A DNA stretch of 64,000 nucleotides from Pseudomonadota bacterium (GTDB lineage Bacteria > Myxococcota_A > UBA796 > GCA-2862545): positions 62,001 to 126,000 of the forward strand of contig SXOB01000053.1 of the NCBI GenBank assembly GCA_005776945.1. Direction: 5' to 3'. Position numbers and translations under genes: made by a program. Below the pieces are notes generated by a model. The model had not been told where the DNA came from and made no database searches. It saw only the letters and a program-made list of their open reading frames with translations. The stretch's first letter is position 1. Each line of letters opens with the position of its first letter. Shown here one piece after another: positions 1 through 64,000 of the stretch.

Positions 1-325
1 CCGCGCTCAGGCGCGTGGCGTGAGATTCGACGACGACCCCAGGGTTGAGCGCGCCGATCCGACGGACGGCCACCGACGCCTTGGGCTGGCCAAGGGACGG
101 CGTGTCATGGAGGATCTGACGCTGGAGATTGGACAATTCGACCACATCGTCGTCGACGACGCCCAATCGCCCAACCCCCGCGGCCGCCAGGTACATCAGC
201 GCTGGCGATCCCAACCCGCCCGCTCCGATGGCGAGCACGGACGCGGCCCGGATGCGCGCCTGCCCCTCAGGCCCAATCTCCTCGAGCATGAGGTGCCGCG
301 CGTAGCGAACGCCGTCGTCGTTCAC
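1..325 (-). CDS. MoeB/ThiF-family adenylyltransferase, N-terminal part (cut by window edge)
   Basis: Reading leftward from a GTG at 325, the frame encodes the N-terminal 108 residues of an E1-like enzyme. The opening RYARHLMLEEIG is the usual start of MoeB/ThiF/HesA proteins. The Rossmann nucleotide loop GAGGLGS lies at residues 34-40 and is followed by an acidic stretch and LSNLQRQILH, which carries the Asn and Arg that contact ATP. Such enzymes adenylate the C-terminal glycine of MoaD- or ThiS-like sulfur carriers in molybdopterin or thiamine synthesis. The part that would separate MoeB from ThiF lies outside the window. The start overlaps the upstream stop as GTGA, so it is probably coupled to that gene. 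Confidence 0.88.
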   Translation of the reverse strand, partial: MNDDGVRYARHLMLEEIGPEGQARIRAASVLAIGAGGLGSPALMYLAAAGVGRLGVVDDDVVELSNLQRQILHDTPSLGQPKASVAVRRIGALNPGVVVESHATRLSA

Positions 326-1575
326 GGCGACCTCGGACAGGTGACGCCGACGGCGCCGTATCGCAGGTCATCTCGGAGACGGAGCGCGCGGTCGATCTCG
401 CCGTCCACGCGCTCAGACGCCTCGGCGAAGGACCGCCGAGCGTGGGCCTGCAGCCACTCCTGAAGGTCGCCAGCCGCCCGCCCATAGAGCGGCGCCAAAT
501 GTCCCCGGAAGAAGTCGCCCCAATCTTCACTTTCGGGGGCCGCGGCGATCAAGACGACTTCGCGGCTGAGCGCCCGATGGTGGGCGTGAATCTGCTGGGC
601 GCCCCAGTCGTCAGCGGCAAATCGGTCGAGTTGCGTGCGCACGACACGGTCCACGCGACCGGCGTCTTCGGCCTCCATTCCTCGGCCAGCCGTGAGGCCA
701 TCGAGCGCGAGATCGAGGGGCTCCAGGCCTTTCAGCGCACGGCGGACGGCCCGCTCTGCACGCTCGGGCTTGCAGCGCGCAGCGAGGTGGGATGCCCAGG
801 TCACTTCAGCGCCAGGCGCCATCGTGCCTTGCCGCTCAAGCCGCCGTGCTTGCCGCAGCGCTTCCGCGACGCCGCTGGCGTCGCCGGCCACCATGGCCAT
901 CTCGGCGGCCGCGGCCCGCGCCAAACCCGCGCGCCCCGCTCCCGACGGTACCGCCATGAGCCAATCGTAGGCGCGATCGAGGCGATCGAGTTCCAACTCG
1001 ACCGACGCGGCGCGGAACGCGGCCTCGGTGACCGCAGCGGCCTCGGCCCCCACCGCTGGATGACGCTGCGCGACCTGCCAATGCTGGAGCGCTTCGTCGG
1101 GCCGATCCAATTGTTGGGCGATGGTTCCGGCCGTGAGTGCGGTCGCCGCCTGGAAACCGGCGGCGGCGGCCCGCTCCTCCAGCAGGAGGCCAGCGTCGCC
1201 AACGAAGCCCCGCTCGAGCATGGAGCGCGCGATGGCCAGCGTCATCAGCTCCGCCCCAGGACCATCCGGCACATGATCGGGGGGGACGCGCTCTGCCCAC
1301 GGCGCCAGCGTCACCACGTCGCCGAGGCTCCCAGCCAGGGCGTAGGCTCGGGAAATCGCGACGCGGTAGGTCGGCCCGCCTCGGTCGGACAACATCAACC
1401 AATGTGAAAGCGCGGCATGTTGAAGGCCGGCCTCTTCCAGGCAACTGGCCAACGCAAGGCCGTCCTCAACACTCGACGACTCCGCGGCCGCGCGCGCCAG
1501 TTGAAGGATGTCGGACGGAACGCCGAGGCTGCAAGGCGCCGTCCAACCCGACGCGGCGAGGAACCACCAAGTCAC
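322..1575 (-). CDS. Unrecognised repeat-like protein, possibly exported
   Basis: This 417-residue Ala/Leu/Arg/Glu-rich protein is largely alpha-helical in composition. It has TPR-like helical pairs (for example around DEALQHWQVAQRHP and ALRQARRLERQG), but I do not recognise a named family. A GTG start at 1575 is preceded by AGGGA and gives a hydrophobic opening (MTWWFLAASGWTAPC). That could be a weak signal sequence, although it lacks the usual positive charges. A longer in-frame extension would run into the divergent lipoprotein gene and was rejected. The stop overlaps the MoeB/ThiF start by 4 bases. Function unknown. Confidence 0.6.
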   Translation of the reverse strand: MTWWFLAASGWTAPCSLGVPSDILQLARAAAESSSVEDGLALASCLEEAGLQHAALSHWLMLSDRGGPTYRVAISRAYALAGSLGDVVTLAPWAERVPPDHVPDGPGAELMTLAIARSMLERGFVGDAGLLLEERAAAAGFQAATALTAGTIAQQLDRPDEALQHWQVAQRHPAVGAEAAAVTEAAFRAASVELELDRLDRAYDWLMAVPSGAGRAGLARAAAAEMAMVAGDASGVAEALRQARRLERQGTMAPGAEVTWASHLAARCKPERAERAVRRALKGLEPLDLALDGLTAGRGMEAEDAGRVDRVVRTQLDRFAADDWGAQQIHAHHRALSREVVLIAAAPESEDWGDFFRGHLAPLYGRAAGDLQEWLQAHARRSFAEASERVDGEIDRALRLRDDLRYGAVGVTCPRSP

Positions 1576-1639
1576 GACCTTCCCTAACCGCGCCCGCGGG
1601 ACGATGTGGTGAGCGTTAATGCGCGTTTTGGAGCACTCC

Positions 1640-4600
1640 ATGCGCCAGTTCATCCTCCTCGCCTTCGCAGCGGGCTGTGGTCGCGACGCCCCGACCGACA
1701 CCGAAAACACCCCGCCCGCCACGACGGAAACCGACACCGATTCGCCGCCCACCGGACCGACCGGCGAACCTCCGAATCCGACCACCGACGAGACCGGCGG
1801 GACCGGGGAACCCAACGATACAGGCGCCGACGGCTTCGCCGTGCTGATCAACGAAGTGCTCGCAGACCCGTCGGCCAATGCCGGGGACGCGAACTGCGAC
1901 GGCGTGATCAGCACGACGGGCGACGAGTTCATCGAAATCGTCAACGTCGGGTCCGTCGACGCGCGACTCGGCGCCGTGGCCGACGGCGTCGAGCTGCGTC
2001 ACGTGTTTCCGACCGGTTTCACGCTCGCTCCGGGCGAGGCCGTCGTCGTCTTCGGGGAAGGTACGCCCACCTTCGACGGCTCAGGCGCCAGCCCTTGGTG
2101 TGCCGCCCCCGACAGCCCCGTCACGTTCGACGTGGCCTCCACCGGCCAGCTCGGATTCACAAACGACGGCGACGCCGCCGTCCTCACAGGCCCCGCGGGC
2201 ACCGTTCTCGACGACGTCGCCTGGGGACCCGAGGCCGGAAACGACCAGTCCAGGGTTCGTCAGCCGGAGCTCACGGACGCGGACCTTGGCGCCCACCTCG
2301 ACGCAGAGAACAGCACAGGGCCCTGGTCGCCGGGGCGTCGCGCCGACGGAGGCCGCCTGGACGAGCTTCCGGAACCGCCCGCACCGCCCGCCGATCCGAC
2401 GGGCGCGCTCTTGCATGAGGTGCTGTTCGACCCGCTTGACGACGCGAATTGTGACGGCACGCCCGACACCTCTGCCGACGAGTTCGTCGAGATCATCAAC
2501 CCCACGGCCGGCGTGATTGACCTCTCGGGCGCGACGTTGTCCGACGACAGCCAGGTGCGGCATACGTTTGCGCCGGGCACCACCTTGGCCCCGAGCGCCG
2601 CCATCGTGGTCTTTGGCGGGGGGAGCCCCACATTCGACGGCAGCGGCACCGGCGCTTGGTGTGGCCCCCACGCCACGGCCACCTTTGTCGTCGCCGACAG
2701 CGGAAGCCTCGGCCTGACGAATACCGCCGACACGGTCACGCTGAGCTCCTCCGCAGGCGTCGTCGTCGACACCGTCGGCTGGAGTGGCGGAACCGCCGAC
2801 GAAAGCCTGACGCGCAACCCGCAAGCCAGCGACGGGCCGTGGGTCGAACACACCACGTTGCTAGGTGCGATCGGCGCCCAATCGCCGGGGTCCGCGGCCG
2901 ATGGGGGCCTCTTCGTGCCGGTGATCGAGCCGCCAGATCCGGGCGGCGAACCGCCCCCTCCCTTCGTTGGCCTGCTGCTCAACGAAATCCACGCGGACGC
3001 CGTCAGCGACGCGAATTGCGACCAGGCGATCAACAGCTTCGACGATGAGTACCTGGAGTTCGTCAACCAGGGCACGGACGCCGTCCTGCTCGGAGGCGCG
3101 ACGATCTCCGATGGGTTTGGGGTACGCCACACCTTCCCGGTCCCGACGCGCCTGATGCCAGGCGACGTGCTCGTCGTCTTCGGGGGTGGAACCCCCACAT
3201 TCGATGGGACCGCGCCCGACGCGTGGTGCGCGGCCCTGCCGCCTGGCGTCGACGTCCAGGTCGCCACAGGGGGCCAGCTTGGCCTCAACAACTCCGGGGA
3301 CGACGTCGTCCTCACGTCCGCGACCGGAACCGTCCTCCTCAGCCACACCTACGGAGGGGAGGCCGACAACGCCGCCGCCATCGTCCGCACGCCAGAGGGC
3401 ACGGACGGCCCGTTCACCCAGCACGATCTGCTTGCGGGCGCCATCGGTCCCGTCTCGCCTGGCCGTCGCGCAACTGGCGAGGACCTCGGCTACGAAGCGC
3501 CCGACGACACCGGCCCCTTTGAAGACACCGGTCCGGACGCGCCCGCTGGCAACGACACGGGGGACCCAGGCCTCGATCTCGTCATCAACGAGGTCCTTGC
3601 CGACCCCGGTGCTGGCGACGCGAACTGCGACGGCGTCGCGGACGGCATCGACGACGAGTTCGTGGAGATCGTCAACGCCGGGACGATCCCTGTCGAACTT
3701 GGCGGCGCTACGCTGTCCGACGGATCCTTCGTGCGCCACACCTTTGCGCCTGCCACCCAGCTCGCGCCAGGCGCAACGATGGTCGTGTTCGGCGGCGGCA
3801 CGCCGACATTCGATGGAACCGTCGACCTCGACTGGTGCCTTCCGTTGCCAGCCAATGTCGAAGCGCTCGCCGCCTCGACGGGCACACTCGCCCTGTCCAA
3901 CTCTGGCGACAGCGCCACCCTCGTCGGACCCTTGGGTGCGACGCTCGACACGTTCACGTTCGGCGCCGAAGCGGGCGCGGACACCAGCCTCGTACGCGAC
4001 CCGGAGCTGACCGGCGAGGCCTGGGTGAAGCACGACGACGTCGCGGCACGCCCCTTTTCACCAGGAACCCGGCGCGAAGGCAGTCCGCTTGACCTTCCCG
4101 CTCCGCCGGAGGACCCCGAACCGCCCGAAGACACCGACCTTCCCGAGGACACCGACCTTCCCGAGGACACCGACCTTCCGGAAGACACCGATCTTCCCGA
4201 GGACACGGACGCCGAACCGTATGTTCGCGTGGCCGACGGACCCTCTGGCGCCCTGGCCTTCAACGAGTGGTTGGCCGACCCCTCGGCGCTGGACGGCGAT
4301 GCCAACTGCGACGGCCTGATCAGCACGACGGACGATGAGTTCGTCGAGTTCGTGAATCTCGGTCGCAAGACCATCGACATCAGCGGAACCACATTCGGTG
4401 ACGAGGCCGTGGCCATCCGCCACACCTTCCCCGACGGGACCGTGCTCGCACCCGGCCAGGCCGTCGTCGTCTTCGGTGGTGGCGCCCCCACCTTCGACGG
4501 CCCCGGCCCCGGCGCCTGGTGTGTCGACCTTGCGGGTCTGGTCCTCCTTCAGACCGCCTCTACCGGAAACCTCGGCCTCACCAACACGGCCGACACGATG

Positions 4601-5836
4601 ACCCTTACCGACACGGACGGCACCGAGATTGCGGTCCGCACCTATGGGGCCGAAGCCAGCCACGACGCCAGCGTCGTCGCCCTCCCGGAGCTTGGTGGTC
4701 CCGACAACGCCGAACACGACGGGCTCGCCGCAAGTCCGATGTCGCCTGGCACCCGAATCGACGGCAGCCCCATTTGGGATCCGGCGGCCCCCGGCGTGGC
4801 GACGATCAACGAGGTGCTCCCGCTGTCACCCGACGCTGACGTCAACTGTGACGGCACCGTCGACATGGCCGACGACGCGTTCATCGAAGTCGTCAACACC
4901 GGCGCTGGCAACCTCGACCTGTCCAATTGGGCCTTCTGGACCGACGCTGGGATGGTAGGCGTGATTCCCGACGGCACGCTGCTGCTGCCTGGCGACGTTT
5001 GGCTCGCCTTCGGTGGCGGCAGTCCTACGTTCGACGGATCCGGCTCCAACCCTTGGTGCTTCGCTTTTGGACCGGAGGTCCACATCGACGTGATGCCCTT
5101 GCTCGCGATGGATCCGACGGGCGACGAAGTCGCGCTCATTGGGCCTGAGGACGAAGCCATCTTCGCCTGGGGTGCCGAAGGCGACGCCCCGACCAGCCGC
5201 GTGCTGGACCCCGACGGTGCGGGGCCGGCCATCGTCGCCCACGACACCGTGTCCGACCTGGCCTGGTCGCCAGGCGCCCGCGTAGATGGCTCGAGCTTCT
5301 CCCACCCGGCTCCGCCTGCGGCGCCCGATCACCTCGTCATCAACGAGGTGTTGGCCGACCCTGGCCCCTGGGATGCCAACTGCGACGGCGTGGCCTCCAC
5401 CACGCAGGACGAATTCGTGGAAGTCGTCAATCCGACGGCAGCGGCCATCGACCTGTCGGGGCTGACGCTTTCGGACAGCACGCTGATCCGCCATACCTTT
5501 GGCGCACTCGTCCTCGACCCAGGCGCCTCCGTGATCGTGTTTGGCGGTGGCGCCCCCGCCTTCGGCGGCGGCGCGCTCGATCCGTGGTGCGGCGCCCTCC
5601 CAGCGGGCTCGTGGGCCGAGGTGGCCGGCTCGCTCGGTCTGAACAATACGGGCGACACCGTGACCCTGGCCGATGCCGGAGGTCTACCGATCGACGCCGT
5701 GACCTACGGTTCCGAAGCCGACGACGACCAGAGCCTCGTGCGTAGCCCTGAGCTGGCCGGACCGTTCGTTCCGCACCTGCTCGTCGGTGTCGATGCGCTG
5801 TCGCCAGGCACCCGCGCCGACGGCGGGCCCTTCTAG
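1640..5836 (+). CDS. Seven-repeat lamin-tail-domain (LTD) surface lipoprotein
   Basis: The 1398-residue product opens with a lipoprotein signal (MRQFILLAFAAGC, lipobox AAGC at residues 10-13) and a Thr/Asp/Pro-rich linker. Seven copies of an LTD-like module begin near residues 69, 256, 443, 646, 872, 1054 and 1232. Each opens with INEVLADP or a variant, carries an Asp-rich insert (DANCDG...DEF) that looks like a calcium loop with one Cys, and includes VVFGGGxPTFDGSG and a late Cys (WC). The two Cys per module suggest seven disulfides. LTD modules are known from secreted nucleases and adhesins; no catalytic domain is visible here. ATG 1640 is chosen over ATG 1619 because GGAG lies 6 bases upstream and the lipobox fits. 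The stop shares CTAG with the convergent gene. Confidence 0.85.
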   Translation: MRQFILLAFAAGCGRDAPTDTENTPPATTETDTDSPPTGPTGEPPNPTTDETGGTGEPNDTGADGFAVLINEVLADPSANAGDANCDGVISTTGDEFIEIVNVGSVDARLGAVADGVELRHVFPTGFTLAPGEAVVVFGEGTPTFDGSGASPWCAAPDSPVTFDVASTGQLGFTNDGDAAVLTGPAGTVLDDVAWGPEAGNDQSRVRQPELTDADLGAHLDAENSTGPWSPGRRADGGRLDELPEPPAPPADPTGALLHEVLFDPLDDANCDGTPDTSADEFVEIINPTAGVIDLSGATLSDDSQVRHTFAPGTTLAPSAAIVVFGGGSPTFDGSGTGAWCGPHATATFVVADSGSLGLTNTADTVTLSSSAGVVVDTVGWSGGTADESLTRNPQASDGPWVEHTTLLGAIGAQSPGSAADGGLFVPVIEPPDPGGEPPPPFVGLLLNEIHADAVSDANCDQAINSFDDEYLEFVNQGTDAVLLGGATISDGFGVRHTFPVPTRLMPGDVLVVFGGGTPTFDGTAPDAWCAALPPGVDVQVATGGQLGLNNSGDDVVLTSATGTVLLSHTYGGEADNAAAIVRTPEGTDGPFTQHDLLAGAIGPVSPGRRATGEDLGYEAPDDTGPFEDTGPDAPAGNDTGDPGLDLVINEVLADPGAGDANCDGVADGIDDEFVEIVNAGTIPVELGGATLSDGSFVRHTFAPATQLAPGATMVVFGGGTPTFDGTVDLDWCLPLPANVEALAASTGTLALSNSGDSATLVGPLGATLDTFTFGAEAGADTSLVRDPELTGEAWVKHDDVAARPFSPGTRREGSPLDLPAPPEDPEPPEDTDLPEDTDLPEDTDLPEDTDLPEDTDAEPYVRVADGPSGALAFNEWLADPSALDGDANCDGLISTTDDEFVEFVNLGRKTIDISGTTFGDEAVAIRHTFPDGTVLAPGQAVVVFGGGAPTFDGPGPGAWCVDLAGLVLLQTASTGNLGLTNTADTMTLTDTDGTEIAVRTYGAEASHDASVVALPELGGPDNAEHDGLAASPMSPGTRIDGSPIWDPAAPGVATINEVLPLSPDADVNCDGTVDMADDAFIEVVNTGAGNLDLSNWAFWTDAGMVGVIPDGTLLLPGDVWLAFGGGSPTFDGSGSNPWCFAFGPEVHIDVMPLLAMDPTGDEVALIGPEDEAIFAWGAEGDAPTSRVLDPDGAGPAIVAHDTVSDLAWSPGARVDGSSFSHPAPPAAPDHLVINEVLADPGPWDANCDGVASTTQDEFVEVVNPTAAAIDLSGLTLSDSTLIRHTFGALVLDPGASVIVFGGGAPAFGGGALDPWCGALPAGSWAEVAGSLGLNNTGDTVTLADAGGLPIDAVTYGSEADDDQSLVRSPELAGPFVPHLLVGVDALSPGTRADGGPF
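4124..4210 (+). repeat. 18-bp tandem repeat encoding a PEDTDL linker
   Basis: About five imperfect copies of an 18-base unit encode PEDTDL repeats between the fourth and fifth LTD modules of the surface lipoprotein. Differences between copies are mainly synonymous. The unit length keeps the frame, so copy number can change without breaking the gene. It is probably a flexible acidic spacer. Confidence 0.9.
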
Positions 5837-8800
5837 CCGGAGGCTCCGGCCCGGAGGCGGAACCCGAACAAGGTGCGACCCGCCATCAAGGTCTCACCGC
5901 CCACGAGTTCGCATTCGCCGCGCACGTTGCGCCCGTTGACGAGCAGTCCCCGCGGGCTTGCGACGCTGACGGAGAATCCCTGTTCGCGCCGTCGAACGAC
6001 AAAGTGCACGGGATCGAGCTCGTCGTCGGACAGCAGCCGCAGTTCCACACCCTCGGCCGACCCGACGCGCAAGGGCTCACCCACCGCAACCCGCCTTCCG
6101 CGCTGCGGTCCCGAGCGCACCTCGACATCGGCCTCCAACGAAACGCTGCCCAAGGCGGGCGGCGCACTCGGCGGCGGCGGGAGGACGGCGCGCTTCCAGA
6201 CGCCAGACAACACCTCGAAAGGGGGAAGGTCGTCCTCCGTCGCATACGTCGCTACGGAGAATGTAGTCGTCGCAATGGCGACCTCGTCCCCAGCGACGAG
6301 TCGCCACTCCGACGCCGAACGGCCGCCCACCGTGAACGTGCCCTTCAACGCGCTCAGGTAGGCGAATTCCCCTCGCCGCCAGAGCCGGACGTGACCGTGT
6401 TCCAACGAGTCGTGGTCGCTCACGCGCACTTCGCCCGTCCCGGCACCCAACACGAGCGCGTCGACGTCCGCGAACAAGGCAGCGCGAACCGCGCCGTCGG
6501 CCACCAGGGCGACAATGGGCCGGCGGACGGCCTGACCGGTCGCCTCCCGCGCCCGGTCGGGGTCGATGGCACCGAGCAAGTCATCGAGGGGCCCGGTGCT
6601 CAGCAACGACGCCATATCAGGATCCACCTTCGATCCCGCTGGGTCGGCCTCCCGCAGCCACGCCTCGGTGTCGAGACCGCGCTCGACGGTGCCGTCGACA
6701 AGGGCCGTCCATTGGCCCGACGCCAAGACGAGCTCTGCCGCCGCGGAAGCCAGCCGCAGCAAGCCGCGGTCGGCGTCCGAAACCGCCCGGCCCCACCGGC
6801 TATGGCGCACCCAGGCGTCGAGGTGGTCGCGCCGGACGACCGCGCTGAGCCACCGCGCCAAGCGTTCGCGGGAATCGACCCAGCCCGGATGAACGCCGTC
6901 GGCCGTCCCCATCGCGACGCGTGCGAGGCCCCACGCCGCTTGAGCGTCGTCGAAATCGACGTCCAGCGCACGCCGCCAGGCATCGCCCGCAGCCCGCAGG
7001 TCAGCGCCCATCCAGCTCGCCTCGCCGAGCATCCGGCAGGCCCGTCCCTCCTCGGGACCCGCCGCCGCTTCCGCAGCCCAGCGGGCCGCCCAAGCCATGG
7101 CCTCCGCGGTCCGCCCTAGCGCCATGGCCAGACGAACCGCGAGGGCCACCGCCCCTGGACGCAGCAACACGTCAGAGCGCTCAAGATGCACCAGAGCCGC
7201 TTCCGCACGCCCAAGCGCGGCAAGGCCTTGCGCAAGCCGCAGCCGATCGTTGGCCGCCTGAACGTCGTCCGTGACCCGAGGCACGAGACGTTCGCGCAAG
7301 GCAACCGCGTCAGCGACCCGCCCTCCGCCGTCGGCCACGTCCGCGGCGGCACGCAACGCGTCTGGATCTTCGGGGCTGACCTCGATCCAGCGCGACACGA
7401 CCTCGGCCCACAAGGGTCGATCGCCCACGTCCGCCGCGAGGCGGGCCGCACGGCGAAGCTGGCGCCCCGCGTCTGGAGCGTCCGTTCGCGCCATCAGGCT
7501 GCCAACGACGTCACGCCAATGCCCGCTGCGCACGCGCATGTCGTCGACGCGGGCCTGATGCTCCGGCGACAACGGGGCGGTGGCAGCGACCTCCACCCAA
7601 CAGTCCAACGACCGATCCAACTGGCCCACGGCCTCCCAGGCGAGCGCCAGCCGGAGCGCGTCCCTCGGCCGATCGGGGGAGGTCGCAAGCAACGGGGCCG
7701 CGTGGCGCTCAAGCAGGCCAACGTCTCGGGTGGTTGCCGCGTGATCCACGAGCGCAGCCATCGCTTCCGCACCCAGGCTGGGCAGGCGGTGTTCCTCGAG
7801 CACCGCCATCCACAGTTCCGCGGCCAACTCCGGTCGGCCAAGCACCTGCTGATGGACACGGGCGAGCTCGGCACGAATCAGCGAGCTGCGATGGGAGCCA
7901 TCCGCTTGCCGGACCGCCCGCCGAAGGAGGTCGACGAGGCCAGCGTGGTCGCCTGTGCGCCCGGCAACCGCCCGAAGCCGGGCCAAAACCGGCCCGGGCT
8001 CGTCGGCCAGCCGCAGGGAGGCGACGAGGTGGCGTTCCGCTGCGGCTGCGTCGTCGACACTCAAGTAGAGGTCCGCGAGCTGAGTCCTCAAGTCGAGCGC
8101 AACCGTCGGCCGCAGCACGAGTAGCCGCTCGAGGTGCCCGATGGCGGATTGGGCCCGCCCCGTCGTCAACGCATGCGCTACGAGATCGCCAACGAGATCG
8201 GGGTCTGACGCGACCTCGTCCGCGAATTCCACCACCGATGGGCGCTTCTCCGGATCCCAATCGGTCGCAGCGAGCAGACTTCGCCGGAGCCGATCACCGA
8301 TTGAAAGGTTGCCGACGAGCCGCTCGAGGCTCCGCATCGCCCACAGCGGCAATTCGCCATTGTGCAACAGGGCGATGAGGCACATCGCCAAACCGTGGAC
8401 GTCGGCTTGCGGGGACGGGGGACGCCCATGTTGCCTTTCGGGGGCGTCCAAGGGGTCTTGGGACCGACCGTTGACGGCCAACTGAAAGCCCGTCAGTCGG
8501 ACGTTGCCTGCCGCGTCGAACCCGATGGTGTCCGGGCCGATCGCACCATGGCAGATCCCCGACCCATGCAAGCCAGCGAGGACCCCGGCAGCGTCCAGGA
8601 CGGCCTGAAATACCTCGGCCCTGACTTGGCTGCGCTCGCGCAGGACCCCGCCTGGCAGGTGCTCCACGGCCTGCCAAACGAAGCCATCTGAGGCCCCATC
8701 CGCACCCAAGAAGCGTGCGACGCCCGCTTGTTCCACCGCACCCAGTCGCCGCGCGGCAGCGAGAAACTGGTCCACGTCGCGCGGGTCGTGCGTCCACGGT

Positions 8801-9513
8801 TCCAGGTGCACCCGTACCGTCACGACCCGGCGTTCGCTCCGATCCCATGCCCGCCAGACGTCCTCGGCCGCCGTGCTCGCAAGCGCCCGAAGCAAGCGAA
8901 AACGACCCTGGCCGAAGGTCTCGCCGGGACGCGGTCGCGCACCCTTGCGCAGCAGCGCCCGCGTCGCCTCGATCGAAGCGCGGATGCCAGGGGAAGGGTC
9001 GCTTGCCGCCAGCGTCCACAGTGCGTCGAGGCGTTCTCCCGCGCGCCTGCTGGCGTCGTCGGAGTAGGACGGCACCGGCGGGAGCCCCTCAGGCGGCCGC
9101 CCAACCGGGCCGGGCCGCCCAAGACCTTCGACGGCCACGGTCACCGCGCCAACCGCTGCATCGACGATCTCGTCCTCGTCGGACCCCTCTCCCTCCGGCA
9201 CGACGGGAAGGTCCGCCAGCGCCGTCGCTGCCCAGTTGGCGTCGCCGGCACGTACGAGCACGACACGTCCCGTCCCCATCCGATGCCTGGCCACCGCAGC
9301 AGCGACGCCATCTGCAAAGAGGATCCCCTCTGCGACGAGTTCGGGGCCCAGCAGGACGACGAGAACGGGCGTGCCGTCGAACGCGTCGGTCGGCACCGAA
9401 TCGACCTGGATTCGGTCGCCCAAATCGGACGCAATTCGCCGCGCAAGGGCCCCGCGACTGCCGCCGACGAATCGGACCATCGGCGCTGTCGGCAGGTCGG
9501 TGACCCGGCTCAT
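5833..9513 (-). CDS. Giant signalling protein: TIR-like N-terminus, pseudokinase, TPR array, C-terminal FHA-like domains
   Basis: The 1226-residue product has an N-terminal alpha/beta segment (about 10-125) with VLVVLLGPEL, reminiscent of TIR-type folds (tentative). A protein-kinase fold spans about 198-435 and lacks all catalytic residues: the VAIK lysine position reads VTVR, HRDxKPxN reads HGAIGPDT, DFG reads TGF, and the glycine-rich loop is missing. A long TPR-like helical region follows to about residue 960. Two FHA-like beta-sandwich regions end the protein (about 1000-1226), the second with VNGRNVRGECEL. It should scaffold phosphothreonine-dependent complexes rather than phosphorylate. 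The start overlaps the upstream stop as ATGA. The active kinase and FHA regulator lie just across the divergent promoter region. Confidence 0.8.
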   Translation of the reverse strand: MSRVTDLPTAPMVRFVGGSRGALARRIASDLGDRIQVDSVPTDAFDGTPVLVVLLGPELVAEGILFADGVAAAVARHRMGTGRVVLVRAGDANWAATALADLPVVPEGEGSDEDEIVDAAVGAVTVAVEGLGRPGPVGRPPEGLPPVPSYSDDASRRAGERLDALWTLAASDPSPGIRASIEATRALLRKGARPRPGETFGQGRFRLLRALASTAAEDVWRAWDRSERRVVTVRVHLEPWTHDPRDVDQFLAAARRLGAVEQAGVARFLGADGASDGFVWQAVEHLPGGVLRERSQVRAEVFQAVLDAAGVLAGLHGSGICHGAIGPDTIGFDAAGNVRLTGFQLAVNGRSQDPLDAPERQHGRPPSPQADVHGLAMCLIALLHNGELPLWAMRSLERLVGNLSIGDRLRRSLLAATDWDPEKRPSVVEFADEVASDPDLVGDLVAHALTTGRAQSAIGHLERLLVLRPTVALDLRTQLADLYLSVDDAAAAERHLVASLRLADEPGPVLARLRAVAGRTGDHAGLVDLLRRAVRQADGSHRSSLIRAELARVHQQVLGRPELAAELWMAVLEEHRLPSLGAEAMAALVDHAATTRDVGLLERHAAPLLATSPDRPRDALRLALAWEAVGQLDRSLDCWVEVAATAPLSPEHQARVDDMRVRSGHWRDVVGSLMARTDAPDAGRQLRRAARLAADVGDRPLWAEVVSRWIEVSPEDPDALRAAADVADGGGRVADAVALRERLVPRVTDDVQAANDRLRLAQGLAALGRAEAALVHLERSDVLLRPGAVALAVRLAMALGRTAEAMAWAARWAAEAAAGPEEGRACRMLGEASWMGADLRAAGDAWRRALDVDFDDAQAAWGLARVAMGTADGVHPGWVDSRERLARWLSAVVRRDHLDAWVRHSRWGRAVSDADRGLLRLASAAAELVLASGQWTALVDGTVERGLDTEAWLREADPAGSKVDPDMASLLSTGPLDDLLGAIDPDRAREATGQAVRRPIVALVADGAVRAALFADVDALVLGAGTGEVRVSDHDSLEHGHVRLWRRGEFAYLSALKGTFTVGGRSASEWRLVAGDEVAIATTTFSVATYATEDDLPPFEVLSGVWKRAVLPPPPSAPPALGSVSLEADVEVRSGPQRGRRVAVGEPLRVGSAEGVELRLLSDDELDPVHFVVRRREQGFSVSVASPRGLLVNGRNVRGECELVGGETLMAGRTLFGFRLRAGASG

Positions 9514-9800
9514 CCGCCCAACCATTGCGGTAGCCAGAGGGCTACGCCCACGGCACCAAGCAGAACCAACAAGGCCATCGCTGCCATGGCGAGACCCAAG
9601 CGCGACCTCCGGACCGGGGCCAATTCGGTGGCCTCCGGCGGCCGATTCTTCAACAAGGCCGCCCGCATCGGGTCCTTCAACGCAACGGGCAACGGCTTGG
9701 TGGGTTCCCACTGCCGACCAGGGCCAGGAATGGACGACTCGTGCGTCGCGGCGTCCCTAGGACTTGCACCGACGTCCACGCGAGCGGCGTCGTCCCGCAC
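9510..9800 (-). CDS. Small C-terminally anchored membrane protein
   Basis: This 96-residue protein has a polar, Pro-rich N-terminal 70 residues and one hydrophobic segment near the C-terminus (LAMAAMALLVLLGAVGVALW), preceded by an RRSR positive patch. That predicts a tail-anchored protein with a cytoplasmic body. GTG 9800 has GAGGG about 6 bases upstream; no ATG is available in frame. Its stop overlaps the start of the pseudokinase gene, so the two are probably co-translated and may act together at the membrane. I recognise no family. Confidence 0.6.
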   Translation of the reverse strand: MRDDAARVDVGASPRDAATHESSIPGPGRQWEPTKPLPVALKDPMRAALLKNRPPEATELAPVRRSRLGLAMAAMALLVLLGAVGVALWLPQWLGG

Positions 9801-9903
9801 CGTTGGACCCTCATACCGTTCCCGGTTCGACGGCAGGCCACCCCTCCGACGAGATCCTACATCGTTGAGCGCGGAAGTCGAGCCGACGCGGTAGGAGATC
9901 GCG

Positions 9904-11307
9904 ATGCAATCCGGGGACCTGATCGGCGGACGCTTCGAGCTCGAAGCGGAGATCGGTGCCGGAGGTAGCGCGACGGTGTGGCGGGCACGCCACGTGCCGT
10001 CAGGCGCCGTGGTCGCCGTCAAGATGCTCCGTGTGGCCGATCCGGCCACACGAACGACGCTCCGTCGGCGTCTCGAAACCGAGGGACGCATCCTCAAACA
10101 ACTGGACCACCCCCACGTCCTCCGCATCCTTGACGTCGGCGGCGACGAGGAGATCGACTGGATTGCCACGGAGTTCGCCGAAGGTGGCAGCCTCGCGGAC
10201 ATGTTGGACAGGGAAGGCCCGCTCCCGCCCCGTTTGGCCGTTCGGTACGCGCAGGAGATCTTGGCGGCGTTGAGTGCAGCCCACGAGGCAGGCGTCATCC
10301 ACCGCGACGTCAAACCGGCGAACGTCTTGGTGGTCGGTGGAGTCACCCGGCTCGCTGATTTTGGCATCGCCATCGCCGAAGACGACTGTCGGCGCACGCG
10401 CACCGGCGTCGCGCTGGGATCGTGGGCCTATATGGCCCCCGAGCAACGGCTGGACGCGCGCTCGGTGGGGCCAACGGCCGACGTCTACGCGGCGGCCGCT
10501 ACGCTCTACCATCTGCTCACCGGCGTGATGCCCACCGACCTGTTCATGGCGGGCCGCAACAGCCCTCGCTGGGACGGCCTCGCCGACCCGCTCGTCGCCA
10601 TCCTCCGAAAGGCGACGAGCGCCATCGCCACGTCGCGCCACGCCTCGGCCTCCGCCTTTGCGCGCGCCCTCGGGGAGGTGGCCGAACGCCTTGGCCACGA
10701 GCCCCTGCCGCGCCGCGACCAAGGGGCCACCCCAACGCCAGCGTTCCGAGAGCCCACCCGCGAGCTTGTCGAGAATCGAACCACGTCCGTGGCCGACGCC
10801 GAACCCATCGTTCCGCCGCCTGACGACGAAGCGGCCACCCCGTCGCCAAGTCGCGGACTACGGCCTCTGGCCGTTGCCCTCGCCGTCGTGCTCGTCGCCG
10901 CGGGGCTCGCGATCGGCGGCCTTCGCGCGATTCGCGTCGCCCTCCCTTCGCCGGCTCCGGGGGCCGACGAGCCCATCGAAGAACGGACCGAAGTGACGGC
11001 GGTCCTTGGAACTTGGCGAGGACGTTGGAACGACCACGGCGCCACACTCGAACTTCGGCTCGACGACGACGGGAATCTCCAAGGGGAGTTGCACCTCGCG
11101 CTTGCGGATGACGCCGAAGTCGTCGTGGCCGCCACGGGCGAATGGGACGGCCAGAAGCGCATTCTCAGGTTGCACGACCTCGGCTCCTTTCCCATGGCGG
11201 GCGACTCTGTCGCCCGTCTGACGCCTGGTGCCGTCACCCTCGAAGGGCGGTACACGGCACGACAGGGGGGCGCGACGCACGACTTCGTGTTTGTCAGGGC
11301 TCCTTGA
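9904..11307 (+). CDS. Membrane-anchored Ser/Thr protein kinase (PknB-type) with extracytoplasmic beta domain
   Basis: This 467-residue Hanks-type kinase looks catalytically competent. It has the glycine loop GAGGSATVW (about 18-26), Lys40 in VVAVK, HRDVKPAN with Asp135 (133-140), DFG at 152-154, and the activation segment ending GSWAYMAPE. A linker leads to one transmembrane helix at about 320-342. The last 100 residues outside the membrane form a Trp/Gly-rich beta-type domain (GTWRGRW ... LEGRY) that could sense a ligand. ATG 9904 is preceded by GGAG at good spacing. The FHA regulator starts 11 bases downstream, suggesting a kinase-effector pair; the pseudokinase protein is divergent. Confidence 0.93.
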   Translation: MQSGDLIGGRFELEAEIGAGGSATVWRARHVPSGAVVAVKMLRVADPATRTTLRRRLETEGRILKQLDHPHVLRILDVGGDEEIDWIATEFAEGGSLADMLDREGPLPPRLAVRYAQEILAALSAAHEAGVIHRDVKPANVLVVGGVTRLADFGIAIAEDDCRRTRTGVALGSWAYMAPEQRLDARSVGPTADVYAAAATLYHLLTGVMPTDLFMAGRNSPRWDGLADPLVAILRKATSAIATSRHASASAFARALGEVAERLGHEPLPRRDQGATPTPAFREPTRELVENRTTSVADAEPIVPPPDDEAATPSPSRGLRPLAVALAVVLVAAGLAIGGLRAIRVALPSPAPGADEPIEERTEVTAVLGTWRGRWNDHGATLELRLDDDGNLQGELHLALADDAEVVVAATGEWDGQKRILRLHDLGSFPMAGDSVARLTPGAVTLEGRYTARQGGATHDFVFVRAP

Positions 11308-11318
11308 CGGGAGGCAAG

Positions 11319-12284
11319 TTGGCCACATTCGAAGTCCGGGTGCGGCATGCCACGGGCCCGGGTCCTGCCGTCCGCCTCCAACAGTCGCCGGTACGCGTCG
11401 GGCGCGGGCCAGCCAACGACATCGTGATCGACGACGACACCGTTTCCTGGCACCACGCCGAGTTCTACATCGAGGGTTCCTCGGCGATGGTCCGCGACCT
11501 CGGGAGCCGCAACGGCACCTGGCTCGGCGGCGAGCGCCTTCGGCAGCCGATTCCCGTCCCAGTCGACGCCGCCGTCAGGTTCGGCGCACGCGTCGAAGTC
11601 GTGTTGACGGCCGCCCCGTCCACGCCCGCGCCGGTGGTCATGCACCTCGAGGACACGGCCACCCATGTCCGTTGGCTCATCCGCGGCGAACGATTCACGA
11701 TCGGTTCTGACCCCAGCTGCGACCTCCGCCTTGCCGAGGGGCCAGCGCGCGCCGCCACCCTGTCGGTGACCGGCGAAAACGAGATTTGCGTTGGCACCGA
11801 CGACGCCGAGTTCATCGTCGCGCCAGGCACGCCATTTTCCGTCGCGGGACACCCGCTGCGCGTGGTGGCGACGTCGGCCGAACAGGCGCCCACCGTCGAG
11901 TTCTCCCACGCAGCCTACCCCTACGAATGCGACGCCGCCCAAGACGGACCGACGGGACCGCAGGCCCGACTGACCGACCCTACGCGAGGGCTGGACGTCC
12001 TTTACACAGGCAACCGCGGCGTGTTGCTACTGAGCCTGGCTCAGCAGCTCCAAAAGGACCGGGAGCAGGGACGCACCGACAGTGAAGAGGGCTGGATCAG
12101 CGATGCTGACGTCGCCAGCGCCATCTGGGGCGCATCCGGACGCGACGCGAACAACCTGCACGTCCTTGTCTACCGACTCCGAAAGCAACTCCAACTCGAC
12201 GGCTTTGATCCCTGGTTCATCGAGAAGCGTCACTGGGGTTTGCGCGCCCGCCTCCGCGTCGTTCGCTGCGCCGAACGGGCCTGA
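11319..12284 (+). CDS. FHA-domain transcription regulator with C-terminal winged helix
   Basis: The 321-residue protein begins at TTG 11319, with GGGAGG placed 4 bases upstream. An FHA domain covers about residues 10-90 with the diagnostic VGRG, HHAEF and SRNGTWLGG motifs, and should bind phosphothreonine. A second, degenerate FHA-like segment spans about 105-185. The C-terminus (about 215-310) resembles an OmpR-type winged helix (NLHVLVYRLRKQLQ, then a beta hairpin at WFIEKRHWGLRARL). It is probably a DNA-binding effector of the kinase just upstream. Its stop and the stop of the convergent oxidoreductase form one palindrome, TGATCA. Confidence 0.85.
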   Translation: MATFEVRVRHATGPGPAVRLQQSPVRVGRGPANDIVIDDDTVSWHHAEFYIEGSSAMVRDLGSRNGTWLGGERLRQPIPVPVDAAVRFGARVEVVLTAAPSTPAPVVMHLEDTATHVRWLIRGERFTIGSDPSCDLRLAEGPARAATLSVTGENEICVGTDDAEFIVAPGTPFSVAGHPLRVVATSAEQAPTVEFSHAAYPYECDAAQDGPTGPQARLTDPTRGLDVLYTGNRGVLLLSLAQQLQKDREQGRTDSEEGWISDADVASAIWGASGRDANNLHVLVYRLRKQLQLDGFDPWFIEKRHWGLRARLRVVRCAERA

Positions 12285-13781
12285 TCAGGCGGCCGCGGCG
12301 GCGCCAACCACGCGGGCGAGCCCCATGATCGTCGCCTGCGGATTCACGCCCAGGACGTTGGGAATCAGGCTGGCGTCCGCCACCCAGAGGCCCTGGGCCC
12401 CTCGCACCGCACCGCGCGCGTCACAGACCGACGTCGCTGGATCCGAACCCATCGTGGCGCCGCCGAAGAGGTGGCTCAAAATGACGACGTAGGCGCGCGG
12501 GTCGAGGGGCGCGTTCTCCATGAGTCCGATTTCATCCGGCGCAATTCGGTAAGGCAGGCCCGCGATGCCAGGCACGACCCATCGAGCGCCTGCCGCGAAG
12601 TGGGTGCGCGCCAACGTCGTCATTCCCGTGCGGAGGCGGACCATGTCGGCCGCGTTGAGGTCGTAGTGCACGACGCCTTGGCCCAACCACGTCGACACCC
12701 GCCCGACCGATTCCGCACGAACAGCGAGTACCCACATCGCCAGGTGGCGGATGTCGTCCATCCGCTGGACGAGCGTCCGGCCTCCCCCTGCGAGGCGCCC
12801 GATCACGAGCTCGGGAGGCAAGGAGAGACTCTCGAGTTTGAAGCCGGGCTCATCTCGGAACGCCATGCTGGACCAGCCCTGGGTGGCGCCTCGCCCCATG
12901 TCCACGACCTCATCGTACCATCCGTGAACGCCGGTGCCCGGGTGCGAACGGAAGCCGGCGCCAAGCGCCGGGTGGCGGTACCCTGAGCGATGCAAGAGCG
13001 GTGCGGTTCCCGTCACGCTGGCGGCGACCACAACACCACGCCGAGCCCGCAATCGCCACGCCCCGCCCCGCCGCCGGTCCGCGGGATGGCGAAAGTGCCC
13101 AGAAACGCCGACGGCGCGCTGGCCTTCGAAGAGAACTCGATCGGCCGGAGCGCAGCTGAGCACCCGACCTCCGCGCGCGAGCACCTCCGGAATGAGGTTC
13201 CGCTGCAAACTGCGTTTGGCGTCGTCGCGGCAGCCGTTGAGGCAATTGCCGCAGCCCGAGCACCCGCGCGTGTAGCGGTCCGTTCGATGGCTCGCGTATC
13301 CGAGCGCGCCCGCACCTCGAAGTGCGAGTTCGTTGTGTCGGCCAAGGGCGGCGTCGGGCGTCTCCTCCCAACCGAGCTCGGCGTCGACCGCATCCAGCGC
13401 GTCCGCAACCTCGCGCTCGAGCCGCTCGCCCGGCAGGCCAAACTGCCGTGACCAGTTCGCAAAAACGTCGGACGGCGGCCGCACCCGAATGGCTGAGTTG
13501 ATGACGGTGCTTCCTCCAACGGCTTCACCTTGGACGATGGGCCAAGCGGCGCGCCCGACGAGCATCGACGCACCCGTCCGAGGCATGAGGTCCCGCATGC
13601 CACCCCATGCGCTTTTCGGGTAGTCGTGAGGGTCCCGCCACGCGCCGGTCTCCACCAGGGCGACGGAACGGCCGGCGCGCGCCAAAACGAGCGCCGCATT
13701 CGCGCCCCCTGCACCACTCCCGACGACCACGTGATCGACCTCGTCGACGACCCCCTCATCCGTGAATGCGATGTGGCTCAT
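12285..13781 (-). CDS. GMC-family FAD-dependent oxidoreductase
   Basis: The 498-residue flavoprotein has an N-terminal dinucleotide loop (VVVGSGAGGANAAL, about residues 18-31) and the GMC signature region GEAVGGSTVINSAIR. Its C-terminus (GATMGSDPATSVCD ... GLWVADASLIPNVLGVNPQ) is typical of cholesterol-oxidase and long-chain alcohol oxidase branches. Cysteines 174, 177, 180 and 184 form the CxxCxxCxxxC cluster often seen in this branch. The likely reaction is oxidation of an alcohol or sterol-like substrate, with acceptor unknown. ATG 13781 overlaps the stop of the upstream 133-residue protein, making that a candidate partner subunit. Confidence 0.88.
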   Translation of the reverse strand: MSHIAFTDEGVVDEVDHVVVGSGAGGANAALVLARAGRSVALVETGAWRDPHDYPKSAWGGMRDLMPRTGASMLVGRAAWPIVQGEAVGGSTVINSAIRVRPPSDVFANWSRQFGLPGERLEREVADALDAVDAELGWEETPDAALGRHNELALRGAGALGYASHRTDRYTRGCSGCGNCLNGCRDDAKRSLQRNLIPEVLARGGRVLSCAPADRVLFEGQRAVGVSGHFRHPADRRRGGAWRLRARRGVVVAASVTGTAPLLHRSGYRHPALGAGFRSHPGTGVHGWYDEVVDMGRGATQGWSSMAFRDEPGFKLESLSLPPELVIGRLAGGGRTLVQRMDDIRHLAMWVLAVRAESVGRVSTWLGQGVVHYDLNAADMVRLRTGMTTLARTHFAAGARWVVPGIAGLPYRIAPDEIGLMENAPLDPRAYVVILSHLFGGATMGSDPATSVCDARGAVRGAQGLWVADASLIPNVLGVNPQATIMGLARVVGAAAAA

Positions 13782-14179
13782 GGGCGCCAAGTGCGCGGAT
13801 CGGCCACATCCGTCGAAACACCCCAACCTTGTCGAACGGCGGGCAATTCGCCCCACGCAAAGGCTGCGCACATCTTGAGCAGCGTGCTGCCCGCCCGCAG
13901 CAAATAGACAGGGTGGTGGCTGAACCGGTCGGCGTGTCGATCGAGCGCTTCGGCGGGCAACCAGAACGATGGCAACGGCCACCCGATGGTCGTCACCGGC
14001 GACAGGACAAAGCCCAAGCTCGACCCGACCAGGCCCAGCCACATCAACGGGCTGACCTCGGCCAACAGCCGGCCAGCCGCGCCGCGGAAGTCCACCGTCG
14101 GCCCGTTTGGCGGCGGCGGCAACAGGGCCCGTAGCACGTGGGCCACCATCACCCGGGCAAGCGCCCGGATCGGATTCAA
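13778..14179 (-). CDS. Small membrane-associated protein coupled to the GMC oxidoreductase
   Basis: This 133-residue protein has a positively charged amphipathic N-terminus followed by two hydrophobic stretches (about residues 42-62 and 92-112, the latter including LLKMCAAFAWG). Short size plus strict overlap with the GMC gene suggest an accessory or anchoring subunit, comparable in position to small subunits of other GMC dehydrogenases. I see no heme or Fe-S motif. It starts at TTG 14179, which overlaps the previous stop as TTGA. Confidence 0.6.
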   Translation of the reverse strand: MNPIRALARVMVAHVLRALLPPPPNGPTVDFRGAAGRLLAEVSPLMWLGLVGSSLGFVLSPVTTIGWPLPSFWLPAEALDRHADRFSHHPVYLLRAGSTLLKMCAAFAWGELPAVRQGWGVSTDVADPRTWRP

Positions 14180-14775
14180 GGAAGGCCGAAGGCCGCGATG
14201 TTCGGGCAGATCGTGGCGTCGAAGAACATTGTCAGGTCGCCGCGCGGCGTGCCGTCCTCGGGATCGACGGCCACAGTCGTGAACTCGCCCACGAACCGGT
14301 CCAGGCCGTCGTATCGGTCCACGCGCACCTCTCCGCCGTCGGTCGACCAGCCGACCGCGTAGCCCGTGACCGCCGGGTCATTCGGGTCGGGATGGTCGAG
14401 AAAGTGGACGATGGAGCCCGTCGATTGGCCCGCTTCAGGCGAGGCGTTCCACGCCACGGCGCCAACGGCAAGGTCTTCGACAGGGAGCGCCGAATCCTCG
14501 ACGACGATCGTCGCCGTCAGCTCCCAAAAGGTAGCCGGAAACGCCTTCTGCCACGCGATGCTGTGGCCTCGCCACGTGGGCGAATCGGCGTAGACAGCCA
14601 AGTAGTACTCGTAGAGGCGGCACGCGTTGGGCTCGCTCGACAGGAGCACCGTGATGCGGTCGCCCTCAGGGGCCTCCTCGACGTAGAACATCGACGAGCT
14701 CACCGGCGGGACCTCGCCCGCGATGGCGCCTTCCACGCGGGTGCGAGCGCAGGCCAAGGCGAGCCACATCATCAT
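14176..14775 (-). CDS. Lipoprotein of unknown function
   Basis: This 199-residue product begins MMMWLALAC, a very short lipoprotein signal with lipobox LALAC. The mature part is rich in Asp, Glu, Thr and aromatics, with alternating beta-type sequence (for example DRITVLLSS and LTATIVVED) and few Cys. The start overlaps the upstream lipoprotein stop by 4 bases and the stop overlaps the downstream small membrane protein. It therefore belongs to the GMC oxidoreductase operon. No family recognised. Confidence 0.7.
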   Translation of the reverse strand: MMMWLALACARTRVEGAIAGEVPPVSSSMFYVEEAPEGDRITVLLSSEPNACRLYEYYLAVYADSPTWRGHSIAWQKAFPATFWELTATIVVEDSALPVEDLAVGAVAWNASPEAGQSTGSIVHFLDHPDPNDPAVTGYAVGWSTDGGEVRVDRYDGLDRFVGEFTTVAVDPEDGTPRGDLTMFFDATICPNIAAFGLP

Positions 14776-15137
14776 GTTCCCGTCGCTCCCGAAGCGGTGG
14801 GGCCGCCGCCACCGCCGCCGCCAACGCAGCCTGTCCAGATCTCCGAGTAGTCGGCGATGTAGGCGCCGTCGAAGAACGCGCCGCAATCCAGATCGTAGAG
14901 CCGGTCTACCGCCTCTTCGGCCTCGTCGATGTGGTAGTCGCACGCGCCGAAACCCTCAACGAGCGCGTCATACGACACGCCGTTCTGGCGCCGGCAGTCC
15001 GCATCCCCGAAGTAAATGGCTTCATAGGTGCCCCGAGCACAGTCCTTCTGCCGGGTACAAAACGCGTCGGCGAGCGCAGCCGAGATGTCCTCCTCGTCGT
15101 AGGAGGTGCCAAAACACGCGGCGAGGAGCAGGATCAT
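14772..15137 (-). CDS. Small Cys-rich lipoprotein (tandem paralog B)
   Basis: The 121-residue product starts MILLLAACFG with lipobox LAAC at residues 5-8. The mature chain is acidic and has six further cysteines (FC, DC, DC, AC, DC, GC), probably three disulfides, then a poly-Gly/Thr tail. The Cys spacing and aromatic/acidic pattern parallel the next gene upstream, suggesting a tandem duplication. ATG 15137 overlaps the preceding stop as ATGA. It is probably an outer-membrane-tethered periplasmic or surface protein; its role is unknown. Confidence 0.7.
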   Translation of the reverse strand: MILLLAACFGTSYDEEDISAALADAFCTRQKDCARGTYEAIYFGDADCRRQNGVSYDALVEGFGACDYHIDEAEEAVDRLYDLDCGAFFDGAYIADYSEIWTGCVGGGGGGGPTASGATGT

Positions 15138-15463
15138 GCGCCCGTTTCCTGACTGAGGCAGACGTAAACGATGTCGCAGGCCAAGTTGGCCTGACCTTCG
15201 GCGTAATCCTCGCAACTCATCGAAGAAATGCGGGAGACGCACCGAGACGCCTCGCGACCGTCGTAAGTGCACCCTTGGTAAAGGGCTTCGATCGTCGCAT
15301 CGAGGTTGTCTCCCAACCGGTCGACACAATGATCGAAGTCATCGTAGACCGAGAGGAACTCGCCGGTGGTGCAGCGCTCGATGCGCTGGCACTCCGCGAC
15401 GCCGCGACGCGTCGAGTAGTCCTCTTCGGGAATCCCGCACGCGACAAGCCACAGCGCGAGCAC
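15134..15463 (-). CDS. Small Cys-rich lipoprotein (tandem paralog A)
   Basis: The likely start is GTG 15463, with GGGGAGG upstream at good spacing. It gives MLALWLVACG with a lipobox but no basic n-region. An ATG at 15532 would overlap the yqeY gene by 38 bases, so I prefer the shorter form, without certainty. The mature part has eight cysteines after the lipid-anchored one, with spacing like that of its downstream neighbour. It lies between yqeY and paralog B in the same transcription direction. Function unknown. Confidence 0.65.
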   Translation of the reverse strand: MLALWLVACGIPEEDYSTRRGVAECQRIERCTTGEFLSVYDDFDHCVDRLGDNLDATIEALYQGCTYDGREASRCVSRISSMSCEDYAEGQANLACDIVYVCLSQETGA

Positions 15464-15494
15464 GCCGCCTCCCCAGCGCGCCGCCGCTAACCCG

Positions 15495-15944
15495 TCAGCC
15501 CGCGAGCAGGCGCTCGACGACTGCCCGGGCAACCTTCATGTCGAGCGCGTCCTTGTGGGCCTTGCTCAGCGCGCCCATCACCTTGCCCATGTCGCGCGCG
15601 GAGGCAGCACCGGTTTCGGTAATCGCGGCTTTGGCCCACACTTCCGTCTGGGCCTCGGAGGCCTGCGCGGGCAAGAAGGAGGCGATCACCGCCAACTCCG
15701 CTCGCTCGGCAGCCGCCATCTCGGCGCGCCCACCGGCGTCGAAGGCCTCGATGCTCTCTTGCCGCATCTTGGCGAGTCGCCGGAGCACCTCGATGCACCG
15801 CTCGTCAGAAACCCCCGCCGCGTTGTCCACCTTCTGCGCCTCGATGAAGCCGGCGCGAATGTTCCTGAGCGCGGTGACGCGCGCGGCGTCGCGGGCCTTC
15901 ATCGCGACCGTCAACGCCGAGGACACATCTTGAAACAGGGCCAT
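15495..15944 (-). CDS. yqeY: GatB/YqeY domain protein
   Basis: The 149-residue product matches the YqeY family in length and sequence. It opens MALFQDVSSALTVAMKARD, and has the conserved ALRNI near residue 25, the Leu-rich FLPAQ segment, and the C-terminal MGKVMGAL. YqeY resembles the tRNA-binding tail of GatB and is thought to act on aminoacyl-tRNA, though its exact reaction is unsettled. GGAGG lies 5 bases before ATG 15944. It is the first gene of the chain leading to the GMC oxidoreductase, though a functional link is not evident. Confidence 0.92.
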   Translation of the reverse strand: MALFQDVSSALTVAMKARDAARVTALRNIRAGFIEAQKVDNAAGVSDERCIEVLRRLAKMRQESIEAFDAGGRAEMAAAERAELAVIASFLPAQASEAQTEVWAKAAITETGAASARDMGKVMGALSKAHKDALDMKVARAVVERLLAG

Positions 15945-15987
15945 CGGGGCCTCCAGGGCCGCCGCTAACCCGCGCCCGGCCGCCCCC

Positions 15988-16734
15988 TCAGTGGCCGAAC
16001 GTCACGGTGAATTGGTGGATCAGGTCACCCACGAACGTGTAGCCCCCCGGCAGCGGCTCCTCGTACTCCCAAACGGCGACTGGGGCGTCTAGGCTGGCAT
16101 CGAAGGGCACGTCCATTTCAGTGATGTAGAATACGGGATCCCCCTCTTCGTCAGCATCGTCGATGTCGCGGTGCGAATACCAGTCATACAAGAAGTCGCC
16201 GTCGTCGCTGAAGTAGAACGAATGGTACGCCGACCCCGCCCAGGTCTGGAACGCGTCTTTCTCCGCGTTGCAAGAGGTCAGGGCCTCGTTGAAGCCCCAC
16301 GTGCCGAGATGCACGCTCCACCGGCCGTCCGACGACTCGAACACGCCGTCGCCCTGAAGCGCGACGAGGCAGGGCGTGAGCAACAAGTGGTAGTCGAAGT
16401 ACACGTAGTAGGTCAGCGACACAGTCCTGAGGTCGCAGATGAGAGGTGGCTCCGCGTCGTTGCAATCGTTGGTCGTCGACGGCGGAGGCGGCGTGGTCAC
16501 CGGGGGCGGTGAAGGGGTGGTGCCCGCAGGTGGTGGAACCGTGGGTTCGGTGGTGTCGCAATCCGGGCTGTTCCAGCATCCGATGTCGTCACAGTCGAAG
16601 TACCCGTTCTGGTCGTCATCTGCGCCGTTGGAGCACTCGCCCGCGGCGTCACCCTCAAATGGCGTGGTCTCCTCGCCCAAAGGCTCAGGCTCAATCTCTG
16701 GATTGCAACCCGCCCAAAGCCAAATGGCTACCAT
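15988..16734 (-). CDS. Lipoprotein with Asp-rich Cys motif and Pro/Thr linker
   Basis: The 248-residue product begins MVAIWLWAGC with the lipobox ending at Cys10. Then comes an acidic calcium-site-like stretch (ECSNGADDDQNGYFDCDD) ending at WNSPDCD, resembling the short N-terminal motif found in many myxobacterial lipoproteins. A Pro/Thr linker (about 75-100) leads to a beta-rich, aromatic C-terminal domain of about 150 residues with no recognised family. ATG 16734 is chosen because it places the lipobox correctly; an upstream ATG would bury the signal. It probably sits on the outer membrane or cell surface. Confidence 0.7.
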   Translation of the reverse strand: MVAIWLWAGCNPEIEPEPLGEETTPFEGDAAGECSNGADDDQNGYFDCDDIGCWNSPDCDTTEPTVPPPAGTTPSPPPVTTPPPPSTTNDCNDAEPPLICDLRTVSLTYYVYFDYHLLLTPCLVALQGDGVFESSDGRWSVHLGTWGFNEALTSCNAEKDAFQTWAGSAYHSFYFSDDGDFLYDWYSHRDIDDADEEGDPVFYITEMDVPFDASLDAPVAVWEYEEPLPGGYTFVGDLIHQFTVTFGH

Positions 16735-16875
16735 CCCGCCCCCAAGGCACACATGATGCCCCCTCCCCCTCGCCAACGCAAGGGGTGAACGCCCACCCCG
16801 CCAGCGCCACTGGCTGGTGTGGTCGCCCGGGCTGGGCTATCTGGCGCAACCCCGCTTCGACTGAGGAGCATCCCG

Positions 16876-18369
16876 ATGAAGTCCCTTCCCGTTCTCGCCC
16901 TGCTCGCGATGCTTCCGACCACGGCGTACGCTGGAAACGAGCGTCACTTCGAATTCGGCCTCGCCGGCGGCGTGTTCTTCGCAGACGGCCTCGAAGTCCT
17001 TGGCACCGGTCCCACCGTCGTCCCGCGTATCGGCTACTTCATCGACGAGAACCTCGCGATCGAGGCGGATCTTGGCTTCCAGATCGGCAAGACTCAGCTC
17101 GCCGCCCCGGAGCCCTTCAACGAGACGGCCTTCACGCCCCGCATTGGCCTGCTCGGGCGCGTCGTCACCGAGGTCAAGGAGCACCGGAACAAGGAAGGCG
17201 ACCTCATCCCGGCCAAGGACAGCCCGGTCAACCTGTTGCTCGGCATGGGCATCGGCGTCATCGGGAAGTCTGTGGACGACGGCGGCGCCCTCGACCTGCC
17301 CACGGGCGAGAACCTCGACGTGGATTTCCTCGGAGCCTTTGGCCCCGGCCTCCTCGTGCCCGTCGGCCCGATCGGGCTGCGCACCGACCTTCGCTGCCTG
17401 TTGAGCCTTGGCACGGAGAACTTCCTCAACCACGGCGACGCCTTCCTCAACTGGGAATGGACGGCGGGCATCATGGTCGAACTGGGTGGCGACAAGGATG
17501 CGGACGACGACGGCATCGACGACGAGGTCGACAGCTGTATCGACGTCGCTGAAGACTTCGACCAATTCGAAGACGTCGATGGCTGCCCCGAGGCCGACAA
17601 TGACAAGGACGGCGTCCTCGACGCCGCCGACATGGCGCCGAACGATCCCGAGGACAAAGACGGTTTCTCCGACGAAGACGGCAAGCCTGAGCCGGACAAC
17701 GACGAGGACGGCGTTCTCGACGCCGATGACCGCTGCCCCGTCGTCAAGGGTTCCATCAAGACCGAAGGTTGCCCCGACCAGGACGACGACGGCCTCGTCG
17801 ACTCGGTCGACGAGTGCGAGACCGAGCCCGGCCCTCGTACGTCCTTCGGCTGCCCCGACGGCGACGCCGACCGGGTCCCCGATCACCGCGACGCGTGCCC
17901 GACCGAGCCGGCCGCCGCCAAGATCGACCCGATGAAGTCCGACGGTTGCCCGTCGCGCGTCTACTTCGAGGAGAACGCGCTGGTCATCACCGAGAAGATC
18001 AACTTCGCTTCCGGCAAGTCGGTCATCGACAAGAAGTCGTTCTCGCTCCTCGACGACATCGTCAAGGTTCTCGTCAAGTACCCGGGAGTCAAGAAGGTCT
18101 CCGTCGAAGGCCACACGGACTCGGATGGAATGGACGACGCGAACCTCAAGCTCAGCCAGGCCCGCGTCGAGGCCGTTGTGAAGTACCTGACCGACAAGGG
18201 AATCGATGCCGCGCGCCTGACCGCGAAGGGCTTCGGCGAGACCACTCCCATCGCCCCGACTGACACGCCCGACGGCAAGGGGCCGAACCGCCGCGTCGAG
18301 TTCAAGATCCTCGAGCAGGACATGAGCCAGGGCTTCAAGCGCAAGATGGAAGAGAAGGTCGGCAACTGA
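16876..18369 (+). CDS. OmpA-family outer-membrane protein with thrombospondin type 3 repeats
   Basis: The 497-residue product has a signal peptide (cut after residue 19, AYA). A beta-barrel-type N-terminal half ends with the LGGDKDADDDG junction. Calcium-binding type 3 repeats lie at about 215-350, with repeated DxDxDG and paired Cys. The C-terminal OmpA peptidoglycan-binding domain (about 385-490) carries VSVEGHTDSDG, LSQARVEAVVKYL and NRRVEF. It should tie the outer membrane to the cell wall. GAGGAG stands 7 bases before ATG 16876. A GC hairpin lies just after the stop, and dusA appears to begin on the overlapping CTGA. Confidence 0.93.
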   Translation: MKSLPVLALLAMLPTTAYAGNERHFEFGLAGGVFFADGLEVLGTGPTVVPRIGYFIDENLAIEADLGFQIGKTQLAAPEPFNETAFTPRIGLLGRVVTEVKEHRNKEGDLIPAKDSPVNLLLGMGIGVIGKSVDDGGALDLPTGENLDVDFLGAFGPGLLVPVGPIGLRTDLRCLLSLGTENFLNHGDAFLNWEWTAGIMVELGGDKDADDDGIDDEVDSCIDVAEDFDQFEDVDGCPEADNDKDGVLDAADMAPNDPEDKDGFSDEDGKPEPDNDEDGVLDADDRCPVVKGSIKTEGCPDQDDDGLVDSVDECETEPGPRTSFGCPDGDADRVPDHRDACPTEPAAAKIDPMKSDGCPSRVYFEENALVITEKINFASGKSVIDKKSFSLLDDIVKVLVKYPGVKKVSVEGHTDSDGMDDANLKLSQARVEAVVKYLTDKGIDAARLTAKGFGETTPIAPTDTPDGKGPNRRVEFKILEQDMSQGFKRKMEEKVGN

Positions 18370-19433
18370 CCGAGCGCACGGGCACTCCGCGCAGCCACCG
18401 TGGCTGCGCTCCCCGCTTCTCCGTAGCTCCGATGATGGAGCGAACGGACCGGCACTTCCGGACGCTTTTCCGGCTCATGTCGCGCCACGCGCGCCTGACG
18501 ACAGAGATGATTCACGCGGGCGCGCTGGTCCACGGCGATGCCCGCCGATTCCTGGCACACGGCCAAGACCCCGGCGCAACTGCCATCCAACTCGGAGGCG
18601 ACAAGGCCGAGGACCTTGCCCTGGCGTCCAGGATGGCAGTCGACGCGGGCTATGACGAGGTGAACCTCAACGTCGGTTGCCCGTCAGAACGGGTTCAACA
18701 GGGGCGCTTTGGCGCCATCCTCATGCGCGAACCGCACGTCGTTGCCGATCTCGTGGCCCACCTCCGTGCCGTGGTCGCCGTACCCGTGACGGTGAAACAT
18801 CGCATCGGCGTCGACGACTTTGACGCCGTGGAGGACCTCTTCGCCTTCGTCGACATCGTCGCCGCCGCGGGTTGCGACCGGTTCATCGTCCACGCCCGGA
18901 AGGCGATCCTTTGCGGCCTGTCCCCGGCCGAGAACCGGACGATTCCACCTCTGCGCTACGCGGACGTCTACGCGCTTGCCGCCCGCCGCCCCGACCTCGC
19001 GTTCGAGATCAACGGCGGCATCGCCGACCTGCCCGCGGCGACGCCCCACCTCAACCACGTGGATGGCGTGATGGTTGGGCGCGCAGCCTGGGACCGCCCG
19101 CTCTCGTTCACAGCCGTCGACAGCGACCTTTACGGGGACCACCACGAAATTCCGAAGCTCGCGGATCTCGCCGAGATGATGGGGGCCTGGGGCGCGGCGT
19201 CCGGCGAACCGCACAGGGCGGCGCGGGCGCTGCTCAACGTGACCACGGGCCTTCCGGGAGCGCGAGCCTGGCGGCAACACCTCACCGACGCGCTTCGCCC
19301 AGCCACCGGAGTCGACGGCTTGCTGGTCGGGATCCGAGACGGCCTCAGAGCCGTCGAGGCGGCGTCAAATGGGCGTCCAAAGGGGCGACGTACAAGCGAC
19401 GACGGGGGTCATCCGTACCCCTCAGTGCCGTAA
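18366..19433 (+). CDS. dusA: tRNA-dihydrouridine synthase (DusA type), probable CTG start
   Basis: This FMN enzyme reduces uridines in the tRNA D-loop. Conserved features are PMMERTDRHFR, the active-site Cys in NLNVGCPS, the KHRIG lysine segment, FIVHAR, and GVMVGRAAWDRP. The first ATG (18432) lies inside the conserved block RFSVAPMM, which would delete the first barrel strand. The frame is open further upstream with the matching residues RFSVAP. The only plausible initiator there is CTG 18366, which overlaps the ompA stop as CTGA and has GAGAAGG 7 bases upstream. If ATG is used instead, the protein is 333 residues and lacks strand 1. The last 89 bases overlap the convergent gene. Confidence 0.85.
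   Translation: MTERTGTPRSHRGCAPRFSVAPMMERTDRHFRTLFRLMSRHARLTTEMIHAGALVHGDARRFLAHGQDPGATAIQLGGDKAEDLALASRMAVDAGYDEVNLNVGCPSERVQQGRFGAILMREPHVVADLVAHLRAVVAVPVTVKHRIGVDDFDAVEDLFAFVDIVAAAGCDRFIVHARKAILCGLSPAENRTIPPLRYADVYALAARRPDLAFEINGGIADLPAATPHLNHVDGVMVGRAAWDRPLSFTAVDSDLYGDHHEIPKLADLAEMMGAWGAASGEPHRAARALLNVTTGLPGARAWRQHLTDALRPATGVDGLLVGIRDGLRAVEAASNGRPKGRRTSDDGGHPYPSVP
18390..18408 (+). terminator. GC hairpin after ompA (possible terminator or attenuator)
   Basis: The inverted repeat CGCAGCCA/TGGCTGCG has a 3-base loop and begins about 20 bases after the ompA stop. No T-run follows, so termination would be inefficient or factor-dependent. It also lies inside the extended dusA frame, where it could lower dusA expression relative to ompA. 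Confidence 0.45.
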
Positions 19434-20478
19434 ACGCGATCCAGCGCAGGTCCTCGGACAACGCCGCTTCGCGTGGATCGAGGAGGGGGCGCCCGTTCTC
19501 CAACGGAGACAGCTCCACCACCGCACCTCCATCGACCCGCCCTACGATGACGCCGTCATCCGGGCTTGGCCGCGTCCAGGTGGTCCAACCACCCGCCGAC
19601 GACCACGTTCGGTGGTCAGGCACCTCGACGGGCCCGTCCAGGGTCCAGCGCGCATCGGACGACCCGACGACGAGCGCCCAACCGTCGCCGCGACGGATCG
19701 CGTGGACCACGCCGTCCAGCGTCCAGGTCGCCGCAGCTGAAGCTGGACCCCAGGGTGCACACCGCCCGCCAGCAAGGGGGCAGGAAACGGTGGCGTCCAA
19801 CGTCACCACCAGAATGCGCTCTCCCGGCCGGAGCCAAGCCAGCGCCAGTGGCGTCACGTCGAGGTCCAACCGCGAGGCCTCCGTGTCGTCGATCCGCCAA
19901 ACCGTGGTGCGACTCCCCTCGTCGACCAGGGCAAGGACCGGTTCGCCAAAAACGACTTGCTCAACGTCCCCAGCGTCCAAAGACGACGCCGGTTCGGGGA
20001 CCGTTGCGTCTGGGGCCAACACCTCCCAACGGGTCGCCCGCCCGCGACTTGAGACCAGCCAGTCGGACCGACCATCGGGCCGAAAGCCCAGCGCCCGACC
20101 GATCGGCCCATGCTGCGCAGGGACCGGGAGGCGCATGTCGAGGGCCAAATCGTCCACATTGAGCGAGGCCCCACCTGGCCCAATGCGGCCCACAAAGCCG
20201 TCGGTACGCCCGGCGTCACTCCGGTCGCACTCCCACCCGACGCGACCGTTCGTACCGAGGACAGGACCGAAGGCATGACCGGGACAGTCCCAGGCCACGG
20301 CGCTGAGGTCGCCGCTCCAAGCGTCCGGTCCTAGGGGCGGCGGAGACAAGGCGGGCGGCGTCGGACGCGCACCCAACCCCCTTGGAGTTCCGGCGGAATC
20401 AACCTCGGACCGAGCCCAGAAGAATCCTACGCCGGCACCGAGCGTGACGATAGCGACAGCCCATCCGCGCAATCTCAT
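19345..20478 (-). CDS. Membrane-anchored beta-propeller-like protein of unknown function
   Basis: The 377-residue product has one N-terminal transmembrane segment (about residues 5-25, WAVAIVTLGAGVGFFW) and a large extracytoplasmic part. That part is rich in Trp, Asp and short beta-type repeats with WxxD-like turns (for example VAWDCPGHA, TTVWRIDD, ARWTLDGP), suggesting a WD40- or PQQ-like propeller. I could not assign a family. ATG 20478 is preferred over upstream options because it precedes the basic n-region MRLRG. The 3' end overlaps dusA on the other strand by 89 bases. Confidence 0.65.
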   Translation of the reverse strand: MRLRGWAVAIVTLGAGVGFFWARSEVDSAGTPRGLGARPTPPALSPPPLGPDAWSGDLSAVAWDCPGHAFGPVLGTNGRVGWECDRSDAGRTDGFVGRIGPGGASLNVDDLALDMRLPVPAQHGPIGRALGFRPDGRSDWLVSSRGRATRWEVLAPDATVPEPASSLDAGDVEQVVFGEPVLALVDEGSRTTVWRIDDTEASRLDLDVTPLALAWLRPGERILVVTLDATVSCPLAGGRCAPWGPASAAATWTLDGVVHAIRRGDGWALVVGSSDARWTLDGPVEVPDHRTWSSAGGWTTWTRPSPDDGVIVGRVDGGAVVELSPLENGRPLLDPREAALSEDLRWIAFTALRGTDDPRRRLYVAPLDAHLTPPRRL

Positions 20479-20513
20479 GAGCGTGGTTAGCCCGTCAGCC
20501 AAGGGGGGCTCTG

Positions 20514-20906
20514 GTGGCCGACCTGCCCAAAGACGACGACGGCTGGCGCAACCAGCTCACGCCCATCCAATTTGACGTCCTGCGCAAGAAGGCCACGGAG
20601 CGGGCCTTCAGCGGGGCCTATTGGAATCACACCCAGGAAGGCTCCTACCACTGCGCTGGGTGCGGCAGCCGCCTGTTCGTAAGCGATACGAAATTCGACG
20701 CCGGATGCGGATGGCCGAGCTTCTACAAGGCCTACCAGAACGGAGCCGTCCGCACCGAGCTCGATCGATCCTACGGTATGCTCAGGACCGAAGTCCTCTG
20801 CCGCAGCTGCGATGGGCACCTCGGCCACGTGTTCGACGACGGCCCGCCGCCTACGGGGGTGCGGTACTGCATCAACAGCGCGAGCCTCGTGTTCGTCCCC
20901 GCCTGA
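20514..20906 (+). CDS. msrB: Peptide-methionine (R)-S-oxide reductase MsrB
   Basis: The 130-residue enzyme repairs oxidised methionine. Zinc is held by CAGC (Cys47, Cys50) and CRSC (Cys96, Cys99). The catalytic Cys119 lies in RYCINSASL, and GWPSF is the substrate loop. There is no signal peptide, so it acts in the cytoplasm. GTG 20514 has a G-rich Shine-Dalgarno sequence 5 bases upstream, and the gene stands alone between oppositely oriented neighbours, 35 bases from the start of the divergent membrane protein. Confidence 0.96.
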   Translation: MADLPKDDDGWRNQLTPIQFDVLRKKATERAFSGAYWNHTQEGSYHCAGCGSRLFVSDTKFDAGCGWPSFYKAYQNGAVRTELDRSYGMLRTEVLCRSCDGHLGHVFDDGPPPTGVRYCINSASLVFVPA

Positions 20907-20917
20907 GAGCCGCCGCC

Positions 20918-22291
20918 TCAGGTCGCCAGCGCGGCCGCCAACATCGCGTCAACGTCGTCGAACTTGGTGCGCACTCGCCCAGACGCCGCGCCCGCCGCAA
21001 CTTCGGCCGCATCGATCCGTTCCCAGGCGGCCCAATCCACCACCCGCGTCCGGCGCGCCACGATCGAGGCGACTTCCGGGCGTTCGGTGTCGGGCGCACC
21101 CACCCAATCCGACTTGACCGCCGCCACCGTGTCCTTGGAGTCGGCCTTGTTCGTCCCGATCAGGCCGTTGGGACCTCGCTTGGCCCATCCGACCACGTAG
21201 AGGCCGCGGATGGGCTGTCCGTCTGCGCCAAGCACCCGCCCTGCGTCATTGGGAATCGTGCCGCGTTTGGCGTCGTAGGGCACGCCGGGAACGGCGTTTC
21301 CTCGGTAGCCGACGGCGCGGAGCACGAGCCCGGCTTCGACCACCTCGCGTCGACCCGTCGACTTTGCATCCAAACGAACTTCGGGGTCCCCGACGATCTC
21401 GTTGTGCTCGATGACGACGCCAGTCACCGCTCCGTTTTCGCCGCGCACCTCGACCGGGGACGCGAGGAAACGGAAGGTGACACGGCAACGCGCGTCGACT
21501 GAAGGCTCCGCCGCCGCCCGCTCCCGGAGGAACGCCACGTTGGCCTGAGAGAACTTGTCGCCCTTGGTCGCGAGCCAGATCTCCGACAGCGGGTCCAAGA
21601 CGTCGTCCCCCGGCCAGACGCGGACATCGACCGTCGGCAGGCGAGACAACTCACGCAGCTCGTCTGCCGCAAATGTCGCCTGCGCCGGGCCTCGACGCCC
21701 GAGCACGACCACCTCGCGGATGCCCTTGTTCCGCAAGGCGTCCAACGCTCGGGGCGCAACGTCCGTGGCCGCAAGATGGTCGGGGTCGCAGGCGAGGATG
21801 CGCGCGACGTCGACGGCGACGTTGCCAACACCCACGACGACCGCGCGGGAGGCATGGAGCGGAATGTCGTGATGGCGGTGGTCGGGGTGTCCGTTGTACC
21901 AGCCAACGAAATCGGTCGCCGCCACACTGCCGCTCAGATCTTCCCCAGGAATCCCCAGCCGCGCCGACGCCTCGGCACCCGTGGCCAAGATGACGGCGTC
22001 GTAGGCCGCCAGCAATTCGTCGATCGAAACGTCCTTGCCGAGCGCGACGTGGCCGAAGAAGCGAACGCCGGGCGCCTTGAGGGTCCGTTCCAACGCTCGG
22101 GCCACCGACTTGATCTTGGGATGGTCCGGCGCGACGCCGCCGCGCACGAGGCCGTAGGGCGTCGGGAGGCGCTCAAACACGTCCACCTGGGCCACCGTTC
22201 CGCCGTCGAAGCAGGCGCCTGCAGCAAAGATGCCCGAGGGTCCCGCCCCCACCACGGCCACCTTGAGCGGCCGCTCCACCGTCCCGACCAT
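20918..22291 (-). CDS. Ferredoxin-NADP reductase, adrenodoxin-reductase type (FprA-like)
   Basis: The 457-residue flavoprotein carries the FAD loop VAVVGAGPSGIFAAG near the start, then YGLVRGGVAPDHPK, the strong signature of the mitochondrial adrenodoxin reductase/FprA group. The NADP site follows at VVVGVGNVAVDVARIL, and GRRGPAQATF is also conserved. The C-terminus has LYVVGWAKRGPNGLIGTNK. It passes electrons between NADPH and ferredoxin. ATG 22291 has TAGGAG 6 bases upstream and lies 9 bases from the stop of the TerB-like gene, so the two are co-transcribed. Confidence 0.93.
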   Translation of the reverse strand: MVGTVERPLKVAVVGAGPSGIFAAGACFDGGTVAQVDVFERLPTPYGLVRGGVAPDHPKIKSVARALERTLKAPGVRFFGHVALGKDVSIDELLAAYDAVILATGAEASARLGIPGEDLSGSVAATDFVGWYNGHPDHRHHDIPLHASRAVVVGVGNVAVDVARILACDPDHLAATDVAPRALDALRNKGIREVVVLGRRGPAQATFAADELRELSRLPTVDVRVWPGDDVLDPLSEIWLATKGDKFSQANVAFLRERAAAEPSVDARCRVTFRFLASPVEVRGENGAVTGVVIEHNEIVGDPEVRLDAKSTGRREVVEAGLVLRAVGYRGNAVPGVPYDAKRGTIPNDAGRVLGADGQPIRGLYVVGWAKRGPNGLIGTNKADSKDTVAAVKSDWVGAPDTERPEVASIVARRTRVVDWAAWERIDAAEVAAGAASGRVRTKFDDVDAMLAAALAT

Positions 22292-22299
22292 GTTCGCTC

Positions 22300-23214
22300 C
22301 TACCAGTAGCGGCGCAGCCACGCGACGACGTCGTCTCGCGACAGACCAAGCGCGGCGCCGGCCTCGCGGACCACCTTCATCTCGCTCGCCTCCAGCTGAC
22401 CGTCGCTGTACGAACAGCTGAACAGCAGGGAGACAAGCGCCAACTTGTCGTGGTACCCGAGCACGTTCGGCAGCCGTTCCTTCGCGACCGCCGCGACCGC
22501 CGCACGCTCCGCCTCGGATCCGATACGCATCTCGTTGAGCACGGTTTCGGGGAACACCGTCTCGAGAAATCGGGCCTCCTGCGCGTCGATCTTGCCGTCG
22601 GCGGCGACGATCTGGCGCGCGTGATCGAGCGTCCAGGCAAGCCGCATGCGCGCGATCTCAAGATCGGCTTCGGTGAGGTCGCGCTCGACACCTACGACGT
22701 GGCCCACGCCAGGGAGAAAGGCATCAGCGCGAGCGACATCCGGCCGCGTCCGGTGAATGCGAACGACGTCATCGGGGTGGAGAACGAGGCGCGAAGCAAC
22801 AAGCTCGCCCTGCTCCTCAACCCAAATCTGCTCGACGCTCCCTCCGCGGCTGATCAGGCTGTGTACGGCATTGCGCGGAACGCGCTCGATGGTCATCGGG
22901 GTCCACGGAATCGAACTCGCTTCCATGACGGCGTCGATCAGGCCGATTTCGATGGCGCCGGCCGGACCGTCGACGACGAAAGACGCGGTCACCTGGGTGG
23001 AACGGACGTTCCGCCGATCTTGGACGATGCGCCAACCAAAGAGGACCTCGGCGACCAAACCCGACGACTGCCCGAAACGGTCCAGCGCTCGCGCGCAGAT
23101 GCGCTGCACGTCCGTGAACGGCCGCCCCCGAAGCACTTCGGTAGCGTTGGCTCCGTAGATCAACGCATTCGGATTTGTAGGCAAGGAGACCGGGTTGCCA
23201 ACCTGGACCGCCAT
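22300..23214 (-). CDS. TerB-like domain protein
   Basis: The 304-residue protein has an N-terminal region of about 170 residues without clear family. Its C-terminal helical domain (about 185-300) reads like TerB/DjlA-type folds: IVAADGKIDAQEARFLE, a second YSDGQLEASEMKVV repeat, and LSRDDVVAWLRRYW at the end. The paired DGxxxxxE motifs are probably metal sites. ATG 23214 has GGAG 5 bases upstream; an in-frame GTG 6 bases earlier is less well placed. It sits upstream of the ferredoxin reductase gene. Its role is unknown, although TerB folds are linked to stress at the membrane. Confidence 0.7.
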   Translation of the reverse strand: MAVQVGNPVSLPTNPNALIYGANATEVLRGRPFTDVQRICARALDRFGQSSGLVAEVLFGWRIVQDRRNVRSTQVTASFVVDGPAGAIEIGLIDAVMEASSIPWTPMTIERVPRNAVHSLISRGGSVEQIWVEEQGELVASRLVLHPDDVVRIHRTRPDVARADAFLPGVGHVVGVERDLTEADLEIARMRLAWTLDHARQIVAADGKIDAQEARFLETVFPETVLNEMRIGSEAERAAVAAVAKERLPNVLGYHDKLALVSLLFSCSYSDGQLEASEMKVVREAGAALGLSRDDVVAWLRRYW

Positions 23215-23338
23215 CGTCACTCCGAGCGGCCGGATATCGCGTTGACCTCCAAACCGGGACTTACGGCGCGCCGCGTTGCCTCCCTCGCCGCCTCACGCTA
23301 GTCGCCGCCGCCCGGGGAGCCACCCGGCTGGAGGTTCC

Positions 23339-23992
23339 ATGCGCAAGTTGTTCGCCCTCGCCCTCGCGGCGTCCGCGCTGTCCGTTCCCACGACCGCCTT
23401 CGCCAAGAAGGACAAGTCGGCCCAGGCCGCACCCGCCCCGCTCGCCATGAAAGAGACGGGCATCGCGAAGATCGACGAGACGTTCGCGAAGGCCAAGGCC
23501 CCGCTCGACACGATCTCCAAGGTCCGCACCGAAGTTGACGGCCTCACGGCCAACGTCGCGTCTGCCCTCGGCCTCACCGCCGGCGCCCCGATCGCCGACG
23601 CGCTCGCCGACCTCAAGGCCAAGGCCGCTGGCAAGCTCACGCTCGCCATGGACGGCGGCAAGCCCAAGGTCTCCGCCGCCGACGGCGTGCCGGACAATGT
23701 CAAGGCCGCGATTGACGCGCTCAACGCCGGCATCGACAACGTGAAGAACGCCGTCGCCGCCCTCAGCGAGGTTCCGGCCCAGCTCACCGCCGTGGCCGAC
23801 GACGCCAAGCAGTACAGCGACCCGGCGGTCCTCCAGGGCCTCGTTGGCGACAATCCGGCCGCCGTCATGAAGGCGCCGAAAGCCATCGCGCAGAACCTTG
23901 AGACGCTGACCAAGGCCCCCGAAGAGGCCAAGGCTGTCGCGCTTTCGGCCGACAACCTCATCAAGACCGTCACGACGACCCTCGCGAACTGA
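23339..23992 (+). CDS. Exported Ala/Lys-rich helical protein of unknown function
   Basis: The 217-residue product has a clear Sec signal peptide (MRKLFALALAASALSVPTT, cut after AFA at residue 22). The mature chain is composed largely of Ala, Lys, Asp, Leu and Val with amphipathic helices and no Cys or Trp, so it probably forms helical bundles in the periplasm. GGAGG precedes ATG 23339 by 5 bases. It is monocistronic: a divergent gene lies upstream and two hairpins follow the stop. Codon choice is strongly biased to common codons such as GCC, AAG and CTC, hinting at high expression. No family recognised. Confidence 0.7.
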   Translation: MRKLFALALAASALSVPTTAFAKKDKSAQAAPAPLAMKETGIAKIDETFAKAKAPLDTISKVRTEVDGLTANVASALGLTAGAPIADALADLKAKAAGKLTLAMDGGKPKVSAADGVPDNVKAAIDALNAGIDNVKNAVAALSEVPAQLTAVADDAKQYSDPAVLQGLVGDNPAAVMKAPKAIAQNLETLTKAPEEAKAVALSADNLIKTVTTTLAN

Positions 23993-23997
23993 TCGCC

Positions 23998-24020
23998 GTC
24001 CCGAGGCCAGACCTCGGGAC
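23998..24020 (+). terminator. Hairpin after the Ala-rich exported protein
   Basis: A perfect 9-bp inverted repeat (GTCCCGAGG/CCTCGGGAC) with a 5-base loop begins 6 bases after the stop codon. There is no T-run. It probably acts as a 3'-end stabiliser or weak terminator. Confidence 0.6.
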
Positions 24021-24028
24021 ACACCTCA

Positions 24029-24063
24029 ACGCCGCCGGTCCCGGTCTGCCGGGTCGGCGGCGT
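24029..24063. terminator. Bidirectional hairpin between convergent genes
   Basis: An outer stem ACGCCGCC/GGCGGCGT encloses an inner stem CCCGG/CCGGG. The structure ends on the first base of the penicillin-binding protein stop codon. Its symmetry and position between convergent genes suggest termination from both sides. Confidence 0.55.
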
Positions 24064-27000
24064 CATTCGTCTGGCGTGCCGAACCCGATGGGCGGAACCG
24101 GAGGTGTACTCCGAAGCTCCGAGGTCGACGGGAACGCGCGCTCCGCCCGGTGCAACTCGACCAGGTCGCTCGCATGACCCAGGCCGACGCGCGTAAGCGT
24201 GCGCCGCGGGCCGCCCTCCGTTGGCAGGCCGTTGTCGTCGACGGGAACCTCAATCAGACCGGGTGAAGGCTCTTCGAGCCAACCGCCCTCTGGCGCCCGG
24301 CCAGGATCGCCGATGAAGCCGCCCTCCCACAGGGCCCGAGCCACCGCGAGCCACGCAGGCAGCGCCCCATTGGCGCCCTGAAGCCGAATGCGGCCCGCGA
24401 CCAACGGCGCGTTGTCGTCGTGGCCGACGTACGCGCCGACGGTCCAACCGCCGCCGCCGTCCCATTCGCCATTCCACCTTGGCACGAAGCCCACAAACGC
24501 CGCGTTGCGGTAGTCGTTCGTCGTTCCGGTCTTGCCCCCCAACGGCAGTGGAGCGCCGCCCGCATCGACCGCCGACCGTGCTCGTTGGCCGGTTCCGTAA
24601 CGAACGACGTCGCGAAGGATCCCGCGCGTGAGTTCCGCGATCGCAGGGGACGCGACGATGCGTTCACTCGTCGCCAGCTGGTACAGGACGCGCCCATCGC
24701 TGGCCCGAACCTCTTGGATCAGCGCGAGCGGTCGGTCTTGCGGCGCCACTGGGCCTAGGGAACCCCGTCCGTCTGCGACATGGGCCGTCCCGTCCGCCAT
24801 CCCGTCGTAGACGGCGACCATCTCCTCCAAGGTCACCTCCGACGCGCCCAACGGCAGGCTCATGACGTGCTGCAAAGGCGTCATCACGCCGTAAGCACGC
24901 GCCACCGAGACCACGGCTCGCAAGCCGAGGAGGGTTCGGAAGTCGCCATTCCAAATCAGCCGTTCCGGGGCGTAGACATCCACGTCCTCGGCGTCCTCGA
25001 CGGAGGAAGAGAGCTGACGACGGAGGATGGCGCGCTCAAGCCTTTCCACTGCCTCGAGCGTCGGCCCTTGAGACCCGATGCGGACCTGCGTCGCGTCGAC
25101 AACGTCGGCGTTCCCGCCAAGTAGCCGCCCCAACCACCCGCCAGGCCGCTCGCGCCCAGGCGCAGCCCCTTCCCCGCAAATCCACTCACCTTCGACCTCG
25201 GAAATGCCCTGCGTTGCCGACCCCGCGACCATGGAATCGAGCGCCGCGCGACAAGCGACCCCCCGCTCACGCCAGGAGCGCCAGTCGATTCGGTCGAGGG
25301 CGGCGAGCCGCTCCACGCTCGACGCCTGGCGCTCCCGCTCCGCATCGAGCCCCCAGCCCGACGACCAGGTGCCCAACCAGCGACGGTCTTCGTCGCTCAG
25401 ATCCCCGCTCACCTCGTGGCGGGCTGCCAAGAAGTGCCGTTCACCGTCTCGCGCGGGCGAAGCGCGAATTCCGAGTTGCGCCAATCGCCGGCCGTAGGAC
25501 TCCGCATCCTCACCCTCCCGGCGCCAGAGGTCGACGTCGCGCGCGAGTTGTTCGAGTTCGTCAGGTCCGAGCCGATCGACGAGATGGTGAAGCAGCCAGG
25601 CGCTGGCGATGTTCTCCGAAGACGTACCGGCCGCGGCAAGGCTGACGATGGGAGCCGGTTCGTGGTCCGCACCCGGCCACCACTGCGTCGTCGAAAACTG
25701 GAAGACGGCAGGGGCATTGTCGAGGGGGTCCGTCGGGTTCCAACCTAGCATCAACGCTGTATGGTACACGATGGGCTTGAATGTCGAGCCCATTTGCCGT
25801 AGGGCTCCCACGCGGTTGAAATTGCGCCCGTCATTTCCTGGGACCATCGCGCGCATTTCGCCGTCCTCGGCGACGACGAGCGCGCCTTGCAGCCGTGGAA
25901 TGCGCTCGAGGTCGCACGTGGCCTTGCCGTCCGGCGCGACATCGCGCACCGAGAGCCACACGCCCGTGCCCACGGCGAGCGACTCGCTCAGCGCGTCGAC
26001 CTCCCGAGACGAGGCTTTTGCGGTCGCGTCCTTTGCCCGGCCTCGCGCAATGGCGGTCGCGAGGCGCTCGAGGGCCGCCCGATCGACGAGGCAATGGCGC
26101 CCCCCGAGGTCGACGTCCAACACGCCTCGCTCGCCACGCGCCGTCACGATGCCGTTGCGGAACTCGTGCCGAAGCGCCGGAAGGTGGGGAGACCACCGCA
26201 CCAAGTTGGCGTCGCGTCGAACGACCTCCGGGCCGGCGCCGTCAAGCCAAGTCCCCACCTCCGTCAAATGATGCCACAGGCCATACTCGGCCTCTCGCTG
26301 GAGGTTCGCATCCAGCGTCGTCACCACGGTCAGGCCTGACGTCGCCGGGTCGTCGATTCCCGCGTCGCGCAGGATGTCTTCGAAAGGAGGCTCAGACAGG
26401 CGACGCGCGACCTCGTCCAGGACGGCGGAGCTGTTCCAGCGAAACGTGCCGCGGCGGAACGGCAACTTGAAACCGGAGGCCAAGGCCGCTTCCGCCTCGG
26501 CCTTCCATGCCGCCACCTCGGTGCTCGTAGGAGACTTCCCGTCCGGTGCCGCAAGCACGTCGATCGGCTCCTCGACGAGCCGGCGCAGCACGTACCGGGC
26601 ACGGTCGTGGGCCCGCACCGCCGCCGCCTCACGCGCGGCGGCATCACCAAGGAACGGGTCATACCGGGCGGGTCCTTTGACCAGCCCAGCCAAAAAGGCG
26701 AGTTCGATCAAGCCCAGTTCATCGACGTCGCGGTCGAAGAAATGCCGGGCGGCGATGGCCAGTCCTCGACCATTGCCGGTGACATGGAACTGATTGGCGT
26801 AGAAGCTCAGAATCTCGCGCTTTTCATACCGGCGCTCCAGCCCGATCGCATTGACGAGTTCGGTCCATTTGGACGAAGCGCTACGGTCGGGTCGATAGAA
26901 AAGGTTCTTCGCCGTCTGCTGCGTAAGGGTGCTCCCGCCAGCCACCACGCGCCCCGCCAGCAGATTTGCCCGGATCGCTCGCAAGATCCCCTTCGCACTC

Positions 27001-27335
27001 ACCCCCGAATGGGACCAAAAGCCGTCGTCTTCAGCGGCGATGATGGCCGCCACCCAAGCCGGAGGCAGAGCATCCGCGGAAAGGTAGCGACGGTGCTCAG
27101 ACTGAAAGAAGACGCCGACCGGCGTGACCCCATCGCGGTAGTAAACCGGGCTCTCGGTCGCGATGATCGCCTGAATCACGTCGATTTCGAGGTGTTCGGA
27201 GGGTCCCGCCAAGCGACTCTCGATGGCCGCGCAACTTGCGGCGAACGCCACGACGCCCAACCCCGCAAGCCCGCCAGCGAACGCCGCAAGCCGCGCCATC
27301 CACAAGGGCGACGCCGTCCGGCGGGGGCGCTTCAT
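24063..27335 (-). CDS. Class A penicillin-binding protein (glycosyltransferase plus transpeptidase), unusually large
   Basis: The 1090-residue bifunctional peptidoglycan synthase has a membrane anchor (about 14-36). The GT51 domain (about 60-270) shows AAEDDGFWSHSG, with the catalytic Glu, and GGSTLTQQTAKNLF. The transpeptidase domain has SxxK at Ser517-Lys520 (STFK), SxN at Ser573-Asn575 (SEN) and KTG at 935-937 (KTGTTND). The 360-residue gap between SEN and KTG is much longer than in ordinary PBP1 proteins, which implies an inserted module. ATG 27335 overlaps the stop of the glycosyltransferase gene, so envelope sugar and wall synthesis are linked in one operon. Confidence 0.93.
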   Translation of the reverse strand: MKRPRRTASPLWMARLAAFAGGLAGLGVVAFAASCAAIESRLAGPSEHLEIDVIQAIIATESPVYYRDGVTPVGVFFQSEHRRYLSADALPPAWVAAIIAAEDDGFWSHSGVSAKGILRAIRANLLAGRVVAGGSTLTQQTAKNLFYRPDRSASSKWTELVNAIGLERRYEKREILSFYANQFHVTGNGRGLAIAARHFFDRDVDELGLIELAFLAGLVKGPARYDPFLGDAAAREAAAVRAHDRARYVLRRLVEEPIDVLAAPDGKSPTSTEVAAWKAEAEAALASGFKLPFRRGTFRWNSSAVLDEVARRLSEPPFEDILRDAGIDDPATSGLTVVTTLDANLQREAEYGLWHHLTEVGTWLDGAGPEVVRRDANLVRWSPHLPALRHEFRNGIVTARGERGVLDVDLGGRHCLVDRAALERLATAIARGRAKDATAKASSREVDALSESLAVGTGVWLSVRDVAPDGKATCDLERIPRLQGALVVAEDGEMRAMVPGNDGRNFNRVGALRQMGSTFKPIVYHTALMLGWNPTDPLDNAPAVFQFSTTQWWPGADHEPAPIVSLAAAGTSSENIASAWLLHHLVDRLGPDELEQLARDVDLWRREGEDAESYGRRLAQLGIRASPARDGERHFLAARHEVSGDLSDEDRRWLGTWSSGWGLDAERERQASSVERLAALDRIDWRSWRERGVACRAALDSMVAGSATQGISEVEGEWICGEGAAPGRERPGGWLGRLLGGNADVVDATQVRIGSQGPTLEAVERLERAILRRQLSSSVEDAEDVDVYAPERLIWNGDFRTLLGLRAVVSVARAYGVMTPLQHVMSLPLGASEVTLEEMVAVYDGMADGTAHVADGRGSLGPVAPQDRPLALIQEVRASDGRVLYQLATSERIVASPAIAELTRGILRDVVRYGTGQRARSAVDAGGAPLPLGGKTGTTNDYRNAAFVGFVPRWNGEWDGGGGWTVGAYVGHDDNAPLVAGRIRLQGANGALPAWLAVARALWEGGFIGDPGRAPEGGWLEEPSPGLIEVPVDDNGLPTEGGPRRTLTRVGLGHASDLVELHRAERAFPSTSELRSTPPVPPIGFGTPDE

Positions 27336-28309
27336 GGGACCTCCAAGAGTTCGAACAGTTCACGGGCCATGCGCGCCAAAGGCCAGACCTCCGCCGCCGA
27401 GCGTGCGACCCTACGCGCCCGCTCCCCTTGGGACACTACCGCATCGAGGGCAGAGGCCACGGCCGCCCGATCCGCGGCCGCCGCAACCCACCGGGAGTCG
27501 GGGACCACCTCGCTGGCGCCATCCGCGGCCGTCGTCACCACCGGCACCCCGCAGGCAAGCGCCTCCAGGACGACGTTCGCCGCGCTGTCGTATCGCGTGG
27601 GGTGGAGCAGGACGTCGATCGCCGGCAGCCAGCTCGCTGCGTCAACCACGCCGTGCACGACGAGCCGATCGCCCAAGCGCTGCCTCGCGGCCGCCAACCG
27701 TCGCGAGGCACGAACGTCCTGGCCGGCCACCCAGAACTCGGCCCCGGCCGGTCCCGCGTCGACAAACGCGTCCACGGCGACGTCAAAGCCCTTGCGCTCC
27801 CATCCGTGGGCCATGAACCCTACCCGAAGGGGGCCGGGCCGAACGGCCGTCGGCGCGTAGCGATCGAGATCCACGCCGTTGCGGACCACGCGAACGCCGA
27901 CTCCATAGGCACGCACAAGCGCGTCCGCGGCCGCCTCGCTGTTCGCCACGACCGTTCGGGCCGTCGCCACACAAGCGGCCTCCCGTGCGGCGACCCGCCG
28001 ATCGCGCCAGGTCCAGCCGCGGCCCCGGGCCTCCACCCACCGCGCATGATGCCCGCCTGAGGCACGCCAAACCCCTGGCCCGGGCGTCCGATCGAGACCC
28101 AACGCGCGTTCGCTTCGGGCGCCCCCCAGCGCCCGGCGGGGCCCGCCCCACCATCCGAAACGTCCAATGACAGCGCCGGATGGCAAGGACCCGCGGGCCC
28201 CCCACACCGTCACCGCGCGTCCTTCGGCGAGCCACGTGGTGACGAGGCGGTGGGCTACGCCCGCCGTTCCCGTCATCCCGCCGATTCGGTCCACCACGAC
28301 GTCGATCAT
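27332..28309 (-). CDS. Glycosyltransferase, GT4/WaaG type
   Basis: The 325-residue GT-B enzyme has an N-terminal acceptor half (MIDVVVDRIGGMTGTAG) and a nucleotide-sugar half with VVANSEAAA, VRNGVDLDRY, LRVGFMAHGWERKGFD and the late LLHPTRYDSAANVVLEALA. In that last stretch, the Glu of the family E-x7-E motif appears within NVVLEALACGVPVV. It probably adds a sugar to lipopolysaccharide core or another surface glycan from the cytoplasmic face. ATG 28309 overlaps the upstream glycosyltransferase stop as ATGA, and its own stop overlaps the penicillin-binding protein start. Confidence 0.88.
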   Translation of the reverse strand: MIDVVVDRIGGMTGTAGVAHRLVTTWLAEGRAVTVWGARGSLPSGAVIGRFGWWGGPRRALGGARSERALGLDRTPGPGVWRASGGHHARWVEARGRGWTWRDRRVAAREAACVATARTVVANSEAAADALVRAYGVGVRVVRNGVDLDRYAPTAVRPGPLRVGFMAHGWERKGFDVAVDAFVDAGPAGAEFWVAGQDVRASRRLAAARQRLGDRLVVHGVVDAASWLPAIDVLLHPTRYDSAANVVLEALACGVPVVTTAADGASEVVPDSRWVAAAADRAAVASALDAVVSQGERARRVARSAAEVWPLARMARELFELLEVP

Positions 28310-29043
28310 GCTCGATTCAAGCGCCACAGCGCGATCCACTTCCCCGCGACCCGCACCGCCCCGAAAATGGCAACCGCCAGGCCGGGCACGCCGTCGCGCC
28401 ATCCCGACTGGAGGAGCAGGGCCTTGACGAGGTGCCATGGCGGGCGAACGGCGACGTCCAAGAACCGTGCCTTGACGCCGCGCGCGTGCAGGGAGGTCGC
28501 ATGCCGATCCGCGTACCGACCGATGCGGGCAAGATGATCGCCGACGCTCCGGTAGGGGTCGTGGACAATCAGGCCGTCCAAGACCGCGACCGCTCCGTCG
28601 ACCTCCAGAACATCGTGGGGATCGTCCCCAGCCACCTTCGCGGCGTCGCACCGAACAAGGCGAAGCGGCCGGTCGCGCCCCCAACGGCCGTACCGGATCT
28701 CATGGCCCAACCAGCGGTTTGCGCGTCTCAATCGCGCACCGGCAGCAAAGGGCGCGGCGACAAAGCGTGCGATGGCCTCCGCCGCACCGTCAGCCAGCCG
28801 CTCGTCCGCGTCGAGTACGAGCGCCCACGGCGTGGTCACGTTTGCCAAGGCTCGCGCCTTCTGGGCGACGAAGCCGTCCCACGGATGTTGGACCACCGTC
28901 GCGCCAAGGCGCCGGGCCACTTCCATGGTGGCGTCCGACGACCCACCATCCATCACCAACAGCAACGCATCACGGGGCGCCGATTCCAACGCTGCACCGA
29001 TTCGGTCCGCCTCGTTCGTGGCGACGATCACGAGCGTGAGCAG
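28306..29043 (-). CDS. Family 2 glycosyltransferase (WaaE/KdtX-like), probable CTG start
   Basis: The GT-A enzyme has the opening LTLVIVATNEADRI, the DGGSSDAT nucleotide motif and DADERL (DxD-type metal site). The later RLVRCD and DVLEVDG region is typical of the lipopolysaccharide core WaaE/KdtX group. An AGGAGG Shine-Dalgarno sequence sits 5 bases before CTG 29043, which gives 245 residues and the full first beta strand. The first conventional start, GTG 29031, is 17 bases from that site and clips the strand, so CTG is preferred. It is first in the operon with the GT4 enzyme and the penicillin-binding protein. Confidence 0.85.
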   Translation of the reverse strand: MLTLVIVATNEADRIGAALESAPRDALLLVMDGGSSDATMEVARRLGATVVQHPWDGFVAQKARALANVTTPWALVLDADERLADGAAEAIARFVAAPFAAGARLRRANRWLGHEIRYGRWGRDRPLRLVRCDAAKVAGDDPHDVLEVDGAVAVLDGLIVHDPYRSVGDHLARIGRYADRHATSLHARGVKARFLDVAVRPPWHLVKALLLQSGWRDGVPGLAVAIFGAVRVAGKWIALWRLNRA

Positions 29044-29095
29044 GTCGGCCTCCTTGACTCACCGGGCCGCCCGAATAAGCGGCGCCGGCTGCGCT

Positions 29096-29171
29096 GGCGC
29101 CATACCCAAGTGGTTAAGGGAGAGGTTTGCAAAACCTCCATTCCCCGGTTCGAGTCCGGGTGGCGCCTCCA
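29096..29171 (+). tRNA. tRNA-Cys (GCA)
   Basis: A full cloverleaf is visible. The acceptor stem is GGCGCCA/TGGCGCC, the anticodon loop TTGCAAA (anticodon GCA) sits on a GAGGT/ACCTC stem, and the T-loop is GGTTCGAGTCC. The discriminator is T and CCA is encoded at 29169-29171. Length is 76 bases. Confidence 0.97.
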
Positions 29172-29242
29172 GCACGCCCGATCAAGTCGACCTTGGCCGA
29201 ACCCGGCGACCCTGCTAGGACGCAGCCCCGCTGGGGGCCGAT

Positions 29243-29863
29243 GTGCTTGAAAAGGGGATGCTCGCGCTGGCCCTGTCCGGGGCCGAATGGGTCCTGTGGT
29301 TGCTCATTGCGGTGAGCGTGCTGTGCATCGCCGTCAGCCTGGAACGCTTCGTCTTCCTGTTGCGCGAGGCCACCCCAGCCGCGACCCTGCGCGCCGCCGT
29401 CGACCCCTTCTTGCAAGATGGCGACGTCGCCACGTTGCGCACGCGATTGTCGAGCGCGACGGGGATCGAGGCCCGGGTATTGGCCACGGGCCTCGAATTG
29501 GCCGGCCAGGGGCCCAAGGCGGTCGACAAGGCGTTCGCGGGCGCGGCCCTCGCGGAGAAGCTCCGCATGGAGCGCGGACTGATCGTGCTCGCGACGACGG
29601 GCTCCAATGCGCCGTTCATCGGCCTCTTCGGCACGGTGCTCGGCATCATCCAAGCCTTCCACGACCTCTCCATCGACACGGCGGGCGCCTCCGAGGCCGT
29701 CATGAGCGGCATCTCCGAGGCGTTGGTCGCCACGGCGGTGGGCCTCCTCGTCGCCATCCCGGCCGTCGTGCTCTACAACGGCTTCGCTCGCGCGGTCCGC
29801 AACCGCCTGACCCGGCTGGAGTCCATCACCACCCTCGTGGCGGCCCGCCTGGAAGGCCTCTGA
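29243..29863 (+). CDS. exbB: ExbB/TolQ/MotA-family proton channel protein
   Basis: The 206-residue inner-membrane protein has three hydrophobic segments: about 8-32, 110-135 and 150-175. It has the conserved block LATTGSNAPFIGLFGTVLGI, and GISEALVATAVGLLVAIPAV with the Thr that lines the proton path. With ExbD it converts proton motive force into movement of TonB. GTG 29243 has GGGGG 5 bases upstream; the next ATG is not better placed. It lies immediately before exbD, tonB and a receptor in one operon. Confidence 0.93.
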   Translation: MLEKGMLALALSGAEWVLWLLIAVSVLCIAVSLERFVFLLREATPAATLRAAVDPFLQDGDVATLRTRLSSATGIEARVLATGLELAGQGPKAVDKAFAGAALAEKLRMERGLIVLATTGSNAPFIGLFGTVLGIIQAFHDLSIDTAGASEAVMSGISEALVATAVGLLVAIPAVVLYNGFARAVRNRLTRLESITTLVAARLEGL

Positions 29864-29864
29864 A

Positions 29865-30296
29865 ATGGCCGGGCGGCTGGGCGGCGACGACGACCTGATC
29901 GCCGACATCAACATCACGCCCTTCGTCGACATCATTCTCGTCGTTCTCATCATCTTCATGGTGACGGCCACCGCCATCGTGCGCAGTTCGATTCAGGTGA
30001 CTCTGCCGGAGGCGGCGAGCGGCGAACAAGCCGACCAGACGAGCCTTGGCATCACGCTGACGCAAAGCGGCGAGGTCCTCCTCGACGGAGCTCCGACCGA
30101 CGCTGACGGGATCCGCGCTGCCATCGCCGGCGCCAGAGGGCGTGGCGAAGACGTCGTGTGTCTGATCGCGGCTGACCGCGGGGTGCCCTACGGGCGCGTC
30201 GTCTGGGTTCTGGACCTCGTCAAGGGCCAAGGCGTCGCCAAGTTCGCACTCCAAATCGACCAAGCGAGTGCCGTCGCCCCCGAGCCTCCTGGATGA
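29865..30296 (+). CDS. exbD: ExbD/TolR-family protein
   Basis: The 143-residue protein has one transmembrane helix (about 20-42) preceded by INITPFVDIILVVLIIFMV. This includes the essential membrane Asp (FVDI) that takes up protons. The periplasmic domain ends with VPYGRVVWVLDLVKGQGVAKFAL, as in ExbD proteins. ATG 29865 follows the exbB stop by one base, and its own stop overlaps tonB as ATGA. Confidence 0.94.
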   Translation: MAGRLGGDDDLIADINITPFVDIILVVLIIFMVTATAIVRSSIQVTLPEAASGEQADQTSLGITLTQSGEVLLDGAPTDADGIRAAIAGARGRGEDVVCLIAADRGVPYGRVVWVLDLVKGQGVAKFALQIDQASAVAPEPPG

Positions 30297-31012
30297 ACGC
30301 CAGGGCGCTGGACCCCGCTGACCGCCGCGTCGGACCTCTCGCGGCCGCCCTTCTGTTGTCCCTTTTCGCCCACCTTGGCGCGGCATCGGGTGCCGCGCGG
30401 ATACCGGAACGGCCGCCCAAGGGCCCCTCTTGGGTGGAAATGGCCGTGGTCGAACCGCCCCCGCCGCCCCCGCCGCCCCCACCGCCGGAAGCGGAGCCGC
30501 CGCCCCCACCCCCGCCCCCCCAAGCGAACGCGCCACCGCCCCCGAGCGACGCGCCTCCCCCCGACGTTCCTCCGCCGCCGCGCATCGTGCAAGGGCTGTC
30601 AGCTGGTAGCTTTGCGCCGGGATCCGGCACGGGTCTCGCCGTTCGCGCGGGGACGACCACCGCTGCTCGCGCCGAAGGCACCGGCCTCTCGCTCGACGCT
30701 CCGGCTGCCCCGACGCCTGTCGCCTGGGCGGCCCTGAGCGCCCAACCCAAGCTCCGGGCCAAACCCGCGCTCGTCGTCCCTCAAGAGGTGATCGACGCCG
30801 GCCTTGCCGGTGAGGTGGAGCTTCTCCTCGACCTCGCCGTCGACGGTCGCGTGGCCAACGTCCGCGTGGTCACGTCGCTGAGCCCGGCGGCGGACGCCGC
30901 GTGCATCGCGGCCTTGCGCTCGAGTTCCTGGAAGCCTGGCCTCGTCGACGGACGCCCGAGCCCCACGATCGGTGTCCCCTACGGCTGCAAATTCGAGAAG
31001 GTGACGCCGTGA
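30293..31012 (+). CDS. tonB: TonB energy-transducing protein
   Basis: The 239-residue protein has a short N-terminal hydrophobic anchor (about 14-32, LAAALLLSLFAHLG, with the family SLFxH arrangement). A long polyproline spacer (about 54-100, up to eleven consecutive Pro) follows. The C-terminal domain (about 150-235) has ELLLDLAVDGRVANVRV and CIAALRSSSWKPG, which matches TonB-C. The spacer spans the periplasm and the last domain pulls on receptor TonB boxes. The stop overlaps the receptor start as GTGA. Confidence 0.9.
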   Translation: MNARALDPADRRVGPLAAALLLSLFAHLGAASGAARIPERPPKGPSWVEMAVVEPPPPPPPPPPPEAEPPPPPPPPQANAPPPPSDAPPPDVPPPPRIVQGLSAGSFAPGSGTGLAVRAGTTTAARAEGTGLSLDAPAAPTPVAWAALSAQPKLRAKPALVVPQEVIDAGLAGEVELLLDLAVDGRVANVRVVTSLSPAADAACIAALRSSSWKPGLVDGRPSPTIGVPYGCKFEKVTP

Positions 31013-33666
31013 TCATCGCGCTTTGGCTGATGTTCGTCGCCCTGGCCCAAGAACCCTTGCCCCTCGTCGCGGGACCGGCGGTTCTGCAACACGTCGAGGC
31101 GCCATACCCCGAAGACGCCAAGGCCCAGGGCCTCGAGGGCACCGTCGTCCTCCTCGTCACGCTCGACGAAACGGGGGCCGTCACCGAGGTCGCCCTTTCG
31201 ACAACGAGCGGACACCCCGGCTTCGACGACGCGGCCCTCGCCGCCGTCCGTACGATGACCTTTTCGCCGGCACGAACGGCCGAGGGTCCCGTCGCCGTCT
31301 CCTTCGAATTCGCGTACGGCTTCACCTTGGAGGAGGAAGTCGAGGCAGCCCCCGCCGCGGCGGTCGTCCCTACGGTCTCCGGCCAGGTACGCACCAAGGC
31401 CACGCGTCGCCCGGTCGCCGGTGCCCAGGTCGTCGTCATCGGGTCCCCACTCACGGCAACGACCGACGAGACCGGACACTTCACCCTTACGGATCTGCCC
31501 ACCGGCGAGGTGCGCCTGCGCGTGGCGCACCAGGACCACGAGTCGGGGGACGCCACATTCGAGGCCGTCCCCGGCGAGGTCGCCGAGGCGAACATCTGGT
31601 TGGAGCCAAAGGGCTGGCGCGAAAACCAAGTGGTCGCCGTCTACGAAGGCCAGGAAACCGAGGTCACCCGCAGGACCCTGTCGATCGAAGAGATTCGGAC
31701 CATCCCAGGTACGTTCGGGGATCCCATCAAGGTGATCCAGACCCTTCCTGGCGCGGCGCGGAGCCCCTTTGGCACAGGCGCCCTCATCATTCGCGGCAGC
31801 AACCCCGAGGACAGCGGCGTCTACGTCGACGGCGTCCGGATTCCGCTGATCTACCACTTGACGGGCACGACGAGCGTCCTGAACCCCGAGATCATCGCCG
31901 CCGTCGACTACCTGCCCGGCGGCTACGGCGTACAGTACGGCCGCAGCATGGGCGGCGTGGTCGACGTCCGGACGAAGACCGAGTTCGATCCCGACGAGAA
32001 AATCAGCTGGGGCACGGACATCCTCGACTCCCAGGTGCTCTTCGAGGGCCAAGTCGGAAAAAAGGGCAAAGAGCACGGCTTCGCCATCGGCGCCCGCCGT
32101 TCCTACATCGACCTCTTCATCCCACTGTTCACCGGCGACACTGGCTACACGATCAAGCCAAGGTACTGGGACTACCAAGTCAAATGGGTGCCGCCGACGA
32201 CGGACGACCGCGACGTCGACATCTTCCTTTACGGATTCGACGACACGTTGACGTTGGGGACGCCCGACGACGTCGCCCAGGGCGACGACCAGGACACCCA
32301 AGGCGACTTCCGGACGCAGTACGACAGTCACCGCCTCGTCGGCCACTGGCGAACGCCGCTGGCGGATGGTTTCGAACTCGACCTGCGGCCGGCCATCGGC
32401 ATCGACACGTCCTACCTTGGCCTTGGCCAGGACTTCGTCATCGACAACGGCAACGTGCTGTTCGAACTCCGCGCAGAAGCGCCATGGAAGGCCACCCCAG
32501 CGGTGACCGTCGTGCCTGGCGTCGACTTCCTTGGCGCCATTTGGTGGTTCGACTTCCAGAGCAGCTTTCGCATCACGGACCTCGACGACCCCCTCGCGGA
32601 GCGAGAAGCCGTCGGTTTCGACGGGGAGGGCGGGTTCTGGTCACCGGACCCCTACCTCCGCCTCGACTTCCGACCCCTCGACGACCGCGACCGCTGGTTG
32701 ATTTCGCCCGGGCTCCGCGGCAACGTCGTGACGCTGACGACGAGCGGAACGATCACGGGTGCCGACCCCGTCCCCGCCAACACGACGACCAGCTTCGACC
32801 CCCGCCTGCTCACCCGTTTCCAAGCGAATGAGCGGCTGGCCTTCAAAGCCAGCACCGGACTCTACCATCAGCCGCCCCAACCCCAGGAAATCGTGGGCGT
32901 CGGCACCCAGAGCACCGTCGGGCACGAGCAGTCGTGGTCGACGAGCGTTGGCGCCGAGCAGCGCATCTCCGACGCAGTCCACTACGACATCGACTTGTTC
33001 TACAAGCGGATGACAGACCTCATCGTCTACGACGAGGCCTGGACCGGCTTTGGCACGAACCCCTTTGTGAACGCCGGCGAGGGGCGCGCATACGGAGCGG
33101 AGGTCATTCTCCGCCACGACCCCACCGGGCCCTTCTTTGGATGGGTGTCCTACACCTTGTCGCGCGCGTCACGCCTCGACTGGCCAACCTGCACAAGTGC
33201 CGCGGGAGAACCGCTCGCTGCACCCGCAGAGGGGCTCGATCGTCTCCTGGGCCAAGGTGATTGCTGGTACCCGTTCGACTTCGACCAGACCCACATCCTG
33301 AGCGCACAAGGCGGCCTCAAGTTGCCTCACGCCTTCCAGGTCAGCGCCCAGGTCCAGTATGTGACCGGCAACCCGACCGACCTCTACGAGGTCGGCATCT
33401 ACGACGTCGACGGCGACTTCTACAATGGCCTCTCCGTCGACGCGGCCCCAACGCGCAACCCGCCGTTTTTCCAGACCAGTGTGCGCATCGACCGGGACTG
33501 GCACTTCAAGGCGCTCAAGATGCGCACCTACGTCGACTTGATGAATGTCGTCAGGGCCGTGAACTCGGAGTTCACACTCTACAACTACGACTACAGCGAA
33601 GTCGCCTACGTCCGCGGGCTGCCGTTCATTCCGAACATCGGCGTGGAGCTTGCCCTATGGCCATGA
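31009..33666 (+). CDS. TonB-dependent outer-membrane receptor with N-terminal TonB-C-like domain
   Basis: The 885-residue product has a short signal (MIIALWLMFVALAQ). A TonB-C-like domain (about 20-105) shows YPEDAKAQGLEGTVVLLVTL and FDDAALAAVRTMTFSPAR. A carboxypeptidase-regulatory-like beta domain (about 120-200), a plug with GDPIKVIQTLPGAARSPFG and VYVDGVRIP (from about 230), and a beta barrel ending at the C-terminal aromatic Trp-Pro complete the protein. The barrel should take up a nutrient in a TonB-driven way. Having a TonB-like domain on the receptor itself is notable, although such fusions occur in Myxococcota. It is coupled to tonB and followed by a lipoprotein. Confidence 0.9.
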   Translation: MIIALWLMFVALAQEPLPLVAGPAVLQHVEAPYPEDAKAQGLEGTVVLLVTLDETGAVTEVALSTTSGHPGFDDAALAAVRTMTFSPARTAEGPVAVSFEFAYGFTLEEEVEAAPAAAVVPTVSGQVRTKATRRPVAGAQVVVIGSPLTATTDETGHFTLTDLPTGEVRLRVAHQDHESGDATFEAVPGEVAEANIWLEPKGWRENQVVAVYEGQETEVTRRTLSIEEIRTIPGTFGDPIKVIQTLPGAARSPFGTGALIIRGSNPEDSGVYVDGVRIPLIYHLTGTTSVLNPEIIAAVDYLPGGYGVQYGRSMGGVVDVRTKTEFDPDEKISWGTDILDSQVLFEGQVGKKGKEHGFAIGARRSYIDLFIPLFTGDTGYTIKPRYWDYQVKWVPPTTDDRDVDIFLYGFDDTLTLGTPDDVAQGDDQDTQGDFRTQYDSHRLVGHWRTPLADGFELDLRPAIGIDTSYLGLGQDFVIDNGNVLFELRAEAPWKATPAVTVVPGVDFLGAIWWFDFQSSFRITDLDDPLAEREAVGFDGEGGFWSPDPYLRLDFRPLDDRDRWLISPGLRGNVVTLTTSGTITGADPVPANTTTSFDPRLLTRFQANERLAFKASTGLYHQPPQPQEIVGVGTQSTVGHEQSWSTSVGAEQRISDAVHYDIDLFYKRMTDLIVYDEAWTGFGTNPFVNAGEGRAYGAEVILRHDPTGPFFGWVSYTLSRASRLDWPTCTSAAGEPLAAPAEGLDRLLGQGDCWYPFDFDQTHILSAQGGLKLPHAFQVSAQVQYVTGNPTDLYEVGIYDVDGDFYNGLSVDAAPTRNPPFFQTSVRIDRDWHFKALKMRTYVDLMNVVRAVNSEFTLYNYDYSEVAYVRGLPFIPNIGVELALWP

Positions 33667-34544
33667 CCCGACTGGCACCGCTTCTGTTCCTCACCGGATG
33701 CGTCATCGACCAGAACCAATGGTTGCGGCCGCGCGACCTCAGCCCAGTCTGGCTGGTGGATCGGCTCCGCATCCTGGCGGTCGTCGCAGAACCGCCCGAA
33801 GTTGAACCGGGGGACCTCGCGACGTTCACCGCGCTCGTCCCCGGGCCAGCGGACGTTCCCGACCAGGTCCGCATCTGGCTTGCCTGCCCACCGGTACTCG
33901 GAAGCGAAACGACGTTTGCCGCCAGCTGTTCGCTCGACCCGTCCGCGCTGAGCGACACGGCGACCGTACCCGACGGATTCATCGGCCTGGAGCCCGGCCT
34001 GCCGCCGTCCTGGCGCGTGCCGGATGACGCCCTGGATGGCCTCGCTCCCGAAGACGAGGAGGAGGGCGCGTACGCGACGATTCAGGTCATGTCCCTGCCG
34101 TCCACGGCGATCGAAGACCTTTCAGCCGACATCGACTTCACCGAGGTCGAGACGGGCACGAAGCGCCTCGTCGTTTCGCGGGCACAAACCCCCAATGCCA
34201 ACCCGTGGTTTGACGACTTTCGCGTCGAAGGCGTCTCCATTCCCGAGGGCACGACCGTCGAAGTCGACCCCAACCAGCCCTATGAGATCGAGGTCGTCCT
34301 GCCCGACGCAGCCATCGAGACCTACCTCTACGTCAACAGTCAGGGTTTCACAGAAGAGCGGATCGAGGAGCCCTACGTCGCCTGGTACGCGGACGGGGGA
34401 GAGATCGACGAGCACTTCACACTGCATCCCTATTTGCAGTCGAGCTGGGTTTCTCCAGCATCGGGGTCCGGGTCGTGGTGGGCCGTGGGTCGCGATCGGC
34501 GCGGAGGCATGACCTGGCTCGAGCGTTCCTGGACCGTCCGGTAG
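33657..34544 (+). CDS. Lipoprotein coupled to the TonB receptor
   Basis: The 295-residue product begins MAMTRLAPLLFLTGC, with the lipobox LTGC at residues 12-15. The mature part is acidic and beta-rich (for example YEIEVVLPDAAIETYLYV) with no recognised domain. Its start lies within the last codons of the receptor gene; ATG 33657 has GGAG 8 bases upstream, and a second ATG at 33663 overlaps the receptor stop. By position it may be a surface or periplasmic partner for the receptor's substrate. A 190-base gap separates it from the next module. Confidence 0.7.
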   Translation: MAMTRLAPLLFLTGCVIDQNQWLRPRDLSPVWLVDRLRILAVVAEPPEVEPGDLATFTALVPGPADVPDQVRIWLACPPVLGSETTFAASCSLDPSALSDTATVPDGFIGLEPGLPPSWRVPDDALDGLAPEDEEEGAYATIQVMSLPSTAIEDLSADIDFTEVETGTKRLVVSRAQTPNANPWFDDFRVEGVSIPEGTTVEVDPNQPYEIEVVLPDAAIETYLYVNSQGFTEERIEEPYVAWYADGGEIDEHFTLHPYLQSSWVSPASGSGSWWAVGRDRRGGMTWLERSWTVR

Positions 34545-34696
34545 GGGTCCCTCCGGCCCGCGAAGCTCCGTCACAAGGATTTTGCAGGTCGCCGATCCGC
34601 CAACAAGCGGGGCCCGCACCCCCACGGGGGCCACCAGCTGCCCGACGCGCCTGGGGTGCAAGCCGTAGGCCCGGACGCGTGCTAAGGTGCGGCGGC

Positions 34697-34713
34697 TCGG
34701 GCCTCAGGCCCGA
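34697..34713 (+). terminator. Hairpin in the leader before the Glt/Nfs-like block
   Basis: The inverted repeat TCGGGCC/GGCCCGA with a TCA loop is followed by TTT. It ends about 22 bases before the first barrel gene, just upstream of its GGAG site. It could end transcription coming from the receptor operon or modulate entry into the next block. Confidence 0.45.
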
Positions 34714-34735
34714 TTTCTCCAACGGAGACCCCCGG

Positions 34736-35563
34736 ATGCTTCGTTTCCTTCGCGCCGCATCGCTTGCGGTCGTCGCCGCGCTGGCGCCCTCCGGGGCCGC
34801 AGCCGTCGATGACCCAGGGATCGCCGCGCTTGAACAGCAGCGCGCCGAACGCAAGCCGATGAAGGCAGTGGAGAACCGGTTCTTCCTCAAGCAGGACCGA
34901 TTCGAGGTCGCGCCCGCCTTCGGCTACGTCCCCAACAATCCGATGGCCCGCCGCTTCACCGGCGAGATCAACTTCGGGTACCACTTCGCTGAGAACCTCT
35001 CCGCGCAAGCACAGATCGGCTTCAGCCCCGACCTCGGCGAAAACGACCTCAAGGGTCTGCCGTCGGTGCTGTTGCAGCGCGCCTACGACGCGTCTTCGGC
35101 CAACGCCGCCGCCTTCCAGCAGCCCTTGGACAAAGTGGTGCTAGGCGCGAACTTCGGCGTCGCTTGGGCCCCGCTCTACGGCAAGATCAACTTGGTCGGC
35201 GAGACCGTCCTGAACTTCGACTTCTACGGCTTCGCCGGCCTCGGAATGGTCTCGAAGCAGAACTACGTCGCGACCTACGACGTCGGTGTGGACATCACCC
35301 AGCCCGGCGCCGACATCGTTCTGCTGACGAAGCAGGGCAACGAAGTCAAACCCAGCCCAGCCTTGGGCGTCGGCATGAACTTCTTCGTGAACCAGACCGT
35401 CGCCCTCAAGCTCGACGCCCGGTCCGCCCTCTACATCGACAAGAAGCCGCAATACGACGCCAATGTTCCGGTGTCCGAACAGCGGCTGTACAACAACTTC
35501 ACCGCCACGGTGGGCGCAGGCTTCTTCTTCCCGAAGATGAAGTCCCGCCTCTACAGCTACTAG
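34736..35563 (+). CDS. Outer-membrane beta-barrel, Glt/Nfs A/B type
   Basis: The 275-residue product has a signal peptide (cut near Ala-Ala-Ala at residues 21-23). A short charged linker leads to NRFFLKQDRFEVAPAFGYVPN, the conserved entry of the myxobacterial outer-membrane barrel family that includes GltA/GltB and NfsA/NfsB. Alternating aromatic strands end with Tyr-Ser-Tyr, a typical barrel terminus. ATG 34736 has GGAG 8 bases upstream. It is followed by a paralogous barrel 10 bases downstream and then the C-D-E-like genes. It probably forms the outer-membrane ring of an envelope machine. Confidence 0.8.
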   Translation: MLRFLRAASLAVVAALAPSGAAAVDDPGIAALEQQRAERKPMKAVENRFFLKQDRFEVAPAFGYVPNNPMARRFTGEINFGYHFAENLSAQAQIGFSPDLGENDLKGLPSVLLQRAYDASSANAAAFQQPLDKVVLGANFGVAWAPLYGKINLVGETVLNFDFYGFAGLGMVSKQNYVATYDVGVDITQPGADIVLLTKQGNEVKPSPALGVGMNFFVNQTVALKLDARSALYIDKKPQYDANVPVSEQRLYNNFTATVGAGFFFPKMKSRLYSY

Positions 35564-35573
35564 GAGCCGCTCG

Positions 35574-36398
35574 ATGCGCTCGTTGCACGCACGCCGCATG
35601 TTGCGGCCCGCCGCGGCACTTGTGGCGTCCCTCTGGGCCGCCTCGCCGGCTGTCGCCCAGGACGATGACCTGGACGACATCCTTTCAGGGGACACCGATC
35701 CTGAGGACAGCCTGCGCGAAGAGCGCCGCGCCGTCCAGGACGGCGAGCTCGACGCGAAGGCTCCGGCCGACCGCGAGCGGCCAACGATCTTGACGCTGCA
35801 GCGCAAGACCTTCATGAAGATCAATCGCTACGAGGCCGGGCCCCACCTCGGATTCGTGACGAACGACCCATTCTTGTCGGTCTACATGGCGGGTGGCAGC
35901 TTCGCCTACCATGTGACCGAGGTCTTCGGCGTCGAGGTGAGCGCCACCTACGCGCCCTTCGTCGTCCGCAAGCCGATCACGGTCCAGATCGTCGAAGAGA
36001 ACCAGGTCACGCCTGACATCTCGAAGATCCAGTTCCTCGCCAATGCGTCTGCGCAGTACTCGCCCGTCTACGGCAAGGTCGCGATGGGCCAGAACGGCAT
36101 CATCATGTTCGACCTCTTCGGGACGTTTGGCACCGGCTTCGTCAACACGAACGACGACCTCGAAGCCCTGCAGGCCGAAGGCGAAGAATTCGCTGTTGCC
36201 ACCGATGCCCAATTCCATCCTACGCTCAATTACGGAGGCGGCTTCCGGGTCATCTTCAACGAAGGCCTGGCCGTTCGCATCGAAGCGCGCGGGATGTCCT
36301 ACGTGGAGACCTTGGAAAGCACGACTCTGGAGATGAAGAACAACATGATCCTCCAGGCGTCAGCCTCGTTCTTCTTTCCCGGCATGAAGCAGGAGTGA
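35574..36398 (+). CDS. Outer-membrane beta-barrel, Glt/Nfs A/B type (second copy)
   Basis: The 274-residue paralog of the preceding barrel has a signal peptide cut after AVA (about residue 27). A long acidic segment (DDDLDDILSGDTD) follows, then the family entry FMKINRYEAGPHLGFVTNDP, and YHVTEVFGVEVSATYAP. The last strand ends SASFFFPGMKQE. The acidic N-terminal segment is absent from its neighbour and might bind calcium or partner proteins. GGAG lies 8 bases before ATG 35574. Two unlike barrels in tandem match the A/B pair of the gliding and spore-coat systems. Confidence 0.8.
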   Translation: MRSLHARRMLRPAAALVASLWAASPAVAQDDDLDDILSGDTDPEDSLREERRAVQDGELDAKAPADRERPTILTLQRKTFMKINRYEAGPHLGFVTNDPFLSVYMAGGSFAYHVTEVFGVEVSATYAPFVVRKPITVQIVEENQVTPDISKIQFLANASAQYSPVYGKVAMGQNGIIMFDLFGTFGTGFVNTNDDLEALQAEGEEFAVATDAQFHPTLNYGGGFRVIFNEGLAVRIEARGMSYVETLESTTLEMKNNMILQASASFFFPGMKQE

Positions 36399-36402
36399 CC
36401 CC

Positions 36403-38238
36403 GTGAAGACGTACACTCCCTGGTGGATCGCACTCAGTCTGGTCGCGCCAAGCACGGCCTTCGCGCTGTCCTGTGACGAGATCATGCAGATGGTCGGCGC
36501 CAACGTCCCGCCCGAGGTCGTGGTCGCCACGATGCAGGGGTCGGGCCAGAAGTTCTCCGCCGCCGACGTCAGCTGCCTCGCCAGCCGTTCAGCGCCTCCT
36601 GCCGTGCTCGAAGCGGCCAAGGCCATGGGCGCGCCAGCCGCGGCCCCCGTCGCCCTCCCCTCCCCGACGGCGGCTCCGGCCGCGGTCGACGATGAGCGCG
36701 ACCTCCCCGCTCGCCCCACGGCCTCAGACCCAAGTGAGGCCCTGACGGGCACGGCGTCTGATTTCGAGGAGCCCTCCGGCAGCGGTCCTCAGGAGGTCGA
36801 AGCCCTCATCGAGGCGTACCGCGCAGGTAAGTTCCTGACGTCGTCCAAGGGTCTTTACGACCTGCTCGCAGCGGACAAGTATCCCGACCAGCGGACCCGG
36901 ATTCAGCACTACCTTGGCAAGTCGCTCTACGACCTCGGGATGCTGCAGTCTGCCCAATTCTACTTCATGGAAGTCGTGCGCAAGGGCCCGTCGAACCCGT
37001 ACTTCAAGTACGCGCTGCCCTGGCTCGTCAAAATCAGCACGACCACGGGCAACGACTACGAACTTCTGCGCGTCGTCAAGCAGATCTCCCCGGACGCCTT
37101 CCCCCGCGAAGCGCGCAATCAGATCTACTACCTGCTCGGTCGCAAGAACTACGAAGAGGACAAGCTCTCGGAGGCCTCCGGCTTCTTTCAGCAGGTCTCC
37201 GAGAAGTCCGACCTCTACATGCGCGCGCGATTCTTTGACGGCGTCATCTCGGCCGAGCGCGACAAGTTCAAGACGGCCGCCCAGGCCTTTAGCGACGTCG
37301 TGCAGGCCAAGCCGGCGGTGGCCACCGAGGAAGAGGCCGCGCAGCTCGAAGACATGCGCGACCTCGCCCTGATGAACATCGCTCGAATCTACTACCAGCT
37401 CGAGCGCTTCGACACGTCGATCGAACACTACAAGATGGTCGATCGCAACAGCACCTACTGGGCGCAAAGCCTCTTCGAACGCGCCTGGGCGACCTTCATC
37501 GCGCAGGAACTCAACCAGACACTTGGCCTCCTGCTCACGGTCGAGAGCCCGTACTTCAACGAACGCGAGTTCCTCCCTGAGGTCACCATCCTCCGGGCGT
37601 TGACCTACTTCAACCTCTGCAACTACGACGAAGTCGAGGCCATTCTCATCGACTTCGACGACCGGTTCAAGCCGCAAGCGGCGGAGTTGGAGGCCTTCCT
37701 CGATCAGTACAAGTCCGACCAGGGCCAGGAGCTTGCCGACCAGGCCTTCGACGCATGGTTCGTCCAGGGCAAGAAGGACAGCACCCTCGAACCCGCCATG
37801 TTCGCGCGACTTTTGCGGAACCGCGAGCTCTCGTCCCTTGTCCGCTCCTTGGACATGATGGACGAGGAGTTGGCCTTGATCGACGCTCAGAAGTCCGTCT
37901 GGAAGGACACCGTCGGCGACGAGCTCAAGCGCGTCCTCGAGGGAGACCGTTTGCGCTACAAGAAGAAGGGCGGCCGCGTCCTGCTTCAAGAGTTGCTTGG
38001 TCAGTACCGCTCCCTCAAGGACCTGCTCATCCAGAGCGAGGTCGTGCGCTTCGAAGTCGTCGATGCGCAGCGGCAAGACTACGAGTTCAAGATGCAGAAT
38101 CCCGAGGTCGGCGCACTGGACGCTGCCCGCGTGGACTTCGCGACGTCTCCTGAGTTCATCTACTGGCCGTTCAACGGCGAATTCTGGCGCGACGAGCTGG
38201 GGTACTACGAGTACGCCGAGCACGGTCGCTGCAAGTAG
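36403..38238 (+). CDS. GltC/NfsC-like periplasmic TPR-type protein
   Basis: The 611-residue product has a signal peptide (cut after AFA at about residue 21) and a small Cys-containing N-terminal domain (about 22-65). A Pro/Ala/Asp linker follows, then a long helical repeat region (about 130-560) with TPR-like hairpins such as LYDLGMLQSAQFYFMEV and NIARIYYQLERFDTSIEHY. Length, layout and place after two A/B barrels fit GltC/NfsC. GTG 36403 has AGGAG 7 bases upstream. It probably links the barrels to the large D-like TPR protein in the periplasm. Assignment rests on architecture and order, not on a database search. Confidence 0.75.
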   Translation: MKTYTPWWIALSLVAPSTAFALSCDEIMQMVGANVPPEVVVATMQGSGQKFSAADVSCLASRSAPPAVLEAAKAMGAPAAAPVALPSPTAAPAAVDDERDLPARPTASDPSEALTGTASDFEEPSGSGPQEVEALIEAYRAGKFLTSSKGLYDLLAADKYPDQRTRIQHYLGKSLYDLGMLQSAQFYFMEVVRKGPSNPYFKYALPWLVKISTTTGNDYELLRVVKQISPDAFPREARNQIYYLLGRKNYEEDKLSEASGFFQQVSEKSDLYMRARFFDGVISAERDKFKTAAQAFSDVVQAKPAVATEEEAAQLEDMRDLALMNIARIYYQLERFDTSIEHYKMVDRNSTYWAQSLFERAWATFIAQELNQTLGLLLTVESPYFNEREFLPEVTILRALTYFNLCNYDEVEAILIDFDDRFKPQAAELEAFLDQYKSDQGQELADQAFDAWFVQGKKDSTLEPAMFARLLRNRELSSLVRSLDMMDEELALIDAQKSVWKDTVGDELKRVLEGDRLRYKKKGGRVLLQELLGQYRSLKDLLIQSEVVRFEVVDAQRQDYEFKMQNPEVGALDAARVDFATSPEFIYWPFNGEFWRDELGYYEYAEHGRCK

Positions 38239-38246
38239 GGGCCCCG

Positions 38247-41200
38247 ATGCGCACCGATACGATTCGAATCCTCCCTGTCGCGCTCGCGCTCGCGCTCGCG
38301 TCCATCGCGCCGTCGGCTTTCGCCGCCGACGCCAAGGACGAAGAACGCCGCGTCATGAGCGCGCGCCAGGTCGACACCACGGCCAACGTCTCTGAAGAGA
38401 TGGCCAAGATCGCGGAGTCGAAGCGCCTTGAGGCCATCTCGCGCCTCAAGGACCTCCTCGGCAAGGGCGTCGAGGGCGACCAAAAGGCGGAGATGATGCT
38501 CCGCCTCGCCGACCTCTACTTCCAACAAGGGCGCTTTCTCTACCTCAAAGAGATGGCGACGTTCGACGTGGCCTACGACAAGTGTTTCAACACGGAAGGC
38601 TGCGACACGGACAAGCTGAAGGCGGACAATGCCGGCTCCCGTGAATGGCAGGAAAAGTCGATCCGGCTCTACGAAAATATCCTGACGAATTACCCGCGCT
38701 ACGCGCGCGCCGACCAAGCTACCTTCTTCCTCGGCAGCGCGCTGCAGGACGTCGGCCGCCGCGAAGATTCCGTCGAAGCGTTCAAGAAGCTCGTCAAGCT
38801 CTACCAAGATTCGTCGTACGTTCCCGACGCCTACGTGCTCATCGGCGAGTATTACTTCGAGACGAACAACGCCTACGCGGCCTTGCGCGCCTACCTGAAG
38901 GCCACGTCGTTCACGGCCAGCGAGAAGTACCCCTTCGCGATGTACAAGCTCGCGTGGTGCTACTACAACGTTGGCGACTACACCTCGGCCATCGATACGA
39001 TGAAGACGGTCGTCTCGTACGGCCAAGGCATGACGGCCGAACAGAAGAAGGGCGTCAACCTCGAGGACGAGGCGCTCAAGGACCTCGTACGATTCTTCGC
39101 TGACGCCGGCGCGATGAACGACGCCTACGAGTACTTTACCAAGCTCGGCAAGAAGGACCTCATCCAGGCCATGTTGGCCCGGTTGGCGACCACCTACTAC
39201 GAACAGGGCAAGTTCGACCAAGCGATCGAGACGTATCGCCGATTGATCGCCGAAGATCCGAACGGGGCGAAATGCCCGGACTACCAGGGCGAAATCATCA
39301 ACGCCTTCCGCAAGATGGGTCAGCGCGACCGCACGCTGGAGGAAATCGATCGCCTCCTCCGCGACTACGGCAAGACCAGCGCCTGGGCGCGCACGAACGC
39401 GTCGAATCCCAATGTGGTCGCCGACGCCACACGCCGCATCGAGGAAAACCTGCGTCGCGCCGCCGTGGAATACCACAACGAGGCGAAGACGCTCGAAAAG
39501 GGCCGCCACAAAGACGCGGGACCGACCTACCAACTCGCTCGGCAGGCCTACGCCAGCTACCTCAACGAGTTCGCCAAGGACGAGCACGCCTACGACGTCC
39601 GCTACGCCTACGGCGAACTCCTTTACCACCTCAAGGACTTCAAGGGCGCGTACGACCAGTACATGAACGTGGTCGATATCAACCCCACGGGCAAGTACAG
39701 CAAGTTCTGCGCTGAGGCGGCCATTTTCGCCGCCGAGGAGCAGGTCAAGCTCGAGGGCGGTGGCGACGCGTCCGGCAAAGTAACGGCGAGCGCGAAGGAC
39801 TCCAAGAAGGAGGCGCTGCCGCTCACAGACTGGGAGCAGAAGCTCGTCGACGCCTGTCGTAAGTACGCGGAGTTGTTCCCCAACGACACCAAGGTTCGGA
39901 ACGTCATCTACAAGTCCGCCTACTTGTTGTACAACAAGTACCGCTTCGAAGACGCCGCCACGCAGTTCCGCGTCGTCATCAAGATGGAACCGTCATCAAA
40001 GGAAGCGGAAACTGCAGCCGAGCTCATCCTGGACTCGTTCGTCATCCGTGAGGATTGGAAGAACCTCAAGGAGAACGCCAAGTTCTACTACGACCAAGAG
40101 GGTCTCGGCAGCGCGAAGTTCAAGACGGAGACCTACGGCGTCTACCAGCGCTCGTCCTTCAAGCTCATCGAGACGGAATTCGACAAGGACAAGGACAAGG
40201 GCAAGGCCGCCGACGCCTTCGTCGCGTTCTACGGCGAGTTCCCCGAGGCCGACACGGCCGCCCAGGCCCTGAACAACGCATCGATCTACTACTACGACAC
40301 GAGCCGCCTGGCCGACGCCATGAAGGTTCGCCACATCCTCATCGACGACCCGAAATTCGGCCCGAAGGTCAAGTACTACTACGACCAAATCGGCGCTTTG
40401 GGCTACGATTACGAGTCCATCGCGAATTTCGAACGCTCGGCCTTCTACTACGAGAAGCTCTGGGCCCTGTTCCCAGAGGAATCGAAGAAGCTCGGCAAAG
40501 ACAAGCCGGACGAATTGGCGAAAATGTCCGGAAAGGCTGCGGACGCCATCTACTCGGCGGCTGTGTTCCGCAATGCCATGGGTGAGTGGGAAGCGGCGAT
40601 CGCGAACTACGGGCAGTTCATCACAGCCTTCGCGAGCGACCCGCGGTCGACCGAGACCAAGATCACGATCGCGCGCATCTACGAGGATCACGGGCGTCCC
40701 GATGAGGCCGGCGCCGCGTTCATGGCCTTCTACACGAAGCCGCCCGCAGGTGCGCCCGAGGAGTTGCTCTACTTCTCCCGCTTGCACCACGGACGCGTGC
40801 TCACCGCCGACGGCGAGAAGGCGAAGGCCGACAAGCTGTACGCGGACACGGTCGCGATGTGGAAGAAGGCTGGCCAGCCCAAGGGCCCGCCGACTGAGTT
40901 CGTCGCCGAGATGATGTATGTCCTGGCCCAGCCCACACTCGGCAAGTACATGGAGCTCAAGATCAAGGGCGCGGGCAAGGCCGCGGGTAAGAAGGCCGAG
41001 GACAAGGCCCTCATCGACAGCCTGGGCGCCAAGTCCAAGGCGTTGCTTGGCACACAGGTCGCATTCACCGAAATCGTTGGCACCGGCGCCGGCGAGTGGG
41101 GTCTCGCGAGCTTGGTCGCCCTCGGCAAGGCGTATGAGAACATGGCCGACACGCTGCGTACGGGCGCCGTCCCCTTCTACCTGACGGACGATCAAATCGA

Positions 41201-41441
41201 GATCTACCAGATGGGCATCGAAGACAAAGCCTATACCCAGATTGAAAAGGCCGTCGAAGCCTACAAGCTCGCCCTGGAGAAGAGCTTCGAGCTCACGCTC
41301 TACAACGAGAACACCGCCTACGCGACACGCCAGCTCGGCGTCCTTCGGCCCCAGGAATACCCCGGCCTCAACGAGGTTCTCGTCGAGGGGCGGTACACCA
41401 GCCAGAAAGTTCGCAACTTCGAACCCGAGCAGGGCCTGTGA
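38247..41441 (+). CDS. GltD/AgmU (NfsD)-like large periplasmic TPR protein
   Basis: The 1064-residue product has a signal peptide cut after AFA (about residue 27). Most of the rest is tetratricopeptide-type helical pairs, for example RADQATFFLGSALQDVGRRE, KLAWCYYNVGDYTSAI and RYAYGELLYHLKDFKGAYDQ. Such size, export and TPR density match GltD (AgmU), the periplasmic scaffold of the Myxococcus gliding machine, and its NfsD paralog. Tyr and Lys are unusually frequent, with many YYY and YYFE runs. It starts 9 bases after the C-like gene and is followed by the E-like lipoprotein. Confidence 0.8.
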   Translation: MRTDTIRILPVALALALASIAPSAFAADAKDEERRVMSARQVDTTANVSEEMAKIAESKRLEAISRLKDLLGKGVEGDQKAEMMLRLADLYFQQGRFLYLKEMATFDVAYDKCFNTEGCDTDKLKADNAGSREWQEKSIRLYENILTNYPRYARADQATFFLGSALQDVGRREDSVEAFKKLVKLYQDSSYVPDAYVLIGEYYFETNNAYAALRAYLKATSFTASEKYPFAMYKLAWCYYNVGDYTSAIDTMKTVVSYGQGMTAEQKKGVNLEDEALKDLVRFFADAGAMNDAYEYFTKLGKKDLIQAMLARLATTYYEQGKFDQAIETYRRLIAEDPNGAKCPDYQGEIINAFRKMGQRDRTLEEIDRLLRDYGKTSAWARTNASNPNVVADATRRIEENLRRAAVEYHNEAKTLEKGRHKDAGPTYQLARQAYASYLNEFAKDEHAYDVRYAYGELLYHLKDFKGAYDQYMNVVDINPTGKYSKFCAEAAIFAAEEQVKLEGGGDASGKVTASAKDSKKEALPLTDWEQKLVDACRKYAELFPNDTKVRNVIYKSAYLLYNKYRFEDAATQFRVVIKMEPSSKEAETAAELILDSFVIREDWKNLKENAKFYYDQEGLGSAKFKTETYGVYQRSSFKLIETEFDKDKDKGKAADAFVAFYGEFPEADTAAQALNNASIYYYDTSRLADAMKVRHILIDDPKFGPKVKYYYDQIGALGYDYESIANFERSAFYYEKLWALFPEESKKLGKDKPDELAKMSGKAADAIYSAAVFRNAMGEWEAAIANYGQFITAFASDPRSTETKITIARIYEDHGRPDEAGAAFMAFYTKPPAGAPEELLYFSRLHHGRVLTADGEKAKADKLYADTVAMWKKAGQPKGPPTEFVAEMMYVLAQPTLGKYMELKIKGAGKAAGKKAEDKALIDSLGAKSKALLGTQVAFTEIVGTGAGEWGLASLVALGKAYENMADTLRTGAVPFYLTDDQIEIYQMGIEDKAYTQIEKAVEAYKLALEKSFELTLYNENTAYATRQLGVLRPQEYPGLNEVLVEGRYTSQKVRNFEPEQGL

Positions 41442-41452
41442 GGACCTCGACC

Positions 41453-43030
41453 ATGCGCACTGCCATCCTCCTGACCTTCCTCGCCGCCTGCGGCGAGAAG
41501 AAGCCGGCGGAGCCCGCCGCCGACCTCACGACGAACCCGGCCGCCAATTTCCAGGCCGGGCTCAACGTGCTGAATTCGCCCGACAAGAAGACGGGCAAGG
41601 TCGACTACACCACGGCGTACAACTACTTCAATGCGTCGGCGAACCTACAAGGTGGCGCCAAGGCGCATTTCAACGCCGGTTGGACCGCCGAGAAGCTCGA
41701 CGACCTGCCGGGCGCCGAGAAGCACTACGCGGAAGCGTTCAAGCTCGACCCAACCTATCAGCCCGCCATGTTTTCCTACGCCCGCGTGCTCGGCGACCAG
41801 GGCAAGGGCGCTCAGGCGGTCGACGTGTACAAGGGCTACGTCGAGAAGAATCCGAAGGATTACGAAGTTCGGAACGACTACATCGGCGCACTGGTCAAGG
41901 CCAAGCTCCACGAAGCCGCCCAGGCCGAAGCCGAAGAAATCCTCCGCCACGATCCGAAGAATGCCGGCGTGTACCGCAACCTCAGCGCAATGTACTACGA
42001 CCAGGGCAACTACGGCATGAGCGCCCTCTGCGCCGAAAAGGCGCTCCAGCTCAACCCCGGCGACATCGGCACCTACAACAACCTCGGCGTGACGATGCTC
42101 CAGCAGGGCAACGAGGCCGCGGCGATCGACAAGTTCAAGACGGCGCTCAAGCTCCAGTCGAACAACTTCGAAGCAAACATGAATATGGGTTGGGTCGCCG
42201 TGAACTCCGGCGACTACAAGCTGGCCGACGCCTCCTTCACCGCGGCCCTGACCCAAGACTCGCGCAACCTCGACGCCCGCATGGGCCTTGCGATCGCGAA
42301 GCGCGGTCTCGCCGACTACAAAGCGTCGGGCGAGCTCTACGACGAGATCATCGCAGGTGACAAGGACAACAAGGCCGCCTTCAACAACGCTGCCGTCCTC
42401 AACGAGTACTACACGAAGGACTTCGTCAAAGCGACAAAGTACCTCCAAGCCTACATCGACGCGCACCCCAACCAGATCGCGCCGACCGACGAGATCTTCG
42501 CCCACATGGAGCGCATCCGTCAGCTTCAGGTCGAAGAGGAGGAGCGCAAGCGCCAAGAGGCCGAGCGCAAGCGCCTCGAAGAGGAGCGCAAGCGCCGCAA
42601 CGAGGAGACGCTCAAGGAAATCGCGACGATCACGGCCGCTGCACAAGCCAAGCTCACCGCGAACACCGCATGCATCGACCCGTACATGGCCGAAGAGTTG
42701 GCCATCGTCTTCGAGCAGGCCCAGCAGATCGTCGACGCGGAAGAAGCCGACATGGCGCCGGACATCAAGACGCTGCTCGACGGCTACATTCCGCAGCTCG
42801 ACGAGGCCGTGGCCGCCATGTGCACCGGTGCACCGCCACCCGCCCCGGAGGGTACGCCTCCTGCCGACGGCGAGACTCCGGCCGAAGGCACACCACCCGT
42901 CGAAGGCACCCCGCCTGCCGAAGGCACCCCGCCCGCCGACGCAGCTCCTACCGGCACACCGCCAGCTGACGGCACCCCGACGGACGCCCCCGAGGCCCCC
43001 CCCGTCGAGGCTCCGCCCGGCCAACCCTGA
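41453..43030 (+). CDS. GltE/AglT (NfsE)-like TPR lipoprotein
   Basis: The 525-residue product begins MRTAILLTFLAACGEKK with lipobox LAAC. Tandem TPRs fill about residues 55-350 (for example NLGVTMLQQGNEAAAIDKFK). A highly charged helix (about 362-390, repeated ERKR-type sequence) follows. After that comes a Cys-containing segment and a Pro/Glu/Gly/Thr tail from about 460. Size, lipid anchor and TPRs match GltE (AglT). ATG 41453 is preferred; a GTG at 41438 overlapping the previous stop is possible and would add five residues before the signal. The tail encodes an 18-base repeat. Confidence 0.8.
   Translation: MRTAILLTFLAACGEKKPAEPAADLTTNPAANFQAGLNVLNSPDKKTGKVDYTTAYNYFNASANLQGGAKAHFNAGWTAEKLDDLPGAEKHYAEAFKLDPTYQPAMFSYARVLGDQGKGAQAVDVYKGYVEKNPKDYEVRNDYIGALVKAKLHEAAQAEAEEILRHDPKNAGVYRNLSAMYYDQGNYGMSALCAEKALQLNPGDIGTYNNLGVTMLQQGNEAAAIDKFKTALKLQSNNFEANMNMGWVAVNSGDYKLADASFTAALTQDSRNLDARMGLAIAKRGLADYKASGELYDEIIAGDKDNKAAFNNAAVLNEYYTKDFVKATKYLQAYIDAHPNQIAPTDEIFAHMERIRQLQVEEEERKRQEAERKRLEEERKRRNEETLKEIATITAAAQAKLTANTACIDPYMAEELAIVFEQAQQIVDAEEADMAPDIKTLLDGYIPQLDEAVAAMCTGAPPPAPEGTPPADGETPAEGTPPVEGTPPAEGTPPADAAPTGTPPADGTPTDAPEAPPVEAPPGQP
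42881..42934 (+). repeat. 18-bp tandem repeat in the tail of the GltE-like lipoprotein
   Basis: Three near-perfect 18-base units encode EGTPPA/V repeats, with degenerate copies on both sides. The unit keeps the frame, so tail length may vary between strains. The encoded Pro-rich tail could span or contact the cell wall. Confidence 0.8.
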
Positions 43031-43070
43031 CCTGAACGGCCGCTCGTCGGCCCCAACCTGAGAGGGACAC

Positions 43071-43328
43071 ATGCGTACCTTAGGAATGCTGCTCGCCATG
43101 GCCATGGCCGCGCCGGCCTCCGCACAGGAGACCGACGATTCGGGTCGCCAGATCAAGTACAAAGAGCGCACGGAAATCGACTTCGAAGGGCTCGATGTCA
43201 CCGGCGAGCTCGTCAAGCCGGCCGGGCAGTTGCTGCTCGACCGCCGCAAGGCAAACTTCAATCCGCTCATCCGGATGCGTGAGAACTTCACGGCCGAGAT
43301 GAAGCAGTCGGTAGACGAGGTCAAGTAG
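43071..43328 (+). CDS. Short exported protein in the F position of the Glt/Nfs-like block
   Basis: The 85-residue product has a signal peptide cut after ASA (residue 18), leaving about 67 charged residues with TEIDFEGLDVTGELVKPAG, LLLDRRKANFNPLIRMR and a C-terminal helix. There are no Cys. GAGAGGGA precedes ATG 43071. The length is small, but export, codon use and tight placement between the E-like lipoprotein and the third barrel argue that it is real. It occupies the place of GltF/NfsF; I cannot confirm homology by eye. Confidence 0.75.
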   Translation: MRTLGMLLAMAMAAPASAQETDDSGRQIKYKERTEIDFEGLDVTGELVKPAGQLLLDRRKANFNPLIRMRENFTAEMKQSVDEVK

Positions 43329-43352
43329 GCGCTTCGCGCCCCAGGAGACCCC

Positions 43353-44030
43353 ATGGTGACGGTAGGAACGTTGTGGCTGGCACTGGCCGGCAACGCACAA
43401 GATCTCGACGAAAGTGACGGCAAGAAGGCGCGCGAGAACGCCGCGGCCGCCGCCGAACAAGAGATCACGCGCGAAGTCGTCCGCGGCTACTTCCTGAAGT
43501 CAAATATCGGCGTGACGAACTACCTCGGCACCGCCGGGGTACCGACGAGCGGCGTCATCGCCCTCAGTCTTGGCGTCGGAAGTGACTTCATCGACAAGGA
43601 GCGCATCAGCGCGTCTTGGGAAGTCGACCTCCAGCAGGCGCTGATCAACGGTCCGCGGTCCGACGAAATTTCGTTGTACCCACCCGTCATTCAGGGCGAC
43701 CTTCACGTCTTCAACCTTCTCGTGACGGCCGAGGTCAGCACCTACCTGACACGCCGCTTCGGGCTCGGCCTGCGGGGCGGCGGCGGCCTTTCCATCATCC
43801 CTCTGCTGATGGGAGCCGAGGGCTACCAGGAGAACCTGGTCGACGGCGTCTGGGGCGGCGTCCCCGCTCTGGTGCACGAGGGCCCACTGCCCATCGTACT
43901 CGTCAGTCCGACCATCGAGTATTACACGAAGCTCTCGCACTTCTCGGTGGGCGCGGAGGCTGACGTCTCCTACACGATCGGTTGGGACCTTGGCGTCACG
44001 CCGACCGGCTACCTCAAGTACACGTTCTAG
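43353..44030 (+). CDS. Third outer-membrane barrel (GltH/NfsH- or CglE-like)
   Basis: The 225-residue product has a short signal-like start (MVTVGTLWLALAGNAQ) and a charged Ala/Glu helix. About ten amphipathic beta strands begin at EVVRGYFLKSNIGVTNYLG and end at the aromatic C-terminus (YLKYTF). It is distinct from the two A/B barrels. AGGAG lies 5 bases before ATG 43353. It closes the block that starts at 34736. Candidates are the GltH/NfsH barrel or the motility protein CglE; a profile search is needed to decide. Confidence 0.7.
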   Translation: MVTVGTLWLALAGNAQDLDESDGKKARENAAAAAEQEITREVVRGYFLKSNIGVTNYLGTAGVPTSGVIALSLGVGSDFIDKERISASWEVDLQQALINGPRSDEISLYPPVIQGDLHVFNLLVTAEVSTYLTRRFGLGLRGGGGLSIIPLLMGAEGYQENLVDGVWGGVPALVHEGPLPIVLVSPTIEYYTKLSHFSVGAEADVSYTIGWDLGVTPTGYLKYTF

Positions 44031-44101
44031 GCGGCCATCGCCGCCTCCGGCACTTGGCCGGCACAACCACAAAACGCAGGCTTCGGTCTGTGTCACCGTA
44101 A

Positions 44102-44116
44102 GACGGTTCGACCGTC
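44102..44116 (+). promoter_or_regulatory. Hairpin in the rplC leader
   Basis: The 15-base inverted repeat GACGGT-TCG-ACCGTC stands 16 bases before the rplC start, next to its GGAGG site. Ribosomal protein genes are often controlled by leader structures bound by the protein itself; this hairpin is a candidate, by inference only. Confidence 0.4.
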
Positions 44117-44132
44117 CAATGCGGAGGAAATC

Positions 44133-44795
44133 ATGAAGCGCACGCCCCTCGGCCTCTTCGGCCGGAAGCTGGGAATGACCCAACTCTTCGAGGCGGACGG
44201 CACTGTGGTGCCCGTGACCGTCCTTGAGGTCGCCCCCAACTCCATCCTGCGCGTCAAGACGGCCGAAGGCAAGGACGGCTACAACGCCCTCCAAGTCGCG
44301 TACGGCACGCAGAAGGCCCACCGGCTGACCCGCGCACGCCTGGGCCAGTTCAAGGGTGTCCCTGCCCTCGAGGAGTCGCCGGCGCGCCACATTGGCGAAA
44401 TTCGCTTCGCCGATGCACCCGCCGGCTACGAAGCTGGCCAGACCATCGCCGTTGGCGACGTGTTCGAAGCGGGCAAGCGCGTTGACGTCACCGGCACAAG
44501 CAAGGGCAAGGGCTTCGCCGGCGTCATGAAGCGCCACCACTTCGCGGGTTTCGAGCGCAGCCACGGTGTGCACGAGTACTTCCGCCACGGCGGTTCGATC
44601 GGTACCCGCCTGACGCCCGGCCACACCTTCAAGGGCAAGCGAATGGGCGGCCACATGGGCGATGAGCGGGTGACGATCCAGAATCTCGTCATCGCCAAGA
44701 TCGACGCGGATCGGAACCTCCTCTTCGTCCGCGGCGCCGTTCCCGGCCGCAACGACGCCATGATCTTCGTGCGTCGCGCGATCAAGGACGTCTAG
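44133..44795 (+). CDS. rplC: 50S ribosomal protein L3
   Basis: The 220-residue protein opens with LGLFGRKLGMTQLFEADG, the N-terminal L3 signature. It has KGKGFAGVMKRHHFAG, then RHGGSIGTRLTPG and FKGKRMGGHMG, the loop that reaches the peptidyl-transferase centre, and RNLLFVRGAVPG near the end. GGAGG precedes ATG 44133. Unusually, neither rpsJ nor rplD flanks it. It sits alone between the Glt/Nfs-like block and acetoacetyl-CoA synthetase, while rpoA-rplQ lie 19 kb away at the right edge. Whether it is the only copy cannot be told from this window. Confidence 0.96.
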   Translation: MKRTPLGLFGRKLGMTQLFEADGTVVPVTVLEVAPNSILRVKTAEGKDGYNALQVAYGTQKAHRLTRARLGQFKGVPALEESPARHIGEIRFADAPAGYEAGQTIAVGDVFEAGKRVDVTGTSKGKGFAGVMKRHHFAGFERSHGVHEYFRHGGSIGTRLTPGHTFKGKRMGGHMGDERVTIQNLVIAKIDADRNLLFVRGAVPGRNDAMIFVRRAIKDV

Positions 44796-44798
44796 GAC

Positions 44799-46712
44799 GT
44801 GGACGCGCCGTTGTGGGTTCCACCCACACCCGAGCGCACGCAAATGGACGCCTTTCGACGCTTCGCGGCGTCGAAGACGGGCCACCATTTTCCTGACTAC
44901 GACGCGTTGTGGCAATGGTCCGTCCGCGATCCCGACGCGTTCTGGTCGCTATGGCTGGAGCGGTCGGGCATCGCGCTCGCCGCTCCCCCCGTCGCCGTCC
45001 GATCGGGCGGGCCCTTCGAGGGGACCGTGTGGTTCCCCGGTGCACGGCTCAACCTTGCAGGCCACTTGCTCCGCTTTCGGGGCGAAGCACCTGCCCTGAT
45101 TGCGCGAGATGAAGCGGGCCGGCGCTCGATCGTGACACGTGACGGGCTTAGGCAGGCGGTCGCCTCGGTCCAGGTCGCCCTACGCCGGGCCGGCGTTCAG
45201 CCTGGCGACCGCGTCGCGGCTGTTCTCCCCCACCGGGAGGAGGCCGTCGTCGCCATGCTCGCGACGGTTGGCCTCGGGGCGATCTGGTCATCGACGAGTC
45301 CCGACTTCGGTACGCGCGGCGTCCTCGATCGCTTCGAACAGATCGCACCCAAAGTGCTGATCGTCACCACGTCCAGCCGCTACGGCGGTCGGGTGCACGA
45401 CCACAGCGCCCGGAATTCAGAACTGGAGCACGCGCTCGGAGCCCAGCTGATCACGGTCGGCTCCGGAGGCTCCACCACCCCGTGGTCCTGGGAGGAAATC
45501 GTCACACACGCGGCGGGAGAGCCCCACATCGAAGCGATGCCTTTCGACGCGCCCGCCGCCATCCTCTACTCGTCCGGCACCACGGGTACGCCCAAGGGCA
45601 TCGTCCACGGCCACGGCGGCATCCTCCTGCAGCACACCAAGGAACTCTCCCTGCATGGCGACGTGGGCGAAGGCGACGTGCTTTTCTACTTCACGACCGC
45701 CGGTTGGATGATGTGGAACTGGCAGGTGAGCGGCCTGGGTGTCGGGGCCTCGCTTGTTCTTTGGGATGGAAGCCCCGTTCTGCCGAGGTCCGACGCACTC
45801 TACGAGATGGCCGCCGAGGAACGAGTCACGCATTTTGGGACGAGTCCCAAGTTCGTGTCGATGTGCGCACAGGAGGCCCTGGAACCGGGAAGGGACCACG
45901 ACCTCAGCCACCTTCGGACCGTGTTTTCCACGGGCAGCCCGCTGCCGGCCGAGGGCTTCGTATGGCTCCACGAACACGTGTCCAAGGCGGCTCAGATCGC
46001 ATCGATCTGTGGCGGAACCGACCTCATCGGCTGCTTCATGTTGGGCGTCCCGACTGAACCCGTCTACGCTGGTGAGATTCAGCGGCGCGGTCTCGGCATG
46101 GCGGTCGAAGCCTTCGACGACGAAGGAAAGCCAGTTCGAGGACGGGCGGGCGAACTCGTTTGCACCAAGCCGTTCCCATCGATGCCCGTCGCATTCTGGA
46201 ACGACCCTGAAGGGCGACGCTACCACGACGCGTACTTCGCGCAGATTCCAGGCGTCTGGCACCACGGCGACTACGTCGAGATCACGGACCGGGGAGGCGT
46301 CATCGTCCTTGGCCGATCCGACGCCACCCTGAATCCCGGCGGCGTCCGCATCGGTACCGCAGAAATTCTCCGCCAGGTCGAACTCGTGTCCGAGATCGCC
46401 GACGCGTTGGTCGTCGGCCTGCCCACCGCCGACGGCGACGTACGGGTGGTTCTGTTTGTCGTCCCCAGGCCCGGAGTCATCCTCGACGACGCCCTTTCGG
46501 CCACCATTCGCAGTACGATCCGCCGCAATACGACCCCGCGTCACGTGCCGGCGGCCATCCACGATGTGCCGGCCATCCCCCGGACGCGAAGCGGCAAGAC
46601 GGTAGAAATCGCCGTGACGCGCGTGCTCACCGGGCGCCCGATCGCCAACCGCGAAGCGCTGGCGAACCCTGAGGCACTGGATTGGTTCGCCGACCGTGCC
46701 GGGTCGTTTTGA
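44799..46712 (+). CDS. Acetoacetyl-CoA synthetase (acetoacetate-CoA ligase)
   Basis: The 637-residue ANL-superfamily enzyme has ILYSSGTTGTPKGIVHGHGG (ATP-binding P-loop), FTTAGWMMWNWQ, the SICGGTDLIGCF region, LVCTKPFPSMPVAFWND and HHGDYVEITDRGG. The C-terminal Lys lies in RTRSGKTVE. The N-terminal PLWVPPTPER and YDALWQWSV are typical of acetoacetyl-CoA synthetases rather than acetyl-CoA synthetases. It activates acetoacetate, for example from ketone-body or PHB turnover. GTG 44799 follows the rplC stop by 3 bases, with AAGGA upstream. Confidence 0.92.
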   Translation: MDAPLWVPPTPERTQMDAFRRFAASKTGHHFPDYDALWQWSVRDPDAFWSLWLERSGIALAAPPVAVRSGGPFEGTVWFPGARLNLAGHLLRFRGEAPALIARDEAGRRSIVTRDGLRQAVASVQVALRRAGVQPGDRVAAVLPHREEAVVAMLATVGLGAIWSSTSPDFGTRGVLDRFEQIAPKVLIVTTSSRYGGRVHDHSARNSELEHALGAQLITVGSGGSTTPWSWEEIVTHAAGEPHIEAMPFDAPAAILYSSGTTGTPKGIVHGHGGILLQHTKELSLHGDVGEGDVLFYFTTAGWMMWNWQVSGLGVGASLVLWDGSPVLPRSDALYEMAAEERVTHFGTSPKFVSMCAQEALEPGRDHDLSHLRTVFSTGSPLPAEGFVWLHEHVSKAAQIASICGGTDLIGCFMLGVPTEPVYAGEIQRRGLGMAVEAFDDEGKPVRGRAGELVCTKPFPSMPVAFWNDPEGRRYHDAYFAQIPGVWHHGDYVEITDRGGVIVLGRSDATLNPGGVRIGTAEILRQVELVSEIADALVVGLPTADGDVRVVLFVVPRPGVILDDALSATIRSTIRRNTTPRHVPAAIHDVPAIPRTRSGKTVEIAVTRVLTGRPIANREALANPEALDWFADRAGSF

Positions 46713-46889
46713 ACCCATGCGCTGACAAACGCTCTACAAGTTCTCGGACCCATCTTTCCGAGTCCAGGCACCTTAGGGGTGCGATTCCCGTGACCCCCTT
46801 CTGCCTGCGCACTCTCTCCAAACTGGGCGTCGGGCAGGAGGGGGGAACGCCTGGGAGATCGCTCAACCCGCAGAGGGCCGGGCGGGGCG

Positions 46890-48359
46890 TCACGCCAAGC
46901 GGTAGTTGGGAGCCTCGGTGGTCACGACGACGTCGTGGACGTGGCTCTCGCGCAAACCCGCGCTCGTGATGCGGACGAAGCGCGTGTCGCGCATCAAGGA
47001 CGCAATGTCGGGGGCGCCACAGTAGCCCATGCTTGCCCGGAGCCCGCCGACGAGCTGGTAGATGACGTCGGCCACGGTCCCCTTGTACGGGACACGCCCG
47101 ACGATCCCCTCGGGGACGAGCTTGCGCGTGTCTGACTCGGGATCCCCGTCGTCCTGGAAGTACCGATCCGACGAGCCGGCGCGCATGGCCTCGATGCTTC
47201 CCATGCCGCGGTAGGATTTGTAGCGACGGCCCTGGAAAAGGACGTCCTCGCCGGGCGCCTCGTCGGTTCCCGCAAAAACGCTGCCGAGCATGACTGCGTC
47301 GGCCCCCGCGGCGACGGCCTTGGCCACGTCGCCACTGAACTTCACGCCGCCGTCGCCGATGATGGTCCGGCCGGCCGCATGCGCAACCTCCGCGCAGGCA
47401 GCAATCGCGGACAACTGGGGCACACCCACGCCCGCAACCACGCGCGTCGTGCAGATCGATCCAGGTCCGATACCGACTTTGACGATGTCGGCGCCCACGT
47501 CCAGGGCTGCGCGTGTCGCGTCGGCCGTGGCCACGTTGCCAACGACCAGGGCCACCCCCGGATGCGCCGTTCGCACGGCGGCCGCCGCCCGGAGGACACC
47601 TTCGCTATGGCCATGAGCCGTGTCGACGACGAGGACATCAACCCCGGCCTCGACGAGTGCGGCGGCCCGATCGATCCCGTCAGCGCCTACACCGATGGCG
47701 GCGCCGCAAACGAGCCGACCTTGACCATCGAGGTTCGCGGACGGGAAACGCTCGATCGCGTCGATGTCCTTGAAGGTCACGAGCCCGCGCAGAAGACCTT
47801 TCTCGTCGACGACGAGGAGCTTCTCGATCCGCTGCTCCTGCATGATCTCCCGTGCGACGTCCGAAGGCGTCCCTGGGGAGACGGTGACCAACTCCCGCGA
47901 CATCACGTCGGTCACAAGCCGCTCCCCGCCGCGCTCAAACCGAAGGTCGCGGTGAGTCAGGATGCCGACGACGCGGCCCTCCAGCACGACGGGCACGCCC
48001 GAGATGTCGTGGCGCTTCATCAGGCGGCGAGCGTCGCCGACCGTCGCGTCCGGGGCAATCACGATCGGGTCGCTGATCAGGGCGCTCGTCGCCTTTTTCA
48101 CCCGCCGAACATGAGCGGCCTGCGCCTCAACCGTGAGGTTCTTGTGGATGATTCCGAGGCCACCATTTCGGGCCATCGCGGTGGCCATCGTGGCCTCCGT
48201 CACGGTGTCCATGGCGGAGGACATCAGCGGCACGGCCAACGACAGCCGAGGCGTCAACTGCGTCCGGACGGAGACATCGCGAGGAAGGACGGAACTGGCC
48301 CGCGGCACGAGAAGCACGTCGTCGAACGTGAGCGCCAAGGGGACGTCGGGCTGGAGCAA
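46890..48359 (-). CDS. guaB: Inosine-5'-monophosphate dehydrogenase
   Basis: The 489-residue enzyme oxidises IMP to XMP in guanine nucleotide synthesis. It opens [13 protein letters not shown] and has two CBS domains at about 95-210 with DISGVPVV. The catalytic Cys303 lies in [11 protein letters not shown], followed by [12 protein letters not shown] and the flap-side [10 protein letters not shown]. The start is TTG 48359, with GAGGAGG 4 bases upstream, in line with the family N-terminus. It converges with acetoacetyl-CoA synthetase across 177 bases that hold only weak hairpins. Confidence 0.97.
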
Positions 48360-48459
48360 GAAGCCTCCTCAACCCCGGGCGGGCGGCGCGGGTATCCGCA
48401 GGGTGGGCCGACGGCAACGGGCCCGCAGGCGCGATATGGCGGCCCTTCCCGAGGGCATC

Positions 48460-49314
48460 ATGCTTCGAATCCTCCCCCTGCTCTTCGCGTTGGCTTGCGC
48501 CAAAAAAGAGGTCGCGCCCGCCGCGGCCGCCAAGACCACGAGCGCCGCCGGCGCCGCCGACGCGGTGGCTGCCGAGGCCGACGCCTTGTGGTTGGAACGG
48601 GCCGACGAACTCAAGCTCCGCGAAGCCCTGGCCAAGTACGAACAGGTCGTCGCCGCGGATCCGAGCCACCGCCAGGCCCACATCCGCCTCACCCGCGGGT
48701 GGTACTTCTGGGGTGACGGCTTCACAACCGACAAAGCTGTGCAGGCCGAGCGGTGGGAAAAGGCCGTCGAGTGGGGCAACCGTTGCCTCGCCCTCAACGA
48801 CGCCTTCGCGAAGGGCCTTGCCGACGGCCAGAAAGAACGGGACCTCACTCCCACCATGACCCGTGCCGACGTCGGCTGCGCGTACTGGACCGCGACCTCG
48901 CTCGGGAAATGGGCTCGCACGCAAGGCATCGCGACGACGCTGAAGCACCTCAACACGGTGAAGGCCTACATCACCCGGGTCGAAGAGCTTCAACCTGACT
49001 ACTTCAACTATGGTCCCGCACGGTACTGGGGCGCCTACAACATTGGCGTGCCCTTTGGCAAGGACCCCGAGAAGTCGGCGCAGTACTTCCAGGCCAGCAT
49101 CGATGGCGCGCCATGGTACCTCGCCACGCGCACGCTGCGCGCCGAGTTCTTGTGGACGTACAACCGCGATCGGGCACGGTTCGAAGAGGACCTGCGGCAC
49201 GTGATCGACGCCGAAGCCAACGCCAATCCCGAGGCGGACGTCGGACCCGAGAACATCCGGGAACGCATCAAGGCCAAAGAGCTGCTCGCGAGGGCGCCAG
49301 AGCTGTTCGAGTGA
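48460..49314 (+). CDS. TatT-like (TRAP-associated T component) lipoprotein
   Basis: The 284-residue product begins MLRILPLLFALACAKK with lipobox ALAC. The mature protein is helical, with a TPR-like start (EALAKYEQVVAADPSHRQAH) and the family pattern GWYFWGD, GCAYWTATSLGKWA and YFNYGPARYWGAYN. TatT proteins form trimeric periplasmic rings near TRAP transporters in some bacteria; no TRAP permease is encoded here. ATG 48460 has GAGGG 4 bases before it. Its stop overlaps pyrE as GTGA. Confidence 0.75.
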   Translation: MLRILPLLFALACAKKEVAPAAAAKTTSAAGAADAVAAEADALWLERADELKLREALAKYEQVVAADPSHRQAHIRLTRGWYFWGDGFTTDKAVQAERWEKAVEWGNRCLALNDAFAKGLADGQKERDLTPTMTRADVGCAYWTATSLGKWARTQGIATTLKHLNTVKAYITRVEELQPDYFNYGPARYWGAYNIGVPFGKDPEKSAQYFQASIDGAPWYLATRTLRAEFLWTYNRDRARFEEDLRHVIDAEANANPEADVGPENIRERIKAKELLARAPELFE

Positions 49315-49844
49315 CGGACCTCGTCGCCCTCCTGCGCGAACTGGCCGTACGCCGCGGCCAGTTCACGCTGGCCAGCGGACGTACCTCCGACTTTTACGTC
49401 GATGCTCGGCGCGTCACGCTGCACGCGAAGGGCAGTCGCCTCGTGGCCGAGGCCTTCCTCTCGGTGCTGCCAGCCGACGTCGTCGGCATCGGAGGGCTCA
49501 CACTAGGCGCCGATCCCATCGCCTGCGGCGTAGCGACGCTGGCCCCGGTCCACGGCCGATCGCTCCACGCTTTCCTCGTCCGCAAGGAGGCCAAGGCCCA
49601 CGGGACGGGTTCCCGCGTGGAAGGCCTCAGCAACTTCCAGCCCGGCGACCGCGTCGCCGTCGTCGAGGACACGACGACCACAGGCGGCAGTCTGTTGGCC
49701 GCCATCGACGCTGCCACCGAGGCGGGTCTGGTCGTGGCCTCGGCGATCACGCTCGTCGACCGCGAAGAGGGCGCTTCCGACGCGCTTGCCGCACGCGGAC
49801 ATCGGCTTGTTGCGCTGACGACCCGCACCCAACTCCTCGGTTGA
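49311..49844 (+). CDS. pyrE: Orotate phosphoribosyltransferase
   Basis: The 177-residue enzyme joins orotate to PRPP in pyrimidine synthesis. It shows FTLASGRTSDFYVDAR, GGLTLGADPIA, RKEAKAHGTG (the Lys-rich flexible loop) and the PRPP motif VAVVEDTTTTGGS. GTG 49311 overlaps the TatT-like stop, which sets the start. The stop overlaps the next gene as TTGA. The pyrD gene lies 5 kb away in a different operon. Confidence 0.95.
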   Translation: MTDLVALLRELAVRRGQFTLASGRTSDFYVDARRVTLHAKGSRLVAEAFLSVLPADVVGIGGLTLGADPIACGVATLAPVHGRSLHAFLVRKEAKAHGTGSRVEGLSNFQPGDRVAVVEDTTTTGGSLLAAIDAATEAGLVVASAITLVDREEGASDALAARGHRLVALTTRTQLLG

Positions 49845-50344
49845 TCGCCTTTCTCTTCGCCGCGGCCGCATCAGCGGGTCCTCGGGCCGACTACGAAAGG
49901 GCCTGGCGCCACGCAACGCGCCATGTCGTCGCTTACCGTGAGATGGCGACGGCCCTGAACGCCCGCATCACCTGGGTAGACGACGCCTTCGCCAAGGCCA
50001 TGACGCAGGAGCGCGACCGGCTGCTGTCCTCGGACACACCCTGGCAGGCGCGTCCTCCCGGCACCGTCCAAATCGTGTTCACGGCGGACAGCCGGCTCGA
50101 CCACGACCTGAACTTCACCGGAAACGAGGACTGGATTGTGTCCGCATGGGGTGACGGCGCACCTTTGCCGTTGGTGGACTGCGTGCCCGTCGACAAACCC
50201 GACCCTTTGCAGCGCGCCCTGTTTCCGCAGATTGACCGGTGGGCCGATCTCTGGATTGCCCGATTCGAAACGTCTACGACCCCAGCCTCGCTGCGGGTGA
50301 CGATCGCCTCTGGCCTGGGAGCCGTCGAGGCGAGCTGGCCCTGA
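49841..50344 (+). CDS. Exported protein of unknown function
   Basis: The 167-residue product has a short signal sequence (MIAFLFAAAASAG) and a mature domain with an N-terminal helix (YERAWRHATRHVVAYREM). A mixed alpha/beta part contains WIVSAWGDG and a single Cys. TTG 49841 overlaps the pyrE stop as TTGA. Although coupled to pyrE, its exported nature argues against a role in pyrimidine synthesis. No family recognised. Confidence 0.6.
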   Translation: MIAFLFAAAASAGPRADYERAWRHATRHVVAYREMATALNARITWVDDAFAKAMTQERDRLLSSDTPWQARPPGTVQIVFTADSRLDHDLNFTGNEDWIVSAWGDGAPLPLVDCVPVDKPDPLQRALFPQIDRWADLWIARFETSTTPASLRVTIASGLGAVEASWP

Positions 50345-50394
50345 CCCGCCACTGAAAACGCCGTCCGTCATCGCCCGGGCGGTTAGCCGACGCC

Positions 50395-51795
50395 ATGGAC
50401 GCTGCAATCTGGCGCGACCGCAGATCACGTCTTGGCCGCTCGCTCACGGGCACGATCGTGCTGCTTGGCAACGGTGATCGCCCTCGCAACCTGATCCTGA
50501 ACCCGGTGAAATTCCGCCAGGACAGCACCTTCCTCTACTTCACCGGCGTCACGGTTCCGGACGCCGCTGTCGTCATCCGGGGCGACACCTGCATCGCATA
50601 CCTGCCGCCGATCGACCCCGACGACGCTCTCTGGCACGGACACGCGACACCGTGGGAGGCCGTCGCCGACCACCACGGCTTCGACGCCATCCGCTCCATC
50701 CACGACCTCCGGTCTGATTTAGACCAGGCCGGCACAGTTCGGACGCTGGCCGTTTCCGACTCCGCCGCCCACCGCCACGTCACCGGCCTATGCGGCCCGC
50801 TCACCTTCAGCCGCGACCACGGCGACGACGAATTGGTCGACGCCGTCATCGCCCAACGCCGAGGCAAGTCGGCCGCTGAACTCGAGGCCATGCGCACCTG
50901 TGCCACGGCCAGCGCGCACGCCCACCGCGCGGCGATGGCCGCGACTCGGCCCGGCGTTCACGAGAACACGCTCGCTGCTTGGTTCCGCGCTCGTTTGGCC
51001 GCGGCCGGCTTGGATGAAGCGTACGGCACGATCCTCACGCAGCGCGGCGACATTCTGCACCACCGCGGACACGAGGCTCGGCTGGAGGCCGGCCGCCTGC
51101 TGTTGCTCGACGGCGGCGGCGAGTCGCCTGCCACGGGACACGGCGCCGACATCACCCGGGCCTGGCCTGTCAACGGTCGATTCAGCGGCCGGCAGCGAGC
51201 GGCCTACGAGGGCGTCCTCGCGGCCCAAGAAGCGGCCATTGCCCGTTGTCAAATCGGCACGAGCTACCGAACCGTCCACGACGTCGCCGCGTTGACGCTG
51301 GCGCGGTGGCTCGTCGACGAGGGCCTGTTGTTCGGCGACCCGGAGTCGCTGGCAGAACGCGGCGCCCACGCGGTCTTCTTTCCGCACGGCACGGGTCACC
51401 TGATCGGCCTCGACGTCCACGACCTCGAGAATTTTGGCGATCGCGCAGCCTACGCCGCTGGGGCTGCGCGGAGCCCTCAATTTGGCACACGCTACCTGCG
51501 CCTGGACTTGCCACTCGAAGCCGGGTGGGTCGTCACGGTCGAGCCCGGTTTCTATGTGGTCGACAGCATCCTGAACGACGCGCGGTTGCGCGAGACTTTC
51601 GCCAACGACGTCGCCTGGGAAGCCGCCGAGGCCTGGGCGGGTTTCGGAGGCATCCGCATCGAGGATGACGTGGCGATCGGCATCAACGGTCCCGACATAC
51701 TGAGCGCTGCCGCCCCGAAGACCGTCTCCGACGTCGAAGCCCTAGTGGGAACCGGACCTGACATCGAGGCGTTGCTATGTGGGCGCTGGTCCTAG
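50395..51795 (+). CDS. pepP: Xaa-Pro aminopeptidase (aminopeptidase P)
   Basis: The 466-residue metallopeptidase has an N-terminal creatinase-like domain opening RRSRLGRSLTGTIVLLGNG, and a pita-bread catalytic domain. Metal ligands are visible as Asp in LLLLDGGGE, Asp in ADITRAWPV, His in HGTGHLIGLDVHD, Glu in VTVEPGFYVV and Glu in GIRIEDDV. It removes N-terminal residues preceding proline. There is no signal peptide. The last 19 bases overlap the zinc-ribbon gene that follows. Confidence 0.95.
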   Translation: MDAAIWRDRRSRLGRSLTGTIVLLGNGDRPRNLILNPVKFRQDSTFLYFTGVTVPDAAVVIRGDTCIAYLPPIDPDDALWHGHATPWEAVADHHGFDAIRSIHDLRSDLDQAGTVRTLAVSDSAAHRHVTGLCGPLTFSRDHGDDELVDAVIAQRRGKSAAELEAMRTCATASAHAHRAAMAATRPGVHENTLAAWFRARLAAAGLDEAYGTILTQRGDILHHRGHEARLEAGRLLLLDGGGESPATGHGADITRAWPVNGRFSGRQRAAYEGVLAAQEAAIARCQIGTSYRTVHDVAALTLARWLVDEGLLFGDPESLAERGAHAVFFPHGTGHLIGLDVHDLENFGDRAAYAAGAARSPQFGTRYLRLDLPLEAGWVVTVEPGFYVVDSILNDARLRETFANDVAWEAAEAWAGFGGIRIEDDVAIGINGPDILSAAAPKTVSDVEALVGTGPDIEALLCGRWS

Positions 51796-52187
51796 GGGCC
51801 GCGCTTCTCGGCGCGCTCGGCGGCTTCGTGTGGGCCCGCCGGGGTCACCCCGTGCGCAGCTGTCCGTCGTGCGCCACGTCCCTGGTCGCCCTGCCCGCCC
51901 TTCCCGACCGCGGCCTCCTTCGCGACTACGACGTGCTCGCCTGCCCGCGCTGCAACAACCATCTCGTTCATGTCCACGCAGGCGACTGGCCATGGGCGAA
52001 ATGCCCCCGCTGCGAGCACCGGAGCCTTCAACCCACGTTGACGCGGCTTCCAGGCGACATCGAAGCGCCCCTTCGCATCCATGTCGACGAGTCGTGTGCC
52101 CTGTGCGGCCACGCCGAGGCCTTCGAACTGCCGCCGCGGCCGATGGAGCGAGGCAAGGTCATCGCGTTTCCGGGCCGTCGTCGGTAG
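51777..52187 (+). CDS. Membrane-anchored protein with four CxxC zinc knuckles
   Basis: The 136-residue product has an N-terminal transmembrane helix (about 2-19). Four CxxC pairs follow (CPSC, CPRC, CPRC, CALC), enough for two zinc ribbons facing the cytoplasm. The C-terminus is basic. ATG 51777 lies inside the end of pepP with GAGG upstream. Zinc ribbons of this kind often bind protein or nucleic acid partners; no specific family is recognised. Confidence 0.7.
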   Translation: MWALVLGAALLGALGGFVWARRGHPVRSCPSCATSLVALPALPDRGLLRDYDVLACPRCNNHLVHVHAGDWPWAKCPRCEHRSLQPTLTRLPGDIEAPLRIHVDESCALCGHAEAFELPPRPMERGKVIAFPGRRR

Positions 52188-52193
52188 GCGACG

Positions 52194-53816
52194 TCAGGAC
52201 CACCCGTCGAACGACCGGCAGAGGACCGTGTCCGCCAAAAAGCGCGGGTCCGTGTCAGGGAAGTCGGCGAGCGCATGGAGGCCGCGGCTTTCACGACGCC
52301 GCAGCGCCGATCGGACGATGAGGCCGGCCACGTCAACCAGGTTGCGCAGCTCCACGAGGTCCTGGGTCAGGCGATAGTCCCAGTACACATCGCGGACCTC
52401 GGCTGCAACGAGCTGAACCCGCCGCTCTGCTCGCTGAAGGCGGCGGACGGTCCGGACGATGCCGACATAGTTCCCCATCGCTCGGCGGATTTCCTCCCAG
52501 GCGTGTCGGATGACGACGAGCTCGTCGTTGTCCACGGCCCGACCGACATCCCAATCCGGCAGCTCGGTCAACGGGCCGGTGTCCGTGCTGCGTTTCGCCA
52601 GCCTGGCGGCGGCCGCCTGCCCGAACACAATCGCCTCCAACAGGCTGTTCGATGCGAGGCGATTCGCGCCGTGCAGACCCGTGCACGCCACCTCTCCGAT
52701 CGCAAAGAGGCCGCGAATGGTACTCTCGCCGTGGAGGTCCGTCGCTACGCCGCCACACTGGTAGTGGGCAGCTGGAATGACGGGAATGGGCTGCGTCGCC
52801 ATGTCGAGCCCAAGGCCATCGAGGCGGGCGACAATGTTCGGAAAATGGGATGCCAGGGTGGCCCGGCTCAGGTGCGTCATGTCGAGAAAGACGCTGTCCA
52901 GGCCGCCGCGTTTGATTTCGGCGTCGATGGCGCGAGCCACGATGTCACGTGGCGCCAAATCGCCGCGCGAATCGTAGCGCTCCATGAACGTCCGCCCATC
53001 GGGCAGCCGCAGCCGGCCGCCCTCGCCCCGCAGCGCCTCCGTCAACAGGAAGCTCGTGGCCACCGGGTGGAACAACGTGGTCGGGTGGAACTGGACGAAC
53101 TCCATGTTCGCGATGTGGGCCCCTGCGCGCCAGGCCATCGCAACCCCGTCGCCGGTCGCGACGTGGGGGTTCGTCGTGTAGCGGTACACCTTTCCCGAAC
53201 CGCCGGTAGCGAGCACGACCGCGCGGGCCGAGACAGGCGAGACGGCCCCCGTCCGGCCGTCCAGAAGGTAAGCGCCGCGGACATGGTCCCGCGGGGGGGG
53301 GAGCGCGCTGCGACGACGCGCAAGGGACGCGTCCGTGACGAGGTCGACGGCCATCTGCTGGTCGAGCACCTCGATGTTGGGAGAGGCAGCCACGGCCTCC
53401 CACAAAGCGCGGACCATCTCCGCCCCGGTGAGGTCGTCGGCGTGAAGGATGCGGCGAACGCTGTGGCCGCCTTCATGATGCAGATCGTAGTGTTCGGGCG
53501 CATCGGCCCGCCGGGTGAAACGGACACCGCGCTCAATCAACGCCGTGACGGCCCGGGGGCCGTCGCGCACCGTGCGTTCGACGGCCTCTCGGCGGCACAG
53601 GCCCGCCCCCGCGTCCAACGTGTCGGCCACGTGGGAATCGAGCGTGTCGCTCGCATCCCAGACCGCCGCGATGCCACCCTGTGCATAGGACGAGTTGCTG
53701 TCGGTCCTGCCACCCTTCATCACGACAAGGACGCTCGACGTCCTCGCCGCGTCCAGCGCGAAGGTCAGCCCGGCCACCCCCGAGCCGATCACAAGCACGT
53801 CCACATGGCGGGCCAT
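52194..53816 (-). CDS. nadB: L-aspartate oxidase
   Basis: The 540-residue flavoenzyme makes iminoaspartate for NAD synthesis. It has the FAD loop GSGVAG at residues 11-16 and SSYAQGGIAAVW, and ERGVRFTRR stands at the substrate-facing end. QFHPTTL, EALRGEGGRL, the capping-domain Arg in SRGDLAPRDIVARAI, GLFAIGEVACTGLHGANRLA and SNSLLEA are also present. ATG 53816 fits the family start. It faces the phosphatidyltransferase gene with start codons that overlap by 2 bases if both ATGs are right. Confidence 0.96.
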   Translation of the reverse strand: MARHVDVLVIGSGVAGLTFALDAARTSSVLVVMKGGRTDSNSSYAQGGIAAVWDASDTLDSHVADTLDAGAGLCRREAVERTVRDGPRAVTALIERGVRFTRRADAPEHYDLHHEGGHSVRRILHADDLTGAEMVRALWEAVAASPNIEVLDQQMAVDLVTDASLARRRSALPPPRDHVRGAYLLDGRTGAVSPVSARAVVLATGGSGKVYRYTTNPHVATGDGVAMAWRAGAHIANMEFVQFHPTTLFHPVATSFLLTEALRGEGGRLRLPDGRTFMERYDSRGDLAPRDIVARAIDAEIKRGGLDSVFLDMTHLSRATLASHFPNIVARLDGLGLDMATQPIPVIPAAHYQCGGVATDLHGESTIRGLFAIGEVACTGLHGANRLASNSLLEAIVFGQAAAARLAKRSTDTGPLTELPDWDVGRAVDNDELVVIRHAWEEIRRAMGNYVGIVRTVRRLQRAERRVQLVAAEVRDVYWDYRLTQDLVELRNLVDVAGLIVRSALRRRESRGLHALADFPDTDPRFLADTVLCRSFDGWS

Positions 53817-54369
53817 GCAGCGCGCTAACGCCGGCGGCCCTGCGATAGCGGACCTCGCCTTGAACCTCGCCACCGCCATCACGTTGGCCCGCGCCGCTTG
53901 TGGTCCCGTCGTGGCCGCGATCGTGGCCAGCGGCGAGCACCGCGTCGCGTTCTGGCTCTTCCTCGTCGCCATCGCGTCCGACTTCGTGGACGGCTGGGTC
54001 GCGCGCGCGACGGGCAGCCCCCCGTGGCTGGGCGCGTGGCTGGACCCGCTGTGCGACAAGGCGTTGACGATGTGCACGTGGGGCGCGATCGTCGCCTACG
54101 ACCTGGGCCCATCCTGGCTCGGCTTGAGCATGATTCTGCGCGACACCATCGTCATCGCGCTCTGGGTGTTCTTCCGCCTGAAGGGGCGACGGGTGGACGC
54201 GGATGAGTGGGGTCAGATCGCAGTCGCCTACGAAGGGACTGCCCTTGCCATCCTGCTGTTCCATGACCCCTGGCTGGAGGTTCGCTGGCCCCTCGTCGGA
54301 ACCGTGATCGGCATCCTGGCTTTGACGCTGAGCATCGCGGGCCCGGTCCGCGCCCTGTCTCGACGTTAG
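53815..54369 (+). CDS. CDP-alcohol phosphatidyltransferase (PgsA-like), first of two
   Basis: The 184-residue membrane enzyme has the full CDP-alcohol motif D-x2-DG-x2-AR-x8-G-x3-D-x3-D in DFVDGWVARA ... GAWLDPLCD, plus several hydrophobic helices. It transfers a phosphatidyl group from CDP-diacylglycerol to an alcohol, probably glycerol phosphate. ATG 53815 would overlap the divergent nadB start by 2 bases and has a poor ribosome site. TTG 53860, upstream of LNLATAITLARA, is an alternative that leaves room for promoters. Confidence 0.85.
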   Translation: MQRANAGGPAIADLALNLATAITLARAACGPVVAAIVASGEHRVAFWLFLVAIASDFVDGWVARATGSPPWLGAWLDPLCDKALTMCTWGAIVAYDLGPSWLGLSMILRDTIVIALWVFFRLKGRRVDADEWGQIAVAYEGTALAILLFHDPWLEVRWPLVGTVIGILALTLSIAGPVRALSRR

Positions 54370-54377
54370 ACCCACGC

Positions 54378-54965
54378 GTGCAGCCTCTGATTCGTCCGAA
54401 CACGCTGACGGCCCTCCGGTTGCCGTTGGCCCCGCTGGCGGTCGTCTGCATGACTTGGGGGACGACCGAGGGGCTCGTCGCCGCGGCCGTGCTTGCGTTG
54501 CTCTTGGAGATCACCGACCTTGCCGACGGCGCAATCGCTCGCCGGTATGGGCTCGTCAGCCCCTTCGGCAGCCTCTTCGACCCTTTCAGCGACGCGTTCA
54601 GCCGTTTCACGCTCTTCCTCGGGCTGTACGCCATCGGCGTCGCTGACCTTTGGATGATCGTCGCCATCTTCTACCGTGACTCGTCGATCAGCTTTTTCCG
54701 CTCCGTCGCCGCCGTCCGCCAGGTGGTCCTCTCGGCCCGGCCCTCGGGGAAGATCAAGGCGATCGTCCAAGGCGTCGCCACCCAAATCGTCTTCATCGTG
54801 CTTGTCGTCCAAGCTCTGCAGCCATCGTGGACGTGGCTGAACGACATCCCGTGGTGGACGATGGCGCTGATGACCGTGGTCACGGTCGCCTCATTCTTCG
54901 ACTACTTCTTCGCCAACTTGCCGCTCTTGCGCGCCGCTTGGGACAACGTTCCCGACCCCCCATGA
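54378..54965 (+). CDS. CDP-alcohol phosphatidyltransferase, second of two
   Basis: This 195-residue membrane protein carries the same catalytic motif (DLADGAIARR ... GSLFDPFSD) and about six hydrophobic segments. It differs strongly from its neighbour, so it is likely to use another alcohol (for example a different head group or inositol-type acceptor) or make a different lipid. GTG 54378 lies 8 bases after the upstream stop. Its stop overlaps pyrD as ATGA. Confidence 0.88.
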   Translation: MQPLIRPNTLTALRLPLAPLAVVCMTWGTTEGLVAAAVLALLLEITDLADGAIARRYGLVSPFGSLFDPFSDAFSRFTLFLGLYAIGVADLWMIVAIFYRDSSISFFRSVAAVRQVVLSARPSGKIKAIVQGVATQIVFIVLVVQALQPSWTWLNDIPWWTMALMTVVTVASFFDYFFANLPLLRAAWDNVPDPP

Positions 54966-55963
54966 GCCCGATCGACGCGCTCTGGCCGGCCCTGCGGTCC
55001 GCCATCTTCCTCATGGACGCCGAAACCGCCCACGAGTGGACGATGGACCTCCTCGCGAGCGCACCACGAACCGCCGCGGCGATGCTCGGACCGTGGCTCG
55101 GAGGACGGCCCGAGGCGCTTCGGGAAGTCGGCGGCGTCCGATGGCGGAATCCCGTCGGCCTCGCGGCGGGCCTCGACAAGGACGGCCGCGCCATCGCGTT
55201 TTGGTCCCACATCGGCTTTGGCGCCGTCGAGGTGGGCACGGTCACCGCCAAGGCCCAGCCAGGCAACGATCGCCCTCGCCTCTGGCGCCTCCCCGAACAC
55301 CGCGCCCTCGTCAATCGGCTGGGATTCAACAACCGGGGAAGCGAGGCGCTCGCGTCGACGCTGCGGACGTTCCGCGAGCGCGGCGGCGGGCCCGTTCCCG
55401 TGGGCGCCAACGTGGGCAAGTCGAAGGTGACGCCCAACGAATCGGCCACCGAGGACTACGTCACCTCCATCGAACGCCTTGCCGGGCTCGTGGAGTGGTT
55501 CACGGTCAACGTCTCTTCGCCCCACACGCCGGGCCTGCGCGACCTGCAGGCCGCCGCCTCGTTGCGCGAGCTGCTGCCTCGCGCCGTGGATGCCGCTCAA
55601 GGGACGCCCGTCTGGCTCAAGATTGCGCCGGACCTCGACGACGAAGGTGTCGTCGACGCGATCGAGGCGGCTCGGCACGCCGGAGTTCGCGCGATCGTCG
55701 CGACGAACACGACCCTCCGCAGGACAGGCGTCGATACGCCGCACCCCGGGGGCATGAGCGGACGCCCCCTCTACCCTTTGGCCACGGCCACGATCGAGAG
55801 GGCGATTGCTCAGCCCCTGCCGGTCATCGGCGCCGGGGGGATCGACGGTGTGGAGCGCGCGCGGGAGCGGCTCGACGCGGGCTGCGTCGCGGTCATGGTG
55901 TACTCGGCCCTTGTCTTTGAAGGTCCCGGGCTCCCCTCGAGGATCACGAGGGGCCTCGCTTGA
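54962..55963 (+). CDS. pyrD: Dihydroorotate dehydrogenase (quinone, class 2)
   Basis: The 333-residue FMN enzyme has the helical N-terminal membrane-contact segment of class 2, with MDAETAHEWTMDLL. It also has NPVGLAAGLDKDG, NRLGFNNRG, the catalytic Ser in NVSSPHTPGLRDLQ, TNTTLRR, GGMSGRPLYPLAT and VIGAGGIDG. It oxidises dihydroorotate and reduces quinone in the membrane. ATG 54962 overlaps the upstream stop as ATGA and its own stop overlaps the following lipoprotein gene. Confidence 0.96.
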   Translation: MSPIDALWPALRSAIFLMDAETAHEWTMDLLASAPRTAAAMLGPWLGGRPEALREVGGVRWRNPVGLAAGLDKDGRAIAFWSHIGFGAVEVGTVTAKAQPGNDRPRLWRLPEHRALVNRLGFNNRGSEALASTLRTFRERGGGPVPVGANVGKSKVTPNESATEDYVTSIERLAGLVEWFTVNVSSPHTPGLRDLQAAASLRELLPRAVDAAQGTPVWLKIAPDLDDEGVVDAIEAARHAGVRAIVATNTTLRRTGVDTPHPGGMSGRPLYPLATATIERAIAQPLPVIGAGGIDGVERARERLDAGCVAVMVYSALVFEGPGLPSRITRGLA

Positions 55964-57288
55964 AGCGTCTCTCCCCGGTGCTCCTTCTCCTCGGCGCGTG
56001 CGTCAAGATCCCGAGCGCCCTGATGCTCGAGCCCACGCAGACCGCCACGAGCGCCCCGATCGTGCCGACGGACGAGGCGACGACGTTGGCCGCCATGCTC
56101 AACGGCGATCCACTCGCTCGGAGGGTCCGCCTGCCGACGGTGGCGTCCTTCGAGTCCGTGGCCTGGGGCGCCCCCTACGCTGCGGCGGCGACGGCGATCG
56201 CCGAGGCGGAGCGGTCCGCGTCGCCGGACCTTCTGTTGCGATTGGAGGCCGATTGGAACGGCACCGCCGCCGTTGCCCTGGCGCGAGGCGTCGCGGCTGG
56301 CCGAATCGAGGAGGCCTTTTCGCGCGACCGCGCCGCCCGCGAAGTCGCCCTCATGTTGGGACCGTTGGCGCCGGCTGTGACGGGCGCGTCGACGGACGAC
56401 GCGACCACCCTCGATTGGCTGGGCCCCGTGGCCCAGCGACGCGATCGGGCCCTCATGCTCTCCGCCGATCGCGTGTTGGCAGGCTGGCTGTCCGGGCCCA
56501 GCGTTCCCGCGGGGCCCGTGATCGCCGCGCTCGACGGGCAACTCTACGACGGGCTGCGGGAGCGCCCGCTTGCGCGAGCGCTGGTCGCCCGAAGTGCGCC
56601 GCCACAACCGTCGCCCGCTGCACTCGAGGCGCTCGAACGCGCGACGAACTTGGCCTTGCAGCGCTCTGCGGCCGATCGGGATCGCGAGCAGGCGGCTTGG
56701 GCCAAGGCGCGCGACGCCGCTTCCGCCGAGGTGGGGGGAGTCGACCCCGTGAAGGCCTGGCTGGATCGCGCCTTCGACGCTGCGCTGACCCAAGGGGGTG
56801 ATCCAACGGCGACGGGCGCGGCCCTTGTGGCCGACGCCGCCCGCCGCTGGGATGCCTCTTGTCACGACATCGCCTGCCTTGGCCTCGATCGCGTCGGCAC
56901 GTTGGCGCGGGGCGACGCCTGGGGAGCGGAACCCGGCCACTTTGGCGACGTCTGGGTCGTCATTGCGCTCAACGACGCGCTGAAGACGATGGACGTCGCT
57001 CAGCAATCCGTGCTTTACCCCATTGCCCTGCCCAACCTCATCGACGCCGTGGTCGGAAGCGGCGGCGCGCCCCTGCCCGTCGACCTGCTCGAACGCCGCA
57101 AGCCGGATGAGGCGACGTGGCTCGCGATCGGACGGAGTCTCGGAGAGCCGGGCGCCACAGATTGGCCTGGGGCGCGCCACGCCATCGGCCAACACTTGGC
57201 TCGCATCGCCCGTGCAGCGGCCGCCGAGGCCCCCGAAGGCGATCGACGAACTCAACTGACGTCCATCGCCGATCGCGCTGCGCCTTGA
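55960..57288 (+). CDS. Lipoprotein of unknown function
   Basis: The 442-residue product begins MKRLSPVLLLLGACVK with lipobox LGAC. The mature part is Ala-rich and helical, with one Cys pair (CHDIAC) and no recognised domain. It starts at TTG 55960 overlapping the pyrD stop as TTGA, so it is translated with pyrD although the link is unclear. It ends 38 bases before tRNA-Gly. Confidence 0.65.
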   Translation: MKRLSPVLLLLGACVKIPSALMLEPTQTATSAPIVPTDEATTLAAMLNGDPLARRVRLPTVASFESVAWGAPYAAAATAIAEAERSASPDLLLRLEADWNGTAAVALARGVAAGRIEEAFSRDRAAREVALMLGPLAPAVTGASTDDATTLDWLGPVAQRRDRALMLSADRVLAGWLSGPSVPAGPVIAALDGQLYDGLRERPLARALVARSAPPQPSPAALEALERATNLALQRSAADRDREQAAWAKARDAASAEVGGVDPVKAWLDRAFDAALTQGGDPTATGAALVADAARRWDASCHDIACLGLDRVGTLARGDAWGAEPGHFGDVWVVIALNDALKTMDVAQQSVLYPIALPNLIDAVVGSGGAPLPVDLLERRKPDEATWLAIGRSLGEPGATDWPGARHAIGQHLARIARAAAAEAPEGDRRTQLTSIADRAAP

Positions 57289-57326
57289 CAGGACGGGGTA
57301 CACCGGCGTTAGGCGCAGCCTGCTCT

Positions 57327-57401
57327 GCGGGTGTAGCTCAGTGGTAGAGCTCCACGTTGCCAACGTGGTTGTCGTGAGTTCAAATCTCATCACCCGCTCC
57401 A
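57327..57401 (+). tRNA. tRNA-Gly (GCC)
   Basis: The 75-base cloverleaf has acceptor stem GCGGGTG/CACCCGC, D-arm GCTCAGTGGTAGAGC, anticodon loop TTGCCAA (GCC), and T-loop GAGTTCAAATCTC. CCA is encoded at 57399-57401. A strong terminator follows. Confidence 0.97.
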
Positions 57402-57411
57402 CTTCTTTCGA

Positions 57412-57446
57412 ACGGCCCTCCCTTCGCGGAGGGCCGTGACGTTTTC
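57412..57446 (+). terminator. Intrinsic terminator after tRNA-Gly
   Basis: The 10-bp stem ACGGCCCTCC/GGAGGGCCGT with a 6-base loop is followed within 5 bases by TTTT. It lies 10 bases after the tRNA 3' end and just upstream of the next gene. Confidence 0.8.
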
Positions 57447-57451
57447 GGGCC

Positions 57452-59050
57452 ATGCCGCTGCTCGTCCAAAACGTCCCCTGGCCCGATGACGGCCGAACCC
57501 CAGAGCAGCGCGCCGCGACCGCCCTGCGAATGGGCGTGGCCGACGTCCTCAGCGTCACGCTCGTCCGCCGGTCGCTCGACGCCAGGTCGCGCGCGCCGCT
57601 TTGGCGAGCGGTCCTGCGCGTCGAGGTGCGGGACGAGGCGCGTTGTCTCGCCCGGAAAATCGCAGGTGTCCGGACCTGGACCGAGCGAGACGGGGGCCGG
57701 TATGGCCTCGAAGCGGCACCGCCGCGCAAGGCGGCGGCCGCCGGACGACCCATCGTCGTCGGTGCCGGTCCCGCCGGGCTCTTTGCCTCACTCTGGCTCG
57801 CCGAAGCTGGACGCCCTCCGATTCTTCTCGAGCGCGGCAGCCCCGTCGAAGAACGTGTCGGCATCGTCAACGCGGCCTGGCGCCATGCCACGGCGCCGGG
57901 GCCCGACGACAACGTCGTGTACGGGGAAGGTGGCGCGGGCACGTTTTCGGACGGCAAGATCTACACCCGTCGACGCGACGGCGAGGTCGGCTGGATCTTC
58001 CAGCGGTTGATCCAGTTCGGCGCGGACCCCGAGGCACTGCAAGAGGCCTGGGCCCATCTTGGCACCGACCGCATCCGCGCGATCCTCCCACCTTTCCGCG
58101 CCCGCCTCGCCGAACTCGGCGCCGATGTCCGATTCCACGCCCGCGTGGTTCGATTCGAGGTGGAGGGGGGCGAGGTCCGGGGTGTCGAACTGTCCGACGG
58201 GACGCAGATCGAAGGTTCACCGGTCATCGTCGCCGCGGGCCACTCGGCGCGCGACGCGATGGCGTCCCTCCTCGCAATTGGCTGCCAAGCCGAGGTTCGC
58301 CCCATCGCTGTCGGCGTCCGCATCGAGCATCCGCAGAAGTTGATCGACTCCGCCCGCTACGGGCGGCCCGAGCGCGGCGACCTGCCCCCGGCCACATACC
58401 GCTTGTCCTGCGAGGCCACGGCCGGCCGAAAGGCGCACACGTTCTGCATGTGCCCTGGCGGAATGGTCGTGCCGGCGAGCGCCCAGGACGGCCACCTCGT
58501 GGTGAACGGAATGTCGTTCGCCGCTCGCCGCGCGATGTGGGCCAACTCGGCGGTCATCGTTGACGTCGGGCCCGAGGACTACGCCGCCGCGGGGGCCCGT
58601 CCCGGCGATCCCCTCGCTGGAGTGGCCTTCCAGAATCACCTCGAGACGAGGGCCTTCGCGCTGACGGGAGGTAGCTGGGCGGCGCCCGCCAGCCTCGCGT
58701 CGGATTTCATGGCTCGCAAGGTGTCTTCGACGCTGCCCCGAACGTCGTACCCCCACGGGGTGGCGCCAGCGGATCTTTGGGATTTGTTTCCGGCGCCCGT
58801 GGCCGAGGGCCTCGTCGCGGCGCTGCGACGCTTCGACCGCGAAGTTCCCGGCTTCGCCGGCCCGGAGGCCGTCCTGATGGGCCCCGAGTCGCGTACGACC
58901 TCCCCGGTCCGATTCCTCCGCGGCCCGAATTTGGAATCCGTCGGCGTTCGCGGCTTGTTTCCGTGCGGGGAAGGCGCCGGCTACGGCGGGGGCATCATCT
59001 CGTGCGCCCTGGATGGCCAGCGGGTCGCGCGCGCCGTGCTCGGCGATTAG
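57452..59050 (+). CDS. FAD-dependent dehydrogenase of the COG2509 type
   Basis: The 532-residue flavoprotein has an N-terminal domain (about 1-95) with VLSVTLVRRSLDARSR, characteristic of this group. The FAD loop IVVGAGPAGLFASLWLAEAG follows, then YGEGGAGTFSDGKIYTRR, MCPGGMVVPA and the C-terminal GLFPCGEGAGYGGGIISCA. The substrate is not known for most members. The ATG is 5 bases after the terminator T-run, so its promoter must lie close by or within the tRNA region. Confidence 0.88.
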   Translation: MPLLVQNVPWPDDGRTPEQRAATALRMGVADVLSVTLVRRSLDARSRAPLWRAVLRVEVRDEARCLARKIAGVRTWTERDGGRYGLEAAPPRKAAAAGRPIVVGAGPAGLFASLWLAEAGRPPILLERGSPVEERVGIVNAAWRHATAPGPDDNVVYGEGGAGTFSDGKIYTRRRDGEVGWIFQRLIQFGADPEALQEAWAHLGTDRIRAILPPFRARLAELGADVRFHARVVRFEVEGGEVRGVELSDGTQIEGSPVIVAAGHSARDAMASLLAIGCQAEVRPIAVGVRIEHPQKLIDSARYGRPERGDLPPATYRLSCEATAGRKAHTFCMCPGGMVVPASAQDGHLVVNGMSFAARRAMWANSAVIVDVGPEDYAAAGARPGDPLAGVAFQNHLETRAFALTGGSWAAPASLASDFMARKVSSTLPRTSYPHGVAPADLWDLFPAPVAEGLVAALRRFDREVPGFAGPEAVLMGPESRTTSPVRFLRGPNLESVGVRGLFPCGEGAGYGGGIISCALDGQRVARAVLGD

Positions 59051-59101
59051 CCGCCCATCCTTTGGCACGGGTCCCACGGGCCTGGCCCCAGTGGAGAGAC
59101 C

Positions 59102-60112
59102 ATGCCCGTTCGCATCGCAATCAACGGTTTCGGCCGCATCGGACGTCAGGTGGTTCGGGCCGCGTGGAATCGTCCCGACGTCGCGTTCGTCCACATCAAC
59201 GACCTCACCGACGCCAAGATGTTGGCGTACCTGCTCAAGCACGACACCGTGCACGGCACATGGGAACACGATGTGTCGGCCACGGCGGAAGGCCTGGTCA
59301 TCGATGGCAAACTTGTCCCGGTCACCGCGGAGAAGGACCCGGCGCTCCTGCCCTGGGCCGCTCGAAACGTCGACGTCGTCCTCGAGTGTACGGGCCTGTT
59401 CACCTCCAAGGCGAAGGCGGAGGCTCACCGCACGGCGGGCGCCCGCAAGGTCCTCATCTCGGCGCCGGGCGGGAAAGACGTCGACGCGACGTTCGTCTAC
59501 GGCGTGAATCACAAGAACTACGACCCCGCCAACCACCACGTGGTTTCCAACGCGTCCTGCACCACGAATTGCCTCGCGCCGTTGGCGTCCGTGCTGCACG
59601 AATCGGTCGGTATCGTCGCGGGTCTCGTCCACACGGTTCACAGCTACACGATGGACCAGAACCTGTTGGACGCACCCCACCGCAAGGGGTCCTTTCGGCG
59701 TGCGCGCGCTGCGGCTCAGAACATGGTTCCGACCGAGACGGGAGCAGCAAAGGCCATCGGCCTCGTCATTCCGGCGCTCGCGGGCAAGCTCAATGGCCTC
59801 GCCATGCGGGTGCCAACGCCGAACGTCAGCATCGTCGACCTCACCTTCACGGCGGCCCGCGACACGACGAAGGAGGAGATCAACGCCGCACTGACGGCCG
59901 CGGCGGCGGGCCCCCTCGCTGGCGTCCTCGTCGCGTCGACCGATGAACTCGTCAGCAGCGACCTCATCGGCCACCCGGCCTCGTCGATCGTCGATCTCCC
60001 GTTGACCGATGTGATCGGCGGACGCCTCGTGAAAGTCCTTTCCTGGTACGACAACGAATGGGGTTTCTCGTGCCGGATGGCGGACATGGCCGTGGTGTTG
60101 GGGGCCAAATGA
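59102..60112 (+). CDS. gap: Glyceraldehyde-3-phosphate dehydrogenase
   Basis: The 336-residue enzyme has the Rossmann start INGFGRIGRQVVRA, Asp34 in HIND (favouring NAD), catalytic Cys153 in SNASCTTNC and His180 in HTVHSYTMDQ. The C-terminal WYDNEWGFSCRM completes the signature. It forms 1,3-bisphosphoglycerate in glycolysis. Its stop overlaps pgk as ATGA, opening a three-gene glycolytic operon. Confidence 0.98.
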   Translation: MPVRIAINGFGRIGRQVVRAAWNRPDVAFVHINDLTDAKMLAYLLKHDTVHGTWEHDVSATAEGLVIDGKLVPVTAEKDPALLPWAARNVDVVLECTGLFTSKAKAEAHRTAGARKVLISAPGGKDVDATFVYGVNHKNYDPANHHVVSNASCTTNCLAPLASVLHESVGIVAGLVHTVHSYTMDQNLLDAPHRKGSFRRARAAAQNMVPTETGAAKAIGLVIPALAGKLNGLAMRVPTPNVSIVDLTFTAARDTTKEEINAALTAAAAGPLAGVLVASTDELVSSDLIGHPASSIVDLPLTDVIGGRLVKVLSWYDNEWGFSCRMADMAVVLGAK

Positions 60113-61299
60113 ACGTCCCTGGGCTCGACACCCTGCAAGTTGAGGGGCGCGTCGCGCTCGTCCGAGTGGACTTCAACGTTCCGCTCGACGGCGACACGGT
60201 CGCCGACGACACCCGCATCCGCGGCGCACTCTCCACCATCAAGGCCTTGCGGAGCTCAGGCGCCAAGTTGGTCCTTGCGAGCCACTTGGGGCGCCCCAAG
60301 GATCAACGCGAAGCGAAGTACAGCCTGCTGCCCGTCGGGGCGCGCCTCGCGGAGTTGCTCGACGACGAAGTCGTCTTCTCGGAAGAAATCGTCGGCACTG
60401 AGGTCGGCCACCTCGTCAAGGACCTGCCCGCCGGCGGCGTGATGCTCCTGGAGAACCTGCGCTTTGACCCTCGCGAGAAGGCCGGCGACGTGGCCTTCGG
60501 CCGCCAACTCGCGGATCTGGCCCATGTCTTTGTTCAAGACGCCTTTGGCTGCCTGCACCGGCCGGACGCCTCCATCACTGGCGTGCCAAAGTGGCTGCCA
60601 TCAGCCGCTGGCCACTTGGTTGCGGCCGAGGTGGCGGCACTCGCTCCCCTCGTCGACGTGAACACCCCGGACCATTTCCGCCCGTACGCGGCGATCCTCG
60701 GCGGCGCGAAGGTGTCGGACAAGATGGGCGTCGTCGAGGCCCTCGCGCGTCGCGTAGACCACCTGTTCATTGGCGGCGCGATGGCGACGACCTTTCTCGC
60801 GGCTCAAGGCGTCGCCGTCGGCGCCAGTCGGGTCGAGGCCGACCGCGTGGAGTCCACGGCGGCCTTGCTTGCACGTCTGCAGCAGCGGGGAGTCAAAGTC
60901 CACTTGCCGGTGGACCACGTCGTCGCCGAGACATTTGCGGAGAACGCGCCCGCGCGGGTGGTCGACGCCATCCCCGAAGGCATGATGGCGCTCGACATCG
61001 GCCCGGCCACCGTATCGGCCTGGTCCACCCTCCTGAACCGCTGCCAGGCGATCTTTTGGAATGGTCCCATGGGCGTGTTCGAGTGGGACGCCTTCAGTGG
61101 CGGTACGCGCGGCATCGCTGAAGCGGTTGCCGCGAATACGGGCCTCACGGTCGTCGGCGGCGGGGACAGCGCCGCAGCCGCAGTCCGCTTCGGGATCGCG
61201 GATCGGATTCGACACGTCTCGACCGGCGGTGGCGCGAGCCTCGAGTTCATCGAGCAAGGTGACCTGGTTGGCCTCGCCGCCCTGAGGAAGAAGGGATGA
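60109..61299 (+). CDS. pgk: Phosphoglycerate kinase
   Basis: The 396-residue enzyme has VALVRVDFNVPLDG, LASHLGRPK, LLENLRFDPREKAGD and YAAILGGAKVSDK. The nucleotide-side motifs are IGGAMATTFLAAQG, FWNGPMGVFEWDAF and VVGGGDSAAA, with STGGGASLEFIE near the end. It makes ATP from 1,3-bisphosphoglycerate. ATG 60109 overlaps the gap stop, and its own stop overlaps tpiA. Confidence 0.98.
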   Translation: MNVPGLDTLQVEGRVALVRVDFNVPLDGDTVADDTRIRGALSTIKALRSSGAKLVLASHLGRPKDQREAKYSLLPVGARLAELLDDEVVFSEEIVGTEVGHLVKDLPAGGVMLLENLRFDPREKAGDVAFGRQLADLAHVFVQDAFGCLHRPDASITGVPKWLPSAAGHLVAAEVAALAPLVDVNTPDHFRPYAAILGGAKVSDKMGVVEALARRVDHLFIGGAMATTFLAAQGVAVGASRVEADRVESTAALLARLQQRGVKVHLPVDHVVAETFAENAPARVVDAIPEGMMALDIGPATVSAWSTLLNRCQAIFWNGPMGVFEWDAFSGGTRGIAEAVAANTGLTVVGGGDSAAAAVRFGIADRIRHVSTGGGASLEFIEQGDLVGLAALRKKG

Positions 61300-62060
61300 G
61301 GCGACCGTTCGTCGCCGGCAATTGGAAACTCAACCGAGGTCCGGCCGACGCGGTCGCATTGGCGGAGGCGCTCCGCAGCGCCGTCTCCCCCTCCATCCCT
61401 GCCACGGTCGCCGTGTTTCCAACCACCCTGAGCGTCCACGCCGTCGGCAAGTGCCTGTCCGGCTCAGCCGTCGCGGTCGGCGTCCAGGACGTTGCACCCG
61501 TCGCCCTAGGGGCATGGACCGGGGACACCTCTGCAGCCATGGCGCGTGCGATCGGATGCGACTTCGCGCTGGTTGGCCACAGCGAAAGGCGCGCACGCCA
61601 CCAGGAGTCCATCGAATCGACACGCGCGAAGATCGTAGCGGTTCTGGACGCCGGCTTGTTGCCCGTGCTTTGTGTCGGTGAGACGCTCGACGAACGGCAA
61701 ACGGGCCGGGCTGAGGCGACCGTTCTCGCCCAGCTGGCAGGAGCCCTCGACGGACTGCCCGACGACCGCCTGAGCGGCCTTTCGCTGGCCTACGAACCGG
61801 TATGGGCGATCGGAACGGGTCAGGTAGCCACGCCAGATGTCGCCCAGGCCATGCACGCCACCCTCCGCGGCTGGCTCGGGGCAAACCGACCCGTCTGGGT
61901 GGCCGAAGACCTGCGCATCCTCTACGGCGGCTCGGTGGCCCCTGGGAACGCCGCGGAATTGCTTGCCATGCCTGACATCGACGGCGCCCTCGTTGGGGGC
62001 GCCAGCCTCGACGCGGCCTCTTTCCTTGCCATCGTGGACGCCGCCCTGAGGGGCGCCTGA
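61296..62060 (+). CDS. tpiA: Triosephosphate isomerase
   Basis: The 254-residue barrel enzyme shows Asn9 and Lys11 in AGNWKLNRG, catalytic His95 in VGHSERR and catalytic Glu167 in AYEPVWAIGTGQVAT. The phosphate-binding YGGSVAPGNA and GALVGGASLDA close the protein. It interconverts dihydroxyacetone phosphate and glyceraldehyde phosphate. It is the last gene of gap-pgk-tpiA and converges with tRNA-Leu and secG. Confidence 0.98.
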   Translation: MRRPFVAGNWKLNRGPADAVALAEALRSAVSPSIPATVAVFPTTLSVHAVGKCLSGSAVAVGVQDVAPVALGAWTGDTSAAMARAIGCDFALVGHSERRARHQESIESTRAKIVAVLDAGLLPVLCVGETLDERQTGRAEATVLAQLAGALDGLPDDRLSGLSLAYEPVWAIGTGQVATPDVAQAMHATLRGWLGANRPVWVAEDLRILYGGSVAPGNAAELLAMPDIDGALVGGASLDAASFLAIVDAALRGA

Positions 62061-62068
62061 AGAAAACG

Positions 62069-62150
<82 letters not shown>

Positions 62151-62228
62151 AATCCCGATGTTGCCACCGGGCGCTCGCGCATAACGAGCGGTCGGCGGAA
62201 GGCAAAGCCCAAAAGCGCCTCGCCAACC

Positions 62229-62591
62229 TTATCGGCGCGAAGGCGTGATCTCTGGCTGCGGCATCTCGTCGGGGATGACGACCTCGCCCCCGCTCCCGAG
62301 GGCCGCCTCTTCCTGGCGCAAGCGGAGCAATTCCTCTTCGACGTTTGCGTCCGCCATCATCCGACGATTGCTGTACAGAGCCAGCGTCAGGCTCGTACCC
62401 ATGAACATGAAGGCGACGACCGTGGTGGCGCGCTGCAACAGGTTCGTGGGGCCCCGCGGGCCAAAGAGCGTCGACGTTCCGCCACCGCCAAAGGCGGCGC
62501 CCACGTCACTGCCCTTTCCCGGCTGCAGCACGATGACGAGCACCAGGAGGGCGGCCAACAAGACGTGAAGCGTGACGACGAACAAGTACAT
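62229..62591 (-). CDS. secG: Preprotein translocase subunit SecG
   Basis: The 120-residue protein has two transmembrane helices (about 3-24 and 53-73). Between them lies the family loop LQPGKGSDVGAAFGGG and TLFGPRGPTNLLQRAT, which is diagnostic of SecG. A charged C-terminal tail of about 45 residues is longer than in small SecG proteins. It sits between a Fur-family regulator and tRNA-Leu; the tpiA-secG-tRNA-Leu neighbourhood is common in bacteria, here with tpiA convergent. Confidence 0.95.
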   Translation of the reverse strand: MYLFVVTLHVLLAALLVLVIVLQPGKGSDVGAAFGGGGTSTLFGPRGPTNLLQRATTVVAFMFMGTSLTLALYSNRRMMADANVEEELLRLRQEEAALGSGGEVVIPDEMPQPEITPSRR

Positions 62592-62603
62592 GGCGCGCCA
62601 GAG

Positions 62604-63068
62604 CTAATCCCCGAGACCGGGTGCGCCAACGGGGGGCCTGCAACCAGCGAGACACTCACCGTAAATCTCGTGCTTATGGCTCACGACCCGCATGCCGTAG
62701 CGGGCGGCGACGCGTTCTTGGAGGGCCTCCACTTCGGGCTCCTCATACTCGACCACCCGGCCACAACGGACGCAGATGAGATGGTCGTGGTGCGCATCGG
62801 CGTCGATGGGCTCGTAGAGCGTCTGCCCACCATCGAAGCGATGTTCAGAGGCAAGGCCCCAGTCGGCCAACATCCGCATCGTACGGTAGACGGTCGCAAA
62901 TCCGACCCCAGGAGAGATTCGCTTCGCAAGGTCGAGAATGTCCAGCAGGCTCAGGTGCCGGCCGGCCTCGAAAAACACCGTTGCGATGGCGTCGCGCTGC
63001 CCGGTTGTCCGACGGCCGTCGCGCGACAACCGCGCACGAAAGCGCTCCAACGCAACCGCCGCGTCCAT
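62604..63068 (-). CDS. Fur-family transcription regulator
   Basis: The 154-residue protein has the winged-helix start with RRTTGQRDAIATVFFEAG, the helix GVGFATVYRTMRML and the metal region HHDHLICVRCGRVVEYEE. A second Cys pair (CLAGC) near the C-terminus provides a structural zinc site with CVRC. It could be Fur, Zur or PerR; I cannot tell which from the sequence. ATG 63068 has a G-rich Shine-Dalgarno sequence 4 bases away; longer upstream frames overlap the region before rplQ and lack homology. Confidence 0.92.
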   Translation of the reverse strand: MDAAVALERFRARLSRDGRRTTGQRDAIATVFFEAGRHLSLLDILDLAKRISPGVGFATVYRTMRMLADWGLASEHRFDGGQTLYEPIDADAHHDHLICVRCGRVVEYEEPEVEALQERVAARYGMRVVSHKHEIYGECLAGCRPPVGAPGLGD

Positions 63069-63228
63069 GGCGCCCCCCCAAGGGTGCTGTAGCCTGCCCA
63101 CGGCCATTCCCAGCGCCAAGACCGAGCGGCCCTGGCCGTCCGTTCCGCCATTCGCCCTCGACAGCCTGGGCGACGGGAGTTCGCACATGTCGGAGGCGGC
63201 GCACGCCGTCACCCCCGACACCCGGACA

Positions 63229-63648
63229 TCAGGCCGACGGAAGCGCTTCCACCAGGCGGATGATGGCCATCGGAGCCTGGTCGCCAGGCCGATTGCCAAG
63301 CTTGAGGATCCGCGTGTAGCCACCCGGACGGGTCCGGAAACGCTCAGCGTACTCGCCAAAAATCTTGGCGAGCGCCTCGTCGTCGTGGATCCAAAGACGG
63401 GCGCGACGGATGGCCGCGACGCGCTGGGCGCGAGCGGTGGCCAACGCACTGCCCTCCAGCCCTTCCACGCTGGGGGCACGTTTGCCAAGCGACAAAACGC
63501 GCTCGGCAATGCCGCGAAGGTCCTTCGCACGCATCAGCGTGGTCTGGATCTCGCCGTGTGAAAGCAAGCTCGTGACCATGTTGCGAAACATGGCTTTGCG
63601 CTGCGTGCCGTCCATGCCGAACTTGCGTCCGGAGTTGCGATGACGCAT
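63229..63648 (-). CDS. rplQ: 50S ribosomal protein L17
   Basis: The 139-residue protein starts [20 protein letters not shown], the L17 signature, with [16 protein letters not shown] and [12 protein letters not shown] following. The C-terminal half ([20 protein letters not shown]) is equally typical. It follows rpoA on the minus strand by 13 bases, as in the usual end of the alpha operon. Confidence 0.98.
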
Positions 63649-63661
63649 GACATCCCCCCGA

Positions 63662-64000
63662 TCAGGCCGAGGCCTTGTTGCGCTGGAACGAGGCCGAAAG
63701 CTTCGTCCCCAACTGCAAGTTCAGGCTCTGCAGGATCTGCTTGATCTCGTTGAGCGACTTGCGTCCGAAATTCTTGGTCTTGAGCATCTCGGCCTCGGAC
63801 TTCTCCACGAGCTGCCAGATGTACTCGATGCCGGCGTTCTGCAGACAGTTCTGAGACCGCACCGACAGCTCGAGCTCGTCGACCCGCTTGTACAGGTGCT
63901 CCGAGTACTCCTGGTCCGCGCCGTCTTCGTCGCCGCCGACCGGCTCCTCTTCTTCCGCGAAGTGGATGAAGATCTGGAGCTGCTCCTTGAGGATCTTGGC
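63662..64000 (-). CDS. rpoA: RNA polymerase alpha subunit, C-terminal part (cut by window edge)
   Basis: The visible 112 residues include the end of the N-terminal domain ([18 protein letters not shown]), an acidic linker, and the alpha-CTD. The CTD shows [19 protein letters not shown] and [17 protein letters not shown], which contact promoter DNA and activators. The gene continues beyond the right edge, and rplQ follows. This shows that the main ribosomal-protein region begins just outside the window. Confidence 0.97.

Follow-up and report, generated by a model that had tools for sequence, protein, structure and literature searches.

In Myxococcus xanthus, the motor protein AglR binds both GltG and NfsG, and both motility and sporulation require aglRQS (PMC3169522, PMC3858216). 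The second paper also describes the Nfs complex, encoded by nfsA-H, as using AglRQS encoded elsewhere in the genome. The same species has three receptor-linked Ton clusters, including ton-oar, in which ExbB, ExbD, TonB, and a TonB-dependent receptor are encoded in one cluster (PMC6434023). A literature search of titles and abstract openings found no ExbBD-TonB-receptor operon beside glt or nfs genes, a result that does not imply absence from print.

The window analyzed here is a stretch of 64,000 nucleotides (G000:C48:62001-126000) from a draft genome of 3.88 Mb in 92 contigs. On its forward strand, it encodes an ExbB-ExbD-TonB-receptor-lipoprotein module (29243 to 34544) ahead of a Glt/Nfs-like block (34736 to 44030). 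We postulate, with a probability of roughly 0.78, that the module energizes an ordinary outer membrane uptake system that lies beside the Glt/Nfs-like cluster, and that motors of the type established for such clusters are encoded elsewhere in the genome.

The Ton-type module and the Glt/Nfs-like block

The module begins with an ExbB-type proton-channel subunit (29243 to 29863; PF01618, 115 bits), assigned also by its place in the ExbB tree, and an ExbD-type subunit (29865 to 30296; PF02472, 97.8 bits) whose channel aspartate was located by alignment at D22. TonB (30293 to 31012; PF03544, 34.7 bits) has one transmembrane segment with an SxxxH motif, found by alignment, a proline-rich spacer, and a TonB_C domain. 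It is followed by a TonB-dependent receptor (31009 to 33666; Plug, 38.2 bits) and a lipoprotein that starts at 33657 or 33663 and ends at 34544. All four Pfam scores are above the family cutoffs. Stop and start codons overlap between ExbD and TonB, between TonB and the receptor, and between the receptor and the lipoprotein, so that the group is tightly packed; the receptor probably starts with a GTG that overlaps the tonB stop. The first-pass annotation had described the ExbB/ExbD pair and a TonB with a polyproline spacer on one strand ahead of the block, a receptor and a lipoprotein in between, and a single ExbD-type gene, all of which the Pfam matches and coordinates bear out.

The window proteins have all of the channel residues of a Ton system, namely, the aspartate in the ExbD helix, the glutamate and threonine of ExbB, and SxxxH in the TonB helix, at positions that we take to match those in E. 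coli ExbB, ExbD, and TonB. Glu159 and Thr164 are invariant in 14 aligned ExbB rows, as is Asp22 in 14 ExbD rows; TonB His27 occurs in 14 of 14 rows, and the serine of SxxxH is not in every row. The ExbB and ExbD family profiles match solved TolQ/ExbB and ExbD/TolR chains. The three Pfam families of a Ton system are thus present above their cutoffs, with a TonB-dependent receptor co-encoded. The E. coli-type NCBI equivalog cutoffs were not reached (tolQ, 106.7 bits against 221; exbB, 96.8 against 206.2; tolR, 88.1 against 127.3; ExbD_1, 55.8 against 152.95), and we therefore file the module only as a Ton-type system.

At its N terminus, the receptor has a TonB_C domain (61.7 bits), which matches TonB C-terminal domains, and it also contains a carboxypeptidase-regulatory-like domain (CarboxypepD_reg in Pfam). 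MxcH-type receptors share the N-terminal TonB_C domain (NF038079, 77.2 bits, residues 59 to 182), but the score is far below the 925-bit cutoff, and the N-terminal part alone matched. The domain is conserved among aligned relatives from the order. In structure comparisons, the predicted receptor model came nearest to nutrient TonB-dependent transporters, PqqU/YncD first; with a mean pLDDT of 75 and a poor plug region, it supports a general transporter fold only. The lipoprotein model (pLDDT 89.7) matches only general Ig-like folds, and for this reason no substrate can be named. The M. xanthus Ton clusters resemble the module in gene content, and Oar also has an N-terminal extension (PMC6434023). 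They differ in that the window receptor has an N-terminal TonB_C domain and is followed by a lipoprotein, and ton-oar has two ExbD genes compared with one in the window.

The block opens with two GltA/B-type outer membrane barrels (34736 to 35563, 93.3 bits; 35574 to 36398, 105.2 bits; TIGR04565, cutoff 60). Next come a GltC-like gene (36403 to 38238; NF033756, 264.2 bits, below the cutoff of 450) and a GltD-like gene for a long TPR protein (38247 to 41441). The latter has TPR matches and was called, without an NCBIfam scan, from its position and homology (431 bits to the open reading frame after GltC in genome G058). A GltE-like TPR lipoprotein (41438 to 43030; NF033758, 102.9 bits, below 225) is followed by a CglF/GltF-like small exported protein (43071 to 43328; NF033764, 58.6 bits, below 90), which lies between GltE and a CglE/GltH-like barrel (43353 to 44030; NF033755, 93.7 bits, above 70). 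CglE is presumably equivalent to GltH, judging by position. All of these genes are on the forward strand.

The gltA-H/nfsA-H gene order A/B, C, D, E, F, H is present, and together with the family matches it supports the Glt/Nfs-like label that the block had been given from its sequence alone. As in the Nfs system (PMC3858216), an A-H set occupies one region without counterparts of I, J, and K. The difference is that the cluster has no GltG/NfsG-like gene; one was found on contig C12, where the 18 kb examined contained no further glt genes, and the scores of GltC, GltE, CglF, and GltG are below the NCBI equivalog cutoffs. The C12 gene encodes an FHA domain and a TonB-like tail (308.6 bits to NF033760, cutoff 650). 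A GltG-like gene sits between CglF and CglE in 16 of the 20 order loci where both were seen.

Between the two packed groups is a gap of 191 bases (34545 to 34735). The first reading had reported a gap of about 190 bases with a hairpin, and both are there; as a whole, the gap folds about as stably as shuffled sequence does (z = −0.53), and a terminator scan scored no terminator-like site in the gap. Site counts from the promoter and terminator scans did not exceed those in shuffled sequence (1 versus a mean of 1.4 and 9 versus 11.9). The lipoprotein-to-barrel gap spans 184 to 1,104 bases in 31 loci, with no clear figure for L103 or L155. Within the Ton group, and from the barrels through GltC and GltD to GltE, most genes follow closely on one another, and some other gaps are large, chiefly that between GltE and CglF. 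In 17 loci of relatives, including the one that supplied the query protein and two identified through weak matches, an opposite-strand gene of one family lies in the lipoprotein-barrel gap. The lasting gap and this gene suggest that the two groups may be separate transcription units. The opposite-strand family (L069:12308-12730) consists of small exported-looking proteins with no Pfam match and was not found in the window.

Grouping of the window ExbB and motors elsewhere in the genome

The window motor and the AglRQS motor (M1 cluster) belong to the same families, MotA/TolQ/ExbB and ExbD/TolR. AglRQS has two ExbD-type subunits beside one AglR and acts through GltG, whereas the window motor has a single ExbD, its own TonB, and a receptor. 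We built a tree of 79 ExbB-family rows with reading frames chosen by profile. A branch with 100/99 support separates 35 ExbBs of the window kind, among them one from an additional module copy within the order, those of modules located on other contigs, and two from outside the class, from 30 AglR-type rows, a label given by similarity and gene context, no named AglR profile having matched. The remaining 14 rows are in neither group. We left out a MotA row (C88); C21a and C21b, whose loci overlap, gave a single identical row; and several long branches were flagged, including those of C81, C30, and C20 from the query genome. The window ExbB groups with receptor-linked Ton systems, whether these are beside Glt genes or not, and apart from the AglR-type rows. 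The first-pass annotation had proposed such a phylogeny, and this grouping is the one that it had named as speaking against its idea of a shared motor.

It had also named a separate aglRQS set in the same light, and AglRQS-type sets are present on two other contigs. Nine MotA/TolQ/ExbB matches were detected in the query genome. Contig C81 encodes a TPR protein, GltD-like and GltE-like proteins, a small protein resembling CglF, an AglR-type protein, two ExbD-type proteins, and a GltG-like protein (136.7 bits to NF033760), while C30 has an AglR-type gene and two ExbD-type genes. An AglR-type gene followed by matches to both ExbD-type subunits was seen in 29 relatives. TolQ is encoded on C70 (241.8 bits, cutoff 221). 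Plug and TonB_C also gave nine matches each in the genome, with eight of those to TonB_C above the cutoff, and Ton transport is therefore general in it.

The first ExbD-type subunit of C81 (L051:10059-10565) has, by eye, an asparagine at the expected channel aspartate position, which makes the activity of this motor uncertain. Its counterparts in loci L296 to L324 have asparagine in some families and serine in others. The second ExbD-type subunit of the C81-type motor keeps the aspartate in rows with a readable frame of their own, and both subunits of the C30 set have it. Contig C3 (L053:9227-10012) encodes an ExbD-type protein whose C-terminal end weakly matches the AgmX/PglI tail (below the cutoff), with another ExbB and ExbD adjoining. 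A partial Glt-like set on C49 (L065:6738-10284) comprises genes for three proteins, one with a VWA-like start, one a TIGR04565 barrel, and one GltC-like (101 bits).

Conservation and separability of the two units

We examined 40 loci from the order, of which 28 include 7.9 kb or more ahead of GltC; the other 12 were too short and were left out. ExbB-ExbD-TonB lies upstream of the block in 22 of the 28, with the order ExbB-ExbD-TonB-receptor-lipoprotein-barrels-GltC kept, and the receptor and lipoprotein are beside the block in 26. Beyond the order, the class has the same arrangement in G060, G149, G165, and G229 (f7) and in G065 (f8), which belong to other orders. The adjacency is real and old.

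The two units are also separable. In four genomes (G002, G003, G005, and G048), the locus lacks the three motor genes but has the receptor, and no ExbB of this kind was found anywhere in these drafts. G008 and G044 carry module and block on different contigs, with other genes upstream of the block; in G035, a complete additional copy of the module stands on contig C132, where 18 kb of sequence contained no Glt genes. G189 (f9) has its receptor-lipoprotein pair on one contig and ExbBD-TonB on another. Receptor-lipoprotein pairs away from Glt genes were detected in G026, G054, and G005 and outside the class. In G016, both module and block reach contig ends and may really adjoin. All of the genomes are drafts, and absences are provisional.

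Nineteen loci from outside the class, chosen as the best GltC matches rather than at random, were read, and one with 858 bases upstream (L143) was excluded. In all 18 readable loci, which have GltC and GltD, profiles detected no module gene in the 8.6 to 10.3 kb upstream of GltC; in L144, a single-sequence search gave a weak TonB match (13 bits) not seen by profile. Related Ton genes are found outside the class as well, at places with no Glt genes close by, such as ExbB-ExbD-TonB-lipoprotein with no receptor match in G239 and a receptor-lipoprotein pair beside a divergent ExbBD in G252.

Over 58 genomes of the order, window-type ExbB was found in 47 (at least 277 bits) and block-type GltC in 52 (at least 190 bits), with thresholds that we set from gaps in the score lists. 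Both markers are present in 43 genomes, GltC only in 9, ExbB only in 4 (77 to 88% complete), and neither in 2, and the two markers are not associated across these genomes (Fisher P = 0.32). Block GltC is retained in 9 of the 11 genomes without window-type ExbB. AglR-type genes (at least 134 bits, likewise set by us) are present in 50 of the 58 genomes and in 10 of those 11, the exception being G015.

A conserved neighbor upstream of the module serves as a control for synteny. A tRNA-Cys(gca) gene (29096 to 29171, forward strand) lies ahead of ExbB in the window, at the same place as in relatives: 15 of the 19 order loci that extend 900 bases or more in that direction and 4 of 5 further loci from the class. 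It is also ahead of the detached module of G044, and in four loci without ExbBD-TonB (L083, L086, L094, and L231) it is directly ahead of the receptor. A role for a tRNA gene in the machine is not plausible, so the entire region seems to be stable; since the gene is about as conserved as the module, synteny is weak evidence for shared function. The upstream region (24063 to 29171), with a penicillin-binding-protein-like gene, two glycosyltransferase-like genes, and the tRNA-Cys gene, is partly conserved with the module in the class.

Proposed role of the module and alternatives

In the uptake system that we propose, ExbB and ExbD would harness the proton gradient to drive TonB, and the C-terminal domain of TonB would act on the receptor encoded by the neighboring gene and so move a substrate, and the lipoprotein with its Ig-like folds may aid substrate binding. 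By Myxococcus precedent, the gltA-H/nfsA-H-type cluster would be driven through GltG by an AglRQS motor, for which the sets on other contigs are candidates. The neighborhood would have been inherited across much of the class together with the tRNA-Cys gene, and the two units probably are not functionally coupled. Gene order conserved across the order and class could reflect selection, which counts against this reading.

The first-pass annotation had left open whether the motor serves the receptor alone or both receptor and block; our results favor the receptor alone. That ExbBD-TonB energizes the block, replacing AglRQS or alongside it, seems to us very improbable, although the adjacency is old and conserved. 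A review describes possible TonB boxes in GltA/B (PMC5349195), through which TonB could touch the barrels, and our alignment shows a short conserved stretch in the exported N terminus of barrel 2. Against such a drive are an ExbB that is not of the AglR type, the persistence of block GltC without it, modules that stand apart, the AglRQS-type sets, and the 18 readable Glt cores outside the class, none of which has such a neighbor.

An alternative hypothesis is that the units share a process and no motor, the receptor and lipoprotein binding or moving something that the Glt-like surface machine handles, for example, a polymer or a secreted protein. Oar, a receptor needed for protein secretion in M. 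xanthus (PMC6434023), offers a parallel, and the receptor and lipoprotein stay beside the block even in four loci without ExbBD-TonB there (L083, L086, L094, and L103). We consider this unlikely, given that the tRNA-Cys gene is about as tightly linked and that receptor-lipoprotein pairs also occur away from Glt genes. A similarly doubtful proposal is that the Ton operon and the Glt/Nfs-type machine were joined early in the class and work together, with the receptor and lipoprotein supplying cargo or TonB giving the barrels a second energy input; if so, the task of ExbBD-TonB would have passed to another Ton motor in the lineages that lost it.

The uptake reading argues against the tempting model of a Ton motor driving a Glt machine, and the tRNA-Cys control illustrates how little deep synteny by itself says about coupling. 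That a class of uncultured Myxococcota retains a Glt A-H-type cluster and encodes AglRQS-type motors at other places in the genome is useful for tracing the spread of Glt and Nfs systems. An alignment search with the GltD-like protein found 55 loci in named records, 52 of which have titles starting with MAG. Six contigs with a Myxococcota-type cluster (L157, L158, L174, L182, L207, and L186) are titled Klebsiella pneumoniae (five) or Bifidobacterium breve (one), and these titles look wrong.

Follow-up and report, generated by a model that had tools for sequence, protein, structure and literature searches.

The window, by which we mean the whole stretch of 64,000 nucleotides analysed, carries at positions 34736-44030 seven co-directional genes for exported products on the + strand, with their open reading frames checked in the sequence. 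They are listed here in gene order together with their immediate context.

29243-34544, + strand: ExbB, ExbD, TonB, TonB-dependent receptor and lipoprotein genes, context upstream of the block (family models)
34736-35563, + strand: gltA/nfsA-like outer-membrane barrel, 275 aa (OMP_myx_plus 93.3 bits, cut-off 60; hhalign probability against Myxococcaceae nfs-type A 99.4)
35574-36398, + strand: gltB/nfsB-like outer-membrane barrel, 274 aa (OMP_myx_plus 105.2 bits, cut-off 60; hhalign against nfs-type B 98.5)
36403-38238, + strand: gltC/nfsC-like TPR protein, 611 aa, GTG start (NF033756 264 bits, cut-off 450; hhalign 100, E = 6e-45)
38247-41441, + strand: gltD/nfsD-like TPR protein, 1064 aa (hhalign against nfs-type D 100, E = 6e-105, 978 columns; against GltD E = 4e-92)
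41453-43030, + strand: gltE/nfsE-like TPR lipoprotein, 525 aa (NF033758 102 bits, cut-off 225; hhalign 100, E = 3e-42)
43071-43328, + strand: gltF/nfsF (CglF)-like small exported protein, 85 aa (NF033764 58.6 bits, cut-off 90; hhalign 99.4)
43329-43352, no strand: 24-base gap, the site of gltG in most relatives (from their gltF-gltG-gltH order)
43353-44030, + strand: gltH/nfsH (CglE)-like barrel, 225 aa (NF033755 93.7 bits, above the cut-off of 70; hhalign 97.5)
44133-44795, + strand: orphan rplC (ribosomal protein L3), context; a conserved cluster neighbour that is missing from the S10 operon on the same contig

The first-pass annotation had given the same positions, strand and lengths for the seven products. 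It had spaced the genes 8 to 40 bases apart, of which the upper figure is right; the gaps are 10, 4, 8, 11, 40 and 24 bases in order, the smallest being 4. By eye, the N-termini look like signal peptides, and the 525-residue protein has the lipobox LAAC. All seven reading frames are intact and compact, and rplC starts 102 bases after the gltH-like gene. Scanning the block for promoters and terminators gave nothing above chance.

Comparison with the NCBIfam models yielded scores above cut-off for both OMP_myx_plus barrels and for CglE/GltH. The scores of GltC, GltE and CglF/GltF are all under the equivalog cut-offs, and no NCBIfam model names the 1064-residue protein. The names A and B were assigned by gene order, each barrel also matching the profile of the other. 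Order-level alignments were further compared with Myxococcaceae alignments by hhalign. Against the nfs-type loci, A to H gave probabilities of 97.5-100, with G (probability 100) represented by a copy on contig C12 of this genome and by the cluster copies of relatives, and two pairings used as negative controls gave 12 and 4. The comparison with glt covered D to H, which matched the GltD-H profiles with probabilities of 95.7-100 and were outscored by the nfs-type match every time; A to C were assigned to Glt by family model. The nfs-type loci were picked by matching their gene content, order and lengths to the published table (A 294, B 442, C 512, D 1202, G 682 and H 200; PMC2875238), not via the M. 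xanthus accession. In these loci A, B and G are called shorter, at 246-280, 359-372 and 603-618 aa, perhaps as a result of start choice. The assignment of the seven-gene block, with genes A, B, C, D, E, F and H, to a predicted envelope machine of the Nfs/Glt type is well supported, and at the level of sequence the match is far beyond chance. Family models, hhalign and synteny across the order uphold the earlier proposal of a Glt/Nfs-like machine in nfs-like order, and the C-, D- and E-like proteins, on which that proposal had been made to depend, are clearly similar to their counterparts by profile-profile comparison (E-values above).

The synteny survey of relatives, also proposed with the annotation, showed this gene order to be conserved throughout the order; in most same-order relatives it is A-B-C-D-E-F-G-H, the nfs order. 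All 58 sampled genomes of the order contain a GltC match at E ≤ 1e-6, and 53 of them a close GltC orthologue (E ≤ 2.1e-84). The other five, all incomplete drafts, yielded paralogue-level GltC matches only, and in two of these gltG-gltH-rplC sits at a contig end. The congener retains the same seven genes, its GltC being 72% identical. Relatives in the genome-contig scan include Deltaproteobacteria bacterium UBA796 and lake or marine MAGs. PMC11937823 lists UBA796 as an uncultured class of Myxococcota and PMC11821767 gives it the rank of order; we infer the order name for the window genome. Judged from the sampled genomes, the cluster is a general feature of an uncultured order of Myxococcota, MAG UBA796 among its members, and the block is a new, order-wide member of an already known machine family. 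In two sister-genus genomes a GltF-like gene lies on the opposite strand just past gltH (L358 8920-9174, L359 7452-7736). Five public MAG records of this lineage (L149, L164, L170, L184 and L188) bear the title 'Klebsiella pneumoniae', evidently a wrong label.

GltG, GltI and GltJ had been reported as absent, and none of them is encoded in the block, nor is GltK. The gene for GltG is found elsewhere in the genome. Contig C12 carries an intact gltG of 633 aa with an FHA domain and an AgmX/PglI tail; it was found via the model of that tail and scores 309 bits with NF033760 (cut-off 650) and 111 bits with myxo_SS_tail. Among the 18 first-sampled clusters that extend beyond gltF, 16 have gltG right after it, followed by gltH where the contig continues, except once where a second GltG-like gene intervenes. 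The C12 gene groups with the gltG genes of two relatives, G008 and G017 (99 SH-aLRT, quick tree), amid the family's cluster-encoded gltG genes, and the clusters of both relatives likewise lack gltG between gltF and gltH. The same MFS-transporter gene (69-76% identity) lies beside gltG in all three genomes, and the C12 gltG is 57-66% identical to its displaced counterparts. A nuo operon is near the C12 gltG; in G008, NADH-dehydrogenase-like genes lie upstream of gltG. As C12 gltG groups with the G008 and G017 genes and shares their MFS neighbour, the gene was displaced from the cluster, not lost. A single displacement in the common ancestor of the three genomes would be the simplest account. 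Displacement may have occurred more than once, since the G009 cluster also lacks gltG, and in the congener of G009, G018, gltG adjoins pheS-pheT-like genes. The intact C12 gltG, together with the gene order and tree of the relatives, rules out a minimal machine without GltG, so that the earlier description of the block as a minimal form does not stand.

Some relatives carry additional GltG-like genes within the cluster, at either the gltE-gltF or the gltG-gltH junction (L073 10970-12058, L074 10798-12234, L075 10916-12082, L231 8829-10289; L085 13561-14991, L366 11303-12835). A GltG-like gene on G001:C50, which forms a long branch near extra paralogues, was not accepted as that genome's displaced copy of gltG.

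The genome-wide search for gltG/gltJ, mglA and aglRQS, also put forward with the annotation, thus recovered gltG; GltJ, a true MglA and a motor of the AglRQS clade were not found. The genome of the window is 90.5% complete, and these absences are therefore provisional. For GltJ, eight genomes of the order gave tail matches only, whereas complete GltJ was recovered from three Myxococcaceae controls. The best MglA match of this genome shares 27% identity and is without the P-loop lysine; 8 of 29 genomes of the order have an MglA 45-50% identical to the query, an approximate probe sequence. An MglA-like protein of 368 aa without the P-loop lysine is encoded at L335 4414-5520 (G000:C68).

Triples of the TolQR type resembling R-Q-S are present on contigs C3, C30 and C81, none of them linked to the block. 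In the motor tree no triple of this genome falls in the AglRQS clade; the C30 triple clusters with a second Myxococcaceae triple (100/100), away from the one assigned as AglRQS, an assignment made from gene lengths. C81 holds a separate core-type set, C-D-E-F-R-Q-S-G, with F weak (L016 5755-18398, G000:C81). In the first of its two ExbD-like proteins, N replaces the channel D of the others, and an ExbD-like protein of C3 (L034 9228-10013) has a C-terminal tail of the AgmX/PglI type. Contig C49 carries in a row a lipoprotein with a MIDAS motif, an OMP_myx barrel and a GltC-like gene (L014 15739-19001 and L015 1-284). The same trio was found in all eight relatives examined. The C49 lipoprotein, a candidate for a CglB-type adhesin, matches a Bdellovibrio adhesin model weakly, at 21 bits, and has no Pfam match.

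Compared with the Nfs system of M. xanthus (nfsA-H, MXAN_3371-3378), the window machine has the full set of eight components, as judged from the profiles, an identical gene order and, likewise, no GltJ. It differs in having gltG on another contig and TonB-receptor genes upstream, and its identity with Nfs in D, E and G is 24-32%. With the Glt system of M. xanthus (GltA-K with AglRQS) it shares D to H by profile and A to C by family model; here GltJ, the AglRQS-clade motor and a true MglA are missing and the genes form one cluster, not two. The Glt/Agl core complex of gamma- and deltaproteobacteria (Luciano 2011) has similar C, D, E and GltG-like proteins. The C81 set, with its R-Q-S genes, is of that kind, whereas the window block differs by its barrels A, B and H, by F and by having no linked motor; the two D proteins are only 20% identical. 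A Bdellovibrionota-type cluster on a Pseudobdellovibrionaceae contig (L201) has the order A-B-C-D-F-G, with R-Q-S motor genes directly after G, where none is linked here.

The neighbouring rplC bears on the ancestry of the locus. This gene is not present in the S10 operon (L333 12205-13153), which lies at the end of the block's contig and has a gap of 10 bases between rpsJ and rplD; rplC lies alone beside gltH. It is found downstream of the cluster in many relatives of the order and in one relative of the class. A lone rplC, apart from other ribosomal genes, also lies near the Myxococcaceae nfs-type operon, upstream there, in 11 of 12 loci, the contig of the twelfth being too short to show it. 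There is no rplC at either true glt locus examined (L272, L334). Because rplC adjoins both the order cluster and the Myxococcaceae nfs-type loci and is missing at the two glt loci, this distribution suggests that the nfs-type locus, not glt, is in the older position; a D+E+G tree left the placement of nfs versus glt undecided (supports 0.19 and 29.9). A tentative extension, conceivable though in our view doubtful, is that the rplC-side cluster is the ancestral Nfs/Glt locus, an order-wide envelope transporter independent of MglA and GltJ, of which the Myxococcaceae glt set would be a derived duplicate.

In the published model, a TolQR-type motor contacts GltG, and force is passed to periplasmic TPR proteins and outer-membrane barrels (PMC3169522, PMC3858216). 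The predicted products here fit that architecture. The block would supply the outer-membrane and periplasmic part of the machine, which GltG from the displaced C12 gene would complete. A TolQR-type proton motor encoded elsewhere, with the C81 or C30 triples as candidates, would push on the TonB-like GltG. The force would run via C, D and E, the TPR proteins of the periplasm, and the small protein F to the barrels A, B and H, which would move material at the cell surface. Such action would more likely be non-polarised surface transport, as by Nfs on spores, rather than directed gliding. On balance we think it probable that the block and the C12 GltG form an envelope machine with a distant TolQR-type motor, which is likelier to be a non-polarised surface transporter than a gliding engine. 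The observations behind this reading are gene content, family membership, order-wide synteny, the displacement of gltG and the absence of GltJ; assembly, motor partner, cargo and function are inferred from them. The non-gliding, Nfs-like role is favoured by the lack of GltJ, of a true MglA and of an AglRQS-clade motor, and the earlier remark that the machine is possibly non-gliding is plausible on the same grounds. The conserved MIDAS trio, which could serve gliding, the presence of MglA in some relatives and the lack of a block-linked motor speak against this reading.

The MIDAS lipoprotein, barrel and GltC-like gene, conserved in the order and present in 8/8 relatives, keep gliding under consideration. 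A genuine gliding engine would combine A-H including GltG with the C81 or C30 motor and the C49 MIDAS adhesin and work without GltJ, as suggested for Bdellovibrio. Motor triples do exist in the genome, AglRQS with GltA-G marks a potential glider in the speculation of Luciano et al., and gliding Bdellovibrio lacks GltH, I, J and K (PMC3169522). We nevertheless consider such an engine unlikely: it would have no GltJ, no true MglA here or in most of the relatives sampled and no motor in the AglRQS clade, and its MIDAS protein is only weakly like the named adhesin family and has no Pfam match. The motor could instead be the ExbB-ExbD pair of the window (29243-30296), coupling the machine to the upstream TonB receptor system. 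The cluster is preceded by ExbB, ExbD, receptor and lipoprotein genes here and in the class relatives L197 and L198, and by receptor and lipoprotein genes in most genomes of the order; GltG has a TonB-like tail. This is improbable, given that the pair has only one ExbD, next to its own TonB and receptor, the usual partners of such a pair, and that no such neighbour is seen at the nfs-type loci of Myxococcaceae. The single ExbD beside TonB and receptor also led us to reject the pair as AglRQS. The genes from ExbB to the lipoprotein are conserved neighbours and candidate members of the machine. That the block is a decaying remnant left after loss of gltG, as its empty usual place might indicate, is hardly credible: none of the seven frames is broken and the genes are tightly packed, the congener has retained the whole set of seven, and the intact C12 gltG shares 57-66% identity with the displaced copies.

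The C12 gene shows that absence from an operon is not evidence of a minimal machine unless the whole genome has been searched. Which came first, the sporulation or the gliding machine, was left open by Luciano et al. (PMC3169522). An order with the full A-H set, without GltJ and mostly without MglA, provides an outgroup for this question.
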